Assembly (NCBI GenBank): GCA_011503125.2
Contig: WWBZ02000022.1
Location: 4,402,001 to 4,466,000, forward strand
DNA length: 64,000 nucleotides
Reading direction: 5' to 3'
Source of the DNA: Botryosphaeria dothidea
Lineage: Eukaryota > Ascomycota > Dothideomycetes > Botryosphaeriales > Botryosphaeriaceae
The position numbers were made by a program, and so were the translations under genes. Below, one piece after another: positions 1-64,000 of this stretch (positions are counted from its first letter, which is position 1; each line of letters opens with the position of its first letter). The notes beneath the pieces were generated by a model. That model saw nothing but the letters and a program-made list of their open reading frames with translations, searched no databases and was not told the DNA's origin.

Positions 1-850
1 CACGGGAGAGAAGGGAGAAAAAAGTTTGCAAAGCAAAGGCACCTACCTCCTCGACACCGAAGGGCTCCAAGTTGACCATGACGGCAGCAGTTGATCGACG
101 GGTTACTCGCGTGAACAGGGCAGCAGGCGCTCTGATTGGCGTAGACGAGCGATCAAGCGATCAGAAAGCTCACTGTGATTCGCGGCGGACGAGGAGCAGC
201 AGTGGAGGGGGAGCTTATAGCGTGTCGTGCAGACGCAGGGTCAGCTATCAGGACGAACGGAGGGTTCTGGGGCGCATGGCGGGCTATGTAACCGCGCGCC
301 GCAACCGTTGGCGCCGCAGCTCCGGCTCGGTGCTGTCGCGCTGACCGACGATCGCAGAGGTGCGCGTGGTCGGCCGATCAAGAGGCTCAACAACCCAACT
401 CGGCGACGGCGCTGACCACCTGATTGTAACAGCTTGGCGGGCGGCCGTGGCACATGAAACCGAGCAGCAGCAGGCATTGGTGGGCGGACTCGACGAAGGA
501 AGCACCAGCGTTGCGCACGGTTTGGGAAGGAAGGCGGCCGTGTCAGCGCACGCTGCGAGTACCCAGCCTCCCCGCAGCTCTCCACACGACAAGCAGCACC
601 CACTCTCGCGCGTCTCTGCAGCTTCACCGCCATCACTCTTCACCAGCTCACGCGCCGCATCGGGATGCTCCGCTGAGTCCGCGCTATCCGTCGCGACAAA
701 TCTTTTTTTCCCGCCCTCGTCGTCCTCGCCGTCGCTCGTGCTGCTCGTCATAGATTTGACATCGCGCCACCAGCTCCAGGCTGCTGCATCGTCGCCTCAA
801 TAGCTTCGCCGCAACGCGCAGCTTGGGCCACGCCCGTCACAACAAACACC
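1..850. other. 5' flank of the ABC transporter gene
   Basis: No convincing gene is seen here. The open frames overlap one another and have Arg/Ser/Pro-rich low-complexity translations. The last 200 bases before the ATG at 851 are rich in C and T, as is common in fungal core promoters and 5' UTRs, and the ATG sits in a good context (acaccATGC). The stretch probably holds the promoter and leader of the transporter. Confidence 0.5.
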
Positions 851-3800
851 ATGCGCTCACCACTCTGGACCGCTCCGGTGCTTGCCGCCACCGCCGCCCT
901 CTGTACCGTCGCCGCTGCTCAAAGGACTTTCGCAAACTACACCAGCAACGACATGCTGCAGGACCCCTTCTCCATCTATGACGATCGCCCCGACGGCTGC
1001 CCTCCGTGCTTCAACTGCAACCTCGAGCAGTTCCCGTGTCACCAGTTCGCTTCTTGCAGCAAGAGCAACGGCCGGTGCGTCTGTCCGCCTGGCTTTGGAG
1101 GCAACGACTGCTCTGATCCCGTCTGCGGCTCGCTAGCCGATGGCCGCGATAGAGCACCACGCGACGGTGCACAATGCAACTGCAGAGAGGGCTGGCAGGG
1201 TATCAATTGCAATGTCTGCACCACAAACCAGGCTTGTAACGCCCTGATGCCCGAGGGTGTCGACGGTGTTTGCTACCGCGAAGGCCTCGTCGTCAAGGAG
1301 AACTACCAGATGTGCGACATAACGAATCGCAAGATCCTGGACCAGTTGAAGGAGCAGAAGCCCCAGGCAACCTTCTCCTGCAATGCCGAGACTGAGGAGT
1401 GTAACTTCCAGTGTACGTTCCGCCCCTCTCCGGTTTGAGTACTGCTGACAATTGCTAGTCTGGGTGGACCAGAAGGAATCGTTCTACTGCGCTCTCGACA
1501 CGTGCGGCTTTACCGTTGACCAAACATCGAACCGCAACACCACCAAATACCGCTGTGAGAATGTCAAATGCGCGTGTATCCCTGGCCGCATGCTTTGCGG
1601 AGAGGAAGGTTCCATTGACATCGGCGAGTTTTTGGATGAGTCGATTAAGGGTCCGGCCACGTTTAAGACAATCTCGACGGATGGCGGCAGTAATGAGGAT
1701 GGCAGCTCTTTCTCCGAGCCCGCCATGAACGATCTGATCGCAAGTGTTTTCGGTGACGAGAGTATCACCCTCCGTTGTCACTCCGGAGAATGTCTGCACG
1801 AGACCGAGATCCCCGGCTATGAGCGTCCGGTGAAGACCATCAATACCCCATTGATTGCTGGAGTTATTGCTGGATGCGCGCTTTTCCTTGTTGCCGTTAT
1901 CCTTCTTGTGTGGATCCTGTCGAGGAGAAACGCCGCGCATGGTTGGGGCCCTATTCATCTCACGGACGATGAGGATGACGAGGCTGCCAAGCTCATTGCG
2001 GACCACAAGCCTGCTGCCCTCCACTTCGAGAACGTGTCATACCAGCTCAACGGCAAGCAAATCCTGACCAACATCCAAGGTGCTGTTCGTCCGGGAGAGC
2101 TTATGGCAATCATGGGTGCCTCAGGTGCTGGAAAGACCACGTTTTTGGATATCCTGGCTCGGAAGAACAAGCGCGGAAATGTCTATGGTGACATCTACGT
2201 GAACGGAGAGAAGATTCCCAACGACGACTTCAGGAGTGTCATTGGATTCGTTGACCAGGAAGATGCACTGCTGCCGACTTTGACCGTTCACGAGACTATT
2301 ATGGATTCTGCCCTACTGCGTTTGCCCAAGGAGATGAGCCGCGCTGCAAAGGAACAAAGGGTTGAGGATGTTGAAAGGCAGCTTGGTATCTACTCGATTC
2401 GCCACCAGATCATTGGATCCGAGGAGGGCAGTGGTCGTGGTATTTCCGGTGGTGAGAAGAGGAGAGTCGGAATTGCCTGCGAATTGGTCACTAGCCCCAG
2501 CATTCTATTCCTCGACGAGCCCACCAGTGGTCTGGACGCTTACAACGCTTTCAACGTCGTGGAATGCCTCGTCCACCTGGTCAAGACATACAACAGAACA
2601 GTCGTGTTCACCATCCACCAGCCGAGATCAAACATCGTCGCGCTTTTCGATCAGCTCATCCTGTTGGCCAAGGGAAGAACTGTCTACTCTGGACCTTTCG
2701 CAAACTGCCAAGCGTACTTTGACAACATTGGATACCCCTGCCCTCCGGGCTTTAACATTGCCGATTTCCTTGTGGATCTCACGATGCATGCTTCGACCCC
2801 TCGCGCTCCGATTGATGAGAATAGCTCTCTATTTGCTTCCCGCGATGATGCTCCAACTAGAGCCAGCAGCGCGATGGGCGTGAAGTCAATCCCCAGTGTT
2901 TCTAATGTAAGCATTGAAGACGGTCCTTCCGAATCAGGCAGCCGCCCCAAGAACAAGAGAAGAACTTCGATCAGGCAGCAGCAGGAACGCCAGCTTTTCA
3001 CCCGCAAGAAAAGCAGTTACGAGCAGCCACAGACACCCAAGACTGATGACGAATCTCTTCCGGAGACTGAGAGGGACAACATTCGCCTTCATCGTCAGCC
3101 AGGAAATCCGCCGCCACAGATATTGGAAGATCCCGATCAGATCCTTCCTGCGGCTGAGGGTAGCACCGGTACCGATCTCGATACATTGGTTTCTAGCTAC
3201 TCTCGTTCCGATGTCGCCGAAAGCCTTCACGAGGACATCTACACGACGATTATGACCGCTCATTCTGCGAACGGCAACAATGATTCTGGTGCTGCGAACG
3301 GACACGGTTACAAGGTCAAGGGTTACCGCAAGGTTGGCATATTTAGCCAGTTCGTCATCCTGTCGAAGCGTACCTGGCGCAACCTTTACCGCAACCCGCT
3401 GCTCATGCTTACGCACTATGCAATCGCTATCGTGCTTGCTGTCCTAATTGGCTACCTTTTCTACGGTCTCACCGATGACATCAAGGGTTTCCAGAACCGC
3501 TTGGGTCTGTTCTTCTTCCTGCTCGCTCTCTTTGGTTTCAGCACCCTTACGTCGCTCACTGTCTTTGCTCCGGAACGCCTGATCTTCATGCGCGAGCGTG
3601 CCAAGGGCTACTATAAGCCTATTGCTTATTTCGCCGCCAAGGTCTTATTCGATATTATTCCTCTTCGCCTGATCCCGCCGCTCATTATGGGTGCGATCGT
3701 CTACCCCATGACTGGGCTCATTCCTGCTGCCGCTGAATTCTGGAAGTTCATGCTCTTCTTGACCTTGTTCAACCTGGCTGCAGCGAATATCTGCCTGTTC

Positions 3801-4226
3801 ATCGGCGTACTTGTGCGGCATCAGGGTGTCGCAAACCTCATTGCGACTTTGGTCATGCTTTTCTCGCTTCTCTTTGGCGGATTCCTGCTCAACCACGAGA
3901 CCATCCCCAAGTCGGCTCTGTGGCTGCAGTCGGTAAGTCTTCAACCTTCACTCGAGCTAAAGTATACCCAAACACTAACCATTATATAGCTGTCCATCTT
4001 CCACTATGGCTTCGAGGGCCTTATTGTCAATGAGGTCAAGTACCTTTCGCTCGTTGACCACAAGTATGGTCTTGACATCGAGGTTCCTGGTTCCGCTATT
4101 CTGAGCAGTTTCGGCTTTGATGTTCTTGCGCTTTGGCAAGATACCATTGGCTTGGCTGTTTTCTGCGCCGTCTTCATCGTCCTCGCTTATGCCAGCATGC
4201 ACCTGTTGCTCGTCGAGAGGAGATGA
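851..4226 (+). CDS. ADP1: ABCG-family transporter with EGF-like extracellular region (Adp1-like)
   Basis: Three exons, 851-1412, 1459-3932 and 3990-4226, give 1090 residues; introns are 46 and 57 nt with GTACGT and GTAAGT donors. The order is an N-terminal signal sequence (residues 1-23), a Cys-rich region with EGF-like patterns ([12 protein letters not shown]), a transmembrane helix near residue 325 ([19 protein letters not shown]), one ABC domain, a long Ser-rich linker, and a C-terminal bundle of about six helices. The ABC domain shows Walker [10 protein letters not shown] (about residue 407), signature ISGGEKRR, Walker [13 protein letters not shown] and the switch His in TIHQP, so it should hydrolyse ATP. 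Length and layout match yeast Adp1 (1049 residues), a half-transporter of the ABCG/White type; its substrate is unknown in the family. No defects are seen. Confidence 0.93.
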
Positions 4227-5163
4227 GGTGGAATCTTTCCCAGGTCCAGCTCGAAAGAGTGTGTAATTATTATTTGTACGGGATGTTGTGGTGACGAGAC
4301 AGTCTCCGCGCATGCGCAGGGCGCCATGTTTTGAATTAGACGTGTTGGGTTGTTTGAGCCAAGTCAGTCAGCAGCGGGCATGCCGGAGAAATGTGTGTGT
4401 CGCTTGTGCAGTGTATAGAAAGATAGAAGGATTGGATTGGCTCAAAGGGTTGTTGAAGCATATGTATTTGAGGATACGGGGCTATGTACGCGTGTATGGG
4501 CTTGAGAAGGGAACCTAAAACAACTGATTACCGCGATGGGCACGCGGTTAGTGCATTGTGTACGGGCGTTTTTTCTTTCTCCTTTGGTTTTTCTGTTTTG
4601 TGCTAGGGAGTGCCTCATAGTGTCGGTCGATCATACATATCATTCGTTGTGATTCTCCGTCGAAATACTGTCTCTCCGAATTTCTTTGGATTGTTTCTTG
4701 ACGCCTTTCTTGCTCTCTCCCAGCTGAGCTGAAATGTCATGGGTGAGAACGCGAGGTGTGGTGCGGCTTTCCAGATGGAGATGTTGCACGGAAAGAAAAA
4801 AGCAAAGCGGTAAGACCCTGAAAAAGTAATATTCTGAAACGGTTATTTTGACGTCCATTGGTAGGCGTGCCATTCGACCAGACGATAGAGGTGATTCCGC
4901 GGCAAGAAATTTCTTCTAATTGTGCGAATGCTAAGGCTGGGGAACGGGAAGACGTTGTGCACAGAGGTGGTCTGCTGCGAGTGTTGTGGGAGGAAGATTG
5001 CACACAAAATCACATTCGCGATGCGCGGAGAGAAAAGCAAGCGCAGTTCTACCATTCGAGCCGCCATTGGCGAATGCAGTTTTATTAGTGTGGCGCTTTC
5101 GTCTGCCGCTCGCCGAGACAGGGAATTCATTATTGGTAGGTGGTTGAGATGACGGAGGAGGAA

Positions 5164-5178
5164 GGGGGGGGGGGGGGG
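5164..5178 (+). repeat. G homopolymer, 15 nt
   Basis: An uninterrupted run of G in the intergenic region. Homopolymers of this length are unstable and prone to sequencing error, so the exact length is uncertain. Confidence 0.8.
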
Positions 5179-5577
5179 CGCACGGAGCAATATCATTTGG
5201 CAGGAACCCTAAATTAATTTATTTCCCCAGGACACGCCGCGATGGCTCTTTGGGCCCTCTTTCTCCACGCGAAACCGGAGCAGCCGTGGTCCCCGTATGG
5301 CCTTATTGACCCGGGCTTTCATCTCTTTGGAGATGGGAAGGGAGGGGGGAAGTGCGGTCCGGGACGGGTAACCGTGCGCGCCAGGGAACGCGATGAAGGG
5401 CTGTTCGTTTTCTTGCATAAAAAGGGCCGCTGGGAGATCGGGGAGGGGTGGTGATCTGCCTGTTTTGAGGCATGTGATGGGGGGCAAGCGGGCGTCCTGC
5501 AATCATATAGGGAGGGCGCGCATTGATCGTTACTGGTAGGGCTGGATTGCGGCCGTTTGGTCGTCGTCAGGCTCGCT

Positions 5578-5593
5578 GGGGGGGGGGGGGGGG
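5578..5593 (+). repeat. G homopolymer, 16 nt
   Basis: A second uninterrupted G run about 400 bases after the first, in non-coding sequence. The exact length is uncertain. Confidence 0.8.
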
Positions 5594-6442
5594 TGTTGCG
5601 CTACGCCACCCTCGCCCGAACCGGAGGGACCACGCGTGTGCTCGATCGGGAAAGGGCGGGCTCGAAGCGGACACGAGGTTTAGGTTTTGTTTGTTTGTTT
5701 TTCTTCTTGGTTTTGTGTGTATTTTGAGAACACGGTGGCTTTCTCGCGTCGGCCGTCTGTTTTTACTTTATTGCTTGGGATGATGCGCGACGGGCCAACA
5801 TCATCGACGCAGGTCTTGGGCAGTGGCAGGATGGAGGCCGCGGTTGTTCGATGGTCTCATAAGGTGAGATGGGCGTGCTTCGGCGCGGCCCACACAGTTC
5901 GTCATTGGGCCCCGCACTGGGCTGGAGCCAGTGGTTGGCATGGCAGGGCGCTGGGGGGGGGGCGTTCGGCAGAAGCGGCGGGTGATGAGGGCGTAATTTC
6001 AGCGTCAATTGATGGGCGAAGGGAGGCCAGCGTCGTCATAGGGGGCCCGGCGTCGAAGGCGGCCGTCGACAGCGAGCGAACGACCCTGAAATTAGGGCGG
6101 CTCGGCAGCGACAAGACGCCAGTTCTCGTTCTCAACACCACTGTCTGCCTCTCCAACGCTGCGCAACGTTTGGTGATGCGCACTGCGGGAAGCACGAATC
6201 TGTCGCGCATTGTAAGTGCACATCCCTGCCCCGCCCTTGGCCGTCGCAGGCAAAGCGCCGCCTGAAACGCGAGTTTCATCGGCGCTCGGTCGCCGTTTGG
6301 TGCCCACGCCGCGAAGGGCACTGGCACCTTGTCTGCCCTACAACCTTGGCCACCGCCCCAAGCCAGCTGCTTTACTATGTCCACGTCGCCCGCTCTTCCA
6401 CTCAGACACGCCCACTGATTCACTCCCTCGCCATCCGCAGCC

Positions 6443-8918
6443 ATGACATCGCAGCAGCAACTGCCTGGCGGCGGCGGCGTACGATCCCTCCGTGCTATGT
6501 TCGAGAGCTCCCATCCCGAGCGCTCTGCCTCCCCTGAACTTCGCGGCCGCTCGCCCACTCCCGGCTCGCCCTCCGTCCGCTCCAGCGAGTCCAATTCGCG
6601 TCCCACCTCCAAGGTGCGCGCCAGCTTCATCTCCGTCGGCCCCTTTGACCCCCCTACCAGCATGCCCGACGACGCCCTCGACAGCCCGGCCGTCGAGAGC
6701 CCGCCCGCCGGCAGTCCTGAGCCCGCCAGTCTCCTCCAGGACTCGCCCGACGGCGCCGGCAGCACTGTCAGCCACCGCCGCGGCAGCATGAGCCTGGATC
6801 CGCACCGCGACTCCGATGCCTTGGAGGAGGTCAAGAAAACCGTGTCGGGCGAGGCCGAGCAGCGCCGCGCCAGCCTCGACGTCCAAGAGACCATTCCCGA
6901 GCAGGCCGTCATGACCGGCCCCAGCAACACGCCCTTCCCCGAGATCAAGGAAAGCGAGGCCATGGGCAGCTTCATCAACAACGAGGGGAACAAGCTCGCG
7001 GACCCCAAGAAATCCAGCGAGCCGGGTCCGAAGGTGGAGGCCACCCAGGAAAATGCGAATAAGGTCCTGGAGGAAGCGACCAAGAACTTGAAGCGCGTTG
7101 AGCTGGCCGCTGAGGAGAGGAACTCGGAAGCCGCCCGCAAGTCATCGTCGGCTTTCCCTGAGCACCCCGCTCCCGCCGCCACTCCCCTCGCCGAAGTGGC
7201 CAAGCAGGAAGTCATGCCGCCTGTCGAGGAACCTACAAAGACCCAGCCGGATAAGAAGACCGATGTGGAAGAGGAGAGCGCTGCCATGAAGCCCTCGGAC
7301 CCGAAGGATGAGAGTGCCGTTTCCAAGGGCGACGCCCTGCCTCCCCCGGTCGAGTCTCTGAAGCCTCTCGGTACTGAGAAGCCTGCGGAGGAGGCGCCTG
7401 CGCCTGTCGTTGAGGAGAAGGCCGAGGACAAGGTCGAGCCTCAGCCTGAGGAGACGGCCAATGCCGCGTCAGAGCCCGCTCCCGAGCCCAAGTCTCCCGA
7501 GAAGCAGGCTGAGCCAGCGAAAGCTGAAGAGGCCAAGCCCAAGTCTCCAGTTCCTCCTCAGACCCCGACTTCGCCGATCGCTTCTCCCAAGTCTACGACC
7601 TCGAAAACCTCCTCGGCCAAGGTGCCCGCGAAGAGGACCAGCAGGACTTCGTTGAAGTCGGCGACTTCCACCTCTGCGCCTAAGCCGCGCGCATCGTCCA
7701 GGCCTGCTGCCGAGAAGAAGAAGGAGGCCGCTCACACCACGCCCCCTTTTACGAAGCCCAGGCCGAAGTCGCCTACGCGCCCCGCTAAGCTTCCTTCTCA
7801 CCTGACGGCGCCCACTGCCGCGTCCGCCGCCAAGCGCGATGCTGAGAAGGCGGAGGAGAAGAAGCCTGCTGCCAGGCCCAAGACCACCACCCCGCGTGCC
7901 CCCGCCGTGGCTTCCAAGACCACCACCGCTGCCGCAAGCAAGACCGCTGCCGATGCTAAGAAAGCCGGCTCGCGCCCCTCCCTGCCTGCGCAAGGTGCCG
8001 CTAAGCGCCCCGAGTCCCGGACTTCCAGGCCCAGCGTCGGTGCCCGTGCTCCTGACGACAGCTTCCTCGCACGCATGATGCGCCCGACCGCTGCGTCCGC
8101 GAGCAAGACCCACGAGAAGAAGGACGAGGCCGTCAAGTCGCCTCCGCATCGCACCGTGTCGACCAAGACCAAGCAAACGAACGGCACCAGCGTTGCCTCG
8201 AAGGCGAAAACAAAGGTTGTGGAGGGTATTGATAAGGCGAAGGAAAAGGTTTTGGATAAGGACACTTCGGAGAAGGAGGAGGGCAGTTCGGCGCCGACCT
8301 TGGAGCCTGCGGCTCCCATCACCGAGAAGCCTACGGAGGAGGAAAAGGCGGCGGCTGCTGAGCAGGATGAGGGCAAGAACACGCCTCCACAGGGTGCGGA
8401 GACTCCAGCGCAGCAGAGCGGGGAAACTATGACGCAAACGCCGGCGGGTATTGAGGGCGGTGTTATTCGGTAAGATAGATTACACTATTCTTCCACAATC
8501 ACTATAACGCATTTTAATTCTTTCTACACCCAATCATCCCGCTATCTTATTTGTCGTTTCCTGCAATTAAGCCTCAAGAACTTCGCCAGGTCGTAGCCCA
8601 ACAAATGATGAAGCCACCCCGCAAATCCGCCAGTGCCACTGCTTCGACGGTGCAACCACGACTTCGCCCCCCACCGCCACCGTCAACGGACCCCGCTCCC
8701 TCCGCAGCTTCAGCACCAGCAGCAACATGACCGCCTACTCTTCCGCGAGCACCACCTTCACCTCTTCGACCGCGCCCACCTCGGTCTTCGGCACGCCCGC
8801 GCCATCGATCGCCGGCTCTTCGACCCCTTCGTCGACCCTTTCCATCTCTGGCGACAAGCCCCCAGCTCCTCGCAAGGGCCGCATCTCGAACTTGGTCGCT
8901 TTCTTCGAGAATAACTAA
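6443..8918 (+). CDS. Large disordered Lys/Ala/Pro/Ser-rich protein with L-x-A-F-E motifs at both ends
   Basis: The first exon, 6443-8469, encodes 675 residues of almost pure low complexity (Lys, Ala, Pro, Ser, Glu). The apparent stop at 8471 lies inside a donor-like CG|GTAAGA, and splicing to an acceptor at 8578 (tcaag) opens 8579-8918 in frame, giving 788 residues. The extra exon is Ser/Thr-rich and ends in KGRISNLVAFFENN. That resembles the N-terminal motif VRSLRAMFES at residues 16-25: both read L-x-A-[MF]-F-E. No folded domain, signal peptide or membrane segment is seen. Fungal databases often label such proteins mucin-like by composition alone; the function is unknown. If the last intron is not used, the protein is 676 residues ending GGVIR. 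The first exon is secure; the second is moderately supported. Confidence 0.7.
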
Positions 8919-10346
8919 TTCTTGCTTTCGACTTACACCCCGGTTTAATACCGTCCGCTTTCTTTCGTTGCGATTCGGACGGCGCAACACACATTGGAAG
9001 AGGCGAGAGCGTACATACGTGCTACTAGTCGAGCGTCATTTTCTTTTTTTTTCCTTTGAGAGAAAAGGAGGCATGGACGATATACCCTTCCTGTTGTCGA
9101 TCGAGCATAGCATCGCGTATGCGCGGGAGAGAGAGCTCTGCGCAAGTCTTTCGTCCTTTTTTTCGCCCTTGCTTTTAGCTTTTGGCTGGTTCCAAAGGCA
9201 GATTATGGTATACGCTGTATTATTGACCGATTTTCGTTTTTATTGCTCTACTTTTTTTTTTTTGGCGCGCCATCATTGGGATGAAGAAAGAGGTCATGCT
9301 GGGGACGCTTTTGGTACGACGAATGGGATATCCACGTCGATGTTTCTTTGGGATGATTGGGGGGAAAGAAGGAAGGAGGGGATACGGCGCATGTTTCTGT
9401 GCTTTGCTGAGCGTTTTCCTGTTTTTGCTGTTCAGTTTCTGTTTTGCTTTTATCCACTTCTCGGTTGTTTTTTGTGTAGTTTTAACTCTGCGTTTTTCCC
9501 CGTGATGTATCACTGTTAAGTAGAATATACGCGTTGCGTTTTGTTTAGGTCTCTCCTCGCAAGTTTGTCTTTGCAGGTCGAGCGTAGAGCGCATTTTGGT
9601 TGGTGTTTTTCTGTGTTCATGCGGGCCATGGAACTTTTCTCATCTATCTTATATGGCTGTTCTTGCCATATTCTCTCTGTCTCTACGCGGATGACTCGTG
9701 GTCATACCAGGTCCCTGCATTTATGCAACCCGCACACCTCCCGATCCGTCCACCCAACTTCGAACATAGGTGGCTTTCGTGTCAGCATCATTTTCATCGT
9801 CATCGTCAGTTAGTGGAACCTCCTGTCGACGATCCGTAAGCGTGTTGACGTGGCAGGGGAGGACGTACATGTGGGGTCCAAGGGGTCCGGACTGCGGTCA
9901 ACTCTATCCCATCCATGGGTATATGAGACGCGGATGAGTCAGCAGCTTAATCGGACAACACAGCCGTTCGGAGAGCGGATATATGTTTAGTTGGTAGAAT
10001 GGAAGAGGCCATCGTTCTTGTAGTTGCTGCTACTTGGAGGATTTCGCGTGGTATGATTATTTGCGAGCTTTCCGCCCCCTTTCTCTCCGTTTCCTCTGCT
10101 CGCAAAAAAAGAAGCTCCGTTTCAGAGCCTGCTAATACCGCAAAGCCAGAGTGCTAGGCCAAGCCGTGCTCACCCCAGCTTTCCGAACTCCCATCTCCCT
10201 CAGTCCGTCCCCAAAACTCCGCTTGAGAAAACCCAACTTTCAAGCAGCACCCCCGATCCTTGGCTGCGAAGGCACCACCATTCCCGCAATCCAGCGCCCA
10301 TCGCCTTCCCCCCCAAAAAAATGTCGCGCGCCGAGCAGTCCGCACC
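8919..10346. other. Intergenic region between convergent genes, no gene seen
   Basis: The stretch is T-rich, with several poly-T runs, and has only one moderately long frame (8968-9519), whose Phe/Arg/Cys-rich translation lacks any motif. It is best read as 3' UTR and spacer between the plus-strand disordered-protein gene and the minus-strand P1. Confidence 0.5.
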
Positions 10347-10874
10347 TCACACCGCATCCTCCCCCTCAACGCCGCCCTCATCGAAGAACGAGCCCGGCTC
10401 CCCCACCTCCACCTTGACCTTCTTGCTCGGGCTCTCAGGCGCCTCATCATCCTCCCCGTCTTCCTCCTCCTCGACCTTGCCGCGCTTGTTGCTGCCGCCA
10501 CGGCCCTTCTTCTTAGCGCTCACCCCGTTGTCCTTGCCCGGCGTCGTCGTCGCGCCGACCGTCTCGGCGGCCAGGATGGCGGCGCCGTTCTTGCGGATCT
10601 TGGCGATGCGCTGGCGGATGGCGTTGCCGGTGACGTCTGCGCGTCTCTTGTGAGCGGGGAAGACGGAGGGAGGGAGGGAGGGAGGGGGGGAGGGAGGGAG
10701 GGGACACTCACTTCCGCCGATCAGCGCGGCGATCTTGTCGTGCTCGGGCTTGCCGAGCTTGATTTCGCAGGCGTCGAGGATGGCGGCAAGGAGCTGGTGG
10801 GAGGGGGGAGGTGAGTGGGTGAGTGGGAGTGAGTGAGGGGAGCTGGGGCGGACCTTGGAGTCTTCGGTGGACAT
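10347..10874 (-). CDS. Myb/SANT-like small protein, tandem family member P1
   Basis: Three exons, 10854-10874, 10712-10793 and 10347-10636, give 130 residues. Exon 2 (82 nt) carries LLAAILDACEIKL and DKIAALIGG; exon 3 begins VTGNAIRQRIAKIRK, which together look like the helices of a Myb/SANT-like DNA-binding domain. A disordered acidic/basic tail follows, with ESPSKKVKVE and a C-terminal SFFDEG. Intron 2 has a good GTGAGT donor, but the first donor (GTCCGC) is weak, and the unspliced frame also stays open, so the 5' model is less sure. Exon 1 (MSTEDSK) lacks the tryptophan found in most members. This is the outermost member at the low-coordinate end of the array, and its intron 2 holds a purine-only tract. 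A nuclear DNA-binding role is inferred. Confidence 0.75.
   Translation of the reverse strand: MSTEDSKVRPSSPHSLPLTHSPPPSHQLLAAILDACEIKLGKPEHDKIAALIGGSECPLPPSPPPSLPPSVFPAHKRRADVTGNAIRQRIAKIRKNGAAILAAETVGATTTPGKDNGVSAKKKGRGGSNKRGKVEEEEDGEDDEAPESPSKKVKVEVGEPGSFFDEGGVEGEDAV
10666..10703 (+). repeat. G/A-only tract, GGGA repeats, inside intron 2 of P1
   Basis: About 38 bases of GAGGGAGGGA-type repeats with a run of seven or more Gs lie within the 75-nt intron. On the transcribed strand this is a polypyrimidine tract, which may help the acceptor; on the plus strand it could form a G-quadruplex. Both are inferences. Confidence 0.7.
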
Positions 10875-11338
10875 TTTGGTTGAGGGGGTTGGCTTGACGA
10901 TGAGGTGTTATTTGTGTGAGGGGCGGGATGCGCTGAGAGCTTGTGTGGTGTTGAGGGATGGCGTGGATGTGAAGCGGCGCGGGTGGTGTTGAGGAAGAAA
11001 GAGGATGGGATGCGGGTGATGTGAAGTGGGACGGCTTTTGTATGTGCGCAGGAACCCATGATGCAATGGGCCACAGCCTGAGCATGTGAGCTCCGCGAGG
11101 CCAATCTCACAAATAATACGGTCACATTAGGGAATTTCCATTTGAAAGCAGCCCATATGAAATCAATTCGAGAAAGCTGGGATATCTAAACTTTCACCAT
11201 GCCAGGAGGCAGATAATCGCAAGCTTTTCCCCAAAACGAAACCGCCCATGCATGTCTGTGGAGATTCCCTTCCTTCCGAGTAAGGGCAAGCAAAGTTTAC
11301 CGGTTTGGCAGCTGGTAGTCAGAGATGTTCTGCGACGG
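10875..11338. other. Spacer between P1 and P2
   Basis: The promoter side of P1 and 3' side of P2. No gene is seen. Near 10900-11000 the plus strand is G-rich and the minus strand C/A-rich, as in the leaders of the other array members. Confidence 0.5.
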
Positions 11339-11921
11339 CTAGACCTCCTCATGAAAGACTTGGGATGCTAAAGCATCGTAGTCCGTGAACTCCTCCTCAT
11401 CGTCGACCTGCTCCTGCTTCAACTTCTTCGTGGGGCTCTCCGGTTCCTTGGCCTCCTCATCGTCGTCCGAAGGCGGCTCATCGTAGCTCTGGAGAGGGCG
11501 TTTGCGAGAAGCCGCCCGGGGCGTCTGCTCCGGGTCGTCGTCAACACCGTTGCCGTTCTTCTTGTTCTTGCGCGGCGTGGTCTTGGACACCTTGGAAGCA
11601 GTCGTCTTTCCCTTTGTAGGTGAGGCGCCGTTGGTGTTGCCCAGCTTCTTCTTGATGTTCCGGAAGCGGTGCTGGATCGAATACCTAGTGAAGCCTCGGG
11701 TTGAAGTGAGTACGTGGTAAAGGCTGGAGGCCCAGAGGGCTTTCTCACCTTCACCCATATGTTCGGCAATCTGCTCGTACTGCTCGTTGTTGATGACCAG
11801 GCCGCAGACCTCCAGAGTGGCCATGAAGAGCTTGACCCATAGTGTCAGCGAAGGCGGTGGGCAGGGAGAGAATCTGGGAGCTCACGCGCTGATCAACCTC
11901 TGCGGTCCAGGCGATTGGCAT
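11339..11921 (-). CDS. Myb/SANT-like small protein, tandem family member P2
   Basis: Exons 11886-11921, 11749-11830 and 11339-11694 give 157 residues; introns are 55 and 54 nt with GTGAGC and GTGAGA donors. Exon 1 encodes MPIAWTAEVDQR, with the Trp expected in helix 1 of a Myb-type domain. Exon 2 (82 nt) carries LFMATLEVCGLVI and EQIAEHMGEG, and exon 3 opens with SIQHRFRNIKKKL. The tail is basic then acidic, with SRKRPLQSYDEPPSDDDEE and ESPTKKLKQE. Exon 2 and its flanking intron phases (0 and 1) match the neighbouring paralogs, and it resembles P3 and P4 most. No homolog of known function is recognised; DNA or chromatin binding is inferred from the fold and basic tail. Confidence 0.85.
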
Positions 11922-12344
11922 TGTGAGATATTGTTGCGGTGACCGGCAGTAGAAGTAATCGATGATGTAGTGTGGAGGAAGGATGTGGCGGGAAGGAATT
12001 GCAGGGGGAGCGCAGATCTTATGCACGGCGGCGCGTGGAGAGCAGGAAAGGCAAGGACACCCTAGACGCAAAGCGGAAAGAGAACCTGGAAAGAGCCCCT
12101 GCGAGTGCTAGAAATTATCTGCAGCAAACCCGGCCAACATATCCTTGTCATGCAGGCAGTCACAGAAAGCATACTGTAGCTGCAGTGCCTACGAGTCGCT
12201 GTCGTTGGAATATGCAATTTGGGTTCATTTGAGCATGTCTTCCAGCAATGAAGTCTATCTATACCTCCGTGAAATACCTCCAGAAGGCGATCTCCGCTGT
12301 TTTGCTTGCTTGAAGAATCTGATGCTACTTCGAAATCACATCAA
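11922..12344. other. Spacer between P2 and P3, with a TATA-like box for P2
   Basis: No gene is seen. On the minus strand a TATA-like GCATAAGA lies at about 12015-12023, roughly 97 bases before the P2 ATG. Similar boxes lie 97-120 bases upstream of P4, P6, P8 and P12. Confidence 0.4.
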
Positions 12345-12846
12345 TTAAACCTCCGCCTCGTGCTTGGTCTTCTTGGTGGGGGACTCTGGCATCTCGGCAT
12401 CAGCGTGGCTCTTCGCTTCGCGCTTGAGCGGCGAAGACCGCGAAGTCTTGACGTTGCCATCGGCCTTGCCCTTTTCACCGCCAGCCTTGGTGGCCTTGCT
12501 CTTCGGAGTAGCACCCTTGGCGGGGGAGGCGTCAGCACCATCGGCAGCCTTGTGCTCCTTCTTGAACTTCTTGAAGCGGTGGCGAAGAGCCTCGGCCGTC
12601 AATCCTGAATGTGACATGAGCAGCCGGAAGCGGAGGGAGGCGAGGTGAGTTTCAGTCTTACCATTGCCCATCTTCTCGGCCATGATCTTGTACTGTTCGC
12701 CGGTGATGGTCAACTCACACACCTCCATCGTGACCAGGAAGAGCTGTGTCGCCGCTGCGTTACTAAAGACCAGAGACAAGATGGTGAGGTCGTGGACGAC
12801 TTACGCGCTCGTTGAGCTCGGGCGTCCACGTGGTACCGCGCGGCAT
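12345..12846 (-). CDS. Myb/SANT-like small protein, tandem family member P3
   Basis: Exons 12805-12846, 12662-12743 and 12345-12604 give 127 residues, with introns of 61 and 57 nt and GTAAGT/GTAAGA donors. Exon 1 is MPRGTTWTPELNER. The 82-nt exon 2 encodes LFLVTMEVCELTI and YKIMAEKMGNG. Exon 3 begins LTAEALRHRFKKFKKEHK, a clear recognition-helix-like stretch of the Myb/SANT type. The tail contains SPAKGATPKSKATK and ends ESPTKKTKHEAEV, a basic cluster that could act as a nuclear localisation signal. It is closest in sequence to P2 and P4, its physical neighbours. The function is unknown beyond the inferred DNA binding. Confidence 0.86.
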
Positions 12847-13277
12847 GATGTCGTCGTGCCGATGATGTTGCTTGTTTATCAGAAGCACTTTTTGTGAAGC
12901 TGTGGCTGGATGGATGAAGAGAGTAAAGAGTGTTGTTGTGGAAACGGATGGTGACAGAAGGGCGGGGTTTAGATCTTGCCCAGCAGGTGAGAGATGCACG
13001 GAGATCACGGCCGCACCGGACCAGGAAACCCCGGACCAGAATGTTTGAACCTTGTCACGCATAACACGGTAGCACGTGGGATGCTTCGCAGGATGAAGAG
13101 CCACTTTGCATGCCAAGCATACGTGTGATGAAGAATGTCTAGTATTTTTGATACGGGACTGTGTCCCGGCTCTTTTCAAGCTGTCTGTCTGCCGAACCAT
13201 GCCAATCCATGCAACCAATGCATTCCAGAACCCAGTGAACTTTTGAGACGCCTTTGAGGTGGTGAAGAAGATCAGAA
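12847..13277. other. Spacer between P3 and P4
   Basis: No gene is seen. The first 150 bases upstream of P3 are the likely promoter and leader, with an AT-rich patch (minus strand ATCTAAACCCC) near 12964-12974. The remainder is the 3' side of P4. Confidence 0.4.
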
Positions 13278-13832
13278 CTACTCTACCTCGTTGTCGAAGA
13301 AGGATCCGTTCGCACCACCATCCTTGGCATCCCCGTGCTTCAGCTTCTTGGTAGGAGACTTGGGCTCCTCAGCATCGTCGCCAGAGGGTGTGCCGGCACT
13401 ATTGGCACTGCGGCGCTTGCGAGGAGAGGTGGTCGTAGTCTTGTCAGGATCGTCGCCATCCTTGGCCTTCTTCTTGCGGCCGCCAGTTTTCTTGGGGGTA
13501 GCCTTGGGAGCATCACCGACCTTGGTCGGAGAGCCGCCACTGGCAGCTTTGGCCCTGATAGCCTTCTGAACGTGCTGGCGGACGCCCTCCATGGTGAAGT
13601 CTTTGTGGGTGAAGTAGGTCAGTGTTGAATGCCTTGAGCAGGAAAGTGGAGTAGTGTCTTACCGTCACCCATCTTCTCAGCGACGGTGGTCCACTGCTCC
13701 TTGCTGAGCTTGACTCCACCAACCTCCATGATGACCATCATGAGCTGCGCCACTGTCAGTACAGGTCAAAGGCAGGTAAGGCGTGATGTGACTTACGCGC
13801 GCTTCGTTCTCGGCGTTCCAGCTAACAGGCAT
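13278..13832 (-). CDS. Myb/SANT-like small protein, tandem family member P4
   Basis: Exons 13797-13832, 13663-13744 and 13278-13600 give 146 residues; introns are 52 and 62 nt, donors GTAAGT and GTAAGA. Exon 1 is MPVSWNAENEAR; exon 2 (82 nt) encodes LMMVIMEVGGVKL and WTTVAEKMGDD, keeping both tryptophans typical of a Myb/SANT core. Exon 3 begins FTMEGVRQHVQKAIRAK. The tail has SPTKVGDAPKATPKK, SPRKRRSANS, EPKSPTKKLKHGD and a C-terminal SFFDNEVE; the same SFFD ending is seen in P1 and P12. Three SP-x-K motifs are present. A role in nuclear DNA binding is inferred, not shown. Confidence 0.86.
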
Positions 13833-14231
13833 TCCGAAGTGTGTGAGGGGCTTTCACAAGAGGTTTTTTGCGTTGGCGAAGCTGGGGTCTGGGAGGGGAG
13901 GTGTTGAGGGAAAGGTTGAGGAGTAGAAGTGAATTGGGGGAAGAGGGGTGGATTTTTATGCCCTGCAAAGCGAGAAAGATCTTGCTTACCCAACATGGAA
14001 TAGTCCGGAACCGTATCAGGAAGTTTACATTGGCCTAAACTACGAGCAGTCCACACAGCGGCAAGAATTCACGGGCGTGGGCCTCGTACTTCCCTAGCGG
14101 TGGAAGTATTTTGGAATTGAATTCGGAGAAGTCTACTTCTGTCTGTCAATGAAACAGAATCTAACAGCAGCTACGAATAGTATCAAATGGCCGTCGAATC
14201 AAGAAAAGTGCGCTTTCACCCGCCAATGGTA
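13833..14231. other. Spacer between P4 and P5, with a TATA-like box for P4
   Basis: No gene is seen. A minus-strand GCATAAAAATCC at about 13951-13962 lies roughly 120 bases before the P4 ATG and is a good TATA candidate. Confidence 0.4.
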
Positions 14232-14902
14232 TTAGGGAAAGTCGTACCAATCGACTTCATTCCTGAAGGACTCCATATCCTCCGAGAAGGAATAAGATTC
14301 CATCTTGGCCTTCTTCGGGTTGGTATTCGACTCGTCATTGGATAACTCAGTATCTACACGGGCACGATTGCTTTTGGAAGCGCCGTTCATGAGGACAGTT
14401 CTGTGGTCATCGCTGGCCTTCGCCTCTTTGTCATCGGAAGGCTCGGCATCGTCGCGGGGATGTTTGCCGAGAGGAGATCTCTTCATGAAGGGAGTTGCGT
14501 CGTGCTCATCGATATCCGCGGCTCCCTTCGTTTTGGCAGGCCCCGCCTGGCTCGCCCCGGCGCTCGTGGCAGTGGCTTGTCGTCGGGCGGCTTGGAGGAC
14601 TCTTTTCCTCACATTGTAGACATGTTGCCTGATTCGACGTGGCGGTGGCCACCCTGTGCAGAATGGTGTGAGCCAGAATGTGCAGAACAAGAGGAAAGCG
14701 CCCTCACCTTCGCCCATGCCCTCAGAGATCTTCGCGCAGTTCTCGTCGTTTAGTTCAATACCCAAGCCCGCCCTCGAGAAAATGGCACAGATGAGCTAGC
14801 TCGAATCAGTTGGATCCGGATCGTAATTGGAATAGGCAGTCTTACGCGTCGGTCTGTCTCGGGCTCCCAGAAGCGAAAATCGTCTTCGTTTGAGGTGTAC
14901 AT
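14232..14902 (-). CDS. Myb/SANT-like small protein, divergent tandem family member P5
   Basis: Exons 14846-14902, 14708-14795 and 14232-14653 give 188 residues; donors are GTAAGA and GTGAGG. The first exon is longer than usual (19 codons) but keeps WEPETDRR. Exon 2 is 88 nt, two codons longer than in the other members, encoding LICAIFSRAGLGIEL and AKISEGMGEG. Exon 3 begins WPPPRRIRQHVYNVRKRV. The tail lacks the SPTKK motif of its neighbours, having NPKKAKMES instead, and ends in acidic and aromatic residues. It is still a clear family member by intron phase, position and the MGEG boundary. It is the most divergent intact copy. Confidence 0.8.
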
Positions 14903-15542
14903 GGTTAGAGCTGTGGTGATGGAATATTCGGTGCCAATATGAAGGCGGCTAGAGTAGTGGTGACTGTGACTGTATATCTGGGACGCTGGCAGAGCAAAGA
15001 AAGAAGCCTCTGAAAGGCGGTTCGCTGTAGCGGTGCTCTTTCGAGTGGCCGTTAGTATTAGTATTAGTATGTGGTGGGAAGGTGCAAGCCCGAGCGTCTG
15101 GGCGACTGCCATTCCTGCGCTGCGTCGTTCGAGGTTACCAACACCGGAAGGGCCACCCACGCAATTCGCTAGTCAATCAGAGCTTGAGATCAGTCAAGGG
15201 TCCGGCGGCGGCTTACAGCTGACATGCTCGAGAAGTTCAGTGCGGGCTCGGAATTTTGAAAGCGCAGAAACGGGCCTGGAATTCATCCTACAGACCCAAG
15301 CTGTTTGTCAAATTCACTCACGCATACCTTCATTCTGGCTGCATGGGCCCCTTCTTCTGCTCTTCGTCAATCTTTTGCGCTTGGAAAGCTTGGGATCCGC
15401 ACTGTACACTTCGACATAGTTCCCAGCTTGCCGCTTTCGAGAAGATGCTTGCCTCCGTCCCAGATTCACCGTGATCCTGGTTCTTCTCAGAGCGGTGCTG
15501 TTGCCTGCACCTCCAACCACAACGCTCATCTCACCCGGGCAT
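14903..15542. other. Spacer between P5 and P6
   Basis: No convincing gene is seen. The minus strand has AGATATACAG near 14970, about 70 bases before the P5 ATG, a possible TATA element. Short plus-strand frames at 15256-15742 lie opposite the P6 tail and look incidental. Confidence 0.4.
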
Positions 15543-16163
15543 TCAGACCTCCTCGGGAATTTCCAGCGAACGCCTGTTGTCGGAGCTTGACACGTAGCTC
15601 AAGTCGATTACCCGCACCTTCTTTGTGGGGCTTTCCGGAAGTCCATACGGGTCGATTGGGTCTTCCTCGTCTTCTTCAGTGTCCGACAGCGTATAACTCG
15701 AAATCACACGCTTTCGCGGTGAAGTTCGCTTTGCAGGTGTGACAGGAGGAGTAACATTCTCTTTTTGAGGAGAATCTTCCTCAGGGTACTTCTTGATGGA
15801 TTCAATATCCTGGCCCTCTTTTTTGATGAGTCCACGGGACGTTTCGTTGTTCCTGGAAGTCGCCCCGCGGTGTTTGTCCCTCAGCCTAAAGACGGCCATC
15901 CGGACGGCGTGAGGTTTGTCACCTACACAGAAATAGAAAAATATTAGGCGCTTGGCGGCGAGCGAGGTATCAGCAATTCTTGTCTGGATGCTATACTTAC
16001 CGTTTCCCATGGTCTCGGCCAGCTTCGCCCATACGCCCTTGTTGGCTGTGGGATTGAGAAGGTCGATCGCGGCCAGAAGCAACTGTTCAGTGGTCAGGAG
16101 TTTCCGGCTCGCTTTTAGAAACTCAAAATCTGATGCTGCACTTACGTCCGTTTGGTTCACCAT
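15543..16163 (-). CDS. Myb/SANT-like small protein, tandem family member P6
   Basis: Exons 16146-16163, 16001-16082 and 15543-15922 give 159 residues; donors are GTAAGT for both introns (63 and 78 nt). Exon 1 encodes only MVNQTD, so the first helix and its Trp are missing, while the 82-nt exon 2 (LLLAAIDLLNP, WAKLAETMGNG) and exon 3 (KPHAVRMAVFRLRDKH) are well kept. The tail has SPQKENVTPPVTP, SPRKRVISSYTLSDTEEDEE and ESPTKKVRV. It belongs to a subgroup with P8, P9 and P10, which all share LNP in the second helix. The short first exon may mean partial loss of the domain or a different upstream start that I could not find. Confidence 0.8.
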   Translation of the reverse strand: MVNQTDVSAASDFEFLKASRKLLTTEQLLLAAIDLLNPTANKGVWAKLAETMGNGKYSIQTRIADTSLAAKRLIFFYFCVGDKPHAVRMAVFRLRDKHRGATSRNNETSRGLIKKEGQDIESIKKYPEEDSPQKENVTPPVTPAKRTSPRKRVISSYTLSDTEEDEEDPIDPYGLPESPTKKVRVIDLSYVSSSDNRRSLEIPEEV

Positions 16164-17029
16164 GGTTCAGAACTTCTCAAACACTTCGTATACAAGAAAG
16201 AGACCAAATATTCGAGAACAAAAACTGACGAAATCGGGGTCAAATTTTGTTCAGGGAAGCCCTTTCAATATATTATGTCGTGGAAGGCATTATTGTTGTT
16301 AGGGGGAAGCTTCCACTTCGCGCAGCAACGGAAGCGCAGGAGAAAGATCATCCAGAACATGCAGGTAGAAGTGGGGCATTGTGATCTGTGTCAAATCATG
16401 TATACCCTCAAAACACCTGTTGTGTAAAAAGAAAATGAATATCGTTTGATCCGATGTGTCACATTCTTGGAGCCGCACCCATGCAGCTCCTGCCCGAATG
16501 TTCCATCTCGTTGTGAGCATGCATTGACCTGTGGTTGACCAAACCGTGATACTGCCACGGCAACCGTGTCCAGGCCATTTATCCCTAAACATGCCCCAGT
16601 CACTTGCAACATGAAAGTGAGAATGAGTCACAGTCGGCAAGCGGCTCCCGATTTAGTAATGCGGAGATAAGAGAAAAAGCAAGTAGCCGTGAGACGCCTT
16701 GACCTTGTTGTTTGACGCACAACTTTCTCCTTACGCACGATAGTCCCGCAATGCCTTTTCGGCTCGTTTTCCTATTGGTGCTGCTTATGCTTACTTGGCA
16801 CTGGCTATGAACCCCGTTTAACTTTCACGATACAGGAACGGATGATGCAAGTGTGCCAGTTGCGTTGTGACTTGACAGAAGCAACTGGGGCATTTTCACA
16901 ATTTGATACGGAACAAAATTATGAGACGATCTGCCCGTACATTTCAGAGCCAAATGAGTCCATTGCAATCAACCATTGATTCACTTTTTTTTATTTACTG
17001 TCCCAATGAACACCGAGGGATTCCTGAAG
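16164..17029. other. Spacer between P6 and P7
   Basis: About 870 bases with no gene seen. The end near P6 carries a minus-strand ACATAATATATTG at 16266-16278, roughly 105 bases before the P6 ATG. The rest is AT-rich with only short frames and no recognisable remnant of another family copy. Confidence 0.45.
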
Positions 17030-17614
17030 CTAAATATGCCACTGCTCATCTGGAGTCAACGAATCCGGACTACGTGAAATATCGCCCTCAAGCTTGACGG
17101 CCTTTCCAGTCTTCTTTATCTTCGTTGGACTTTCCGGAACAACATCATCCTCAGAGTCAGAATCGCTAAGTTCTGCATAAGACTTCAATGGGCGTTTGCG
17201 GGATGAGAATCTCTTGGGCGGAGATGCATCAATTTTCGCACTTTCATCGGGGCCGAAACTCTCCGACTTGATAGCGTTGCTCTTCTTTGGAGAAGCACTG
17301 GGGCTCTCTCTGTTCTTTCTCAGCCTTCCAAGCTGGAGTTCAACCGCTTTAGCTGTGATGCCTGCACCGAAACATGAGCATGTAGGCGCTCCTGACCGGG
17401 TATTGTAACGTGTATGGAATTTCAAGAAAATCGCCTACCTTCCCCCATTTCTTCCGCAGGCTTTCTATATAGATCCATTGTGCATTTGGGTTTGGTCTTC
17501 TGGAAGACAGCCAAGAGGAGCTACGTCGGCTCCTTGTGAGAAGATGGATTTGACATAAAGTGCAATCTGCCGACCTACACGCATGCGAGCTTCCGTATTC
17601 CAATTATAAGGCAT
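17030..17614 (-). CDS. Myb/SANT-like small protein, tandem family member P7
   Basis: Exons 17579-17614, 17439-17520 and 17030-17361 give 149 residues; introns are 58 and 77 nt with GTAGGT and GTAGGC donors. Exon 1 is MPYNWNTEARMR; exon 2 (82 nt) reads LLLAVFQKTKPKC and YRKPAEEMGEG, with a Pro where other members have Ile in the IAE motif, which could break that helix. Exon 3 starts ITAKAVELQLGRLRKNRE. The tail carries SPSASPKKSNAIKSE, SSRKRPLKSYAELSDSDSE and ESPTKIKKTGK. The frame is open throughout, so it is treated as intact, but the helix-breaking Pro may affect function. Confidence 0.8.
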
Positions 17615-18195
17615 ACCGAGAGGTGATCTAATGTGTCTCGATCTGGAGGACTTTTGAAGAAGAAGTAGCTGGATGTTGATGGAATGCGGATAAGGAAGCA
17701 AGCCACGGATTGAGTGGAAATCAGTTCAGATACCGGCTGCGGAGAAGAGTGCCAGAGTCAGTCTTGTAAGTGGCGAGCCCGATGCTTCTCAGAATACAAA
17801 GCAGTTCTCGCGCTCCTAGCCAAAGCTAAGTAAGGTCGATAAGGCTGGCGTGCCGCACACCCGGCGCTCCGGTTATGCTCGACAGGCCTCGCTTGTAGAA
17901 CCTTTATTCTGTCAACCTTAAGATGTGATGCTTGGCCAAACTTCCTTCGATGACTTGAACTCACTCTGGATCAATCGATCATCGCGCCCTAGAGGTGTTT
18001 GGTGGCGTGGTGTTATCTTTCGGAGGACTTTCAGCAAGAAGGTTCGACTTAAACTCCATGCCGTGAAGTCTTTGGCGTGGTTAAGTTGAAGGCTGTACAG
18101 CCGGACTTTCCGCAGCAACAAACCATGTGAAGAATAGCGCAAGTGTCGTAGTGCAAATTTAATCAGTGTAGAAAAACCCAAGCCCAGTTAAGCTA
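17615..18195. other. Spacer between P7 and P8
   Basis: No gene is seen. The stretch has only short frames and no remnant of the family domain that I can recognise on either strand. Confidence 0.4.
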
Positions 18196-18741
18196 TCAAG
18201 GACATTCTTCGCCGGACTGCTCCTTAAGCGGCAAAACTTCTTTAGCCTTCAAAGCTCTTCTTTCAATTTTGACCTTCTTCACTGGGATCCCCAGGATGTC
18301 GCTCTCGTCCTCGGATGTGTAAAGATCCGCCAATTTCATCATTTTCCGTTTCTGAGAGGCTTCTTTCTGCTTGACCGGAGTTTCTTGGCGCTGTCCTTCG
18401 GGACTGCTGTAGCTTCTCCATTCCCCCGGACTCCTTTTTCGGGGAAGCGGTGCCGCTACCGGAAACGCGCTTTTTCATGAAAGTGACATGGACGGCGATA
18501 GCATTCCCGGTCAGGCCTTTGAAGGACCCATTTCAGTATGCTAGCCGTATATGGCCTCGCCATGGTTACTTACCAGCTCCCATGAACTCCGCAATCTTGT
18601 CCCAATTCTCCAGACCAACGGTAGGATTGAGGACACGTATGAAAGCCAGAAGCAGCTGTATATTGTGAGGATCAAACTATGAGCGGGCAGAAATTCTCAG
18701 CTTACGCGGGCTTCTGCCTTCGCATCCCACACAAAAGGCAT
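18196..18741 (-). pseudogene. Myb/SANT-like tandem family member P8, frameshifted
   Basis: Exons 18706-18741 (MPFVWDAKAEAR) and 18574-18655 (LLLAFIRVLNP, WDKIAEFMGAG) are intact with good donors, and exon 3 starts at 18516 with LTGNAIAVHVTFMKKRV. In that frame translation stops at 18263 with no family tail. The expected tail is found in the next frame: SEDESDILGIPVKKVKIE, ending at 18196, matches the position and character of the DTEED and ESPTKKVK blocks of P6 and P9. A one-base change between about 18425 and 18450 would explain this. If translated as is, the product would be 123 residues with an unrelated C-terminus. A sequencing error cannot be excluded. Confidence 0.7.
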
Positions 18742-19298
18742 GGTTTCCGGCGTGATGATCGTAGAAAGAATGTCTTCCGTTCGTGCCAATGCTAGTAGAA
18801 GAACAAATAAACACAGACCTAAGAAAGACGTAGATTTATGGCCCCGACCTTGAAGCCGAGAAGTGGGGTATGGTGCATCATTGGTCTCGACCAGAGGACC
18901 ATACTTATCACTGAGGTTGGTATAAGGTTTGGCGTTCCGGTGCTCATTCCATGCAAACATACAGGGGGTATTGTAGCCGGTGGCTAGCAGAAATGGCCTT
19001 TATCGATTGCATCATCATGGGAAGTGGAAGAATTCATCCGGAGTAAGTGTTTTACATTTGTGGTGACGAATACGTCCAGACAAATGCTTTAAGTCTTCAT
19101 CGAATCTTTCTCCGACCCGCTGACGGGAACATCTCATTGGGACCAACCTCCAATTGCAGCAACCTTATTCATACCGACGAGGCAAAACAAAGCTACCAAC
19201 AAGAATGATCAACGCCCGGAAGTTCGAAGAGCCGACGTAGACAACCCTTGCGCTCCAACCTTATTAGGACCACCTCAGTCATCTGTGGTCCGATCCTC
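18742..19298. other. Spacer between P8 and P9, with a TATA-like box for P8
   Basis: No gene is seen. The minus strand has GCCATAAATC at about 18835-18843, roughly 97 bases before the P8 ATG. Confidence 0.4.
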
Positions 19299-19814
19299 TC
19301 AATCGGGGCCCACGTCCTCTGACTTTACCTTCTTTGTAGGGCTTTCCGAAACAATATACTCATCCTCTTCCGTATCTTCTGATTCAACGTATTCCTGAAC
19401 AGTTCGTTTGCGGGAAGGCAGTATCCTCACAGGATTTGGATTCTTTCCGAGAATATTCTCAGCATTTTCTTGTTCGTCGCTCTTGACAGGAGGATCAGGA
19501 GTCCCCGCGGCTTTGGTTCCGAAGTGCTTCTTTTTCAGCAATTTTACATGCTGGCGAATTGCCTCCCCACTCAGGCCTGGAACTCGCGTTAGTGTTGCAC
19601 CTACACCATACAAAGAAGAACAGAAGTGTAACTACCATAACCAACTGCTTTGGCAATGTTGTTCCATTGGCCTCTGTTGAACCTTGGATTGAGGATGTCA
19701 ATCATGGAGAGCAGGAGCTGCAGCCCTGTTATCTTTCAAAAACGAAAACAAAGCAGACATGTTGCTCACCCGCGCGTCTGCCTCCGAGTTCCACACGAAT
19801 TTCATCTTTGCCAT
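19299..19814 (-). CDS. Myb/SANT-like small protein, tandem family member P9
   Basis: Exons 19770-19814, 19636-19717 and 19299-19576 give 134 residues; donors are GTGAGC and GTAGTT. The first ATG gives MAKMKFVWNSEADAR, and the second ATG at 19805 would place Trp at position 5 as in P2, P7, P8 and P12, so either start is possible. Exon 2 (82 nt) encodes LLLSMIDILNP and WNNIAKAVGYG. Exon 3 opens LSGEAIRQHVKLLKKKH, one of the clearest recognition-helix stretches in the array. The tail has SRKRTVQEYVESEDTEEDE and ESPTKKVKSED. It is closest to P8 and P6. Confidence 0.83.
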
Positions 19815-19952
19815 CTTGTGTTGGAGTACGATGGGGTAAGTCCACTCAAGCGTCTGAACAAGACTGGAAAGTAGGAGGAAGCAGTCGAACCGTCAATTTA
19901 CCCAATGTCTAGCGGCAAACACTACAAACTTTGAAAGCGGGGTAAATATGAG

Positions 19953-20529
19953 CTACACTGCCTCCTCATCACTCCGCTCGGTAGGCTTTGAAGGGAGTGA
20001 AGAAAGTTTGTGATCGTCAATCTTGACCTTCTTCGTAGGACTCTCCGGGATCACCAAATCCTGTTCCCCCTCCGTTTGTTCCGCTTCGGCGTACGTTTTA
20101 AATGCTATCTTTCGAGACGTCGGCCTAGGCGTTACCGCTTCCTTTACAAAAGGGTCTTCAACGCTATCATTTTCTTTCTTGACCGGGCTCTTCACATGAG
20201 AGCGGGGGTTTGAATTCATGTGCGAGTGACACTTCTTTTTTATCCTTCTGACATGCCATCGAACGGCTTCTCTAGTTGTCCCTTCGGAAAAGTCAGCTAA
20301 AGATGCAAAGTGTGCAAAGAAAGCGGAGGAAATGCTAAGGTAGGCTGACCTTGGCCCATGATCTGGGCTACTTGAGCATAAGTACGGCGGTTGATTGCGG
20401 GATTGAGGACCTCTACGAGAGCAAGGAGGAGCTCCAGCTTGTTAACAAAATGCAATCCTCATCTGGAATTAGAGTCGTTCGACGTGCCTGAAGATCCTGT
20501 TCTGCTGTACATGCAATGCCGGAGGACAT
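19953..20529 (-). pseudogene. Myb/SANT-like tandem family member P10, probably without a usable first exon
   Basis: Exon 2 (20350-20431, 82 nt) encodes LLLALVEVLNP and YAQVAQIMGQ, and exon 3 (19953-20281) begins TTREAVRWHVRRIKKKC and keeps an open tail with ESPTKKVKIDD. Upstream, the only exon-1-like sequence is an ATG at 20529 followed by a TAEQDLQAR stretch in which the conserved Trp is Cys. No GTAAG-type donor in phase 0 follows; the nearest GT is GTCGAA in another phase. The second intron also has a weak donor (GTCAGC). The gene therefore looks like a copy that is losing its 5' end, although an unrecognised distant first exon is possible. Confidence 0.65.
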
Positions 20530-21008
20530 GGCTATTCTTTGCGAGTGAGTACGTTGGGGCAATCAGTGGAGAGAAGTCTTGCGAAAGAGGAAATCTACTC
20601 AAGATGTCCTTTTTACAAAACGCGAGGCTGAACTTTTCGTAAGCTGCCAGCTTGAGTAGTTTAACTGATGTCATTGATAGGCCGGCGTTTGGTGCTCGGG
20701 CAGCCAGTCAAGCAACCCGCGATAAACCAGAGTCTTGTGGAGTCAGGAAGCTTCTGCAAGTTTAAAGTAAGGAGTCTCAAGGGTGCAGAGTCAGTCCATG
20801 CTGCCCTCGTAGCGAAAATCCCGGGAAATCTGTCTCAGAATTTAAGTACCGGAAATCTATCCATCATGAGAGTCCGCCATATCGTGAACGCGCAGTGACC
20901 AAATTGCACCGATTTCGGACCTGAAATGCAAGCAAAATACCCCTGTTCAAGCCCAACCGGCCAGGCATGAACGCCAAAGAAGCGCAATCCAGAGCAGTAC
21001 CAAGCCTT
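20530..21008. other. Spacer between P10 and P11
   Basis: No gene is seen. Frames are short and no further domain remnant was recognised. This stretch marks a return from the AT-richer middle of the array to the GC-rich P11. Confidence 0.4.
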
Positions 21009-21710
21009 TCACACCTCCTCCGGATCAGCCACGGTATCGACGTCAGTCTCACTCAGAATCTCACCGCCACCAGAAGCGCTCTTGACCGGAGGCTCCGCCT
21101 CATCGTTCTCCCGGCCATCCTGCTCAGCCTCCTCCCGAACCTTCTTCGCGAGGGCGGCGAACTCGTCGTCAGCGCCCTCGTGCTCCTCGTCCGTCTCCGG
21201 CTCCTGGTACGAGCGCTTGCGGCCAGCGGTGCGGACGCTCTCGCGCTTGACGGACGGAGAGTTGAAGGCGATGCTCTCGTCGTCGCTGATGAGCTCGTCC
21301 TTGACCTTCTTGGCCTTGCCGGTGCTGCGCCTGCCGATGCCGCTGCGGCCGCCGCCGCGCGGAGTGAGCGGGACGGTGGTGGCCGGGATGACCTTGACGG
21401 CGCCGCCGTCGAAGATGCCGGCGGCCTTCTTGCGCGCGGCGCCGAGGCGGTGCGAGATGCTCTGGGACTTGGGGTCTGCGATGGCGTCAGCAGTTGATCG
21501 GTGGAAGTGAGGGTGGTCGCGTGGACGCACCGAGACCCATGGCGAGGTTCATCTTCTTGAGCACGTCACCGGAGAACTTGAGGTCGAACACGTTGAGCAC
21601 GAGGCCGAAGAGCTGGTGGAGCAGCGCGTCAGTCAGGACCTTGGAAGTGAGGTGAGATGGCATCTTACCTTCGCGTCGGCTTCTGTGTCCCATTTCATGG
21701 TGGGAGCCAT
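21009..21710 (-). CDS. Myb/SANT-like small protein, tandem family member P11
   Basis: Exons 21669-21710, 21531-21612 and 21009-21475 give 196 residues, the longest of the array; donors are GTAAGA and GTGCGT. Exon 1 is MAPTMKWDTEADAK, exon 2 (82 nt) LFGLVLNVFDLKF and LKKMNLAMGLD, exon 3 begins KSQSISHRLGAARKKAAG. With P12 it forms a subgroup: both have a GD-x-L pattern in helix 2 and lack the second Trp. The tail is long and acidic with GRKRSYQEPETDEEHE and an SPSVKRES motif rather than SPTKK. Codon use is GC-rich, like P1 and P12. An inverted-repeat cluster lies about 200 bases upstream. Confidence 0.83.
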
Positions 21711-22626
21711 CTTTGATGATGATGGCGAGCGTTATGCTCTGGTTGAGATTGATTGTAGCAGTAGAGGTAGACGAGGTTGTGTTGTTTGGATCGGGATGTG
21801 TGGTGGGTAGTTTGGAAGAGATGTGGCGCAGAAGAAATAGAAGAGCGTCAGACTTGGAGGCAAGATCTAAGCTGCATTGGGAAGGATGGATAGGACGCCA
21901 GAAAATGAGAACGTGAGATCCTCTACGTGAGAATCTCACGTTCTCAATTCCATTTTGCTGTATCTTCCTGTAATAATTCACGTTACCATGGTATTGTAGC
22001 AATGCCTACCTGATGATTTGAAAAGATGTTTTCCTGCCTGTCCGAACATTCCATCCTGACCAATTTTCGTGGCGTTTTCACTCGTCCAGCGCTCTACACA
22101 GCGTATTGTGAAGCACTTCCTAAATGACGTGATACGTAGCTCAATCCTCAGGCACTCCCATACCACGGTTCACGTAGGCAGGGTGGTGCAACAGCATTAA
22201 TAGATAAGGGAGAGGGCGAGTGGGAAGTCAATGGTTTGAAGAAGCTATGGTCAGAGCGGAACTTTGTAACGCAGGGGAAAACGCCTATCGGAGAGAGCTC
22301 CGCATCCCTGCGCCGTCGGAGCTGCAGGTCCCAGGAAAGCATGGGGTTGAAACAAACTTCCCGTTGTTAGTGCGGGGATGGCATGGGCTGAGGTACTCCG
22401 CGGGCGTAAACTCATAAGCGTTGCTACAGCAATGTGCATCCGAGGAAAATGTACAGTGTACGTCGTGATAAGTATCCATTGATTCTTTTGCTTTTGCCAG
22501 AGCATTCCGTCTACCTGTAAACCAGCCAATCGGCTAGAGACGCGAGAACTCTGATTGTCTGAAGCTGATGCTCAGACCAAAGACTCTCCAACATGGAAAG
22601 ACATCCGAGCGCCGCTGGAAAGACAA
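21711..22626. other. Spacer between P11 and P12
   Basis: No gene is seen. The P11-proximal part is the likely promoter and leader and includes the ACGTGAGA inverted-repeat cluster at 21907-21945. The remaining 650 bases have only short frames. Confidence 0.45.
21907..21945 (-). promoter_or_regulatory. Cluster of inverted ACGTGAGA motifs upstream of P11
   Basis: A 13-base sequence, GAGAACGTGAGAT, is repeated in perfect inversion at 21933-21945. Between them lies a further ACGTGAGA that forms an 8-base palindrome with the right arm around one A. This gives three copies of the same core within 39 bases, about 200 bases before the P11 ATG. It could be a binding site for a dimeric regulator or simply a hairpin; the role is inferred. 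Confidence 0.4.
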
Positions 22627-23208
22627 TCAGACTACATCGTCGCCCAAGCCCTCCGCATCGACCTCATCGTCGAAGAAAGACGCCTCCTGCTTGATCTCGC
22701 CCCACGGCATACGAACCCTCTCCTCACTTTCCGATTCGTCGACCGGCGCCTTGAGCTTCGGGGTCTTGGACTTGGCCTTCTTCTTGATCGGGCTCTCCTG
22801 GTCATCGCTGAGGGCATCCTCGCCTGGCATATTCTTCCGCTTGGTGCCACCCTTGGTGCTCCTCGGGGTCTTGGGGGTGGCAGGAGCCGAGCCGTTGGTG
22901 CCGTTGGTGCCGATGGCAGCGGCAGCCTTCTTCAGCCTGAGGACATGCAGAGGAATCGACTGGCCAGAGCATTCTGCGGGGATGACAGCGTTAGTATGTT
23001 CTGTTGGAGTTTGGTGGAAGATGGCGACTCTCACCCGGGCCCATGAATGCGTTGAGCTGCTCAAGCTTGTCGCCGCTCATCTTGATGTCGTAGACGTGAA
23101 GGATTCCAAGCAGCAGCTACGTGACTGTCAGTGAGACTGTTGAAAATAGGAGGAATTACTGAGAGAATTTACCTTGGCGTCTGCCTCAGGGGTCCATTTG
23201 ATTGGCAT
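22627..23208 (-). CDS. Myb/SANT-like small protein, tandem family member P12
   Basis: Exons 23173-23208, 23035-23116 and 22627-22973 give 154 residues; introns are 56 and 61 nt with GTAAAT and GTGAGA donors. Exon 1 is MPIKWTPEADAK, exon 2 (82 nt) LLLGILHVYDIKM and LEQLNAFMGPE, exon 3 begins GQSIPLHVLRLKKAAA. The tail has TPKTPRSTKGGTKRKN, ESPIKKKAKSKTPKLK and an ASFFDDEVD near the C-terminus, the same SFFD ending as P1 and P4. A CATAAAAG box lies about 100 bases upstream of the ATG. It is the last member at the high-coordinate end of the array and pairs with P11 by sequence. Confidence 0.85.
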
Positions 23209-23884
23209 CTTGACGTTGTTGAGTGGTGGTCTGTTGAGTATGTAGTCGGTGAAAGTGATATTTGCGCAGAAGAAGCAGGGCGGAATAGACGAGGAAAGTG
23301 AGGCTTTTATGTGGCAGCAAGACCTGAAATCTGGATCTGGAAGGAAGCGACTAGGCACCGGCTTGCAAAATATGATAGTGAAGTGAAGTCCAAATACGAG
23401 AAGAAAAACCGCCACTTATTAATTCTTCTTTACAAAGATGTTTGAACCGCAGACTCCGGAGTCGTCTCAGTGGCATGTAGGCCTCTTTCCTATAATCTTC
23501 CGCATGTGCTTTCAGTTGCTTGGGGCTTTAATCAAGCTCCTATGGATCTTGACACAGCATATTGCAGAGAAAGACGACTTGCCAATGGAAATCCGCATGA
23601 GAAATGAACTCGACAGACTCCTCGTCAAAAGAGCATCTCCTCAACGAAACAAGACGGATATCCGATGCCGAAAGGCAGCATTGCCCATGATCATCGCTGT
23701 CGTCGTATCGTTATCGTCCACCGCGCCCTCGAAGAAAACACCGCTGACATAATCGCACACCAAACCCAATCCAGCAACCCTCCGTCCCAAACTCCGCCGA
23801 TGTCCCAATAACCCGCATCACCGCACGCCTCTTCCCGCAACAACCACCACACCACCACCACCGCGCCGCCAATTCTCCACAACC
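23209..23884. other. Divergent intergenic region between P12 and bL36m
   Basis: The P12 side has minus-strand CACATAAAAGCC at 23301-23312. A 104-codon plus-strand frame at 23438-23752 has no motif and is not called. The last 120 bases are C/A-rich and lead to the bL36m ATG. Confidence 0.45.
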
Positions 23885-24431
23885 ATGCTCGCCCGCACCC
23901 TCCTCATCCCGCTCCGGCGGACCCTTCTCGCGGCGCCCGCCGCCGTGCCTCGCCTCGCCTCCGCCACCACGCAATCTCAAACGCGCGCCCTCTCGGTTTG
24001 GCGCTTGCCCGCCCGCCCGGCGCTCACGACGACCGCGACAGCGCTCCTCCAGCAGCAGGTCCGCGGGATGAAGGTGCGCAGCAGCGTCAAGAAGCTGTGC
24101 GACGGGTGCAAGGTACGTGCGCCGTCGACAGGCCCGCCTGGTCGGCAGAGGACAAGAGAGAGAGCGAGCGAGGAATTGGAAAGCTGACGGCAAGGACAGA
24201 GCGTGCGGAGGAAGGGCAAGCGCTACGTGTACATCATCTGCAGCAAGAACCCAAAGCACAAGCAGAGGTACGTTGATCGAGCGAGGGGGGGAGGGAGGGA
24301 GCGGAGGAGAGGAAGCTGTCCGGAGCTTTCTTCTCCCCACCTCTCCGCACCCCCAATTGCATGCGATGAGGCCATTGGGCTTGGGAGGGAGCACAAAAAG
24401 CTGACGTGTTGGAATCAACAGGCAAGGTTAA
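23885..24431 (+). CDS. RTC6: Mitochondrial large-subunit ribosomal protein bL36m
   Basis: Exons 23885-24112, 24200-24267 and 24422-24431 give 101 residues; both donors are GTACGT. Residues 1-61 are a basic, hydroxylated mitochondrial targeting sequence. From Met62 the sequence is a complete bL36 core: MKVRSSVKKLCDGCK, VRRKGKRYVYIIC and the ending NPKHKQRQG. The zinc ligands typical of the family are present (Cys72, Cys75, Cys90, His96). bL36 stabilises the 23S-type rRNA near the factor-binding region of the large subunit. The last exon has only ten coding bases (G CAA GGT TAA) but completes the invariant KQRQG end, which strongly supports the model. The yeast equivalent is Rtc6. Confidence 0.95.
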
Positions 24432-24813
24432 GCGTCTCCGGTACGGTGTGGCGGTAACGAGAGCTTCTGCGGCGGAGAGGCGTCAAAGACGAGCACGCGG
24501 GCTATTGCGGGTACATTTTTGCGAGAGAATTGTAACATAAAGCACATCGGCGTTTTCATCACACTATCTTGAGAACAAGGGCGGGGGGAAAAGGGAAATC
24601 TGTATACCACGTTCAAGACGCAAAGATCCGTAATCTTAGTAGACAAGTGCGGTCACAAAATTGAGCAGAGAAACTCTACTTTTGAACAATCGCGAGCAGA
24701 GAGAAATCTCGTTTGCACGTGGGAGAGAGAAAACCGCGTTCCCGTGTATCCTACATGACCGACCCCCAATTCCCAACGCCAACGAAATGAAAAAGTCCTG
24801 AAGAAATGGAAGT
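24432..24813. other. Spacer between convergent bL36m and RTC5-like genes
   Basis: The 380 bases hold the 3' UTRs of two convergent genes. No gene or other signal is seen. Confidence 0.5.
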
Positions 24814-26790
24814 CTAAACACTCCCACCGCTCCTCTCCTGGAGGATGCCCGCCACCCGCAACAACTCCTTATCCGCCTCGATATCGCCCGTCCCCAAATT
24901 GATCCTCCGCCTGGCCTCCGCCTCCCTCTCCTCCCACGCCCACGCCTTCCGCTGCGCCTCGGCCTCCTCATCCCCGCCGCACCCCCACACCTCGATAGCC
25001 TCGATGGCGAAGCGGTCCTGCCAGCTCCTGCCCCTGCGGTGCAGGTTCTCCGATGGATGGAAAGACCCGCCACCCTCGGCCAGATGCGTGAAGATGCCGA
25101 ACTCGAGCGCCGAGTCGAGGTGCAGCGAGACGGCGCCGAGCGGGATGGTGACGTGGGCGCGCGTGTTGTGGGCGCGCGACGTGTCGGCCTGTGGGACGGA
25201 CGAGCCGAGGCCGATGCCCGACGGTTGGTGCGGGAGCTTGTCGAAGTAGACGTAGTCGTTGCTAATGGACGAGGCCTCGAAGAGGTCGTGCGTGGGCGAG
25301 AGCTGGAAAAGCTTGGTCGACGCGTCGCCGAAGCAGGTCTTGGGCGTGCTCTTCCAGGGCACGGGGATGTACGCGCCGAAGGTGAGCGTTTCATTCGTGG
25401 TGTTGCATGAGGGCAGATCGAGACTGTTTGGGAGGCGCTTAGGCGGGAGGGAGTCTGTGAAGGCGCGTTCACTGGGGTTGGATGGAGTGTCGGAGAGAAG
25501 GCTCCCGGACACGAGGAGGATGGAGGGAGCGCGCCAGTTGAAGACGCTTTTCTCGAAGCTGCCCATGCTGAATCCGTGTTCTCCTCCGGAATACAGTGGT
25601 CGTAGCCGTCTGAAGAGGTTGTGCCCTTTGATAAGAAAGGATAGCTGGGTCACCATGTTGATATCCAATATTTCACCCTCGGACAAGAGGATTGGTTCAG
25701 GCGCAGGAATGACTTTCTTTGGTGGAGAAGCTTCCGTGGAGGCAGGAGCTGCTTCGCCGGATGCTGATGCCGATGAGCTTTTCCGCTTTGATAAATCGAA
25801 GTCTTTCGCGAATAGGAAGTGCTCGAATAGAGGATTCAGGCCGTCGAACATGTAGGGCATAGATGACGAGACAACAGAATAAAAGGTCTTGTAATTCACT
25901 CCGGGGCTCTTTTCTATTCCGAAAGACGAAAGAATGTTATTTGCTGTTTCTCTCAGGCCCCTCAGTCGCCTGTCTGAGAGCTGAAGGCTGTATACGGCAA
26001 GGTCATCCTGGGCTTCCATGGGAGCAATGAACAAGAGAAGCTGTATCAGTCGGAGGAAGTTGTCAGTGGGTATGAGGGAGTGGTGCAGATTTGGCTTCTC
26101 GCCCTGCTTGAAGACTTCGATTGCGTCCATGGTATCGAGCGCAGCCAGAACCAGCTCATCGCCGTCATCATCCTCACCTTCGTCATCGACGGGGGCATCG
26201 ATGGCGTAACCGGCGTAGTCGGCGGCCTCAGCAGAACCATCTTCCGTGTCTTTGGCATCGGCGGATTTATTTTCTTCTTTTGCAGCCTGCTGCAAGCCTT
26301 TGTCATAGACAGCCAGGCTGCGATAAAGCTCCCTTATCCACACGGCATCGCCCTTTCTTCCCAAGACCGGGGTATGTCTCCGCGTCAGCAGCGTGACGAC
26401 TTTCAGCAGGTTATCCTTGGTGAGTATGGCGGGGGCTTGGCTAGGAAACGGGAAGGCTCCGAGGTAGCTCGCCATGTGGAAGACTACGGAGCCCACGGCC
26501 AAGGCATCGGGCAGGGCGAGAAAGCGGCATAATGTGGGTTCGCTCCAGTAGCTGATGCCGGAAGAGGAGTCGGCGAGGGTCTTGAAGACAGACTTGTAGC
26601 AATAGAGCTCGAGAGGAGTGTAGCACTTGTCAGCGAAGCGGCGGACAAGCTCGAAGGAAAGCTGGTCTCGAGGGAGGTCAGAACAGGGAGCTGGGTGGAG
26701 CGAGGGAGTGGTGGGAGATCAGGGTCCAATGTCCGTTGCTCACTTACCATAGGTCGGCGGTGGCCCTTCCGAAGACGGCCCTTGGCCCAT
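24814..26790 (-). CDS. RTC5: TLDc-domain protein Rtc5-like
   Basis: Exons 26748-26790 and 24814-26690 give 639 residues; the intron has a GTAAGT donor and CAG acceptor. The N-terminus is MGQGPSSEG, a good N-myristoylation context, which is known for yeast Rtc5. The first half is helical with an acidic insert ([11 protein letters not shown]); the C-terminal half is a TLDc domain, with [40 protein letters not shown], and [14 protein letters not shown] leading to a WGCGG ending typical of the fold. In yeast, Rtc5 acts at the vacuole and promotes V-ATPase disassembly; the same role is inferred here. Family length is about 570-640, so this copy appears complete. Confidence 0.92.
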
Positions 26791-28269
26791 GATGCCTGTG
26801 GTGTGCAGGAGCTTTTCGCATCAATTGCGGGCGCAAAGACGCGGTGGTTCGAGCGAGAGGAGCTGACGACCGAGCTGACACATGAAAGTCGATGCGCGTC
26901 CGGGGAAGCGGCTCCCGCCAGGCAGGCGCCCCGCCAACGTCATGGCCGCCAAGACTTTCCGCCCCGCCCGCCCCAACCACCGAGTCTCCGCATTCCCAGA
27001 CGTCGAATGCTCAGAACATTAACATGTCAAACTGGGGCAGTGCTGTAGAGTCATACCACTTCCACCAACAGCATGAAATGCTCCTCGAAAACGAGCCACC
27101 CAGCAAGGAACTCGTATCTCCATCAAAGGGGCATCATCGGCCGGAAACAAAAAGCTTCATCGATCTATAGACGAAAGCAGCTACGGCAATCCTTGCACCA
27201 GCATGTGAGGAGAGCAGCATGCGTGGATACGGCACGGGGATGAGGTAGCGGATGGATATGCCGGCCCATTGACTGGTAACTCACATTCATTCAACGATGT
27301 AGCAGGAAGTGGTGACTCCAAGATACAGAGTGGCAACAAGTAGAGAGGTAAAATCGTGTTGGGACTATGCATGGCTGGTGCAGTGCTTAATTTCTGGCAA
27401 TGGGAGCCGGTCGTTCGATTATGCAATCGTTTTCTCACTTCCGAGTCAGGGGGCGGCGGTGGCTTGTAGTGCTTTGCCCGAGCTGATTATAGTTGCTTGG
27501 CAAGCTTCCAAGTAGTCCAGTTGATTAACACGTTTATCAGAAGCCGGAATTAAACCACACGGAAGATTAGTTAACTATCCCCGTGAGTGATTCTTGTTGA
27601 CAGGTCGTTGCCCTGCAAAAATTAATACCTCTCTCATAGTATGGTCCTTTGCTTGACCCGTTACTTAGCAAGGCCGTATCCCGAAGTCTATCCAGGAATT
27701 TCTATACGTATTTACTTTCTACAAAGGTATCTAGAGAAGCTTGACAATCAGGAGCAGCCCTCGAGAACATGGTATACAATCTGGAAGATTTGAACCCCTG
27801 AAGCTTCCAAAGCTCTCCAGAAGATAGCATTGAGTTGCTCGGAACTGGATCAGATGGATTTGTGATTCTGGAAAAAATAGTACGTATATGTATTGAATCA
27901 AAGTATCCCAAGTGGGTGTTTGGCCATCCGTGAAATGTGAAGTGTGCTGAGGGTGTTTGGGGAGCGACGGCTGAGGTGGGCCAGGTCATACACTTCTTCA
28001 CCACCTCACCAAGCACATTGCACTCGCCCTTCAGCGTAGCCAGCGGGATCCACCATGGACTCATCATCTAGTATTTCTCTAAACGAGCCACTGCCCACTA
28101 TATTCTTGCCTCGCCGCCGGGCAAGCTCACTGCATCTTCGCAACCTCCGCGGACCACCGCGCACAGCCGTCACCAAATTTCAGAGCTGTCACCAGGTCTG
28201 GCAGCTCCAGGAACAGCTTAAAGGCTCAGACAGATGCCGCTGAAAAGTATTTGATGCTCCTCCAGAAAG
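26791..28269. other. Divergent intergenic region, no gene seen
   Basis: Short frames only. A plus-strand ATG at 28055 in a strong context (ccaccATGG) opens 62 codons that end before the RNase H gene; it could be an upstream frame or an alternative first exon, but I found no clean splice linking it in frame. Confidence 0.45.
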
Positions 28270-30291
28270 ATGCCGGACAATCACGAGCGCATCGAGAGGC
28301 GCCGCAGCTACCATGGCGACGCCAACACCGCGACTGCAGCCGACGACACGGACCGGGAACCACAACACCACTCATACCCCTGGGGTAGGCACGAGCAGAG
28401 GGGAATTGAGGCTGGCAGAAATCACTCGCGGACACCAATCAGCGAATGGTCTCCTGGAAAGAAGAACTTTGACCGCGGTCATTCGCCTACCCCTCGCCGT
28501 CGTATATCCTGTCCTTCGCCTGGCCAGTCTGCCACCCTTGAACATGGCAACTCAGAAGGTGCCTCATTGAAGCTGCCTGGACGAGACTTGACGGAGGCGG
28601 ACAGCAGTACTGGTGCTGGTGCAAGCGTAGATGACCACTCACGCTCCTCCCGTGGGCGGTCCTACACTTCCGCTCAAAACCTCAACCACCGCGAGCCACA
28701 GGACCATGAATCACAAGTCCGTGTCAAGCATCGATATGGGGACTCACCAAAAGACCGCAAGAGGCGCTCAAGGTACGTATTTGTTGTGCCGCCCATGACA
28801 GAACCCCCGAGCTGACAGTCCACTGCAAAACCCCAGGTCGCGCAGCCCCTACACTTGGGAGCAACGTCACAACAACCTGGAGCGAGTACGCCGAACACGT
28901 AGTCTGCAGCGGTTTTATCGGGATGATGCCAGCAGGTCTACTCCTCGGCGATACACGACCAGATCTCCGGAGCCACACAGGCGCAACAGCTGGGCACCCA
29001 GTTCACTCGGCGGGTATATGGACAGAGCGCATCGAGCCGAGCCAGATCTATCCCGTAGTGGAAACAGATACGTCTACTATGACCCAGACTCACCAACCGG
29101 TCCCCGACCCTTGACACGTACTCGTCCAAACGGGCTCAAGCCAGCACCAGTCGACGGTCTGTTCCGCAAGAGCGTCCGTGGACCGAGACAGATCAGCTAC
29201 GAGTCGGAGACACGCCCAACAAGCATGGCGAGCGGAAGCGCACTGAGAGGGACCCGCGAGAGGACCGCAAGAACGACGGCAGCTGCCCACCGACCGTCAC
29301 GAAAGCTGGCGCCGCCCATCCACCGGCTGAGTCTCCTGCCGAGCCCGACCCCATGCGCATTCAGATGCTCGCGGAGCTGGAGAACAAGACCCGCCCTGGA
29401 GCCGAGACCAGCACCGTCGTCTCCGTGCCCGCCTTCGGATTTGCACTGCCGACCGTCAAGCCAGAGTCTCCAGGCCCGCAGTGGCCGCCGAAGATCGTCA
29501 GAATCCTCGACAGGCACAGGTCCAACCGTTTCGGGCAGTGGGCAGACCGGCAGTATGGCGGCCGTCACCTCTACCTGTACCCCGACGGCTCTGCAAGCGA
29601 CGGGGCCGCGGGCGCCGGCATTGCCTACCGCGACGGAGACACGGGGGAGTGGAGGGGCAAAAGCATCCCTCTTCTGCACACGGGGTCGAGCGATGACGCC
29701 GAGGCCATGGCGATGGAGCGCTGCTTCAAGATCGCCGTGGAGCGCTCTTCCAGGTTTGTCACCGTGCTGACGGACTCTCTGGCGACTCTTATGGAGATGG
29801 AGGAGCTTGCCTCGCTGCGACCTGTCAGCGAGTACGTCAAGGAGCGGATCAGGGCTATGAAGGAGTATAAGCGGACACTTGACGGGCAAGGAAAGCGCAT
29901 CGAGTGTTTCAAGATCAATGCACATGCAGAGAAGGGGTTGCTGGTGGTGGGTAACGAGCACGCCGATGCGTGGGCTAGAAATGCGAGGATCATGGCAGTG
30001 CGGGAGCTGAAGGGCGCTGGCGCGCCACATCCTAATCTTACCCAGGCCAAGCCAGAGAACACAGAAGCCCACAAGGAGCTGCAGAAGCGCAAGAATAAGG
30101 ATGTACTCGATCGCAAGCTCCGTGGCTTCCAAAGGCATGAGAAGAACATGGAAGTCATTCAGGAAGGAGCACTGCCTGGTCCTGATGTGTTGGAACACCA
30201 TAAGCGGGTTCCCGAGACCAGGCAGAAACGGGGAATTGATGAGACAACGGAGAAGTCTCAGAATTCCAAGAAGCCAAAGGGAGGGGACTAG
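28270..30291 (+). CDS. RNase H-fold protein with Arg/Ser-rich N-terminus
   Basis: Exons 28270-28772, 28837-29013 and 29088-30291 give 627 residues; donors are GTACGT and GTATAT, and the 74-nt second intron restores the frame exactly. Residues 1 to about 330 are disordered and rich in Arg, Ser, Pro and Asp. The C-terminal part has an RNase H fold with all four acidic positions: YPDGSASDGAAGAG (Asp about 392), AEAMAMERC (Glu about 431), LTDSLA (Asp about 455) and NEHADAWAR (Asp about 520). A basic tail follows. The domain resembles the RNase H of LINE-type elements but no reverse transcriptase is present. It should cleave RNA in RNA-DNA hybrids if active; the biological role is unknown. The start at 28270 is the least certain part. 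Confidence 0.8.
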
Positions 30292-30689
30292 ACTTGGGCG
30301 CCGGACTGTCAATGTGAAGCTTCCTAAAGTGGGGTAGCGTTCCTAAGAAGCCTTGGAGAGAAGGGTAGGAATCCTTATAACAATTCGCTTCTATTGATAA
30401 TGTTGATTACCCTTCTTGTCCTTAAAGTTCGTGATGATAAACAACATAGTGGTGTGGCAATATTTATAATGACATGTTTCTCAGCCACAATCTATGCATT
30501 CGAGAAATCTTTGGTGCCAAAAAGGGTGAAAAAGAAAGAAAAAATATAGTAGTTTTTTGTTCCAGAGAGTCCGTTTATTGTTGGTTATCCGCTGTTATTC
30601 TGCTGCTGTTGGGATACTGTAGCTGATTTTAAGTCCTGTTTACCGTTCCGTAGTGAATGTATCAGGGTGTCGACGCCGTAGTCTTCAAT
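30292..30689. other. 3' flank of the RNase H gene
   Basis: AT-rich sequence with no gene; it contains the 3' UTR of the RNase H gene and leads into the inverted-repeat element at 30690. Confidence 0.45.
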
Positions 30690-30740
30690 GTCGTGGTTCG
30701 AACGCCGGGTTGTCAATTCTCGATTACATCCCAAACCGGG

Positions 30741-30846
30741 GGAACTTAAGTTATTCGCCACGCAGAGCCTGACTTACGACTACGTAGCCCAGTGGAACTC
30801 AAGTTATTCGCCACGCAGAGCCTTACTTACGACTACGTATCCCAGT
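30741..30846 (+). repeat. Tandem duplication, two units of 53 bases
   Basis: Units at 30741-30793 and 30794-30846 differ at only three positions (taag/caag, tgac/ttac, tagc/tatc). Each begins ggaact and ends cccagt. A single, more diverged inverted copy lies in the right arm near 32101-32156, so the duplication happened in the left arm only. Confidence 0.9.
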
Positions 30847-31345
30847 GGATTCCCAAGATACGTACTACCACACCACCCAGGATGCAAGGTTGTGGTATCA
30901 CCGGCGGCCTGTGCTTATGTTCTTGTAGAATCCGCTGGTTCACCAAAGCACTGCAAAACACACTTACGAGCTGAAGAGTAGAAGAAGATGAAAGAAATAT
31001 GCGCGCTATTAGGTCACTCAGCTCTGGGCTCGATATAACGTATCGAAGTCCAGGCACTGGTAAATAATTCCAGTATCTTTTCGTACAACACCATTTCAAA
31101 GCAAGACTGCAGTCAACAACAAGAAGATGAATGACTTTACAAATATTTTCACCTTCCGTATCCTCCTCTCCGGGGAAGGACCCTAACCACAAGGATGAAT
31201 CGCAAGGAAACCCACGGCCGCTCAAACATCCACGCTCAGAGCCGAAGTTCTCCAGGTCGGAACAGCGCGCCTAACATCGAGCAGAAAAGAACCACTAGAC
31301 CGCGCCACCTGCGCTCCCGCCGCCAACCAGAACAGGAAATCAGTA

Positions 31346-31969
31346 GTGAAGCGGGAGTCAACCGGAGGGCGAGGCACGGGCCAAATGGGCAAGTTTCCAC
31401 CTTCTCCCCGACTCCTCCTCGTATTTAGTCCGCCCCGTTCCCACCATCCGCAACAACCGCCCCCAAAACCTCTCATCCCAAGCCGACGACATCGAAGACC
31501 CGTAGACCTACCACGGCAGGTTCGACTTCACCTCCATATGCGGTCCCTGAAGGGCGCCGGCTCGCGGTCCAGGAGCACGCGCGGCGCGCTACGCACACAA
31601 GGCCGCCGTCCCGCGCACCCCGAACACCAACGACTGGCGGGCTCAGCTGCACCGGGCGGGGCGACCGCGTGTATCGAGAAGCCGCTGATCGTGATGCCGC
31701 ACGTGGCCGGGCGGTTGGGGGGGGGGGGGGGGGGGGAAGGTGGGAGGAGGTCAGGGAGGTGTCGCATGGCGGGTGGATGGGGGGCTGATAGCAGGATGAA
31801 GTTCGTGGGGATCTATCAGCGCGAGCAGATGATGGAGGCAGCCAAGGCGTACGGGACGGCGCATTTTACGAGGGTGTTGGGCTGGTTGTATGAGGAGTAT
31901 CAGGTGTTGGCTGGGGAGGTGAGGAGGGAGACGAAGGATGAGGGGTTGAAGCTGTATTCGGATCTGTGA
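31346..31969 (+). CDS. Uncertain open frame inside the inverted-repeat element
   Basis: A 207-codon frame with an Arg/Pro/Gly-rich first part that runs through a 20-base G homopolymer, then a more protein-like end (FVGIYQREQMMEAAKAYGTA, VLGWLYEEYQVLAGEV). No homolog is recognised. The second half could be the real coding part of a small or spliced gene; the first half is probably not translated in this frame. Presence as a gene is doubtful. Confidence 0.25.
   Translation: MKRESTGGRGTGQMGKFPPSPRLLLVFSPPRSHHPQQPPPKPLIPSRRHRRPVDLPRQVRLHLHMRSLKGAGSRSRSTRGALRTQGRRPAHPEHQRLAGSAAPGGATACIEKPLIVMPHVAGRLGGGGGGEGGRRSGRCRMAGGWGADSRMKFVGIYQREQMMEAAKAYGTAHFTRVLGWLYEEYQVLAGEVRRETKDEGLKLYSDL
31717..31736 (+). 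repeat. G homopolymer, 20 nt
   Basis: The longest G run in the window, inside the inverted-repeat element. Its length is uncertain and any frame running through it should be distrusted. Confidence 0.8.
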
Positions 31970-32234
31970 GTTTTGGTCGGTGCTTGGTGTGTATATCTGG
32001 GAATGTACCCGCTATGGCGGGGTTGGGTATATATCGAGTGACAGACAAATGGCTTACAACCATACATCCTGGGTGGTGTGGTAGTACGGAATCCGGAAAT
32101 CCACTGGGCCGCGTAGTCGTTAGTCAGGCTCTGCGCGGTGAATAAACCTAAGTTCCCCCGTTTGGGGTTGTATATTCGACGAGAAACGCCAACGAATTAT
32201 ACCTACATCCCGAGTTCGAGATTCGAATCACGAC

Positions 32235-32652
32235 CCTATACGAACAACGACCATCGATGAGCGACCACCCGAATACCGAACGAACAACCGCAATTGAACT
32301 AGGCTTCACAGCAGAGGCTGATAGAATTTTTGGTTTTTTGCTTTCACCCTTGATTTTTACTTTACGCTTTTCACCTGTGCCTTTTTTTTTTTTCGGCGAT
32401 GATTATTTCCAGAAGAGCACAAAGAATTGATAGACATATAGACATGATCAGACAGAATAGTCAATTCAAGATCAATTACACTCCAAGTATCCGTGCATTT
32501 GCACGCAAACCGTCCCAATTCGACCGACCCAATGCAAACAGATACCCAACCCAACCGATCCCCCATTCCAAACTCCCAAAAGTGCAAAAGAACGCCCATT
32601 CGACAATAAACTAAAACGAGCAAACAGCAATCTTGGTATCAATCAACCACTA
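32235..32652. other. Spacer between the element and the BRCT gene
   Basis: AT-rich sequence with poly-T; contains the 3' UTR of the minus-strand BRCT gene. No gene is seen. Confidence 0.45.
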
Positions 32653-35600
32653 TCACAACCCCTGCGCCCTCCCAAAAGTCGCCGGACTCAAACTGTGCCT
32701 GGCCAACAACATCTTCTGCCTAAATGGCGTCACCGCCGGCTCCGCGTCCGAAACGGGCCTCTCAAACAAGCCCTTCATCTGCTGCTTGGGCGGACACGTC
32801 TTCTGGACGATGTTCTGCGCGTGCAAAAAGTACGGCGTGCTGGGGCTGAACTCGCCGGCGGCCGTGACGGCCGGAGAAGCCTTGGTCGGCGTCTTGAACA
32901 GTTGGGTCGGCGGCGTGTTTTCCTTGTCCTCGATGCGCGTGTTGCTGTTGTTGTTGTTGGGCCGGGGCGTGACGTCCGCGAAGGGGCTGAGGGTGGTGGC
33001 CTTCGCCTTCGGAGTGAGGTGCATGAGGGCGAAGGGGGTACCGTAGGCGACAGACTTGGCCGACGAGGGGCGGAGCGGAGTGTTGGCGGCGCTCAGGGTG
33101 GTGAGGGCGCGGGCGGGGCTGTTGCCCAGCAGACGCGAGATTTCGATCAGGTAGTCCGCCTCAGGGACCCACGTGTTGAAGCGCTCGCAGTCGAGAACCC
33201 AACCGATGTTAACAGCCTTGACGGCTCCATGGGTGGCGGCCACCTTCTCAAGAGTCTCGATAGAACCATCCTTGAAGAGGACGTGCGTGATCTCAGTGGC
33301 AAGGCCGCTCCAACCGTTGACGATCTTCGCACCCATCTCCTCGAGCAGTGGAATGAACAAATCGCTGGCATCCTCACCATCGAGGGTACGGACGTCTACA
33401 AAGAAGACCGTGTCCCTCAAAAGGGCGTCATCAGGGTGAGGGATATTTACCTCAGAATCAACCTCAGTCTCCAGGGCAATAGGCTGAGGTGTCGCTGGTT
33501 GTTGAGGCTCCTCAAAGATCTTCGGTTCAGCAGGCTGCGTAGCCCAAGCAACGGACTTCTTAGGGGAACCAAAAGGCTTCTTGAAGGGCGAGCGTAGGGC
33601 CGACTTGGCCGGAGTGAGCGACGGGATGAAGGCAAGGCTCTTCCGGGGCTTCTTGATGGACCTTTCCAAGTCGATCGCCAGAGAAAGACGCTTGTGACGG
33701 GCGCGGCGTTCAGTCTTAGCCTTCTCCTCCTTGGCAAGAGTAACGATATGTTGATCTTCCACCGTCGGTGTGGAGGGTCTCTCTGGAACGTCGGTGACAA
33801 CGATGTCATGAAGTTCTTGAGCGGGTTCCTCGGTCTCCTCGGTGACAACGGTAACCTTGGCGGTTTCCTCTACGGTCTCCTGCACAGTTTCAACGATAAT
33901 TGCAGGCTCCTCATCCTGCGTGTCTTGGGCCTCTTCCACATTCGACGGCTCCTCAACAGCGGGAATAAGCTCGGAGGTAGACTGGAGGATGGCAGGCTCG
34001 ACCGCAGGCTGCGAGACTTGCTCCTCTTCCATTTGATCATGGGTCTCTTCGATAAACTGAATCTCAGACCTAGCAGGGGTAGCCTCAGCATACTCCTCAT
34101 GTTGTTCAATAATGCTCGGTTCCTCGGTGATGGCATCTTCCTGAGGTGCTTCCTGAACAGTCCCCTCAACAGAAGCCAATTCAGCTTCAGCGGCAATGAC
34201 GGAATCCTGTACAGGGGCATCAGTCTGACCATCCATGACGGTGTCCTCAACGGCCTCAGCAGCAGGAGTCGCCGCCGAACTCTCATCATCAGACATGACC
34301 AAGTCTGCCGGTGATACGCACTGCTCCATCTCATCCGCATCGGGTTGTTGCAGTTGAAGATCGGCAGTGATATCTCCCTGACTATCGTGCATCTCAGGCT
34401 CGTCAGCAGATCTGCCGACCTCGATTTCCGGAGTCATTATGTCCAGTTCCTCCTCCTGCGTACTCTCCGACTCGGAAAGGCTCTGATCGAGTTTGTCGAT
34501 GACGTTGAGGACAAACTGCTCAGTGGGCGTAGCAGGCGGCAGTGCAGGGGATTGCCCGTGAAGCATCTTCAGAGCCGAGTTGACGTCTTTCAAGCCCGCA
34601 GGGGTCCTCTTCACAGGGGTTGGACTTCCAACATCGGAATCGAAGGACCTTTCAAGCGAGTCTCCAGGCGTCCCAAAGCGCTTAGCAGGAGTCTTCACAG
34701 GAGTCCTCCAGCGACGGGGCTCAGCTTCAAGAGCGGAATTCTGCGCGGCAAAAGCAAAGTCTTGGGCATCACTTGGGAAAGCCGGTTTAGCGGGCGATTG
34801 AATGCGGACCCTGCGAGGCGTAGCAGAAAGCAGAGAAGACCCCGGGTGGCCTTCGGCGGTCTTAGTCGGAGATGTCAGGGAAGCCCTAGGAGGCAGACCG
34901 GGCAAGGCAATCTTGCGGGGGCAGGTCTGCAGAAGCGATGATTTCGCTTGAGATGGTTGGAACCCTTGCTTGTTGACAGGAGCGGTAGAGGGCGGAAGCA
35001 TGAGTCCCTTCCTGGCAGGAGTCTGAAGGATGGAAGTCTTGGGTTCGAAATTTGCAGCCGAAGGCCTCATGGGAGTCATGCCGTGCATTGAGTTGGCAAA
35101 AGGCGCCCTCTTAGCCGGGCTGTTCAGGATACTACCGGTGTTGGCCACGACATTCGTCGGCTTCGCGGCAGACATGGGAGGTAGCTTGAACGGCGACGCT
35201 CCGATTGGCGCTTTCCGCGGCGTCTCGTGCAAGAGCGACTTGTTGAAGGCAGGTGTTCTGGCCTGAAGGCTGAAAGTGTTCTCGGCTTGCTCAGGTCTGA
35301 AAAATGGTGTGGCTTCCTGAGCGAAAGGGAGAGCGGATGTGTAATGCGCAGGACCAGGTGTCTTTGCAGGACGGACATTCTCCTTCGACTCCGCGCGCAC
35401 AGATTTCGGTGGAGCAGGCGTCGCCTTCGCTGGAGTATTCGGTTGTTCCTGGGGTGCCTTAGGTGTCTGGACTGGAGTCGCAGCAGACGTCTCATCAGAC
35501 GCATCCTGCTCAGCCTGGGGCTCATCCATAGGCTTTTCGTTTTCCTTCTCAGCCGGGACCGGTGTTTTTTCCGCAGACTGAACGGGAGCTGCTGCAGATA

Positions 35601-36516
35601 CATCATCCTCGGTTTCGGCTTCTTGCGCTGGTGCCTCAGGCATGCCGTCAAGAGCCTTCTTCCCAGAGGACTTCTTGGTTGACTTGATTGGCGTCGGCTC
35701 AACCGGCGCCTCGAGCTCGGGCTCAGAAGCCTCCTCGTGCTCCTCGCTCGCGGCCTTCCTCGAAGACTTTCTTGTCGACCTCACCGAGGCAGGAGCAGGT
35801 GGCTCCTCGGCATCCTCCATGTCTACCTCGGGGACAGCAGGCTCGGAAACGTCTTCCTTGGCCTTCCTCGTCTGCTTCTTCGCAGTTACTGTGACCCTCT
35901 GCGCCAACGGCTTGACAGAGGTCGCCGATCGCGATGCGGAAGCTTTGGTACCTCCCGTCGCTCTCGTGGCTCTTGTCGCGCGCTTCGCAGCCGGAGCAGC
36001 CTTCGGCTCTTCCGTGGCTTCGTCCTGCTCCTGGTCGTCGGATTCGGCGGGTGCGCGGGATTTGGTTTGTCGCTTTGCGGGACGAGCGGTCTCGGGCTCA
36101 ATTTCGCGCGCGGCTCGTTTGCGCGTTGTTGTCGTCGTTGTGTTGGTGGTCGGTGCGCTGGACTTGGACGCCGCAGCCCTCGTCGCAGTCTTCCTCGTGG
36201 CCTTCGCAGGCGCGGGAGCGACGGGCTCCTCCTCTGCTTCAGGCCCGTCTATGGTCTCTGATGGCGCGGTCGTCTTCTCGGACGCAGGTGGTTCGGCATC
36301 CTTTGCGCGGGTGCGGCGCGTGGCGGGAGCAGCGGGCTTCGCGGCCGCCTTTGCGCCTTTCTTCGTTGTGGCGGCGCGAGTGGGCTTCGGAGCGGACTCA
36401 GGCTCCTCGAATTCGACCTTCTTCTTGCCGCGACGGGCGGGTTCCGTCATGGCGCCGCGCTTGGGGGCTGCGGGCTCGTCCTTGGTCTGGGCTCGCTGGG
36501 CGCGTGTGGCGACCAT
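32653..36516 (-). CDS. Large BRCT-domain nuclear protein
   Basis: A single uninterrupted frame of 1287 residues starting MVATRAQRAQT. The first 300 residues are basic and Ala/Lys/Pro-rich (AKAAAKPAAPATRRTRAK), like histone H1 tails. Residues about 425-570 contain five spaced copies of a short motif S-[LI]-L followed within a few residues by a Pro and a basic pair. A long acidic region follows, then one BRCT domain at about residues 1035-1122, with FFVDVRTLDG, LLEEMGAKIV, THVLFKD and NIGWVLDCERFNTWVPE, where the conserved Trp of BRCT helix 3 is visible. BRCT domains bind phosphoserine or other partners in DNA-damage and cell-cycle control. I do not recognise the orthologous group; a nuclear chromatin or checkpoint role is inferred. 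Confidence 0.9.
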   Translation of the reverse strand: MVATRAQRAQTKDEPAAPKRGAMTEPARRGKKKVEFEEPESAPKPTRAATTKKGAKAAAKPAAPATRRTRAKDAEPPASEKTTAPSETIDGPEAEEEPVAPAPAKATRKTATRAAASKSSAPTTNTTTTTTRKRAAREIEPETARPAKRQTKSRAPAESDDQEQDEATEEPKAAPAAKRATRATRATGGTKASASRSATSVKPLAQRVTVTAKKQTRKAKEDVSEPAVPEVDMEDAEEPPAPASVRSTRKSSRKAASEEHEEASEPELEAPVEPTPIKSTKKSSGKKALDGMPEAPAQEAETEDDVSAAAPVQSAEKTPVPAEKENEKPMDEPQAEQDASDETSAATPVQTPKAPQEQPNTPAKATPAPPKSVRAESKENVRPAKTPGPAHYTSALPFAQEATPFFRPEQAENTFSLQARTPAFNKSLLHETPRKAPIGASPFKLPPMSAAKPTNVVANTGSILNSPAKRAPFANSMHGMTPMRPSAANFEPKTSILQTPARKGLMLPPSTAPVNKQGFQPSQAKSSLLQTCPRKIALPGLPPRASLTSPTKTAEGHPGSSLLSATPRRVRIQSPAKPAFPSDAQDFAFAAQNSALEAEPRRWRTPVKTPAKRFGTPGDSLERSFDSDVGSPTPVKRTPAGLKDVNSALKMLHGQSPALPPATPTEQFVLNVIDKLDQSLSESESTQEEELDIMTPEIEVGRSADEPEMHDSQGDITADLQLQQPDADEMEQCVSPADLVMSDDESSAATPAAEAVEDTVMDGQTDAPVQDSVIAAEAELASVEGTVQEAPQEDAITEEPSIIEQHEEYAEATPARSEIQFIEETHDQMEEEQVSQPAVEPAILQSTSELIPAVEEPSNVEEAQDTQDEEPAIIVETVQETVEETAKVTVVTEETEEPAQELHDIVVTDVPERPSTPTVEDQHIVTLAKEEKAKTERRARHKRLSLAIDLERSIKKPRKSLAFIPSLTPAKSALRSPFKKPFGSPKKSVAWATQPAEPKIFEEPQQPATPQPIALETEVDSEVNIPHPDDALLRDTVFFVDVRTLDGEDASDLFIPLLEEMGAKIVNGWSGLATEITHVLFKDGSIETLEKVAATHGAVKAVNIGWVLDCERFNTWVPEADYLIEISRLLGNSPARALTTLSAANTPLRPSSAKSVAYGTPFALMHLTPKAKATTLSPFADVTPRPNNNNSNTRIEDKENTPPTQLFKTPTKASPAVTAAGEFSPSTPYFLHAQNIVQKTCPPKQQMKGLFERPVSDAEPAVTPFRQKMLLARHSLSPATFGRAQGL

Positions 36517-37186
36517 GGTGGGCGATTGGGAGGTGTGGTGTGGTGGTTAGTAAGGCGAAAGTAGTAATGGCGATGAGGACTGCATGGAAAGAGTAGCTGG
36601 TGGTCGGGGATGGTGTGTGTGTCGCGGTTGATGGTCGGAGGCTGCGGGCTCGTGGCGTCATAAGAGCGACGGCGAGATGCCAAAACACGCTAGTGTTGGC
36701 ATGACAACCACCGCCACCAGCTCTGCGTCACCGCCTCGCCCACGCACCATCTCCGTCCTCCCTCTGCTGCGTCCAGCGAATCAGCGTTCGCTGCCCCACC
36801 GATCGTGAGGCTACGTCCGCTTCCGATCTGCCTTTGTTTGTTGTCGTACGCCTGGTCTGGCCTGCTTTTCGCCTATCCGGTCCTGCATCATCGAAGTATC
36901 CTTTGTTGACACAACTTTGCACCGTCTCATGCGCTAGTCTTTAACATCCGACAAATAGCAATATTCCCTTTTCCAGAGCAGAGTCTCAAAGCACTTCCTT
37001 TTCGTCGTTCTTGTGCGCAGCTTCATCTGCACTAATCATGACCACTAAGGCTTTCAGGGACAAAAAATACCGGGAGAATAATTGCATTCGTCTGCCAATA
37101 GGCTATAGACTCGAATACCTTTATGAGCACTAATTTGATCTGGATACTAGTCCCACTAAATGAGATTGTGTCTGATTTCGGATTGG
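36517..37186. other. Promoter region of the BRCT gene and 3' flank of the carboxypeptidase
   Basis: No gene is seen. The BRCT gene reads away to the left and the carboxypeptidase gene ends at 37187, so both are on the minus strand in tandem and this 670-base gap serves as promoter for the BRCT gene. Confidence 0.5.
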
Positions 37187-38930
37187 CTAGTCAAACACAG
37201 TCGCTCTTCGATGCTTGTCGCCATCGAACCAGTGTTTATGCCAATCGTCAGAAATCCAACTGCCGACCAACGCTTCGACCGCTTCCGGTTGGTCATCAGG
37301 CGCCATGTGCCCAGCCTCATCGACTGTGAAGATGCTCAGACGGCTGCTGCCTTTCCACTGACCACCTTGATTGCCACGTCTTCCACATACTTCGCCTTTC
37401 CTATGGTACCACTCCTGCAGAGGCTGGTTCTGGAACCAGGTCTGGCCCTTCCACGGCTGCTCGTTGAGCAAACGCAGCTGGCCCGGAGTGTTACTACAGC
37501 TGGGGTCAGTATATTTGTGACTCTGACACTCAGAAGCCAGCGTCTTGTACGTACACAACAATATCGTTGTTCCCGTTGATGAACAGGATCCGGACATACG
37601 TGTTGTCCAGCAGCCACGTCAATTCCCTTGTAGTTGGGACGAAGGCGTTCTTCGACTCTGTCCAACGCTCATTGAGATCGAAATCAATGAGCTCGAACGA
37701 GACGTTCCAGAACCCCAGGCGTTCCTGCACCCACGGCCGATTCAGATACGCCGCCGCCGGTCCGCCGTTCAAATCCGAGCACAGTGGCGGCTCCGTGCAA
37801 TTCATCCGGCCTAGAACACCATGACATGTTAGGAAAACAACCGGGCAAGAGCAGGAAATGAAAAAAACCCCACTATCATACGGATTCCACCCCCCCGGCC
37901 TCACCCCCTCCCAGAAATACCTCCCCACCCCCTCCCAACACCGCACCTCCGCCTCCTCACACACGCCCCCATCATATGCCTCCCGACACCCGCGCCCCGC
38001 GTCCTCGCACTCGGCGACCCCCGCCCCCATCGCTCCGCACGCCGTCTCGTTCATCAGCGGAGCCCCGCCGTTCGCGCAGAAGAAGCCGTACAGCCCGACG
38101 CTCGAGTATGCCGGGTCCACCGACCCGTCGACCGCGACGACCGAGGCGATCCGGAGCCCCGGCTCCTGCTGGTGCGCGAGCACGTGCGCCGCGTACGCCG
38201 TCGTCCAGCGCCCGCCGAACGACTCGCCGGCGAAGTGCCAGCGCTGGTCCCGCAGCTGCGGGAAGACGTCGGTCGTCAGGACGGACAGGAAGGCGTGCAG
38301 GTCGCGGGCGCCGGCGGCGAGGGAGGTCGCGGCGGCGGAGCGGTTGGCGAGGGCCGAGAAGCCGATGCCGATGGGTTGGCTTGGGCGGACGTCAGTTTCT
38401 CTCTCTCGCATGTGTGGTTGCTTTTGCTTACTCGATGAACAGCACGTTCGCGCGGTTGGTCCAGGAGGATTCGCGCGGGCGGGTGGAGTTGGCGTCGGCG
38501 TTGACGATGCAGGGGCCTAGCTCTTTGAACATGCCGAATGAGCCGGTTGCGCCTGGTCCGCTGCAATTCTTTGAGAAAGCATTCTTAAATATATGAGAAC
38601 GACCAACGTACCCGCTCATCCAGAGGATTACCGGATCTGTTTCGGGGTCGTTCCGGCTCTCGTGGTACCCTGCAGCGGTTCAGCGACTCCTCTCAATGAA
38701 AAGGGTGTACTTGAAGTTGTACAGAAGAACATGGAGCGTCCGTCCGTCACATTCACCGTGCCGGTCCATTGGCGGGCTCCCGACTGGCAGAGAGTGTCAT
38801 CCTGCTCCCGGACCGTGAAATGGGCTTTTGACGCAGACGAAGAAAGAGGCTGCTGCTGCTCGCCGCCGAACACCAAGGGGCTAGCCGACGCGCACAGCGG
38901 GAAGAGCAATTGAAGGCGGAGCGCACGCAT
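37187..38930 (-). CDS. Secreted or vacuolar serine carboxypeptidase (peptidase family S10)
   Basis: Six exons, 38723-38930, 38612-38669, 38432-38560, 37874-38379, 37555-37810 and 37187-37493, give 487 residues. The first ATG gives a signal peptide (MRALRLQLLFPLCASAS). Family landmarks appear in order: YHESRNDPETDPVILWMSGG, VLFIDQPIGIGFS, the nucleophile motif GESFGG (Ser about 184), NGNNDIVV with the catalytic Asp, and DEAGHMAPDDQP with the catalytic His. Many Cys residues in the middle are typical of S10 enzymes. These remove C-terminal amino acids from peptides at acid pH. Introns are 52-63 nt with GTACAA, GTACGT, GTAAGC and GTGGGG donors; one intron lies in an open frame and was chosen because removing it restores the conserved spacing. 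Confidence 0.9.
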
Positions 38931-39836
38931 CTCGAGCAACAAACATTTGTCGTCGGACTTCCGCTCCGTTTTTATGTTTGCCGGCCCGGACGAGTCAGCA
39001 GACCATTCCGTTTCAGGAAATTCTGCGGATACAAGATAAGGCTAGTGCGGAAAGGGTGCAAAGCAGGGTTGAGAAGGTTGCAGCCTAGGATAAAGGCGTG
39101 TACACTGGGCGGTGGGATTCCATTGCTCAGACCGACCTCTACTGGCTCTGATCTTATTCCGCATGGTCTAGTCGGGCATCCTGAACGGTCATATGAAAGT
39201 CTTTTCCTCGGATTGGTGTAGGTACTAACACCCAAAAATACTCGGAGAAGCGGATATTCATAAGCCGAAATATGTCAGCGATGGGAAATTTTCAGGCGCT
39301 CCTCAATTCACTACGGCTTCAATGTTTGTTACTTCTCAGCGCCTGGAACAACCGTGTTGGCGAAATCAGCAACCGAGTATTGACAGGCAGCAACGCGAAA
39401 AACATTGACTTGTCGGTTCTGAAATATAGACTGGGTTCTCGGTCAGAAAGGGTCCAGCAACAGACACGTCCAAGATACTCAAAGGTAGAGCATATATATG
39501 TAGTGGCGAGGAGCTATCACGTGCATCAAACCGCGGGTGTCTTTCCCTTTTTTGGGCGCGCGGGGGAATCGTCTCCAAGCCCCAGTGAAGCTGGCGGGGA
39601 AGCAGTCTTATCGATCCGCAATTCACCACATACGTCAACCACGGACAGAAGCCACGGATGCCTTTACCGCTTTGAGTACGCGGGGCATTCTTCAAGCCCG
39701 ACGGTCAAGGTGGGGAAGCAAGCTTATAAATTAGCAGATCGATAATCTGTCGATTCGAAGCCAGCTTGTATATTTGCAGGTGAAGGCCAACGCGAGCAAC
39801 AAAACACCACAGTATCGCTCGAATTGTCAGCCCAAC
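38931..39836. other. Divergent intergenic region, no gene seen
   Basis: Lies between the divergently read carboxypeptidase and cupin genes. Frames of up to 157 codons occur but show no motifs or splice support. Confidence 0.45.
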
Positions 39837-40570
39837 ATGGATCCTTCCTCTTTCCGAGAACCAGAACAATACCCCGTCAAGCGCAATGCCCACTGTCCAA
39901 ATAGTCAATTCCCCGTCCTCGTATATCGGAATGTGCTGCCCACTCCCGTAGACGAAGAGTCAACCTCCGAGTTCCTCCAGCGCAATCAATGGGAGAAGAA
40001 GGTGGATACCGCACCTGCATTCCTTTCTGTATGAAGCGTTCTCTCATACAAGACAGGGCACTTGGGGCGCCATCATGGCCAAGCACTTCCACCCGAACAC
40101 CCACGAGTGCTACGGTAAGTACCGAAGCTACACCGAATCCACGCGTTTTCTACAGATGACCTTTTTCTGACCCGTATTAGGCATCTTCCAAGGCTCCTCC
40201 GAGCTCGTCTTCGGCGAAGGCGACGCAGACGAGGTCGGCACTGGCGTCCGCTGCACAGTGTCCGCCGGTGACGTCGTCGTCGTGCCGGCCGGCGTCGCGC
40301 ACGCGTCCGTGACCAGCGCCGATGACTACAAGTACATTGGCGTGTATCCTGAGGTTCGTTGAAGTCGACTGCAACTTCTAAACTCTTTGACGGCGATTGA
40401 CGGTCCTGCAGGGCTCGCCGAAGTGGAGGAGCGAGTACGGGAAGAGAGCGGTCGAGGACGATGATCCGCTGCTGAATGAGATTGGGGCGGTGCCTGTTCC
40501 CGTGTGCGATCCGGTGTACGGGCATCAGGGGCCGGCAGTGAAGATTTGGAAGGCAATTCGAGAATTTTGA
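39837..40570 (+). CDS. Small single-domain cupin protein
   Basis: Exons 39837-40001, 40057-40114, 40181-40353 and 40412-40570 give 184 residues; donors are GTGGAT, GTAAGT and GTTCGT. Cupin motif 1 is visible as HFHPNTHECYGIFQG and motif 2 as GDVVVVPAGVAHASV, with the metal-binding His and Glu residues present. It resembles the YjlB-type cupins of bacteria and fungi, whose substrate is unknown. The start was chosen at MDPSSFREPEQY because an upstream in-frame stretch has no ATG. No signal peptide is seen, so it is likely cytosolic. Confidence 0.85.
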
Positions 40571-41199
40571 GCCAGGATGCGGTAATTGGGGGGCCTTATT
40601 ACGCTTGGAGATATTGGTACCTCGCTTTGGTAGTTTGGACGAGTGTGTAGTCATTTCATTTTTTTTCAGTCATATCCGGTTGCATTCCTGGATTCCCTCT
40701 CACTTTCTTTTACGTTACCCATAGTAGTGAGAGAATAGGATAGCATGCATGGCACTGGATTGCACGCTGGATGAGCAGCTATGTCTTGGGGTTATTTAGA
40801 AGAAGAGGTCGCTTTTTGTCTGGTCATTCAACTTCGACAGGTGGAAGACGCGTTGAGCTTCTGTCGTGTGGGACGTGGAGTTAACGGTGTTGAGCAGTGT
40901 AGTAAGAACAACTATTGCTACATTGTAGATCCAGCACCGAGCCCGAGGAATCCACAACATCAGGAACGAGGCGGTTCACACTGCAGACTCATTGCATGTA
41001 ATTCTGACTGTGCCTGTATTCTTTTTGTTACGTATTTATTGTTATTCTCAAGATGTTGGCAAGCGCGTGAACAGATGCATTCTAGCTTTGACATCTAGAT
41101 AGCCCTCATCAGTATTCCCCACATGTTCCTTTCATACCCAACCATATATCATAAAGTACATCTTCATCCATCCACCCACCGTCAAACACCATTTTACTC
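40571..41199. other. Spacer between convergent cupin and acyl-CoA dehydrogenase genes
   Basis: Holds the two 3' UTRs. No gene or strong signal is seen. Confidence 0.5.
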
Positions 41200-43012
41200 T
41201 TACAACTTCATTCCCAACGCCTTATGCACTCTCAGAGACTGCCTGATACTCAAATCCAGCATAATCTCCTCGGAGCCACCAGGAATGGCGTACGCGCGCA
41301 CATCCCTGTACAGGCGCTCGATACGGCCGCCCTGGCCGCCGCGCGAGTACGACAAGCCACCAAAGATCTGCGAGGCCTCGCGGGCGCAGAACTCGAAGGT
41401 GGTGGTGGCCTGAGCCTTGAGGCCGGCGATGGCGCCGCCGAGCTTGAGCATGGCCTCCATCTCGTTCATGCGCTGGCACTGGAAGATGAGGTTCTCGAGC
41501 CAGTTGTAGCTGGCCTCGATCTGGCGGGCCATGTGGGCCAGCTTCAGCCGGATGACCGGGTGGTCGATCAGCTTCTTGCCGAAGGTGCGGCGCTTGTGCG
41601 CGTACTTGACGCAGTCCTCGTAACACACACGCGAGAAACGCAGGCACTGGATAATGATGCCAATACGCTCGTGGTTGAAGTTGGTCATGATGACCTTGAA
41701 GCCCTGGTTCTCCTTGCCGATCAGGTTCTCGACGGGCACCTTGACGTCCTCGAAGGTGATGTAGGTGGTGCCGCTGCTCCACACACCCTGGCAGTCCATG
41801 CGGCGGGTGCTGACGCCGCCCATATCGCGCTCGATGAGCAACACCGAGACGCCGTTCATGCCCTCCTTACCGGTGCGGACGGCGGTGGTGAAGTAGTCGC
41901 ACCAGATACCGTTGGTGATCCACTTCTTCTCGCCGTTCACGATGTAGTGCTTGCCGTCCTCGGAGAGCTTGGCCTCGCAGGTAAGGTTTGCAACATCACT
42001 ACCAGCATCTGTGGGTTGTCAGTTCTGGATTCTTTCATGGGGGCATAGAAGAACGAGGCACTTACCAGGCTCGGTGATAGCCAAACAGATACGCTTATCA
42101 CCGCTCAGGATACCGGGCAGGATTCTCTGGACGAGCTCCTTCTTGCCATGCTTGACGACGGGCGGGCAGCCAATGCCGTATCCGCCGATGACGTTCCAGA
42201 CGAAGCCACCGCTTCCAGAACGCGAAAGCTCGTCGGTCAACAGCATCTCGTGGAAAAGATCCCACTTCTCGGGGTCGACACTTGCGACGCGCTTGTCGGT
42301 CAGGTGTGATGGCCACTTGTGCAGGCCAAGCAGACCGGCAAGATATCCCTTCTCACCCATGGCCTTGTAGATCTCGTCGGGTACCTTCTTCGCCTCGTCC
42401 CACTCAGTCACGTTCGGAATGATCTCGTTCTCGACCCATTCGCGTACTTCGGCGCGGAGGTCGGCGTGCGTCTGGTTGAAGTAGGGAGAGTGGTACTGTG
42501 CATCACAAGAGTCAGATCAGAGTCACTGCTTTCGGAGACTAGAGTTGCTTACAGTCTGGTACCAAGAGGGGTCTGCGAAGGGAATGAGATCACCGAACTG
42601 ATCCAAAGCCTCGAAGTCCTCCTGGGGAACGGCCGACACGGTGCCAGGCTCGGCCTTGGGCTTCGCGGGCGGGGTCTTGGGGGGAGTCGGAGGAGCGGCG
42701 GCAGCGGGCTTGGGCTTGCTGTCGAGCGAGCCGACCTGAAGCTGCTTCTGGTACTTCTTCAGGATGCCCTCATTGTGGTACTTCCAGAACTGCTTTGAGG
42801 CGTCCTTGCCGGCAACGCGCTGCAGGACTGGATGGAGAGTCAGCTGGGAGGAGGGAAATGGGAACTGGGCGGTGGCGTGACGCACTCTTCTTGCCGCCAG
42901 GATGCTCATCCTGGAACTTGGTCAAGTCGTAGACGTCCTCGTCGACGATGATCCAGAGACTGTCGGGCTTGCTGTGAGCGGCCACATCGGCCTTAGAGAA
43001 AGATTCCGACAT
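41200..43012 (-). CDS. Cytochrome b5-acyl-CoA dehydrogenase fusion
   Basis: Exons 42886-43012, 42553-42827, 42066-42495 and 41200-42008 give 546 residues. Residues 1-70 are a cytochrome b5 domain with the heme ligands His37 (DEHPGGKK) and His60 (FWKYHNEG). A Pro/Ala/Lys linker follows, then a complete acyl-CoA dehydrogenase: FVWNVIGGYGIGCPP, AITEPDAGSDVANL, KKWITNGIWCDYFTTAVRTG, NHERIGIIIQCLRFSRV and FGGLSYSRGGQGGRIERLYR. The dehydrogenase uses FAD to form an alpha,beta double bond in an acyl-CoA. The fused b5 domain is common in fungal members and may pass electrons or anchor redox partners. The frame is intact; the product lacks an obvious targeting peptide. Confidence 0.94.
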
Positions 43013-44508
43013 GGTGTACAGAAGAATGGGGGTACGAAGAGAAGGAAGGAGCGCGACAGCAGCACGGAGGCTTGATGAAGGGTAGCAGGACGGGGTACGG
43101 ACGTAGCGATAAAGAAGGGTGGAGCAGCTTAATAGGGCTCGCTGGTCGGCTTTGGGGGAGGAACTTGGGTCTTTCACATGTCAGCCCACGTACCCCGGAT
43201 AGAGTGGTAGGGCCTGAGTCTGGGGGAGCCGCAGGCCGGGGCGCTCGTGACGTCCGACTGGCTTGACGAGCCAACCAGAGCGGGCTGGAAGCATGGCGGA
43301 CAGGTCAGCGGTTGCGCCGTCTGGACAGGCATATGCCGAGGTCCAGCAGCTCCTTGCGTCTGCGAGCGCCAGGGTGGCACGTGCGCCGCGGCTGCCGAAT
43401 CAGCACCACGGCATTATGTGCGACGCCTCGACCTCTTCCATCTCGCTCTCCGTCAGCTGCGCGCGGGCGTCGGCCGTTTCTAAGCTCGTATCTCACTGGC
43501 CCGCTGTCTCGACGCAACCACGGTTCATCCGCGTCGATTGTGGAGATTGACGCTTCTGGAGTGAGCCTCCCCACGGGCGGGCGGGCGGTTCCTGGCGCCT
43601 TCCCCGAGACATGAACACTCCGATCGCCATGCAACTCTGCGACATATAAACCCGGCATGCTAGCCGACAAGATTTCAAGAATTTTGGCTTCTCAACGAGG
43701 TTCCAACAGCCTACTCCCCGCCCGGCATACGGACATAAGCTTCTCTCCACAGGCCCCATCCTCGGCCCAGCCGGTTGAATCACCGCACCAGCTCTGGAAA
43801 GAAGAAATTACCACGGCTATATTTCCCGGATTGGGTAGTCTGTGAGGACCATAGAAGGAGTCGAATAACCCGCAGTGGACCAGCAGCAAGATCGGCGGAC
43901 CTTCTTCCGAGTGCAGTCCGAGCAGCTTCTCAAATGTCACCGACCCTGCAAGCTTTATCGACGCCTCGGTGTTATTTTATATGCAACACACTCTCCTTCA
44001 ACTTCACTCTATCCAGTCCATTATTGATGGGAATTCCGACCATGTTTTCAGCGCTGCATTTTCTGCCCCTCGTCTCCGTTGACCTGATAGCCCCGGTCTA
44101 GATGGGACGCCGGCTCGCGTTGCTATGACGTATATATCTGCGTATGTGGGGTCGATGAGATATGCGAAAGTAGGTACCATCAGAACTCCTCTTGGCTTCC
44201 CACATCGCTTTTATCTTTCTGTTGTCCACATCCCACTTCTCCCAAAGAATTGCATGTGTGTAACGTCCCCACAATTCGTTCGGATCCCGGCCGTGGCGCC
44301 CACGGTCTCTTCAGCTCCTGCATGCACGCGCGTTTGGAGAGCTGCCAGCTGCGACTTATCACACCAGCTCCTCACTTTGTGAAACCAAGAGAGCTGGCCT
44401 GTCTCCTTATCCACAGATAAAACCTTGTCCAATTGATCCTCTTCCCAAGCTCTAACCAACTCTCCAAACCAGCACCACCGCATATACTCCAGCAACATCT
44501 CTACAGAC
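43013..44508. other. Divergent promoter region between acyl-CoA dehydrogenase and alcohol dehydrogenase
   Basis: 1.5 kb with no convincing gene. Overlapping short frames on both strands have no motifs. The region may contain both promoters. Confidence 0.5.
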
Positions 44509-45739
44509 ATGGGCGCCGACACCATCCCAGACAGCATGCTCGCATGCCAGGTCGTCGAGGTGCGATATCCCCATCCAACACCAACCGCCTGAGCCTCCCA
44601 CAAACACTCACGCCTCGCCTTCTCCCCAACAGTTCAAAAAGCCCTACAAAATACACACCATCCCCGTCCCCCCATCCCCCCTCGGCCCCACCGACCTCCT
44701 CGTCAAAATCGCCGTCGCCTCCCTCTGCCACACCGACTCCATGGTCGCCAACGGCATCTTCACCCCGCCCCTCCCCTGCACCGCCTCGCACGAAGGCGCC
44801 GGCACCGTCGCCGCCATAGGGTCCGCCGTCACCGACCTGCAGCCCGGCGACCGCATCATGTGCGGCCTCTACCTGCACCAGTGCGGCGTGTGCGCCGACT
44901 GCCTCGCCGGCACCCCGCAGTACTGCCCCCACAGCGCCGGCGCCATCGGCGTGCACACCCACGGCGCCTTCGCCGACTACGCCCTCGTCGACGCCCGCAA
45001 CGCCGTCAAGCTCCCCGACAACGTCACCTTCGAGACGGCCGCCCCGCTCGCCTGCGCCGGCTGCACCATCTACAAGGGCGTCGTAGCGACGGGCCTCAAG
45101 GCGGGCGAGTGGATCTGCCTCGTCGGCGCGGGCGGCGGCTTGGGGCACTTGGGGATTCAGTTCGCGAAGGCGCTGGGCCTGAAGGTGGTCGGCATCGACG
45201 CGCGCGACGAGGGGCTGCGGCTGGCTAGGGAGACGGGCGCGGACGTGGTGGTGGATGCGCGCAAGGGCAAGGAGGCGGTGGTCGAGGAGGTGCAGGGCGT
45301 CACCGCCGGCGCGGGCGCGGACGCGACGGTGACGATTGCGGATGCGAGGGACGCGGCGGCGTTGGCGTGCGCGGTGACGCGGGTGCATGGGGTTATGATC
45401 CAGATCGCGCAGGTGAGCGATGAGCGTGAGAATGCGTGGTGGTCTTGTGCTTACTTTTACTTCTTGCAGCCGGACGAGGTGGCCGTGCCGTTCCGTGAGC
45501 TCGTCTTCCGCGACATCAAGATCCATGGGAGCTTGATCTGCTCGCCGGCCGAGGCGAGGCAGATGATGAAGGTCGTGTCTGAGGACGGCATCTCCGTCAA
45601 GACGAACCCGTTTCAGGGGCTCGCAGAGATTCCGAAGCTGGTGGAGCTGGCGCACAGCGAGAAGATGGCGGGGAAGGGCATCGTGATTGTGGATCCGCAG
45701 CAGATTGAGCATGAGAAGACGATTGGAGCTACGATTTGA
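44509..45739 (+). CDS. Zinc-dependent alcohol dehydrogenase (MDR family)
   Basis: Exons 44509-44559, 44633-45412 and 45470-45739 give 366 residues; donors are GTGCGA and GTGAGC. Catalytic zinc ligands are in LCHTD (Cys49) and ASHEGAG (His70, Glu71), structural zinc cysteines in CGVCADCLAGTPQYC, and the nucleotide-binding fold has GAGGGLGHLGIQFAK. This is the yeast ADH-like branch, which oxidises small alcohols with NAD+. The 57-nt second intron is open in frame; it was removed because the spliced sequence IAQPDEVAVPF restores the family spacing. The frame is otherwise intact. Confidence 0.93.
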
Positions 45740-46698
45740 ACGGCGGGTTCATGGGAGAATGAGAGGACCGAAAAGGAAAGGAAAGGGCGCGTGATGACCG
45801 TCCGCTCGGAGAGTGGCATCTTACACGTGCGTTGACGACGGAGCGAACTTTCCCTTAGGTTGAATGCAATCTGCTTCATCAGTATGCAAGCGACCAAAAA
45901 GTAGAAATATTTCCACGCTGCATGGTTATCATATGTTTTTGCTGCAAACATCTGGATAAGTTATCCCGGGCAAGTCGGGATGTTTCCCCTCAACACGAAA
46001 GCCCAAAGGCTAAAACGTCCGGCCGCCAGACATCGGAATGCTAAAAAAAAGATACATCGGAAAGAGTAGGATGGCGATATCGGCGGGAACGGGCTCTCCC
46101 GGCGCAACGGGCCATCTCTATTGCGACGAATAGACATGTGGGTGGTAAGCGCGAAGATGCGGGGTGCAAGAGGAAGCTTTTCCCTGAATCCTCCCTACGA
46201 CGAGCAGACAAGCTCGTGCCATTTTCCCCAATCCGAAACCCTTCGAGAAGGCCCTTCTTCACCGTCGACCAATGGTGGGTTTTGGAACTCACGACAAGGC
46301 CCCGTTCTGTCCCGATGGCTGGCAGGGGTCCGGGCGGGCGGGATGACGTTGTTTGGCGCACACGAGGAATTACATGTGGGGAAGGCCAGAAAGAGGAAAT
46401 CGGTGATGGCTAGACCCTTGTTGTGGGAAAGGCGGGGGGATATGCGATATGCGCTTGATGATGACTCTCCACTTGCTTTGTTTATCTGCTGACAGATGCT
46501 GCTGTGTGAGGAGTAGTGAGCAGTCTTCTTAAGAGGTCCGCCGCCACCCCGTTTCGGACCCGCTGGTTCATCAGTACATTCTTGCCTTTCTTCGTCTGTT
46601 GATATATTCCATATATTGCTTCAAACACTCTACTTCGCGTCTTGAGTTCAGACTGTTTTCCATCTCATATCATTACCTGATCGCCAGAAAAAGTCAAC
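45740..46698. other. Intergenic region, no gene seen
   Basis: Spacer between two plus-strand genes. No convincing frame; the last 100 bases are the leader of the second cupin gene. Confidence 0.5.
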
Positions 46699-47235
46699 AT
46701 GGTGCTCGCCGGCGCAGTCAAAGTCGTCCGCAGCGGCTCCCTCAAGCAGAGCGGCTCGCAGACAGAAGGCATGATCCGCATGAACGCGATATCCGACATG
46801 TCCGACCAAGTCTGCGGCACCCGTGCGTCCGCCTCCCATCCATCATCCCCTCCTCCCTCGACTAACAGCCCGCCCCACACAGTCATGGTCGCCAAACCCA
46901 AGACCTCCTCCGCCGTCCACCACCACGGCGCCGAGGACACCCTCGTCTACGCCGTGAGCGGCCACGGCAGCATCGTCAGCGACAACGGCCGCACGCGCCA
47001 GGACCTCGCGCCCGGGGACTTCGCCCTCATCCCCGCCTTCGCCCAGCACCAGGAGGTCAACGACGGCGACGCCGACGTCGTCTGGGTCATTGCGCGCGGC
47101 GGGCGCACGCCGATCGTCGTCAACCTCGACGGGTGGGGCCAGGAGCTGCGGCGGAAGAGCGACGCGAGCAGGAGGGGGAGCGAGGGGAGCAATGGGACGA
47201 GTACGGCGGGGAGCCCGATTGGGAGGAGGTTGTGA
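46699..47235 (+). CDS. Small cupin protein
   Basis: Exons 46699-46822 and 46883-47235 give 158 residues; the 60-nt intron has a GTGCGT donor and an ACAG acceptor and restores the frame as CGTLMVAKPKTSSAVHHHG. Metal-binding motif 1 is SSAVHHHGAEDTLVYAVSG and motif 2 is LAPGDFALIPAFAQHQEV. The C-terminal 35 residues are Ser/Gly/Arg-rich and disordered. It is a distinct cupin type from the one at 39837. The substrate is unknown; likely cytosolic. Confidence 0.87.
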   Translation: MVLAGAVKVVRSGSLKQSGSQTEGMIRMNAISDMSDQVCGTRASASHPSSPPPSTNSPPHTVMVAKPKTSSAVHHHGAEDTLVYAVSGHGSIVSDNGRTRQDLAPGDFALIPAFAQHQEVNDGDADVVWVIARGGRTPIVVNLDGWGQELRRKSDASRRGSEGSNGTSTAGSPIGRRL

Positions 47236-49635
47236 GCGAGAGTTGCGGAGTATGTCTGGGTGTTGTTTCCCTGGTATATCGGAGGGGTTCTGTGATAGCT
47301 GCTTGTGGCAGGTTCTGCGCTATCTGAAGCCGTCTTTCTGCTTTGTGTCATCTTTTTAGTTTTGAAATGTTCAGGCTGAGCCGAGTGTTTATCCGTCATG
47401 TGAGGTGAACACGGTAACCGGGAGCGATGAGTCCATCTGGCTTTGCAACGTGTACGTGCCCAAATGGCCGTTTGCAATGTCGTTGGTCAAAGCAACTATT
47501 GTTCTGATTGTATTAAGGAACAGCGAGGAGGTTGAATTTTCCAGTCCGATGTGAGATTTACCTTTGTGAAAGATTTAGGCTGTTTGCGCGCCCTCGCGAT
47601 CATGTGAGCATGCCGAGAGTCAGCAGGTTGAAGTCACGGGCAGAGCTTTTTCTCACTGTGACCCACAGAATCCTTCTCTGTGAAGTCAAGCTGAGGCTGA
47701 AATTTACCGAATGGTTCAAGCGGCCCGATACAATCAGGAGGAGTGGCTGTTCGTCAGTCCGCCCGGTCAGTCTCATCTGCAATGAATCAGGCGCATATAT
47801 CTTTGCGCTTCGCGTGCGGTCAACCGAAAGGCATGACCATAAAAGACGCGTAAATCCAGCCTTTGGACATGTCAGAATTCTGGAAATGGTCTAAAGTGCG
47901 TCTGAGTCTGCGTAACAAAGGCGCTTTGGTTGCTCGGTCATTCTGAGACCGACGTTTTGGTCATACTCGAAATCTTCGTGGCTTGCGGTATTCTGGATGC
48001 AACAAACTGGACGTGGAAAGCGCAAAAATGGACAGAGTTTGCTTTCAGAATTCCTAGAAAGATTATACCATGGAAAGACCGGAGTACGTAGCGATAGAGT
48101 TGAAATATTGAAGGAAGCTCAACATACTGTTTGAAGACGTAAAACCTCAAAGTTACCTGCGATTTGCGACGATCGAAGTAGTACAAAGGTTACCTATAGT
48201 TTGATGAACTCAAGACCTCGTACTGACACCTCGGGACTTCAGTCGGCAATATATCATCAAGGTCAAGTGAGAGGCCGGCGTGCCTGCTGATCCCTGCAAT
48301 TCAGTTGGCCCTCTGGCAGTCAGCCACTTGAAGCTGACCCGGCGAAGGTTGTCCTGGGTGTGGTGGCCGGGATTGACGGCTGTCGTGACACTGCCATTGC
48401 CACTTGCAAGGCATATACTCGTACATGAATGTCGGTCAGCTAGAAGTGAAAAGCCAAGTTATGGGGCGCTGAGGCGGTGCGACTGACGGGTCATGGCGTG
48501 AGACAGCGAAGACTTCAAGGCTGGAGACGGGAGTGCATCGAGTATTATGTTCGCCAGTGAGAAAGGAGATTTCAATTCCGATCCCTGACGATGTCCTAGC
48601 AGGGTCCTGCAGAGGGTTCGGCGGCGGTGAAGGTGAAGAAGGTAACACAGGATCTAGAGGGGCTCTACAGCTGCAGCGTAGGGAAACCGTGGCAGCCAAC
48701 CGAAGCGTAATTCCAGGAACACCAATGGCAGCCCATCGTCTTGGGGCGTGCACAACACGGGTGGTCTTTCAGGCAAGGATCGTCAGCACACCAACACTTT
48801 GGCTTTATGACCTTCTTCACGAGAACTAGGGGCTCTGCCTCACCAACAGCCGCATCTGATTACTACAACTCTATTTTCGCCCCGCAAGGATGCCGCCGAC
48901 ACAGTTGGATCCTGGGAGCAGCTGATGTATGCTATTCTCGAATGCGCAATGCCTCACAGCTGCGGACGAGCCACGGGCCAAGCGGAGCTGATAGAACTGC
49001 GGCGGTATGCCATTTACGCTAGCGCATGTACGACCTATTTTCTGCATCTAAACCAACCCGGCAGTGCTATCACCGGCCCGCATGTTGCTCTTTTCCCGCT
49101 TGCATGTCCAGGGGGGCTGTAATGAGCACGCTTGTTCCTTCAGGCTCCTGATACGCTCACACGCTGCCCACCTGCCCCTCGTGCGGATCCCTCAACACTC
49201 ACCCTATCGCGCCATCTTATTAAACACCGTGTTCAGTCTCGTGCATTCTGTGATAAGTTGAAGGCTGCCCGCGTGCGACCCACTGCCAAACAACATGGGT
49301 GGGGTGCCTTTGCCTGACTGCCGCCTTTAATACAGACCAAGCCTTGGAGAAGCCATCTCAAGACTCCAAGACAGCACGCTGCGCATTTCTTGGGACTCGC
49401 GCCACCACCACTGTTGACAACCTGCCGTCTTTGCGCCTGTACTGCTTCCACTGCTGTCATGGCAAGAGAAGTGTTTTAGTGATTAAGAACGACCTCCATC
49501 CGGCAGCTTTGTACATTCCTGCGTCCGCTTCCGGCATTCTTATTTTTTCTCGCCCATCGCTCAAACACCTACAACAATTACGCTTCGATATTCTTACTCC
49601 TTCGTTTCTTTATACCCAGAGGACTCAGTATAGTC
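47236..49635. other. Long intergenic region, no gene seen
   Basis: 2.4 kb without a convincing gene on either strand. Frames are short and motif-free. The last 100 bases are C/T-rich and lead into the GH92 gene. Confidence 0.5.
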
Positions 49636-52372
49636 ATGACGCATCTTTTATCATCTTTAGCGTTTGTCGGCGCGGCGCTGGCGCAGACTGCAGACTACAC
49701 CCAGTTTGTCGATCCATTGTATGTTCCCATTTCCTTATCCGCAACATCCATACTTTTTACACCAACACTCGTTCTTTTCACACAAACCTGCCACCCGTCA
49801 AAAAAAAAAAATCTAACACCCCACAGCCACGGCACCGAAAACGGCGGCAACACCTTTCCCGGCGTCGTCCCCGGTACGTCTCCCCACCCTCCCTCCACCA
49901 CCAACCCCATTCCGCCCACTAACACACCACCCAGTGCCCTTCTCCGTCGTCAAGCTCGGCGTCGACGTCTCGGCGGGCACCACCGACGCCTACTCGGGCT
50001 ACTTGCCGACCGGCAACGTGACCGGCTTCAGCATGCTGCACGAGAGCGGCACGGGGGGCGCGCCCAAATACGGCGTCGTCTCGCAGCTGCCCGTCGCCGG
50101 CGCCGTTCCCAACCCGCTCGTCGATCTCAGCGTCGCGCGCGCGGCGCCCGACGAGGCGAGCGTGGGGGCGTACCGCGCGGCGCTCGCGAACGGGGTGGGC
50201 GTGCGCCTGGCGGGGACGCGGCATGCGGGGATGTATGAGTACGAGTTCCCCGGGGGTGGAGGGGCGGTGGTGGTGGATGTGTCGCACGTGTTGCCGTCGT
50301 ATAGGGGGTTGGGGTGGGGGCAGGGGTATGCGGGAGGGGGGTTTGAGGTGTTTGCGGATGGGCACTACGAGGGGAATGGGACGTATAATAACGGGTGGAA
50401 TCGCGGTGAGTTGTTCCCGTTATGGATTTGGGGGCGGGGGACTGATGTTTGACGCAGCGCCGAACTGGACGATTCATTTTTGTGGCAGGTTCAACGTTAC
50501 GGCTGCGAGTAGCAAGACGTTTGCGGGGAATGGGACGACGCTTTCGCAGTACGGGCAGCAGGCCTCTGTTTCGGGGACGGAGCGGCTGGGCGGCGCCTTT
50601 GCGTTTAATGAGACGGCGGTTTCGTCGAGGGTGGGCGTGTCGTTCATCTCCTCGGAGAGGGCGTGCGAGTATCTGGAGGATGAGATTCCGGATGATACGA
50701 CGCTGGAGTCTCTCGTCAGTGCTTCGCAGGAGACTTGGAATGACCAGGTCTTTTCGAAGGTCACGACAACGGAGACGAACACGACGTATTTGACGCAGCT
50801 GTACTCGAGTCTGTACGGCATGCATATCATCCCGTCGAACCGCACTGGAGATAATCCTCTGTGGAAGTCTGACGAGCCATACTATGACGACTGTAGGTTG
50901 GGCTGCCAGCGTATCAGTCAAAGTAATGCTAACATAACCTCAGGGTTTACGCTTTGGGATCTCTTCCGCTGCACCACGCCATTGATGCATATCCTCCAGC
51001 CGGAGGCATATGAAGAGCAAATCCGGTCTTTCATTGACATTTGGAGGCATGACGGATTCATGCCGGACGCGAGATCCTCGAACTGGAACGGCCGTGTTCA
51101 AGGTGGTACTAACGCCGATAACGTCCTTGCCGATGCGTATGTAAAAGGTGTGAAGGGTGCTGTTGATTGGGACGACGGATTGCGTAAGCCATTTCAACCT
51201 TTCCACGGCTGCTTTGTATAGTGGGTTGGAGCGTTCATCCAGGCGTCTACTCAATGGTCTGCGTCTAGATGAATGCCTCAGCTCCCTGTACAGCTTTGCC
51301 TCGCGCTTGTCGTCTCAGCAAGATAAAATCTGTAGACTAACCATTTCCAGGCGCAATGCTCACTGATGCGGAGACGGTGCCAGCAAACAGCTATGATCCC
51401 TCCACAGCTCCGGATGCCTCATCTACCAAGGAGGGGCGGGGAGCGCTGCCGGACTGGCTGAAGTATGGGTGGATCACGCCCGCATACTCACGAGCGGTCT
51501 CGCGGGCGGTGGAGTATTCAGCGAATGACTTTGGCCTCCACCAGGTGGCTTGCGGATTAGGGCGGAGCGACGACGCCACGAAATATCTCCGCAGATCCCG
51601 CAACTGGCGCAATCACTGGAATCCCAACGCAACGGCCCTAGGGTTCAGCGGCTTCGTGGTGCCGCGCAATGCCGACGGGACGTTTGTACCGCAAGATCCT
51701 CTGGCATGTGCTTCGTGCTATTGGGACGCTCCGTACTATGAGGACAACCCGTACACATACAGCTTCAACGCGATACACGACATGGAAAATGTCATCCGGC
51801 GGTCCGGAGGCTCGTCGAGGTTCGTCGACCGGCTCAACACGTTTTTCTCGCAGAACCTGTACAACCCGGGCAACGAGCCGAGCTTCACGACGCCGTACCT
51901 CTACAACTACGCGGGCCGACAGGAGCTCACGGTCCGGCAGATCCGCACGACCGGGTACAACAGCTACAACGCGGGGCGGGGCGGGATCCCGGGCAACAGC
52001 GACGCGGGGGCGATGCAGAGCTGGATACTGTGGAACATGATCGGGCTCTACCCCGTGACCGGGCAGACGACGTTCCTCGTGGGCAGCCCGTGGTTCGAGC
52101 AGCTGACGGTGGCGCTGGGCGGCGGCAAGTTCCTGAACGTCACGTCGAACGCGGGCGCAGTGGAGCAGCGCGAGCAGAGCGCGTTCTACGTGCAGAGCTT
52201 GAAGGTGAACGGCGAGGAGTGGGATAAGGCGTGGGTCACATGGGACGATGTGTTTGCGAATGGCGGGGAGATGGAGTTCGTGCTTGGCGCGTCGCCGCAG
52301 GGTTGGGCAGCGGCCGGGGATGCGCCTCCCAGTCCGGCGTCGGGCGCGGGCGACGAGAGCGCTCCAGCCTGA
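49636..52372 (+). CDS. Secreted alpha-1,2-mannosidase, glycoside hydrolase family 92
   Basis: Six exons, 49636-49718, 49827-49873, 49935-50405, 50458-50892, 50944-51183 and 51351-52372, give 765 residues. The start codes for a signal peptide (MTHLLSSLAFVGAALAQ). Family landmarks: FHGTENGGNTFPGVVP near the N-terminus, DDWFTLWDLFR, GGTNADNVLADAYVKG, and the C-terminal RGGIPGNSDAGAMQSW followed by MIGLYPVTG. GH92 enzymes are calcium-dependent exo-mannosidases that trim N-glycans or mannans. Intron 5 (167 nt) is unusually long for this window. The annotated frame ends at a TGA at 52370, but the same frame stays open for 89 more codons with a membrane segment (see next entry). Confidence 0.9.
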
Positions 52373-52642
52373 TGCCAGCTCAGGCCGGGGGGCGCGATCA
52401 ACAGGGACGGCGGGAGCGGTGAGATTGCGGGGTGCGGCGAAGGATACAGTGGCTTGGCTAGCCTGCAGGCGGCGCGGCGGGCGCTGTGGGTGGTGGTGTC
52501 GCTGCTGGGAGTGTTGCTCGTGGTGACAAGTTTAGCAGCGGGGCGGGTGTTGGTGTTGCGCAGGCGGCTGTTGCATGCTGGCGCGTTTCCGGCGGCGGCA
52601 GAGAAACAGCAGGCTAGCGGAATGCGCCAGGGATCTGCATGA
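52373..52642 (+). other. In-frame extension of the GH92 gene with a transmembrane helix
   Basis: After the single TGA the GH92 frame is open to 52642. The extension is Gly-rich, then has RRALWVVVSLLGVLLVV and TSLAAG as a convincing membrane helix, followed by a basic stop-transfer patch (LRRRLL) and a short tail. This is the layout of a type I membrane anchor. It could be reached by read-through of TGA, or by splicing out 52339-52383 (45 nt, weak GTCGGG donor, CTCAG acceptor), which removes the stop and keeps the frame. It may also be a former C-terminus lost by mutation. Confidence 0.55.
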
Positions 52643-53281
52643 AATGACGGGCGCGATAAGGCGCAAGCAGTAAACGGCGCTAGGAAATCTACTCGGCTAT
52701 GGCAGTGATGCGCGCGCGCCGGCGGTGAGCTTCTCCCTGTGCTTGTTGAAACCCGGGCCCGGGGTTGGCGGGGAACGCGAACGACTACCTGGAGAAACAT
52801 CTCGTGCCAGGATGCCCCCCGCGGCCTCCACTGCTCCTCTCGCAGCTCTAGGCGCACATCAATCGCAAACAGCAACGCGCCCAGCCCTTGATTCCGTTCT
52901 TTCACCACCATCGTCGTCCACGCTGGCATCAGATGGACAACGCCCTCTCGGGTGGCTTGGCCCTTTGTCTCGAGTCAGCCAATCTCGACGCCATCTCCCC
53001 ACGGACCAAAGATGGCAAGAGGCCCAGCCCCGGAACGCCCGCCCAGACTCTGGGCTCGGCTTGCCATGCGTCACAGCGTCAGCCCGTCAGATCACGCTCA
53101 CCACCTCCAACGGTGCGCCTGAACCACACAATCAGAGGAGTCCCGGCGTCCGTACGACTCGCCAAAACTACATATTCACCAGCCCCGCGCCCGATCCAAC
53201 CCACCCTGCGGAGAGAGCTTCCTGAGCCTCTGGCACCCTTTGTTACTCCGCCGGCGCCTGGTACTCACCGCTCACGACACC
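52643..53281. other. Intergenic region upstream of the antiporter gene
   Basis: No gene is seen; the C/A-rich final 150 bases look like the promoter and leader of the antiporter gene. Confidence 0.5.
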
Positions 53282-56191
53282 ATGTCGTCCGTCACCAGCA
53301 GCTCGGCCACGGCCACGGCCACGAGCTCCAACAGGGCTCCTGAGCAGGCCGGTATCCTCGAGGGCAACAACCCCACCCACTACAACCCCAAGGACCCCAT
53401 TATCGTCTTCATCATCCAGGTAAGCCGCCCAATTCGCCTCCGCCGTCTCCGGATTGCAGGGCTGACCAGCTACAAAGGCCGGTATCATTATCATTTTCTG
53501 CCGTATCCTCCACTTCCCTCTGCAGAAGTTGCGCCAGCCGCGTGTCATCGCCGAGGTTATCGGAGGCATTCTGCTTGGTCCTTCCGTCATGGGCCGCATT
53601 CCCGGCTTCACCGAGCACATTTTCCCCACAGCTTCTATGCCGAACCTCACGCTTGTCGCCAACATCGGCCTCGTCCTGTTCTTGTTCCTCGTCGGCCTCG
53701 AGGTCGATCTGCGCTTTCTACTGAGCAATTGGAAGGTCGCCCTGAGCGTCGGTCTGGCCGGAATGGCGCTTCCTTTCGGCTTGGGTGCTGCCATTTCCTA
53801 CGGTCTATACCACGAATTTAGGGGCGAGGGCGGAACTGTACCAATTAGTTTTGGCGTCTACCTCCTGTTCATCGGTGTGGCTATGGCTATCACGGTAAGC
53901 TTGGCTAGTATGACTGCTTCGCGGTTCCTCGGTGCGCTAACACGAGCTTCTAGGCTTTCCCCGTCTTGTGCAGAATTTTAACCGAGTTGAAGCTACTGAC
54001 CACTCCGGTGGGTGTCATTGTGCTTTCGGCTGGTGTTGGAAACGACGTTGTGGGTAGGTTACACCGGACATTTTGAGCCCCCCACCTTTCGTGTAACTAA
54101 CCGACAACGATCAGGCTGGATTCTCCTTGCTTTGTGCGTCGCTCTCGTCAATGCAGGCACCGGTCTCACTGCCCTGTGGGTCTTGCTCGTCGCTGTCGGC
54201 TATACCCTGTTTGTCTGGTATGCCGTCAAGCCTGCCTTCTGGTGGCTCCTACGCAGGAGCCGCGCTCTTCAGGATGGTCCTAGTCAAGGCATGATCGCCC
54301 TGACCATGTTGCTGGTCTTGACCTCTGCTTTCTTTACCGGAGTCATCGGTATCCATCCCATTTTCGGCGCTTTTATCATTGGTCTGATCTGCCCTCACGA
54401 GGGCGGTTTTGCCATCAAGGTCACCGAAAAGATTGAGGATCTTATCGGCGCTGTTTTCCTCCCTCTCTACTTCGCCCTCTCTGGTCTGAACACCAATCTG
54501 GGTCTGCTCGACAACGGCATGACTTGGGCTTACGTCATTGGCGTCATTTGCGTTGCCTTTTTTGCCAAATTCATTGGTGCTTCTGGGGCTGCACGCGCTT
54601 GTGGTCTGGTCTGGAGAGAGAGCTTCACGATTGGTGCGCTCATGAGTTGCAAGGGTTTGGTAGAACTCATCGTCTTGGTAAGTTGCTCGACCAAGAAATG
54701 CAAGATGCAAAAAAACCCCTCCATCTAACTTGTATGCAGAACATCGGCTTGCAAGCCAAGATCCTTAGCGCACGGACTTTCACCATCTTCGTCGTCATGG
54801 CTCTGGTCACTACTTTCATCACGACGCCTCTCACTTCGTGGCTCTACCCGCCTGAGTACCAGAGGAAGATCGAGGCTTGGAAGAGAGGTGAGATCGATTG
54901 GGACACGGGCGCTCCTCTCAGGAACCAGGAAGACAGCGCCGACGACATCATCTATGAGAAATTGGAGACCGCCAAGGTTCAAAGGGTTCTCGTATACCTT
55001 CGCCTGGACAACATGTCATCGTTGCTTCCGTTCGTCTCTCTCTTCGGCGGCAAGCCTAGCATCGGCAAGAACAAGACACATCCATCCAAGCCTTCAGACT
55101 CGCACGAACAGGATGACCCCGAGGCAAAGAGACCCGTCAAGGCTCACGGAGTTCGTCTATTGGAGATCAGTGATCGTGAATCATCCGTCATGAAGGTATC
55201 TGAGGTGGATGAGTTTGGACACCACGATCCTATTGTGAACACCTTCCGGACATTTGGCTATCTCAACAACCTTGCCGTCTCGGGTGAAGTCAACGTCGTC
55301 CCCGAGAGCTCGTTCTCCGATGCTTTGGTATCACGGTCCAAGGATCTGGCGTCGGATCTCATTGTCCTCCCATGGAGCGAGACCGGAAACATGTCTGAGC
55401 TTTCCGTCATCTCAAACGAAGCTGCTCGTCGTAAGCTTCATGCAAGCAACTACAACGATTTTGTCACTTCTGTCCTTGAGAGCACTCCCAGCATTACTGC
55501 TGTGTTCATCAACGAGAATTTCGGTGGATCTGGTAACAAGGACAGGAAGAAGCTGCTTCGTTCGCTCAGCCATCAGAGTATGCGCAGTAACAAGGAAGTT
55601 GTCTCAACCCTTCCCACTACGGACCGTTCTCACCACATATTCTTCCCCTTCTTTGGCGGATCTGACGACCGTGCTGCTATACGCCTTGTACTGCAACTTG
55701 CCGAGCATCCGGACGTTACCGCCACGCTGGTTCATTACGAGACGCCGAATGACTACTTCGAGACTGCCGAAATCACGTCAGCTGCATCAGATTCGTCACC
55801 ATCAACCGGCAAGCACCCTACTGCGACAGTGGCCCCTGCTGCGGATAAGGACTCTGCCTTCTTCCAAGCGCTGCAACATTCTCTCCCGAGCGAATTGCTC
55901 GAGCGCGTGCTGTTCGACTCGACAACTACCTCGACCCCGATCTCGGCGGCCATCGAGCGTGCGAAGACGGAGGTCGGCCAGAACCCGCGCAATGCAGGCG
56001 ATTTGATCGTCATGGGACGTAGCGCTTCCCAGCTCTCTGCCTTTAACAAGGAGAGCGTGTCTGGAGTCAGCCGCGATGATCTCGATACTGGAGCACAGAA
56101 ATGCCTGGGTGTCGTTGCGGAGACTGTCGTCAGATCGAAGGTCAGAGCCAGTGTGCTTGTCGTGCAGGGCCGCAGTCTGAGCGTAGAGTAA
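53282..56191 (+). CDS. KHA1: K+/H+ antiporter, CPA2 family (Kha1-like)
   Basis: Exons 53282-53419, 53478-53894, 53954-54053, 54115-54677 and 54740-56191 give 889 residues; all introns are 58-62 nt with GTAAGC, GTAGGT and GTAAGT donors. The first 430 residues form a cation/proton antiporter domain with many membrane helices, including [41 protein letters not shown], the ion-site-like [24 protein letters not shown] and [10 protein letters not shown]. The cytoplasmic half is about 450 residues with universal-stress-like segments ([29 protein letters not shown]). Yeast Kha1 (873 residues) works in the Golgi in K+ and pH balance; the same is inferred here. Confidence 0.94.
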
Positions 56192-58449
56192 AGACGCGAC
56201 CTGACGATGAGCCGGAGTTTGGGACAGCGCATTTTCAACGCGAACTGTATTCCGTTGCGGAAATGATCCAACCCGCTTGTGTCATTCTCTCGCCATTGGC
56301 TTTAGACGATGCATGCTGTGTCGGCTCCAGGCACATGTCTTTCTCTCAAGTACGAAATTGGAAGCGCGGGCTGAAGAGCGAGCCGCGCTGAGGCATGAGA
56401 AGAGTTTATTGACTGGCGAGCTCGCGTGTCGATCTCGGCCGTAGTTTAATGATTGGATGGAGTTGGGACGAGGCGTCATGATTCATGATGGACGATGTTT
56501 AGGTTTCTTCCGATACCTTTCCCTTTCTTCTCCCGTGCATATACTGGAGTCCTCAGAAACGCTAGTGATGTTTTTCGGACTTCCATGTCTGCGTTACATG
56601 GCAGCCATACGACATATCGCCATCACTTCAAGGCGCAGGAAGCTCAACACTAGATACTTGGCATTTGCGAAATGTCTAGAATTCACACTGTGAACCCGGG
56701 ACACGGTGATGGAATGAACGGTTTTATATTTCAAGCTCGCATTTTATATTGATTTTTGATGAAAGACGCGGGAAATCCCCCATATCCGAGAGCATCCGCG
56801 CGTAACGGCTATCTTGAACGGCGTCGATCATGCGTACAAATTGCGAGGACCGGTTGGGGTCGCGTGGCAGAACGGACTGTGAAGTCCCGTTCGAGGCGCG
56901 AGACGGCAATTGGGATACGCGAGTCAAAATAACACCGGAGGCGGTCCATGGCGCAAAAACACGCGATGTTGATGAGTGTTACTCGTGGCCAGGGATCAGG
57001 CGGTCTGTGGCGCAGTTAGGCGGCAATGATTAATGTTTCGATTCCAACCCCGCTGTGCTCCATGACTTGCAAACAAAGCTTACTCGTCCATTCAAAACAG
57101 CAAGACGACTGCCGACCATTCGATCGACCGGGGATGCAGCGCACCTGCTCCCCGTAACTCTGCGGTGAGGAGCCCTGGCCACGACACACTCCTTCATGGG
57201 CCATCCCGGCAGCTGAACGCAGTTTGACGCAATCCGGACCACATCATGGCCTCCTGGCTAACCAACATCCCGTATCGGTTGAGGAGGAGTGGTGTTTGCG
57301 CGTTTCTCAAACGCCTGTCTTTCCAATAATGGATCCTCTCCCGTTCCTTTTGGCTTATACCGCCCTGTTTCACGTCCTCTCTTACCCTCGTGCTGCTCGT
57401 TCTCCCTCATCCAACGGCGTCTTCCGGACGAGTGTTCCTGAGGACTGCCAGCCAATCGCCGTTCCACCCCGCGCAGTCCGCCAACGCTGCAGCGAGCAAC
57501 AAGCTACCGAAAGACTGCTTCAGCTTTACCTTTGCTGATCCGCAGCTTCTCTCGCCAATCTCTCCTTCGGCCTTATCCTTGTCTTGGCTTGTCCGGGCGG
57601 TGATCTACATTGACCTTCGTCACTGCGCGCCCGCTTCCACAACTATGAAGGCATGTTCCATGTTTGCAATCCGACATTCGGCAGTGGAATAGACTTTTTG
57701 GAATTTCTTCGAGACTGTCAGCAAGCTACTGGGCGGCTGTCAGCCCGTGTTATATCTTAAACTCTTGCACTGTTGCTCGTATGGAAGTCTCTCTTGGTCT
57801 CGCATTCTCGCATTCTCCCAAACACCCTTCGCTATCCCAATCCGCCGCGGCCATCCCTCAGGAGCCCGCATCTTGGTTGTTTCGAGCCTAGACAGCCTCC
57901 CCGCCGGTGGAGAAATTCAGCGACAGTCGAAGGACGCAGATACATCAACTGACCGCCTGGACCTGCAAGCCGTTGCTCGCCTTACCGTCTTCCTACCCCC
58001 GGTCCGGACGATCGCCCGGCCTTGCATCAAGACCATTGGATCGCTGGGATTCAAAAGTACCACCAATCGCAATTCTCACCGCCTATCTTCGTCCATTGCA
58101 TATCCTCGAACACGTCGCATTCCTTGGAAAGAGGGCACAGCTTTTCCCTTGACTTTTGACCAAGGCATTGACCGCTCCACTTACTCCACCTCTCGCTTTT
58201 GGGTGCTTGGTTTTCCCTCGGCGTCGTGAGCCCATCTGCGTGCTACCACTTTCGCAGCGACGGATGTACCAATGCGGAATCGCAAACACCTATAGCGACG
58301 CGCTCTTCCAAGGAGGGTTGCTTGCCACTGCACTCCGCCAAACCGCAGGCAAGCAAGCCAGAGCAACAAAGAGCCGCCCTACAGTATCGTGTTGAATCGG
58401 GGCCCAGACCGGGTCGTCGTATCCAGCGCCGCCTGATGGGGAAAACAAG
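56192..58449. other. Intergenic region, no gene seen
   Basis: 2.3 kb without a convincing gene on either strand. The plus-strand frames at 57664-58395 are short and motif-free. Confidence 0.5.
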
Positions 58450-60682
58450 ATGTCGATATCGTGGATTGAAAATGCCAACTGGGAGACTACGCCCGCGCAG
58501 CCGGCGCCGGAAGGACAGACGAGCAACCTGATCGATCCCCCGTCGTTGGGCTACCGTGTGACCGCGTCCAATAGCGTTTGCGGTGTTTTTGTGGTGTTGA
58601 TCGTGGCGTTGAGGTTTTATACCCGGATGCATATCGTGAGGGGTTTGGGTGGAGATGATTGTGAGGTTTTTCTTTTTCCTTTCGTTTGTGCCTTCTTCCT
58701 TTGGTGTGCGCTTTCTTCGCCGCTCTGGAAAGCTTCTTTCCATCTCTTGTTTCCTTGTTGTTTTCAGCTGTCGACTTCTGAATTGGCCGTGTATCCTTCA
58801 AGCCGAGCTTGGATCCTCTACTGACACCTCACCAGATGCTCTTCTTGTCGCACTTGTCTTTTGGGCCTTTCTCGTAGCCACCATGCAGGTACCCAGTCTC
58901 CCGTCATCTCCAACTGTCCAGCACATCCAGCCGTCCGCGACTGACACATCCCGTCCGCAGATGATGCTCCACCACGGCCTTGGCAAACACGTCTGGAACA
59001 TCAGTCTCGCAGACTTCTCGCCGTACTGGCTGCTCGGCCGCGTGCTGGCCGCCGTCTTCTACACGACCGCCATGTTCTTCGTCAAGCTGTCGCTGCTCCT
59101 GCTCTATCGCCGCGTCTTCGACGTCGACCGCTTCTTCAAGCGCTGGTGGTTCGTCATGCTGTACAGCATCATCCACACGGTTGTAGCTATTGTGTTGAGT
59201 TTCTTGGCTTGTCGGCCGCCGGATGCGCAGTGGTATGTCCATCCAGAACTCTTCACTCTTGTCTCACCCATTGGCCATCTAGCAGAGACACTCTTCTGTG
59301 GATGAATTGACCTGAGCTTACCAAAATGCGGTGCTACAGGGACTTGCACATCCGAGACCGCAAATGCATCACTCCGAGGAGCTTGCTAGCCATTCCCGTT
59401 TTTCACTGCATCAGTAAGCCCAGACCGCCGATATTTTTTTTTTCTTTCTTTCTTGGAGTGTGCATTCTCCACGCTTTCCGAAGAGAGAGCTTTCTTTTGA
59501 AAAATAGAAAAACACGCCGCCCGGATTTTTGACTCTTCTAGATGATCTCCTGATCCTTAGTCTGCCGATCCCCTTGGTCTGGAGGCTGAACTTGAATCGA
59601 AGACGGAAGATGCAGGTGACGATTGTATTTGCCCTGGGTTCTGCGTAAGTGCTTTTTCACACGCACTCGAGAGGCCTCTCCTCCCCGACGGCTTTTGAGA
59701 CTCTAACGGATCGCCTCGCCCACAGATCCTGCATCGTCTCCATCCTCCGCATCTGGCCCATCCACAAGCTGGTCAGCCTGCCCCGCTACGGCGACGTGAC
59801 GTGGTACTGGACGCCCGTCGCGATCTGGACGTACGTTTTGTTCCCCTTGCCGATCAACGCCCCCACTCACGCGAACGACCAAACAGACAGGTCGAGCTCA
59901 CCTTCGCCATCGCCTGCGCCTCCGTCCCCGTCCTCAAGCCCTTCCTCTCCCGCCACCTCCCCCAGCTCTTCTCCGGCACCGACCGCACCAACCGCACCGC
60001 CGCCGAGCCCCTCCACCACCACCACCGCAACGCGCCGCGCGGCAGTAGGCCCTACGCCACCCCCTCGCCCGCGCCGCCCCTCCCGGTCGCGCGCCCGGGC
60101 ATGGCGCCCAACGCGTCGACCAAGACGATCGGGCAGGTGTCGACGCGCGTGATGGGGCTGCGGCGGTGGGCGGCGGGCGGGCTGCACGCCGCGCGCGGGG
60201 TCGGCGACGTGGACGTGGAGCTGGGGGTGTGGGGGGAGGACGACGGGGAGGAGGGGGCGCTGGAGAGGCGGCGCGGGAGCGCGAGTCGCGATGCGCAGCG
60301 CGGCGGCGGAGGCGGCGGGGGAGAGGGGGATTGGGGGTTCAGCGGGTCGACGGCGGTGGCGGGGGGGTCGTCGTCGGCGGGGCGGCGCGGGTTGGAGAGC
60401 AGTGGGGGCAGGAGCGGGAAGGAGGTGGAGGTGGTGGAGGGGAAGAGGGCGAGGGTGAGCGATGATGTGGGGAGTGAGGAGTGTATTGTGAAGGATATCA
60501 TGGTGGATGGGGATGAGGAGAGGGTGGTGAGTCCGTTGAGCGATGCGAGGAGTAGTACAGTGTTTACCGCCGAGGGCATTTGTGATGAGTATTTGGGCCA
60601 GGATCCGGAGATAATAGGAGGGATGGTAGCGCAGGGAGGGAAAGTAGCGGGAAGCGCGGGCGTTGAAGCAGTAAGGTTGTAA
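58450..60682 (+). CDS. Fungal rhodopsin-like integral membrane protein
   Basis: Seven exons, 58450-58660, 58836-58888, 58961-59232, 59340-59413, 59542-59644, 59726-59830 and 59887-60682, give 537 residues; every junction keeps the frame. It belongs to the fungal rhodopsin-domain family of seven-helix proteins. Landmarks are LGGDDYALLVALVFW, GLGKHVWNI, KLSLLLLYRRVF, the Cys pair in FLACRPPDAQW and RDRKCI, INDLLILSLPIPLVWRL and the final ELTFAIACASVPVLKPFL. The tail of about 240 residues is cytoplasmic, Gly/Glu-rich and disordered. Members are often compared with GPCR-like receptors, but no ligand is known. The many small exons make the boundaries the main uncertainty. Confidence 0.85.
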
Positions 60683-60980
60683 GTGAGCGATACAACAGTG
60701 AAATGTACTAATTCCTCCGAGATCCCACTCGAATGTGAAGACTTACCAGGAGATAGTTGGGGTCACGGGCTAGTGTTACGTCTGAAACAATCCAAAGATG
60801 CCATTGCTCCCCGTCTTCCCTTGCACTATTTTTGGAGTCTGGCTGCGTAAGTCATTACATGCCGAGGGAGAACGCTAAGCATGCATCAGTCAAAGCGTCA
60901 GGCCTCGGACAGTCCCTGCCGACCGTGGAAAATATTGCTTTGCGAGCTTGCAAAATGCAAACAGCGCATCAGCCCGGCGC

Positions 60981-63609
60981 CTATAGCTTCATATTGGCCA
61001 GATGACCCCATGAATCCAAAGCGTCCACAGTCATGACGTCCGCCGCCCACTCGTGAGCATCATCCACGGTCTCTAGATAGCCGTGACGCCATAGGTAATA
61101 CATTGCCCACCGCCTCGAACTTCGATGCTGCTCCGTCATGTAAGGGAACCCTCCAAAGTCGTGATCACCTCGCGAGCACGACCTGGAAACCACGAAATTG
61201 CTGCACGGGTATCCGTCAGCGTGGTTCCAGCGGAGGCAATGCGCTTCCGCCGGCTCGGCCGCAGACACCCGGAGCATGTCGAACGGGAAGCGGAAAACGT
61301 GCTCGCGGGAAGCGGAGGCACCGCTGCCGGCAGTCTGCTTCTCGAAGAATTCGTGCGGGACAAGGGAAGGGGTTTCCAGGTCTCCCAAGGATGCAAGCAC
61401 AGCGTCATTGCTTGGGCTGGGGCACCGTGAATGCGGTCCTGGTCTCGGAGGATATCCTCGATGTCATGGCCTGTCGCAACGAGCGCCTGGCACCACATCA
61501 CCCAGGCCGAGGGAAAGGAGGGACAGTCGATCAGCGGGACCGCGGCCTGGGCGATGTGTCGTGGGTCGACGCCAAGTCGAATGAACTCCACAAAGAGTTC
61601 CGTAAGGCTATTTGCCTCTGCCTCGGAGAGAACAGGATGGCAGGGGGTAAATCAGACAAATAGCGTGTTAATCACTCCGTGACCATGGCTGTTCAGCGCT
61701 CGTGGGTTGGCTCCGGCCTGCAGAAGGGGCCTCACGACGGCGACGAGGTTCTCTTTCAGCGTCCAGGCGGCTCGAAGAAGTGCGGTATTCCCCATGCGTC
61801 GGGCTCTTCCAGATCATAGTCGTTGTAGGCAAGATACCGTAATACCTCCAGATCACCGTGGCCTGACCTGATCAACCCAATGAGGAAGGCAAGCGGGCCG
61901 TCCTCGCCCGGAGAGCGGCGTCCGAAGAAGTCAATGTCTTCGGATACGGTGTAGACGTCAAGCCCGCAATGGTCGACGAAGAGCCGGACCGCTCGCACGG
62001 ATTCAGAATCGTGAGGGGAATCTGGAAAGTCTCGTAGCGTGCCGCAGCGGAGGAAAGATATCAGCGCAGAGTCGCCGGACCTGGAATCTGGATTAGCCAT
62101 TTTCGATCACACATGAGAATTCTCGTAACCCCACACCTAGTGCACTCCATAGAATCAGCTCCTTGTTCCAGCAGTAGCCGGCACATATCATAGCTGTAAT
62201 TCTTTATGGCATGCTTTTGAAGTCAGTCGGAGCGCATTTCGACGAATCTTGACACGCGATGACGTACCTGAAGAAGCGAGTTGCCCTCTCCATCACGGTC
62301 TTGGGGCGAACAGACTCCACTGCTGAACAATTCTCTCACGGCCAATAAATTCCTCTGTTGTATAGCGTGTATGACCGGAGAGTCAATCGAGACGACACCA
62401 AACGTAGAGATCGACGGCGGTACAGGCATAGACGAATCAGCAGCCCGCATGAACGCAGCAGTAACCCCGGATATCCCAAATTCCATTTTAAGAACGAAAA
62501 GCAACCGAAAGCCGTCTTGGTAGCGGTGTTTGGACCTGCGCCGCGGTTTTGAAGGGAAGGATAGTCGGATACGACCGACGGCGACCTCCTTATGGGTCTC
62601 CACTTCCTTGCTTCTTGGAGTTGTTTCTTCATAAACAGGGATACGCAAGTCTAGGTTGCATTCTATCACAAACCTTTGTTTGGAAGAATGATAGCAGGCT
62701 TGAATGGCTAATGGCTGATTTGGCCGGCTGGGACCGGTTTCCATCCGTCGTATTGGGGAGATGAAGTCAAGCTCTGGCGCGCCGAGCCGATAAGCATCTT
62801 CCAACAACTTGTAGAAGCCGTCTTCTAAAGATCTTCGCGATGAATTGGGCGATATGCTGTTTTCACGGCACCTCAGGAGCGATACGATGTGCGGTTGGAC
62901 GACGAATAGAGCCGTGGCGGCTTGCACTGCTGATCCTTTTTGAATGACGGAAAATGGGCTTCTCGAAAAGCTCATGTGAGCTCGGATATCGGAGATTTGG
63001 GAATCGACCTTGCTGCTGATGTAGTTGACGGAGGAGTCAAGCCTCGTTTGAATGCCAAGCTGTTCCTTGAGAGCATGGTTCACGTTGGTGATAGCTTTAT
63101 AGTTCATGAGGTCGCTGTGTCTGAGGCGGTAATCAGTAAAGCATCTTGCTACTCGAAACCATGCACACAGACCTTCCGATAGCGGATAATACGCTTGTTG
63201 CTAGTGAAATATGATTGTCGAAGCGTGAAGAGGTCTCCGTAATATCCAAACGTTTGAAAGGATACCGGAGAATCTTATACACTCGATGTAACGGCCTGTC
63301 TTGCTTCCGAATTGGCTTTCCAAGCAGAGATTGCAGCTTGAGAATGTCTTTGGTACTACGGTCTGCGATGCTATGCAGTAGGCGAAAACTGTTCTGGCTC
63401 TCATGAAAGAGAATAGCCCCACTGTAGGATTGTCGCAAGATAGATAACTGCTGCATCAAGGATTCAAACTGCGCTAGTTTTCCAAGAACCCACAGTAATT
63501 CTTCCGAAGCATTGGCCATAGCAGTGATAATGCTGTGCACCGTCCGAGCCACATTGATGGCGGCATCCACAGCCTTTATACCTGCAACTGCCGTGACAGG
63601 GTCACACAT
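60981..63609 (-). CDS. Ankyrin-repeat protein with fungal N-terminal helical domain, apparently frameshifted
   Basis: Exons 63173-63609, 62268-63120, 62137-62213 and one starting at 62080 are joined with good junctions. The start MCDPVTAVAGIKAVDAAINV matches the helical N-terminal domain common in fungal STAND and ankyrin proteins. Ankyrin repeats follow: VIHAIQQRNLLAVRELFSSG, HAIKNYSYDMCRLLLEQGAD, and then DLEEPDAWG, after which the frame breaks at the G run 61790-61793. The next repeat, GNTALLRAAWTLK and VRPLLQAGANPRALN, continues in a different frame. Further on, introns 61622-61675 and 61382-61425 would carry it to the stop at 60981. Without the break the protein would be about 800 residues. 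A homopolymer sequencing error or a real pseudogene are both possible. Confidence 0.6.
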
Positions 63610-64000
63610 GTCGAATAATTCTGGAGTGATTTTTGACCGCCTGAATGATTTCAGATTGAAAGTGAAATGAGGGTTTAAACAATATCGACCTAGGGATGAA
63701 TGTGGCAAGTGCCATGATTTGGAAAGCTACAAGACATATGGTCCCCTAATATTGTCAACCCTTTCGCCCCAAAAACGAGAGACGAACTTGGTGCTACTAA
63801 TAGAAGACGTGTGACAGCTGAAAAATGCTGGTTTGAATGTCATTGGATGGCTGACGAAGCTCGTTTAGAACCAACCGCAGATGTGGGGCCAATAAATTAA
63901 GACATTTTTGGTTTCTCCCACGGCTTCCTCATTGGCGGTGAGCTAAATCGGAGTGATGCAGTAACCTGGTTCGAATTTTCCCTATTTGGAGCTGAAAGGG
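63610..64000. other. 5' flank of the ankyrin gene
   Basis: AT-rich sequence with no gene seen. An in-frame stretch extends upstream of the chosen ATG to 63708 but has no family similarity. Confidence 0.45.

What the first reader, a model, noticed from the sequence alone, without database searches (positions are those of the whole stretch)
10347..23208. Tandem array of twelve paralogous Myb/SANT-like genes on one strand
Seen directly: twelve consecutive minus-strand loci with the same plan (short exon with W-x-x-E, an exon ending MGxG, an exon opening with a basic amphipathic helix, then a disordered basic tail), uninterrupted by any other gene for 13 kb. Inference: each protein is a small nuclear DNA- or chromatin-binding factor and the array arose by local duplication. 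I know of related single fungal genes by pattern, but not a described function for such an array.
Basis: partly seen in the sequence, partly recalled or inferred. Interest (0 to 1): 0.9.

Follow-up and report, generated by a model that had tools for sequence, protein, structure and literature searches.

The report
Twelve-gene array of Myb-like fungal proteins
A plant-infecting fungus carries twelve side-by-side, strongly diverged copies of a small gene whose product looks like a nuclear DNA-binding protein; relatives of the gene occur in many filamentous ascomycete fungi, but I found no description of the array or of what the proteins do.

Summary
Twelve three-exon genes lie head to tail on the minus strand at exactly 10347-23208, sharing intron phases (0 and 1), a three-helix N-terminal domain and a disordered tail. 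Leave-one-out profiles recover 12 of 12; 0 of 1000 shuffles each do as well. The host is Botryosphaeria dothidea: g3, g9 and g12 are GTA08_BOTSDO04733, 04737 and 04739. AlphaFold gives three helices for the two members tried; helix 3 is basic in 12 of 12. Seven of 12 tails carry [ST]-P-x-K-[KR]-x-[KR], resembling a CDK site inside a nuclear import signal. No member reaches a Pfam cut-off; Myb is the family most often matched below it (4 of 12). Relatives occur in several ascomycete classes. Diplodia has two members near each other on one contig, so a cluster probably predates that split. One Botryosphaeriales clade is rejected (p 0.010, few columns). The middle genes (g6-g10) look worn: lower GC3, a frame disruption in g8, a GC donor in g10. 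Most likely: CDK-gated, Myb-like DNA-binding proteins expanded by tandem duplication. Binding, localisation and expression were not tested.

The parts
22627..23208 (-). g12, three exons (23208-23173, 23116-23035, 22973-22627), 154 aa; = GTA08_BOTSDO04739
   Evidence: Spliced model; 100% match P0003; leave-one-out E 9e-18
21009..21710 (-). g11, three exons (21710-21669, 21612-21531, 21475-21009), 196 aa
   Evidence: leave-one-out E 2e-11
19953..20529 (-). g10, three exons; exon 1 has C in place of W and needs a GC-AG intron; likely exon 2 start 20431
   Evidence: leave-one-out E 8e-16
19299..19814 (-). g9, three exons (19814-19770, 19717-19636, 19576-19299), 134 aa; = GTA08_BOTSDO04737
   Evidence: 100% match P0080; AlphaFold model
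18263..18741 (-). g8, three exons; domain intact, frame disrupted within exon 3 so the usual tail lies in another frame
   Evidence: leave-one-out E 7e-20 (first 75 residues)
17030..17614 (-). g7, three exons (17614-17579, 17520-17439, 17361-17030), 149 aa
   Evidence: leave-one-out E 2e-13
15543..16163 (-). g6, three exons; exon 1 short, without W-x-x-E, 159 aa
   Evidence: leave-one-out E 2e-10
14232..14902 (-). g5, three exons (14902-14846, 14795-14708, 14653-14232), 188 aa; lowest leave-one-out score of the 12
   Evidence: leave-one-out E 4.9e-7; close copy P0006 (SLS57_011299, B. dothidea) seen
13278..13832 (-). g4, three exons (13832-13797, 13744-13663, 13600-13278), 146 aa; groups with Macrophomina MPH_07345
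   Evidence: tree (100/99)
12345..12846 (-). g3, three exons (12846-12805, 12743-12662, 12604-12345), 127 aa; = GTA08_BOTSDO04733
   Evidence: 100% match P0017; AlphaFold model
11339..11921 (-). g2, three exons (11921-11886, 11830-11749, 11694-11339), 157 aa; groups with g3 and Diplodia SLS58_005109
   Evidence: tree (100/98)
10347..10874 (-). g1, three exons; exon 1 short, without W, 130 aa
   Evidence: leave-one-out E 6e-11

Best explanation
The array is an old tandem expansion of a family found in many Pezizomycotina: small (about 13-21 kDa) Myb-like, probably nuclear, DNA-binding proteins. Each has an N-terminal three-helix domain whose basic third helix would contact DNA. A disordered tail carries up to two basic clusters (S..[RK]KR and S-P-T-K-K-x-K). 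I infer that these import the protein into the nucleus and that CDK phosphorylation of the S-P-x-K serine, inside the import signal, gates import or DNA binding with the cell cycle. With a single small domain and no enzyme, each would act as an accessory regulator or chromatin-associated factor rather than a stand-alone activator. Copies arose by local duplication on one strand, diverged strongly, and now undergo birth and death, with the outer genes kept and the middle ones wearing. Shown: gene structures, homology, predicted fold, charge, motifs, wider distribution. Inferred: DNA binding, nuclear location, CDK control, regulatory role.
For: Twelve matching gene structures and leave-one-out homology 12 of 12. 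Three-helix models for the two members tried, domain pLDDT 78-89 (g3) and 84-96 (g9). Helix 3 net charge +3 to +6 in 12 of 12 array members and +2 to +6 in 27 of 27 chosen relatives. The motif [ST]P.K[KR].[KR] is in 7 of 12 array tails (mean 0.05, maximum 2 in 2000 shuffles) and 49 of 75 relatives (pattern chosen after seeing sequences). A stricter DNA pattern for E-S-P-T-K-K-x-K occurs 3 times in the 51.7 Mb genome, all three in the array (3 of its 12 genes), 0 in the reversed control. Sub-threshold Myb hits (PF00249) in 4 of 12 array members, best E 0.0034, and in 6 of 54 of a wider set. Myb domains rank first in both Foldseek lists. Adjacent copies are more alike (34.6% against 29.1%, p 0.0033). 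Relatives in several classes. A canonical copy and an intronless relative lie elsewhere in the genome.
Confidence: 0.6

Rival explanations
1. The domain is SANT-like: a protein- or histone-tail-binding module of chromatin complexes, not a DNA reader.
For: Small single-domain proteins with acidic stretches in the tail; sub-threshold Myb and Myb/SANT-like Pfam hits do not separate the two.
Against: Helix 3 is basic in 12 of 12 and in 27 of 27 sampled relatives, which fits DNA contact; SANT helix 3 is usually not basic (recalled).
Confidence: 0.2
2. The array is mostly decaying: a few outer genes work and the rest are relics of past duplication with no function of their own.
For: g6-g10 have GC3 0.49-0.62 against 0.65-0.89 for the other seven; g8 has a frame disruption; g10 needs a GC donor and lacks W; g6 lacks W. 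Supported groupings with other genera in the tree involve g2/g3, g4 and g11/g12 only (30 of 90 relatives used).
Against: The other eleven models stay open through domain and tail (only g8's exon 3 was read in all three frames). The low GC3 may partly be regional: introns of g6-g10 are also AT-richer. Somewhat changed copies of g5, g6, g7, g9, g10 and g12 occur in other records (P0006, P0005, P0082, P0083, P0013, P0009). A Neofusicoccum protein carries two tails of this kind (P0084).
Confidence: 0.3
3. The proteins are part of genome defence or self-recognition, diversified by an arms race with transposons or by strain recognition, like other tandem DNA-binding gene clusters.
For: Strong divergence between copies, birth-and-death look, tandem layout.
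Against: Nine ORFs elsewhere in the window gave no transposase or incompatibility domain in Pfam, though one has an RNase H match; no RIP signature here. Nothing tested here links the proteins to repeats.
Confidence: 0.1

Closest known systems
PF00249 Myb_DNA-binding (c-Myb repeat type)
   Same: Three-helix domain of about 50 residues with a first W and a basic third helix; sub-threshold match over most of the profile (g3: residues 6-55 to profile 3-45 of 46, E 0.012).
   Different: Below the curated cut-off (g3 16.2 against 24.4 bits); one or two of the three classical tryptophans at most; one domain only; a M-G-x turn between helices 2 and 3.
PF22980 Myb_DNA-bind_8 (fungal Myb-like)
   Same: Fungal, single small domain; the member P0090 also carries an S-P-T-K-K-R-K tail and matches the array profile weakly (E 1.7e-5 among 90 proteins).
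   Different: None of the 12 array proteins matches it at E 1; the genome's own PF22980 matches lie elsewhere (C29 and C8 over the cut-off); the C29 one reads through the domain without an intron.
Pezizomycotina entries named hypothetical or Myb-like domain-containing (e.g. Xylona P0027, Aspergillus P0041, Macrophomina MPH_07345 P0004)
   Same: Same domain and often the same tail motif; where a model kept its introns (P0059, P0064, P0070) or DNA was read (C8 copy) intron 1 falls at the same place and intron 2 between helices 2 and 3 (by eye).
   Different: Many (10 of 27 aligned) have W-P in helix 2 and P-T-x-R-A-I-x-E-R in helix 3. Whether they are clustered in their genomes could not be tested; names seen give no function.
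MADF (PF10545) and homeodomain folds
   Different: No array protein matches either family in Pfam at E 1; two of the 54 wider-set proteins match MADF sub-threshold.

Membership tests
Myb/SANT superfamily (PF00249) | Score above the curated Pfam cut-off | tested here: not met
   4 of 12 match with E up to 1, best E 0.0034; bits seen for g3 16.2 against cut-off 24.4. The per-member bits of the other three were not printed
Myb/SANT superfamily (PF00249) | Compact three-helix fold | tested here: met
   g3 helices 9-22, 29-39, 45-62; g9 helices 10-24, 30-40, 46-61; predictions, 2 of 12 members
Myb/SANT superfamily (PF00249) | Significant structural match to a solved Myb domain | tested here: inconclusive
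Myb/SANT superfamily (PF00249) | Regularly spaced tryptophans | tested here: inconclusive
   First W in 9 of 12; a second W in helix 2 in g4, g6, g8, g9; a third not seen by eye
Myb/SANT superfamily (PF00249) | DNA or histone binding | not testable with these tools
   Basic helix 3 only
PF22980 Myb_DNA-bind_8 | Score above the curated cut-off (27 bits) | tested here: not met
   No array member listed at E 1; four non-array relatives score E 0.0098-0.029, 14.1-15.6 bits
Pezizomycotina small Myb-like family (uncurated) | Profile homology over the domain | tested here: met
   Array profile matches Aspergillus, Exophiala, Hortaea, Colletotrichum and lichen relatives (found)
Pezizomycotina small Myb-like family (uncurated) | Same two intron positions | tested here: met
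   12 of 12 in the array; C8 canonical copy and retained introns in P0059, P0064, P0070, read by eye; most relatives not testable
Pezizomycotina small Myb-like family (uncurated) | S/T-P-x-K-K/R-x-K/R tail | tested here: inconclusive
   7 of 12 array members and 49 of 75 relatives

The most novel reading that the evidence does not exclude
The array is an ancient, still turning-over bank of paralogous DNA-binding proteins, kept on one strand in one place since before Botryosphaeria and Diplodia split. Each member reads a different DNA site and most are switched together by CDK at the shared tail. That would be a fungal counterpart of clustered, fast-diversifying DNA-binding gene families of animals.
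Probability: 0.12. Interest if true: 0.75.

Novelty: new variant of a known kind. Interest (0 to 1): 0.45.

Why it matters
The array points to a family of small, probably nuclear proteins in many filamentous ascomycetes that no Pfam model captures at its cut-off in the members tested, and for which I found no function in print (search listings, most of them capped). Twelve diverged copies side by side give natural variants for testing what the domain binds and how the S-P-T-K-K-x-K switch works. Tandem expansion of a probable regulator family in a fungus is unusual to my knowledge (recalled, not counted here).

Tried and rejected

Six Botryosphaeriaceae or B. dothidea papers were searched for terms, and only passages were seen: 'Myb' has 0 hits in the six; 'tandem' has 0 in the four on comparative genomics; BOTSDO0473 and BOTSDO0474 have 0 in the two of three BOTSDO papers that I opened (the third, PMC9771998, was seen in the listing only). 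PMC3998117, a survey of fungal transcription factors, was searched for terms too (Myb twice, in general remarks). No supplement was read.

Rows dropped: of 90 proteins fetched, 15 that are copies or fragments of B. dothidea-like array genes were left out of the relatives counted, leaving 75, some of them fragments. The tree used 30 of the 90 plus the 12; the charge count used 27 of the 90 plus the 12. The folding alignments used 54 (A4) and 29 (A5) of the 90. The motif patterns were chosen after seeing the sequences.
Full report
WHAT IS THERE. The minus strand of 10347-23208 holds twelve genes in a row, numbered here g1 (10874-10347) to g12 (23208-22627). Each was spliced by script from the window DNA. 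All have three exons, a first intron in phase 0 and a second in phase 1, introns of 50-78 nt, and proteins of 123-196 aa. Gaps between a stop codon and the next start run from 138 to 916 bp.

IS IT MORE THAN CHANCE. A profile built from eleven domains finds the twelfth in 12 of 12 cases, with E-values from 4.9e-7 (g5) to 3.1e-23 (g2). None of 1000 shuffles per gene reaches the real score. The full profile against 1302 six-frame ORFs of the window hits the array; the best hit outside has E = 4. Pairwise domain identity is low, 13-46%. Neighbours average 34.6% and non-neighbours 29.1%, and 33 of 10000 random orders do as well (p 0.0033).

HOST. g12, g3 and g9 are identical to GTA08_BOTSDO04739, 04733 and 04737 of Botryosphaeria dothidea, on a contig of 4,853,375 bp, which is the length of the window's contig C18. 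The array lies about 428 kb from the contig end. Seven tag numbers cover ten of my models, so if tags run in order along the contig at least three of these genes have no model of their own in that annotation (inference).

FAMILY. No array protein was found above a Pfam cut-off. Four of 12 show sub-threshold PF00249 hits, best E 0.0034, but one member has a better hit to an unrelated family (PF11705, E 0.0012). In a wider set of 54, PF00249 appears in 6, PF22980 in 5 (led by one true member, P0090) and the unrelated PF17464 in 3. Protein searches gave 16 hits (E up to 0.001), 69 (E up to 10) and 17 (E up to 10), with overlaps; they reach only proteins sharing short exact words, so they are lower bounds. 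Organisms named include Diplodia, Lasiodiplodia, Macrophomina, Neofusicoccum, Aplosporella, Hortaea, Aspergillus, Exophiala, Colletotrichum (E 0.046, stronger), Biscogniauxia and many lichen fungi; that these span several classes of Pezizomycotina is recalled. Some gene models keep introns in the protein, which shows the same intron places as in the array (P0059, P0064, P0070; read by eye).

ELSEWHERE IN THE GENOME. Eleven own-genome searches and a profile check of eight loci show a canonical copy at C8 near 107.4 kb with intron 1 at the same place and a second intron after helix 2 (family profile E 2e-10 among 371 ORFs; DNA, introns by eye), an intronless relative at C69 near 560.4 kb (E 9.4e-8) and a weaker one at C8 near 286 kb (E 3.5e-5). 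PF22980 matches over the cut-off lie at C29 (one) and C8 (two). The strict tail pattern for E-S-P-T-K-K-x-K occurs in 3 places, all in the array, and 0 in the reversed control.

EVOLUTION. In a tree of 42 domains (80 columns; the program warns of few columns) g2 and g3 group with Diplodia SLS58_005109 and SLS55_001473 (100/98), g4 with Macrophomina MPH_07345 (100/99), and g11/g12 with Lasiodiplodia DBV05_g9059 and Diplodia SLS58_005106 (93/93, short of the program's mark). The two Diplodia intermedia genes are three tags apart and both list a longest contig of 367,986 bp, so a cluster spanning the g2/g3 and g12 types probably exists there too. The Neofusicoccum protein P0084 carries two tails in one model, which looks like two neighbouring genes fused by annotation (inference). 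Holding all Botryosphaeriales rows as one clade is rejected (p-AU 0.010 with and 0.014 without Aplosporella), so two or more old lineages probably stand in the array. Few columns and long branches limit this.

WEAR IN THE MIDDLE. GC at third positions is 0.65-0.89 in g1-g5, g11 and g12 but 0.49-0.62 in g6-g10; introns of g6-g10 are AT-richer too (0.43-0.48 GC), so part of this may be regional. g8 has its domain in one frame and its tail motif in another; g10 needs a GC donor and has C for W; g6 and g1 lack the W. RIP indices are not raised.

TAIL. [ST]P.K[KR].[KR] is in 7 of 12 array tails (shuffle mean 0.05, maximum 2 of 12 in 2000 rounds) and in 49 of 75 relatives. S..[RK]KR is in 6 of 12 and 38 of 75; a terminal [DE]xV in 7 of 12 and 16 of 75; [ST][FY]FD in 3 of 12 and 8 of 75; each exceeds its 1000 shuffles. 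These patterns were chosen after seeing the sequences, and the relatives were found with profiles that include the tail, so the shuffles only rule out composition. That [ST]-P-x-K is the CDK consensus and K-K-x-K a nuclear import signal is recalled knowledge.

MECHANISM. The best reading is a small Myb-like DNA-binding protein imported by its basic tail and gated by CDK at the serine beside it. Fold, charge and motif are computed; binding, import and gating are inferred.

LITERATURE. Eight full-text searches ran, most with capped listings. No listed title or abstract start concerns this array or family, and the six locus names tried occur in no held paper. Term searches inside PMC13403568, PMC8905617, PMC8929176, PMC9363843, PMC8012773 and PMC8336260 found no Myb mention; only passages were seen. 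Papers outside the open library were not searched.

Noticed in passing
window 1449-4226 (+) and upstream exon: ABC transporter with ABC_tran and ABC2_membrane domains, left of the array (ORF 1449-3986).
   Followed up: partly
window 24814-26800 (-): TLDc-domain protein (E 6e-33), possibly Rtc5-like (recalled), right of the array.
   Followed up: partly
window about 23880-24300 (+): Looks like mitochondrial ribosomal protein bL36, read by eye from the sequence, not tested.
   Followed up: no
window 6419-8473 (+): 684-codon open frame of a P/A/K/E-rich protein with no Pfam match.
   Followed up: no
G000:C8:375512-375825 (L015, L016): Two PF22980 Myb-like matches about 0.1 kb apart on one strand, perhaps two exons or repeats of one gene or a small cluster.
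   Followed up: partly
G000:C69:560436 onward (L018): Intronless relative of the array family with a T-P-S-K-R tail and S-F-F-F-D near the C-terminus; possibly a retrocopy.
   Followed up: partly
array g1, g4, g12 C-termini: Recurrent S-F-F-D near an acidic C-terminus, the SFFD-type pattern also in 8 of 75 relatives; could be an activation or docking motif.
   Followed up: partly
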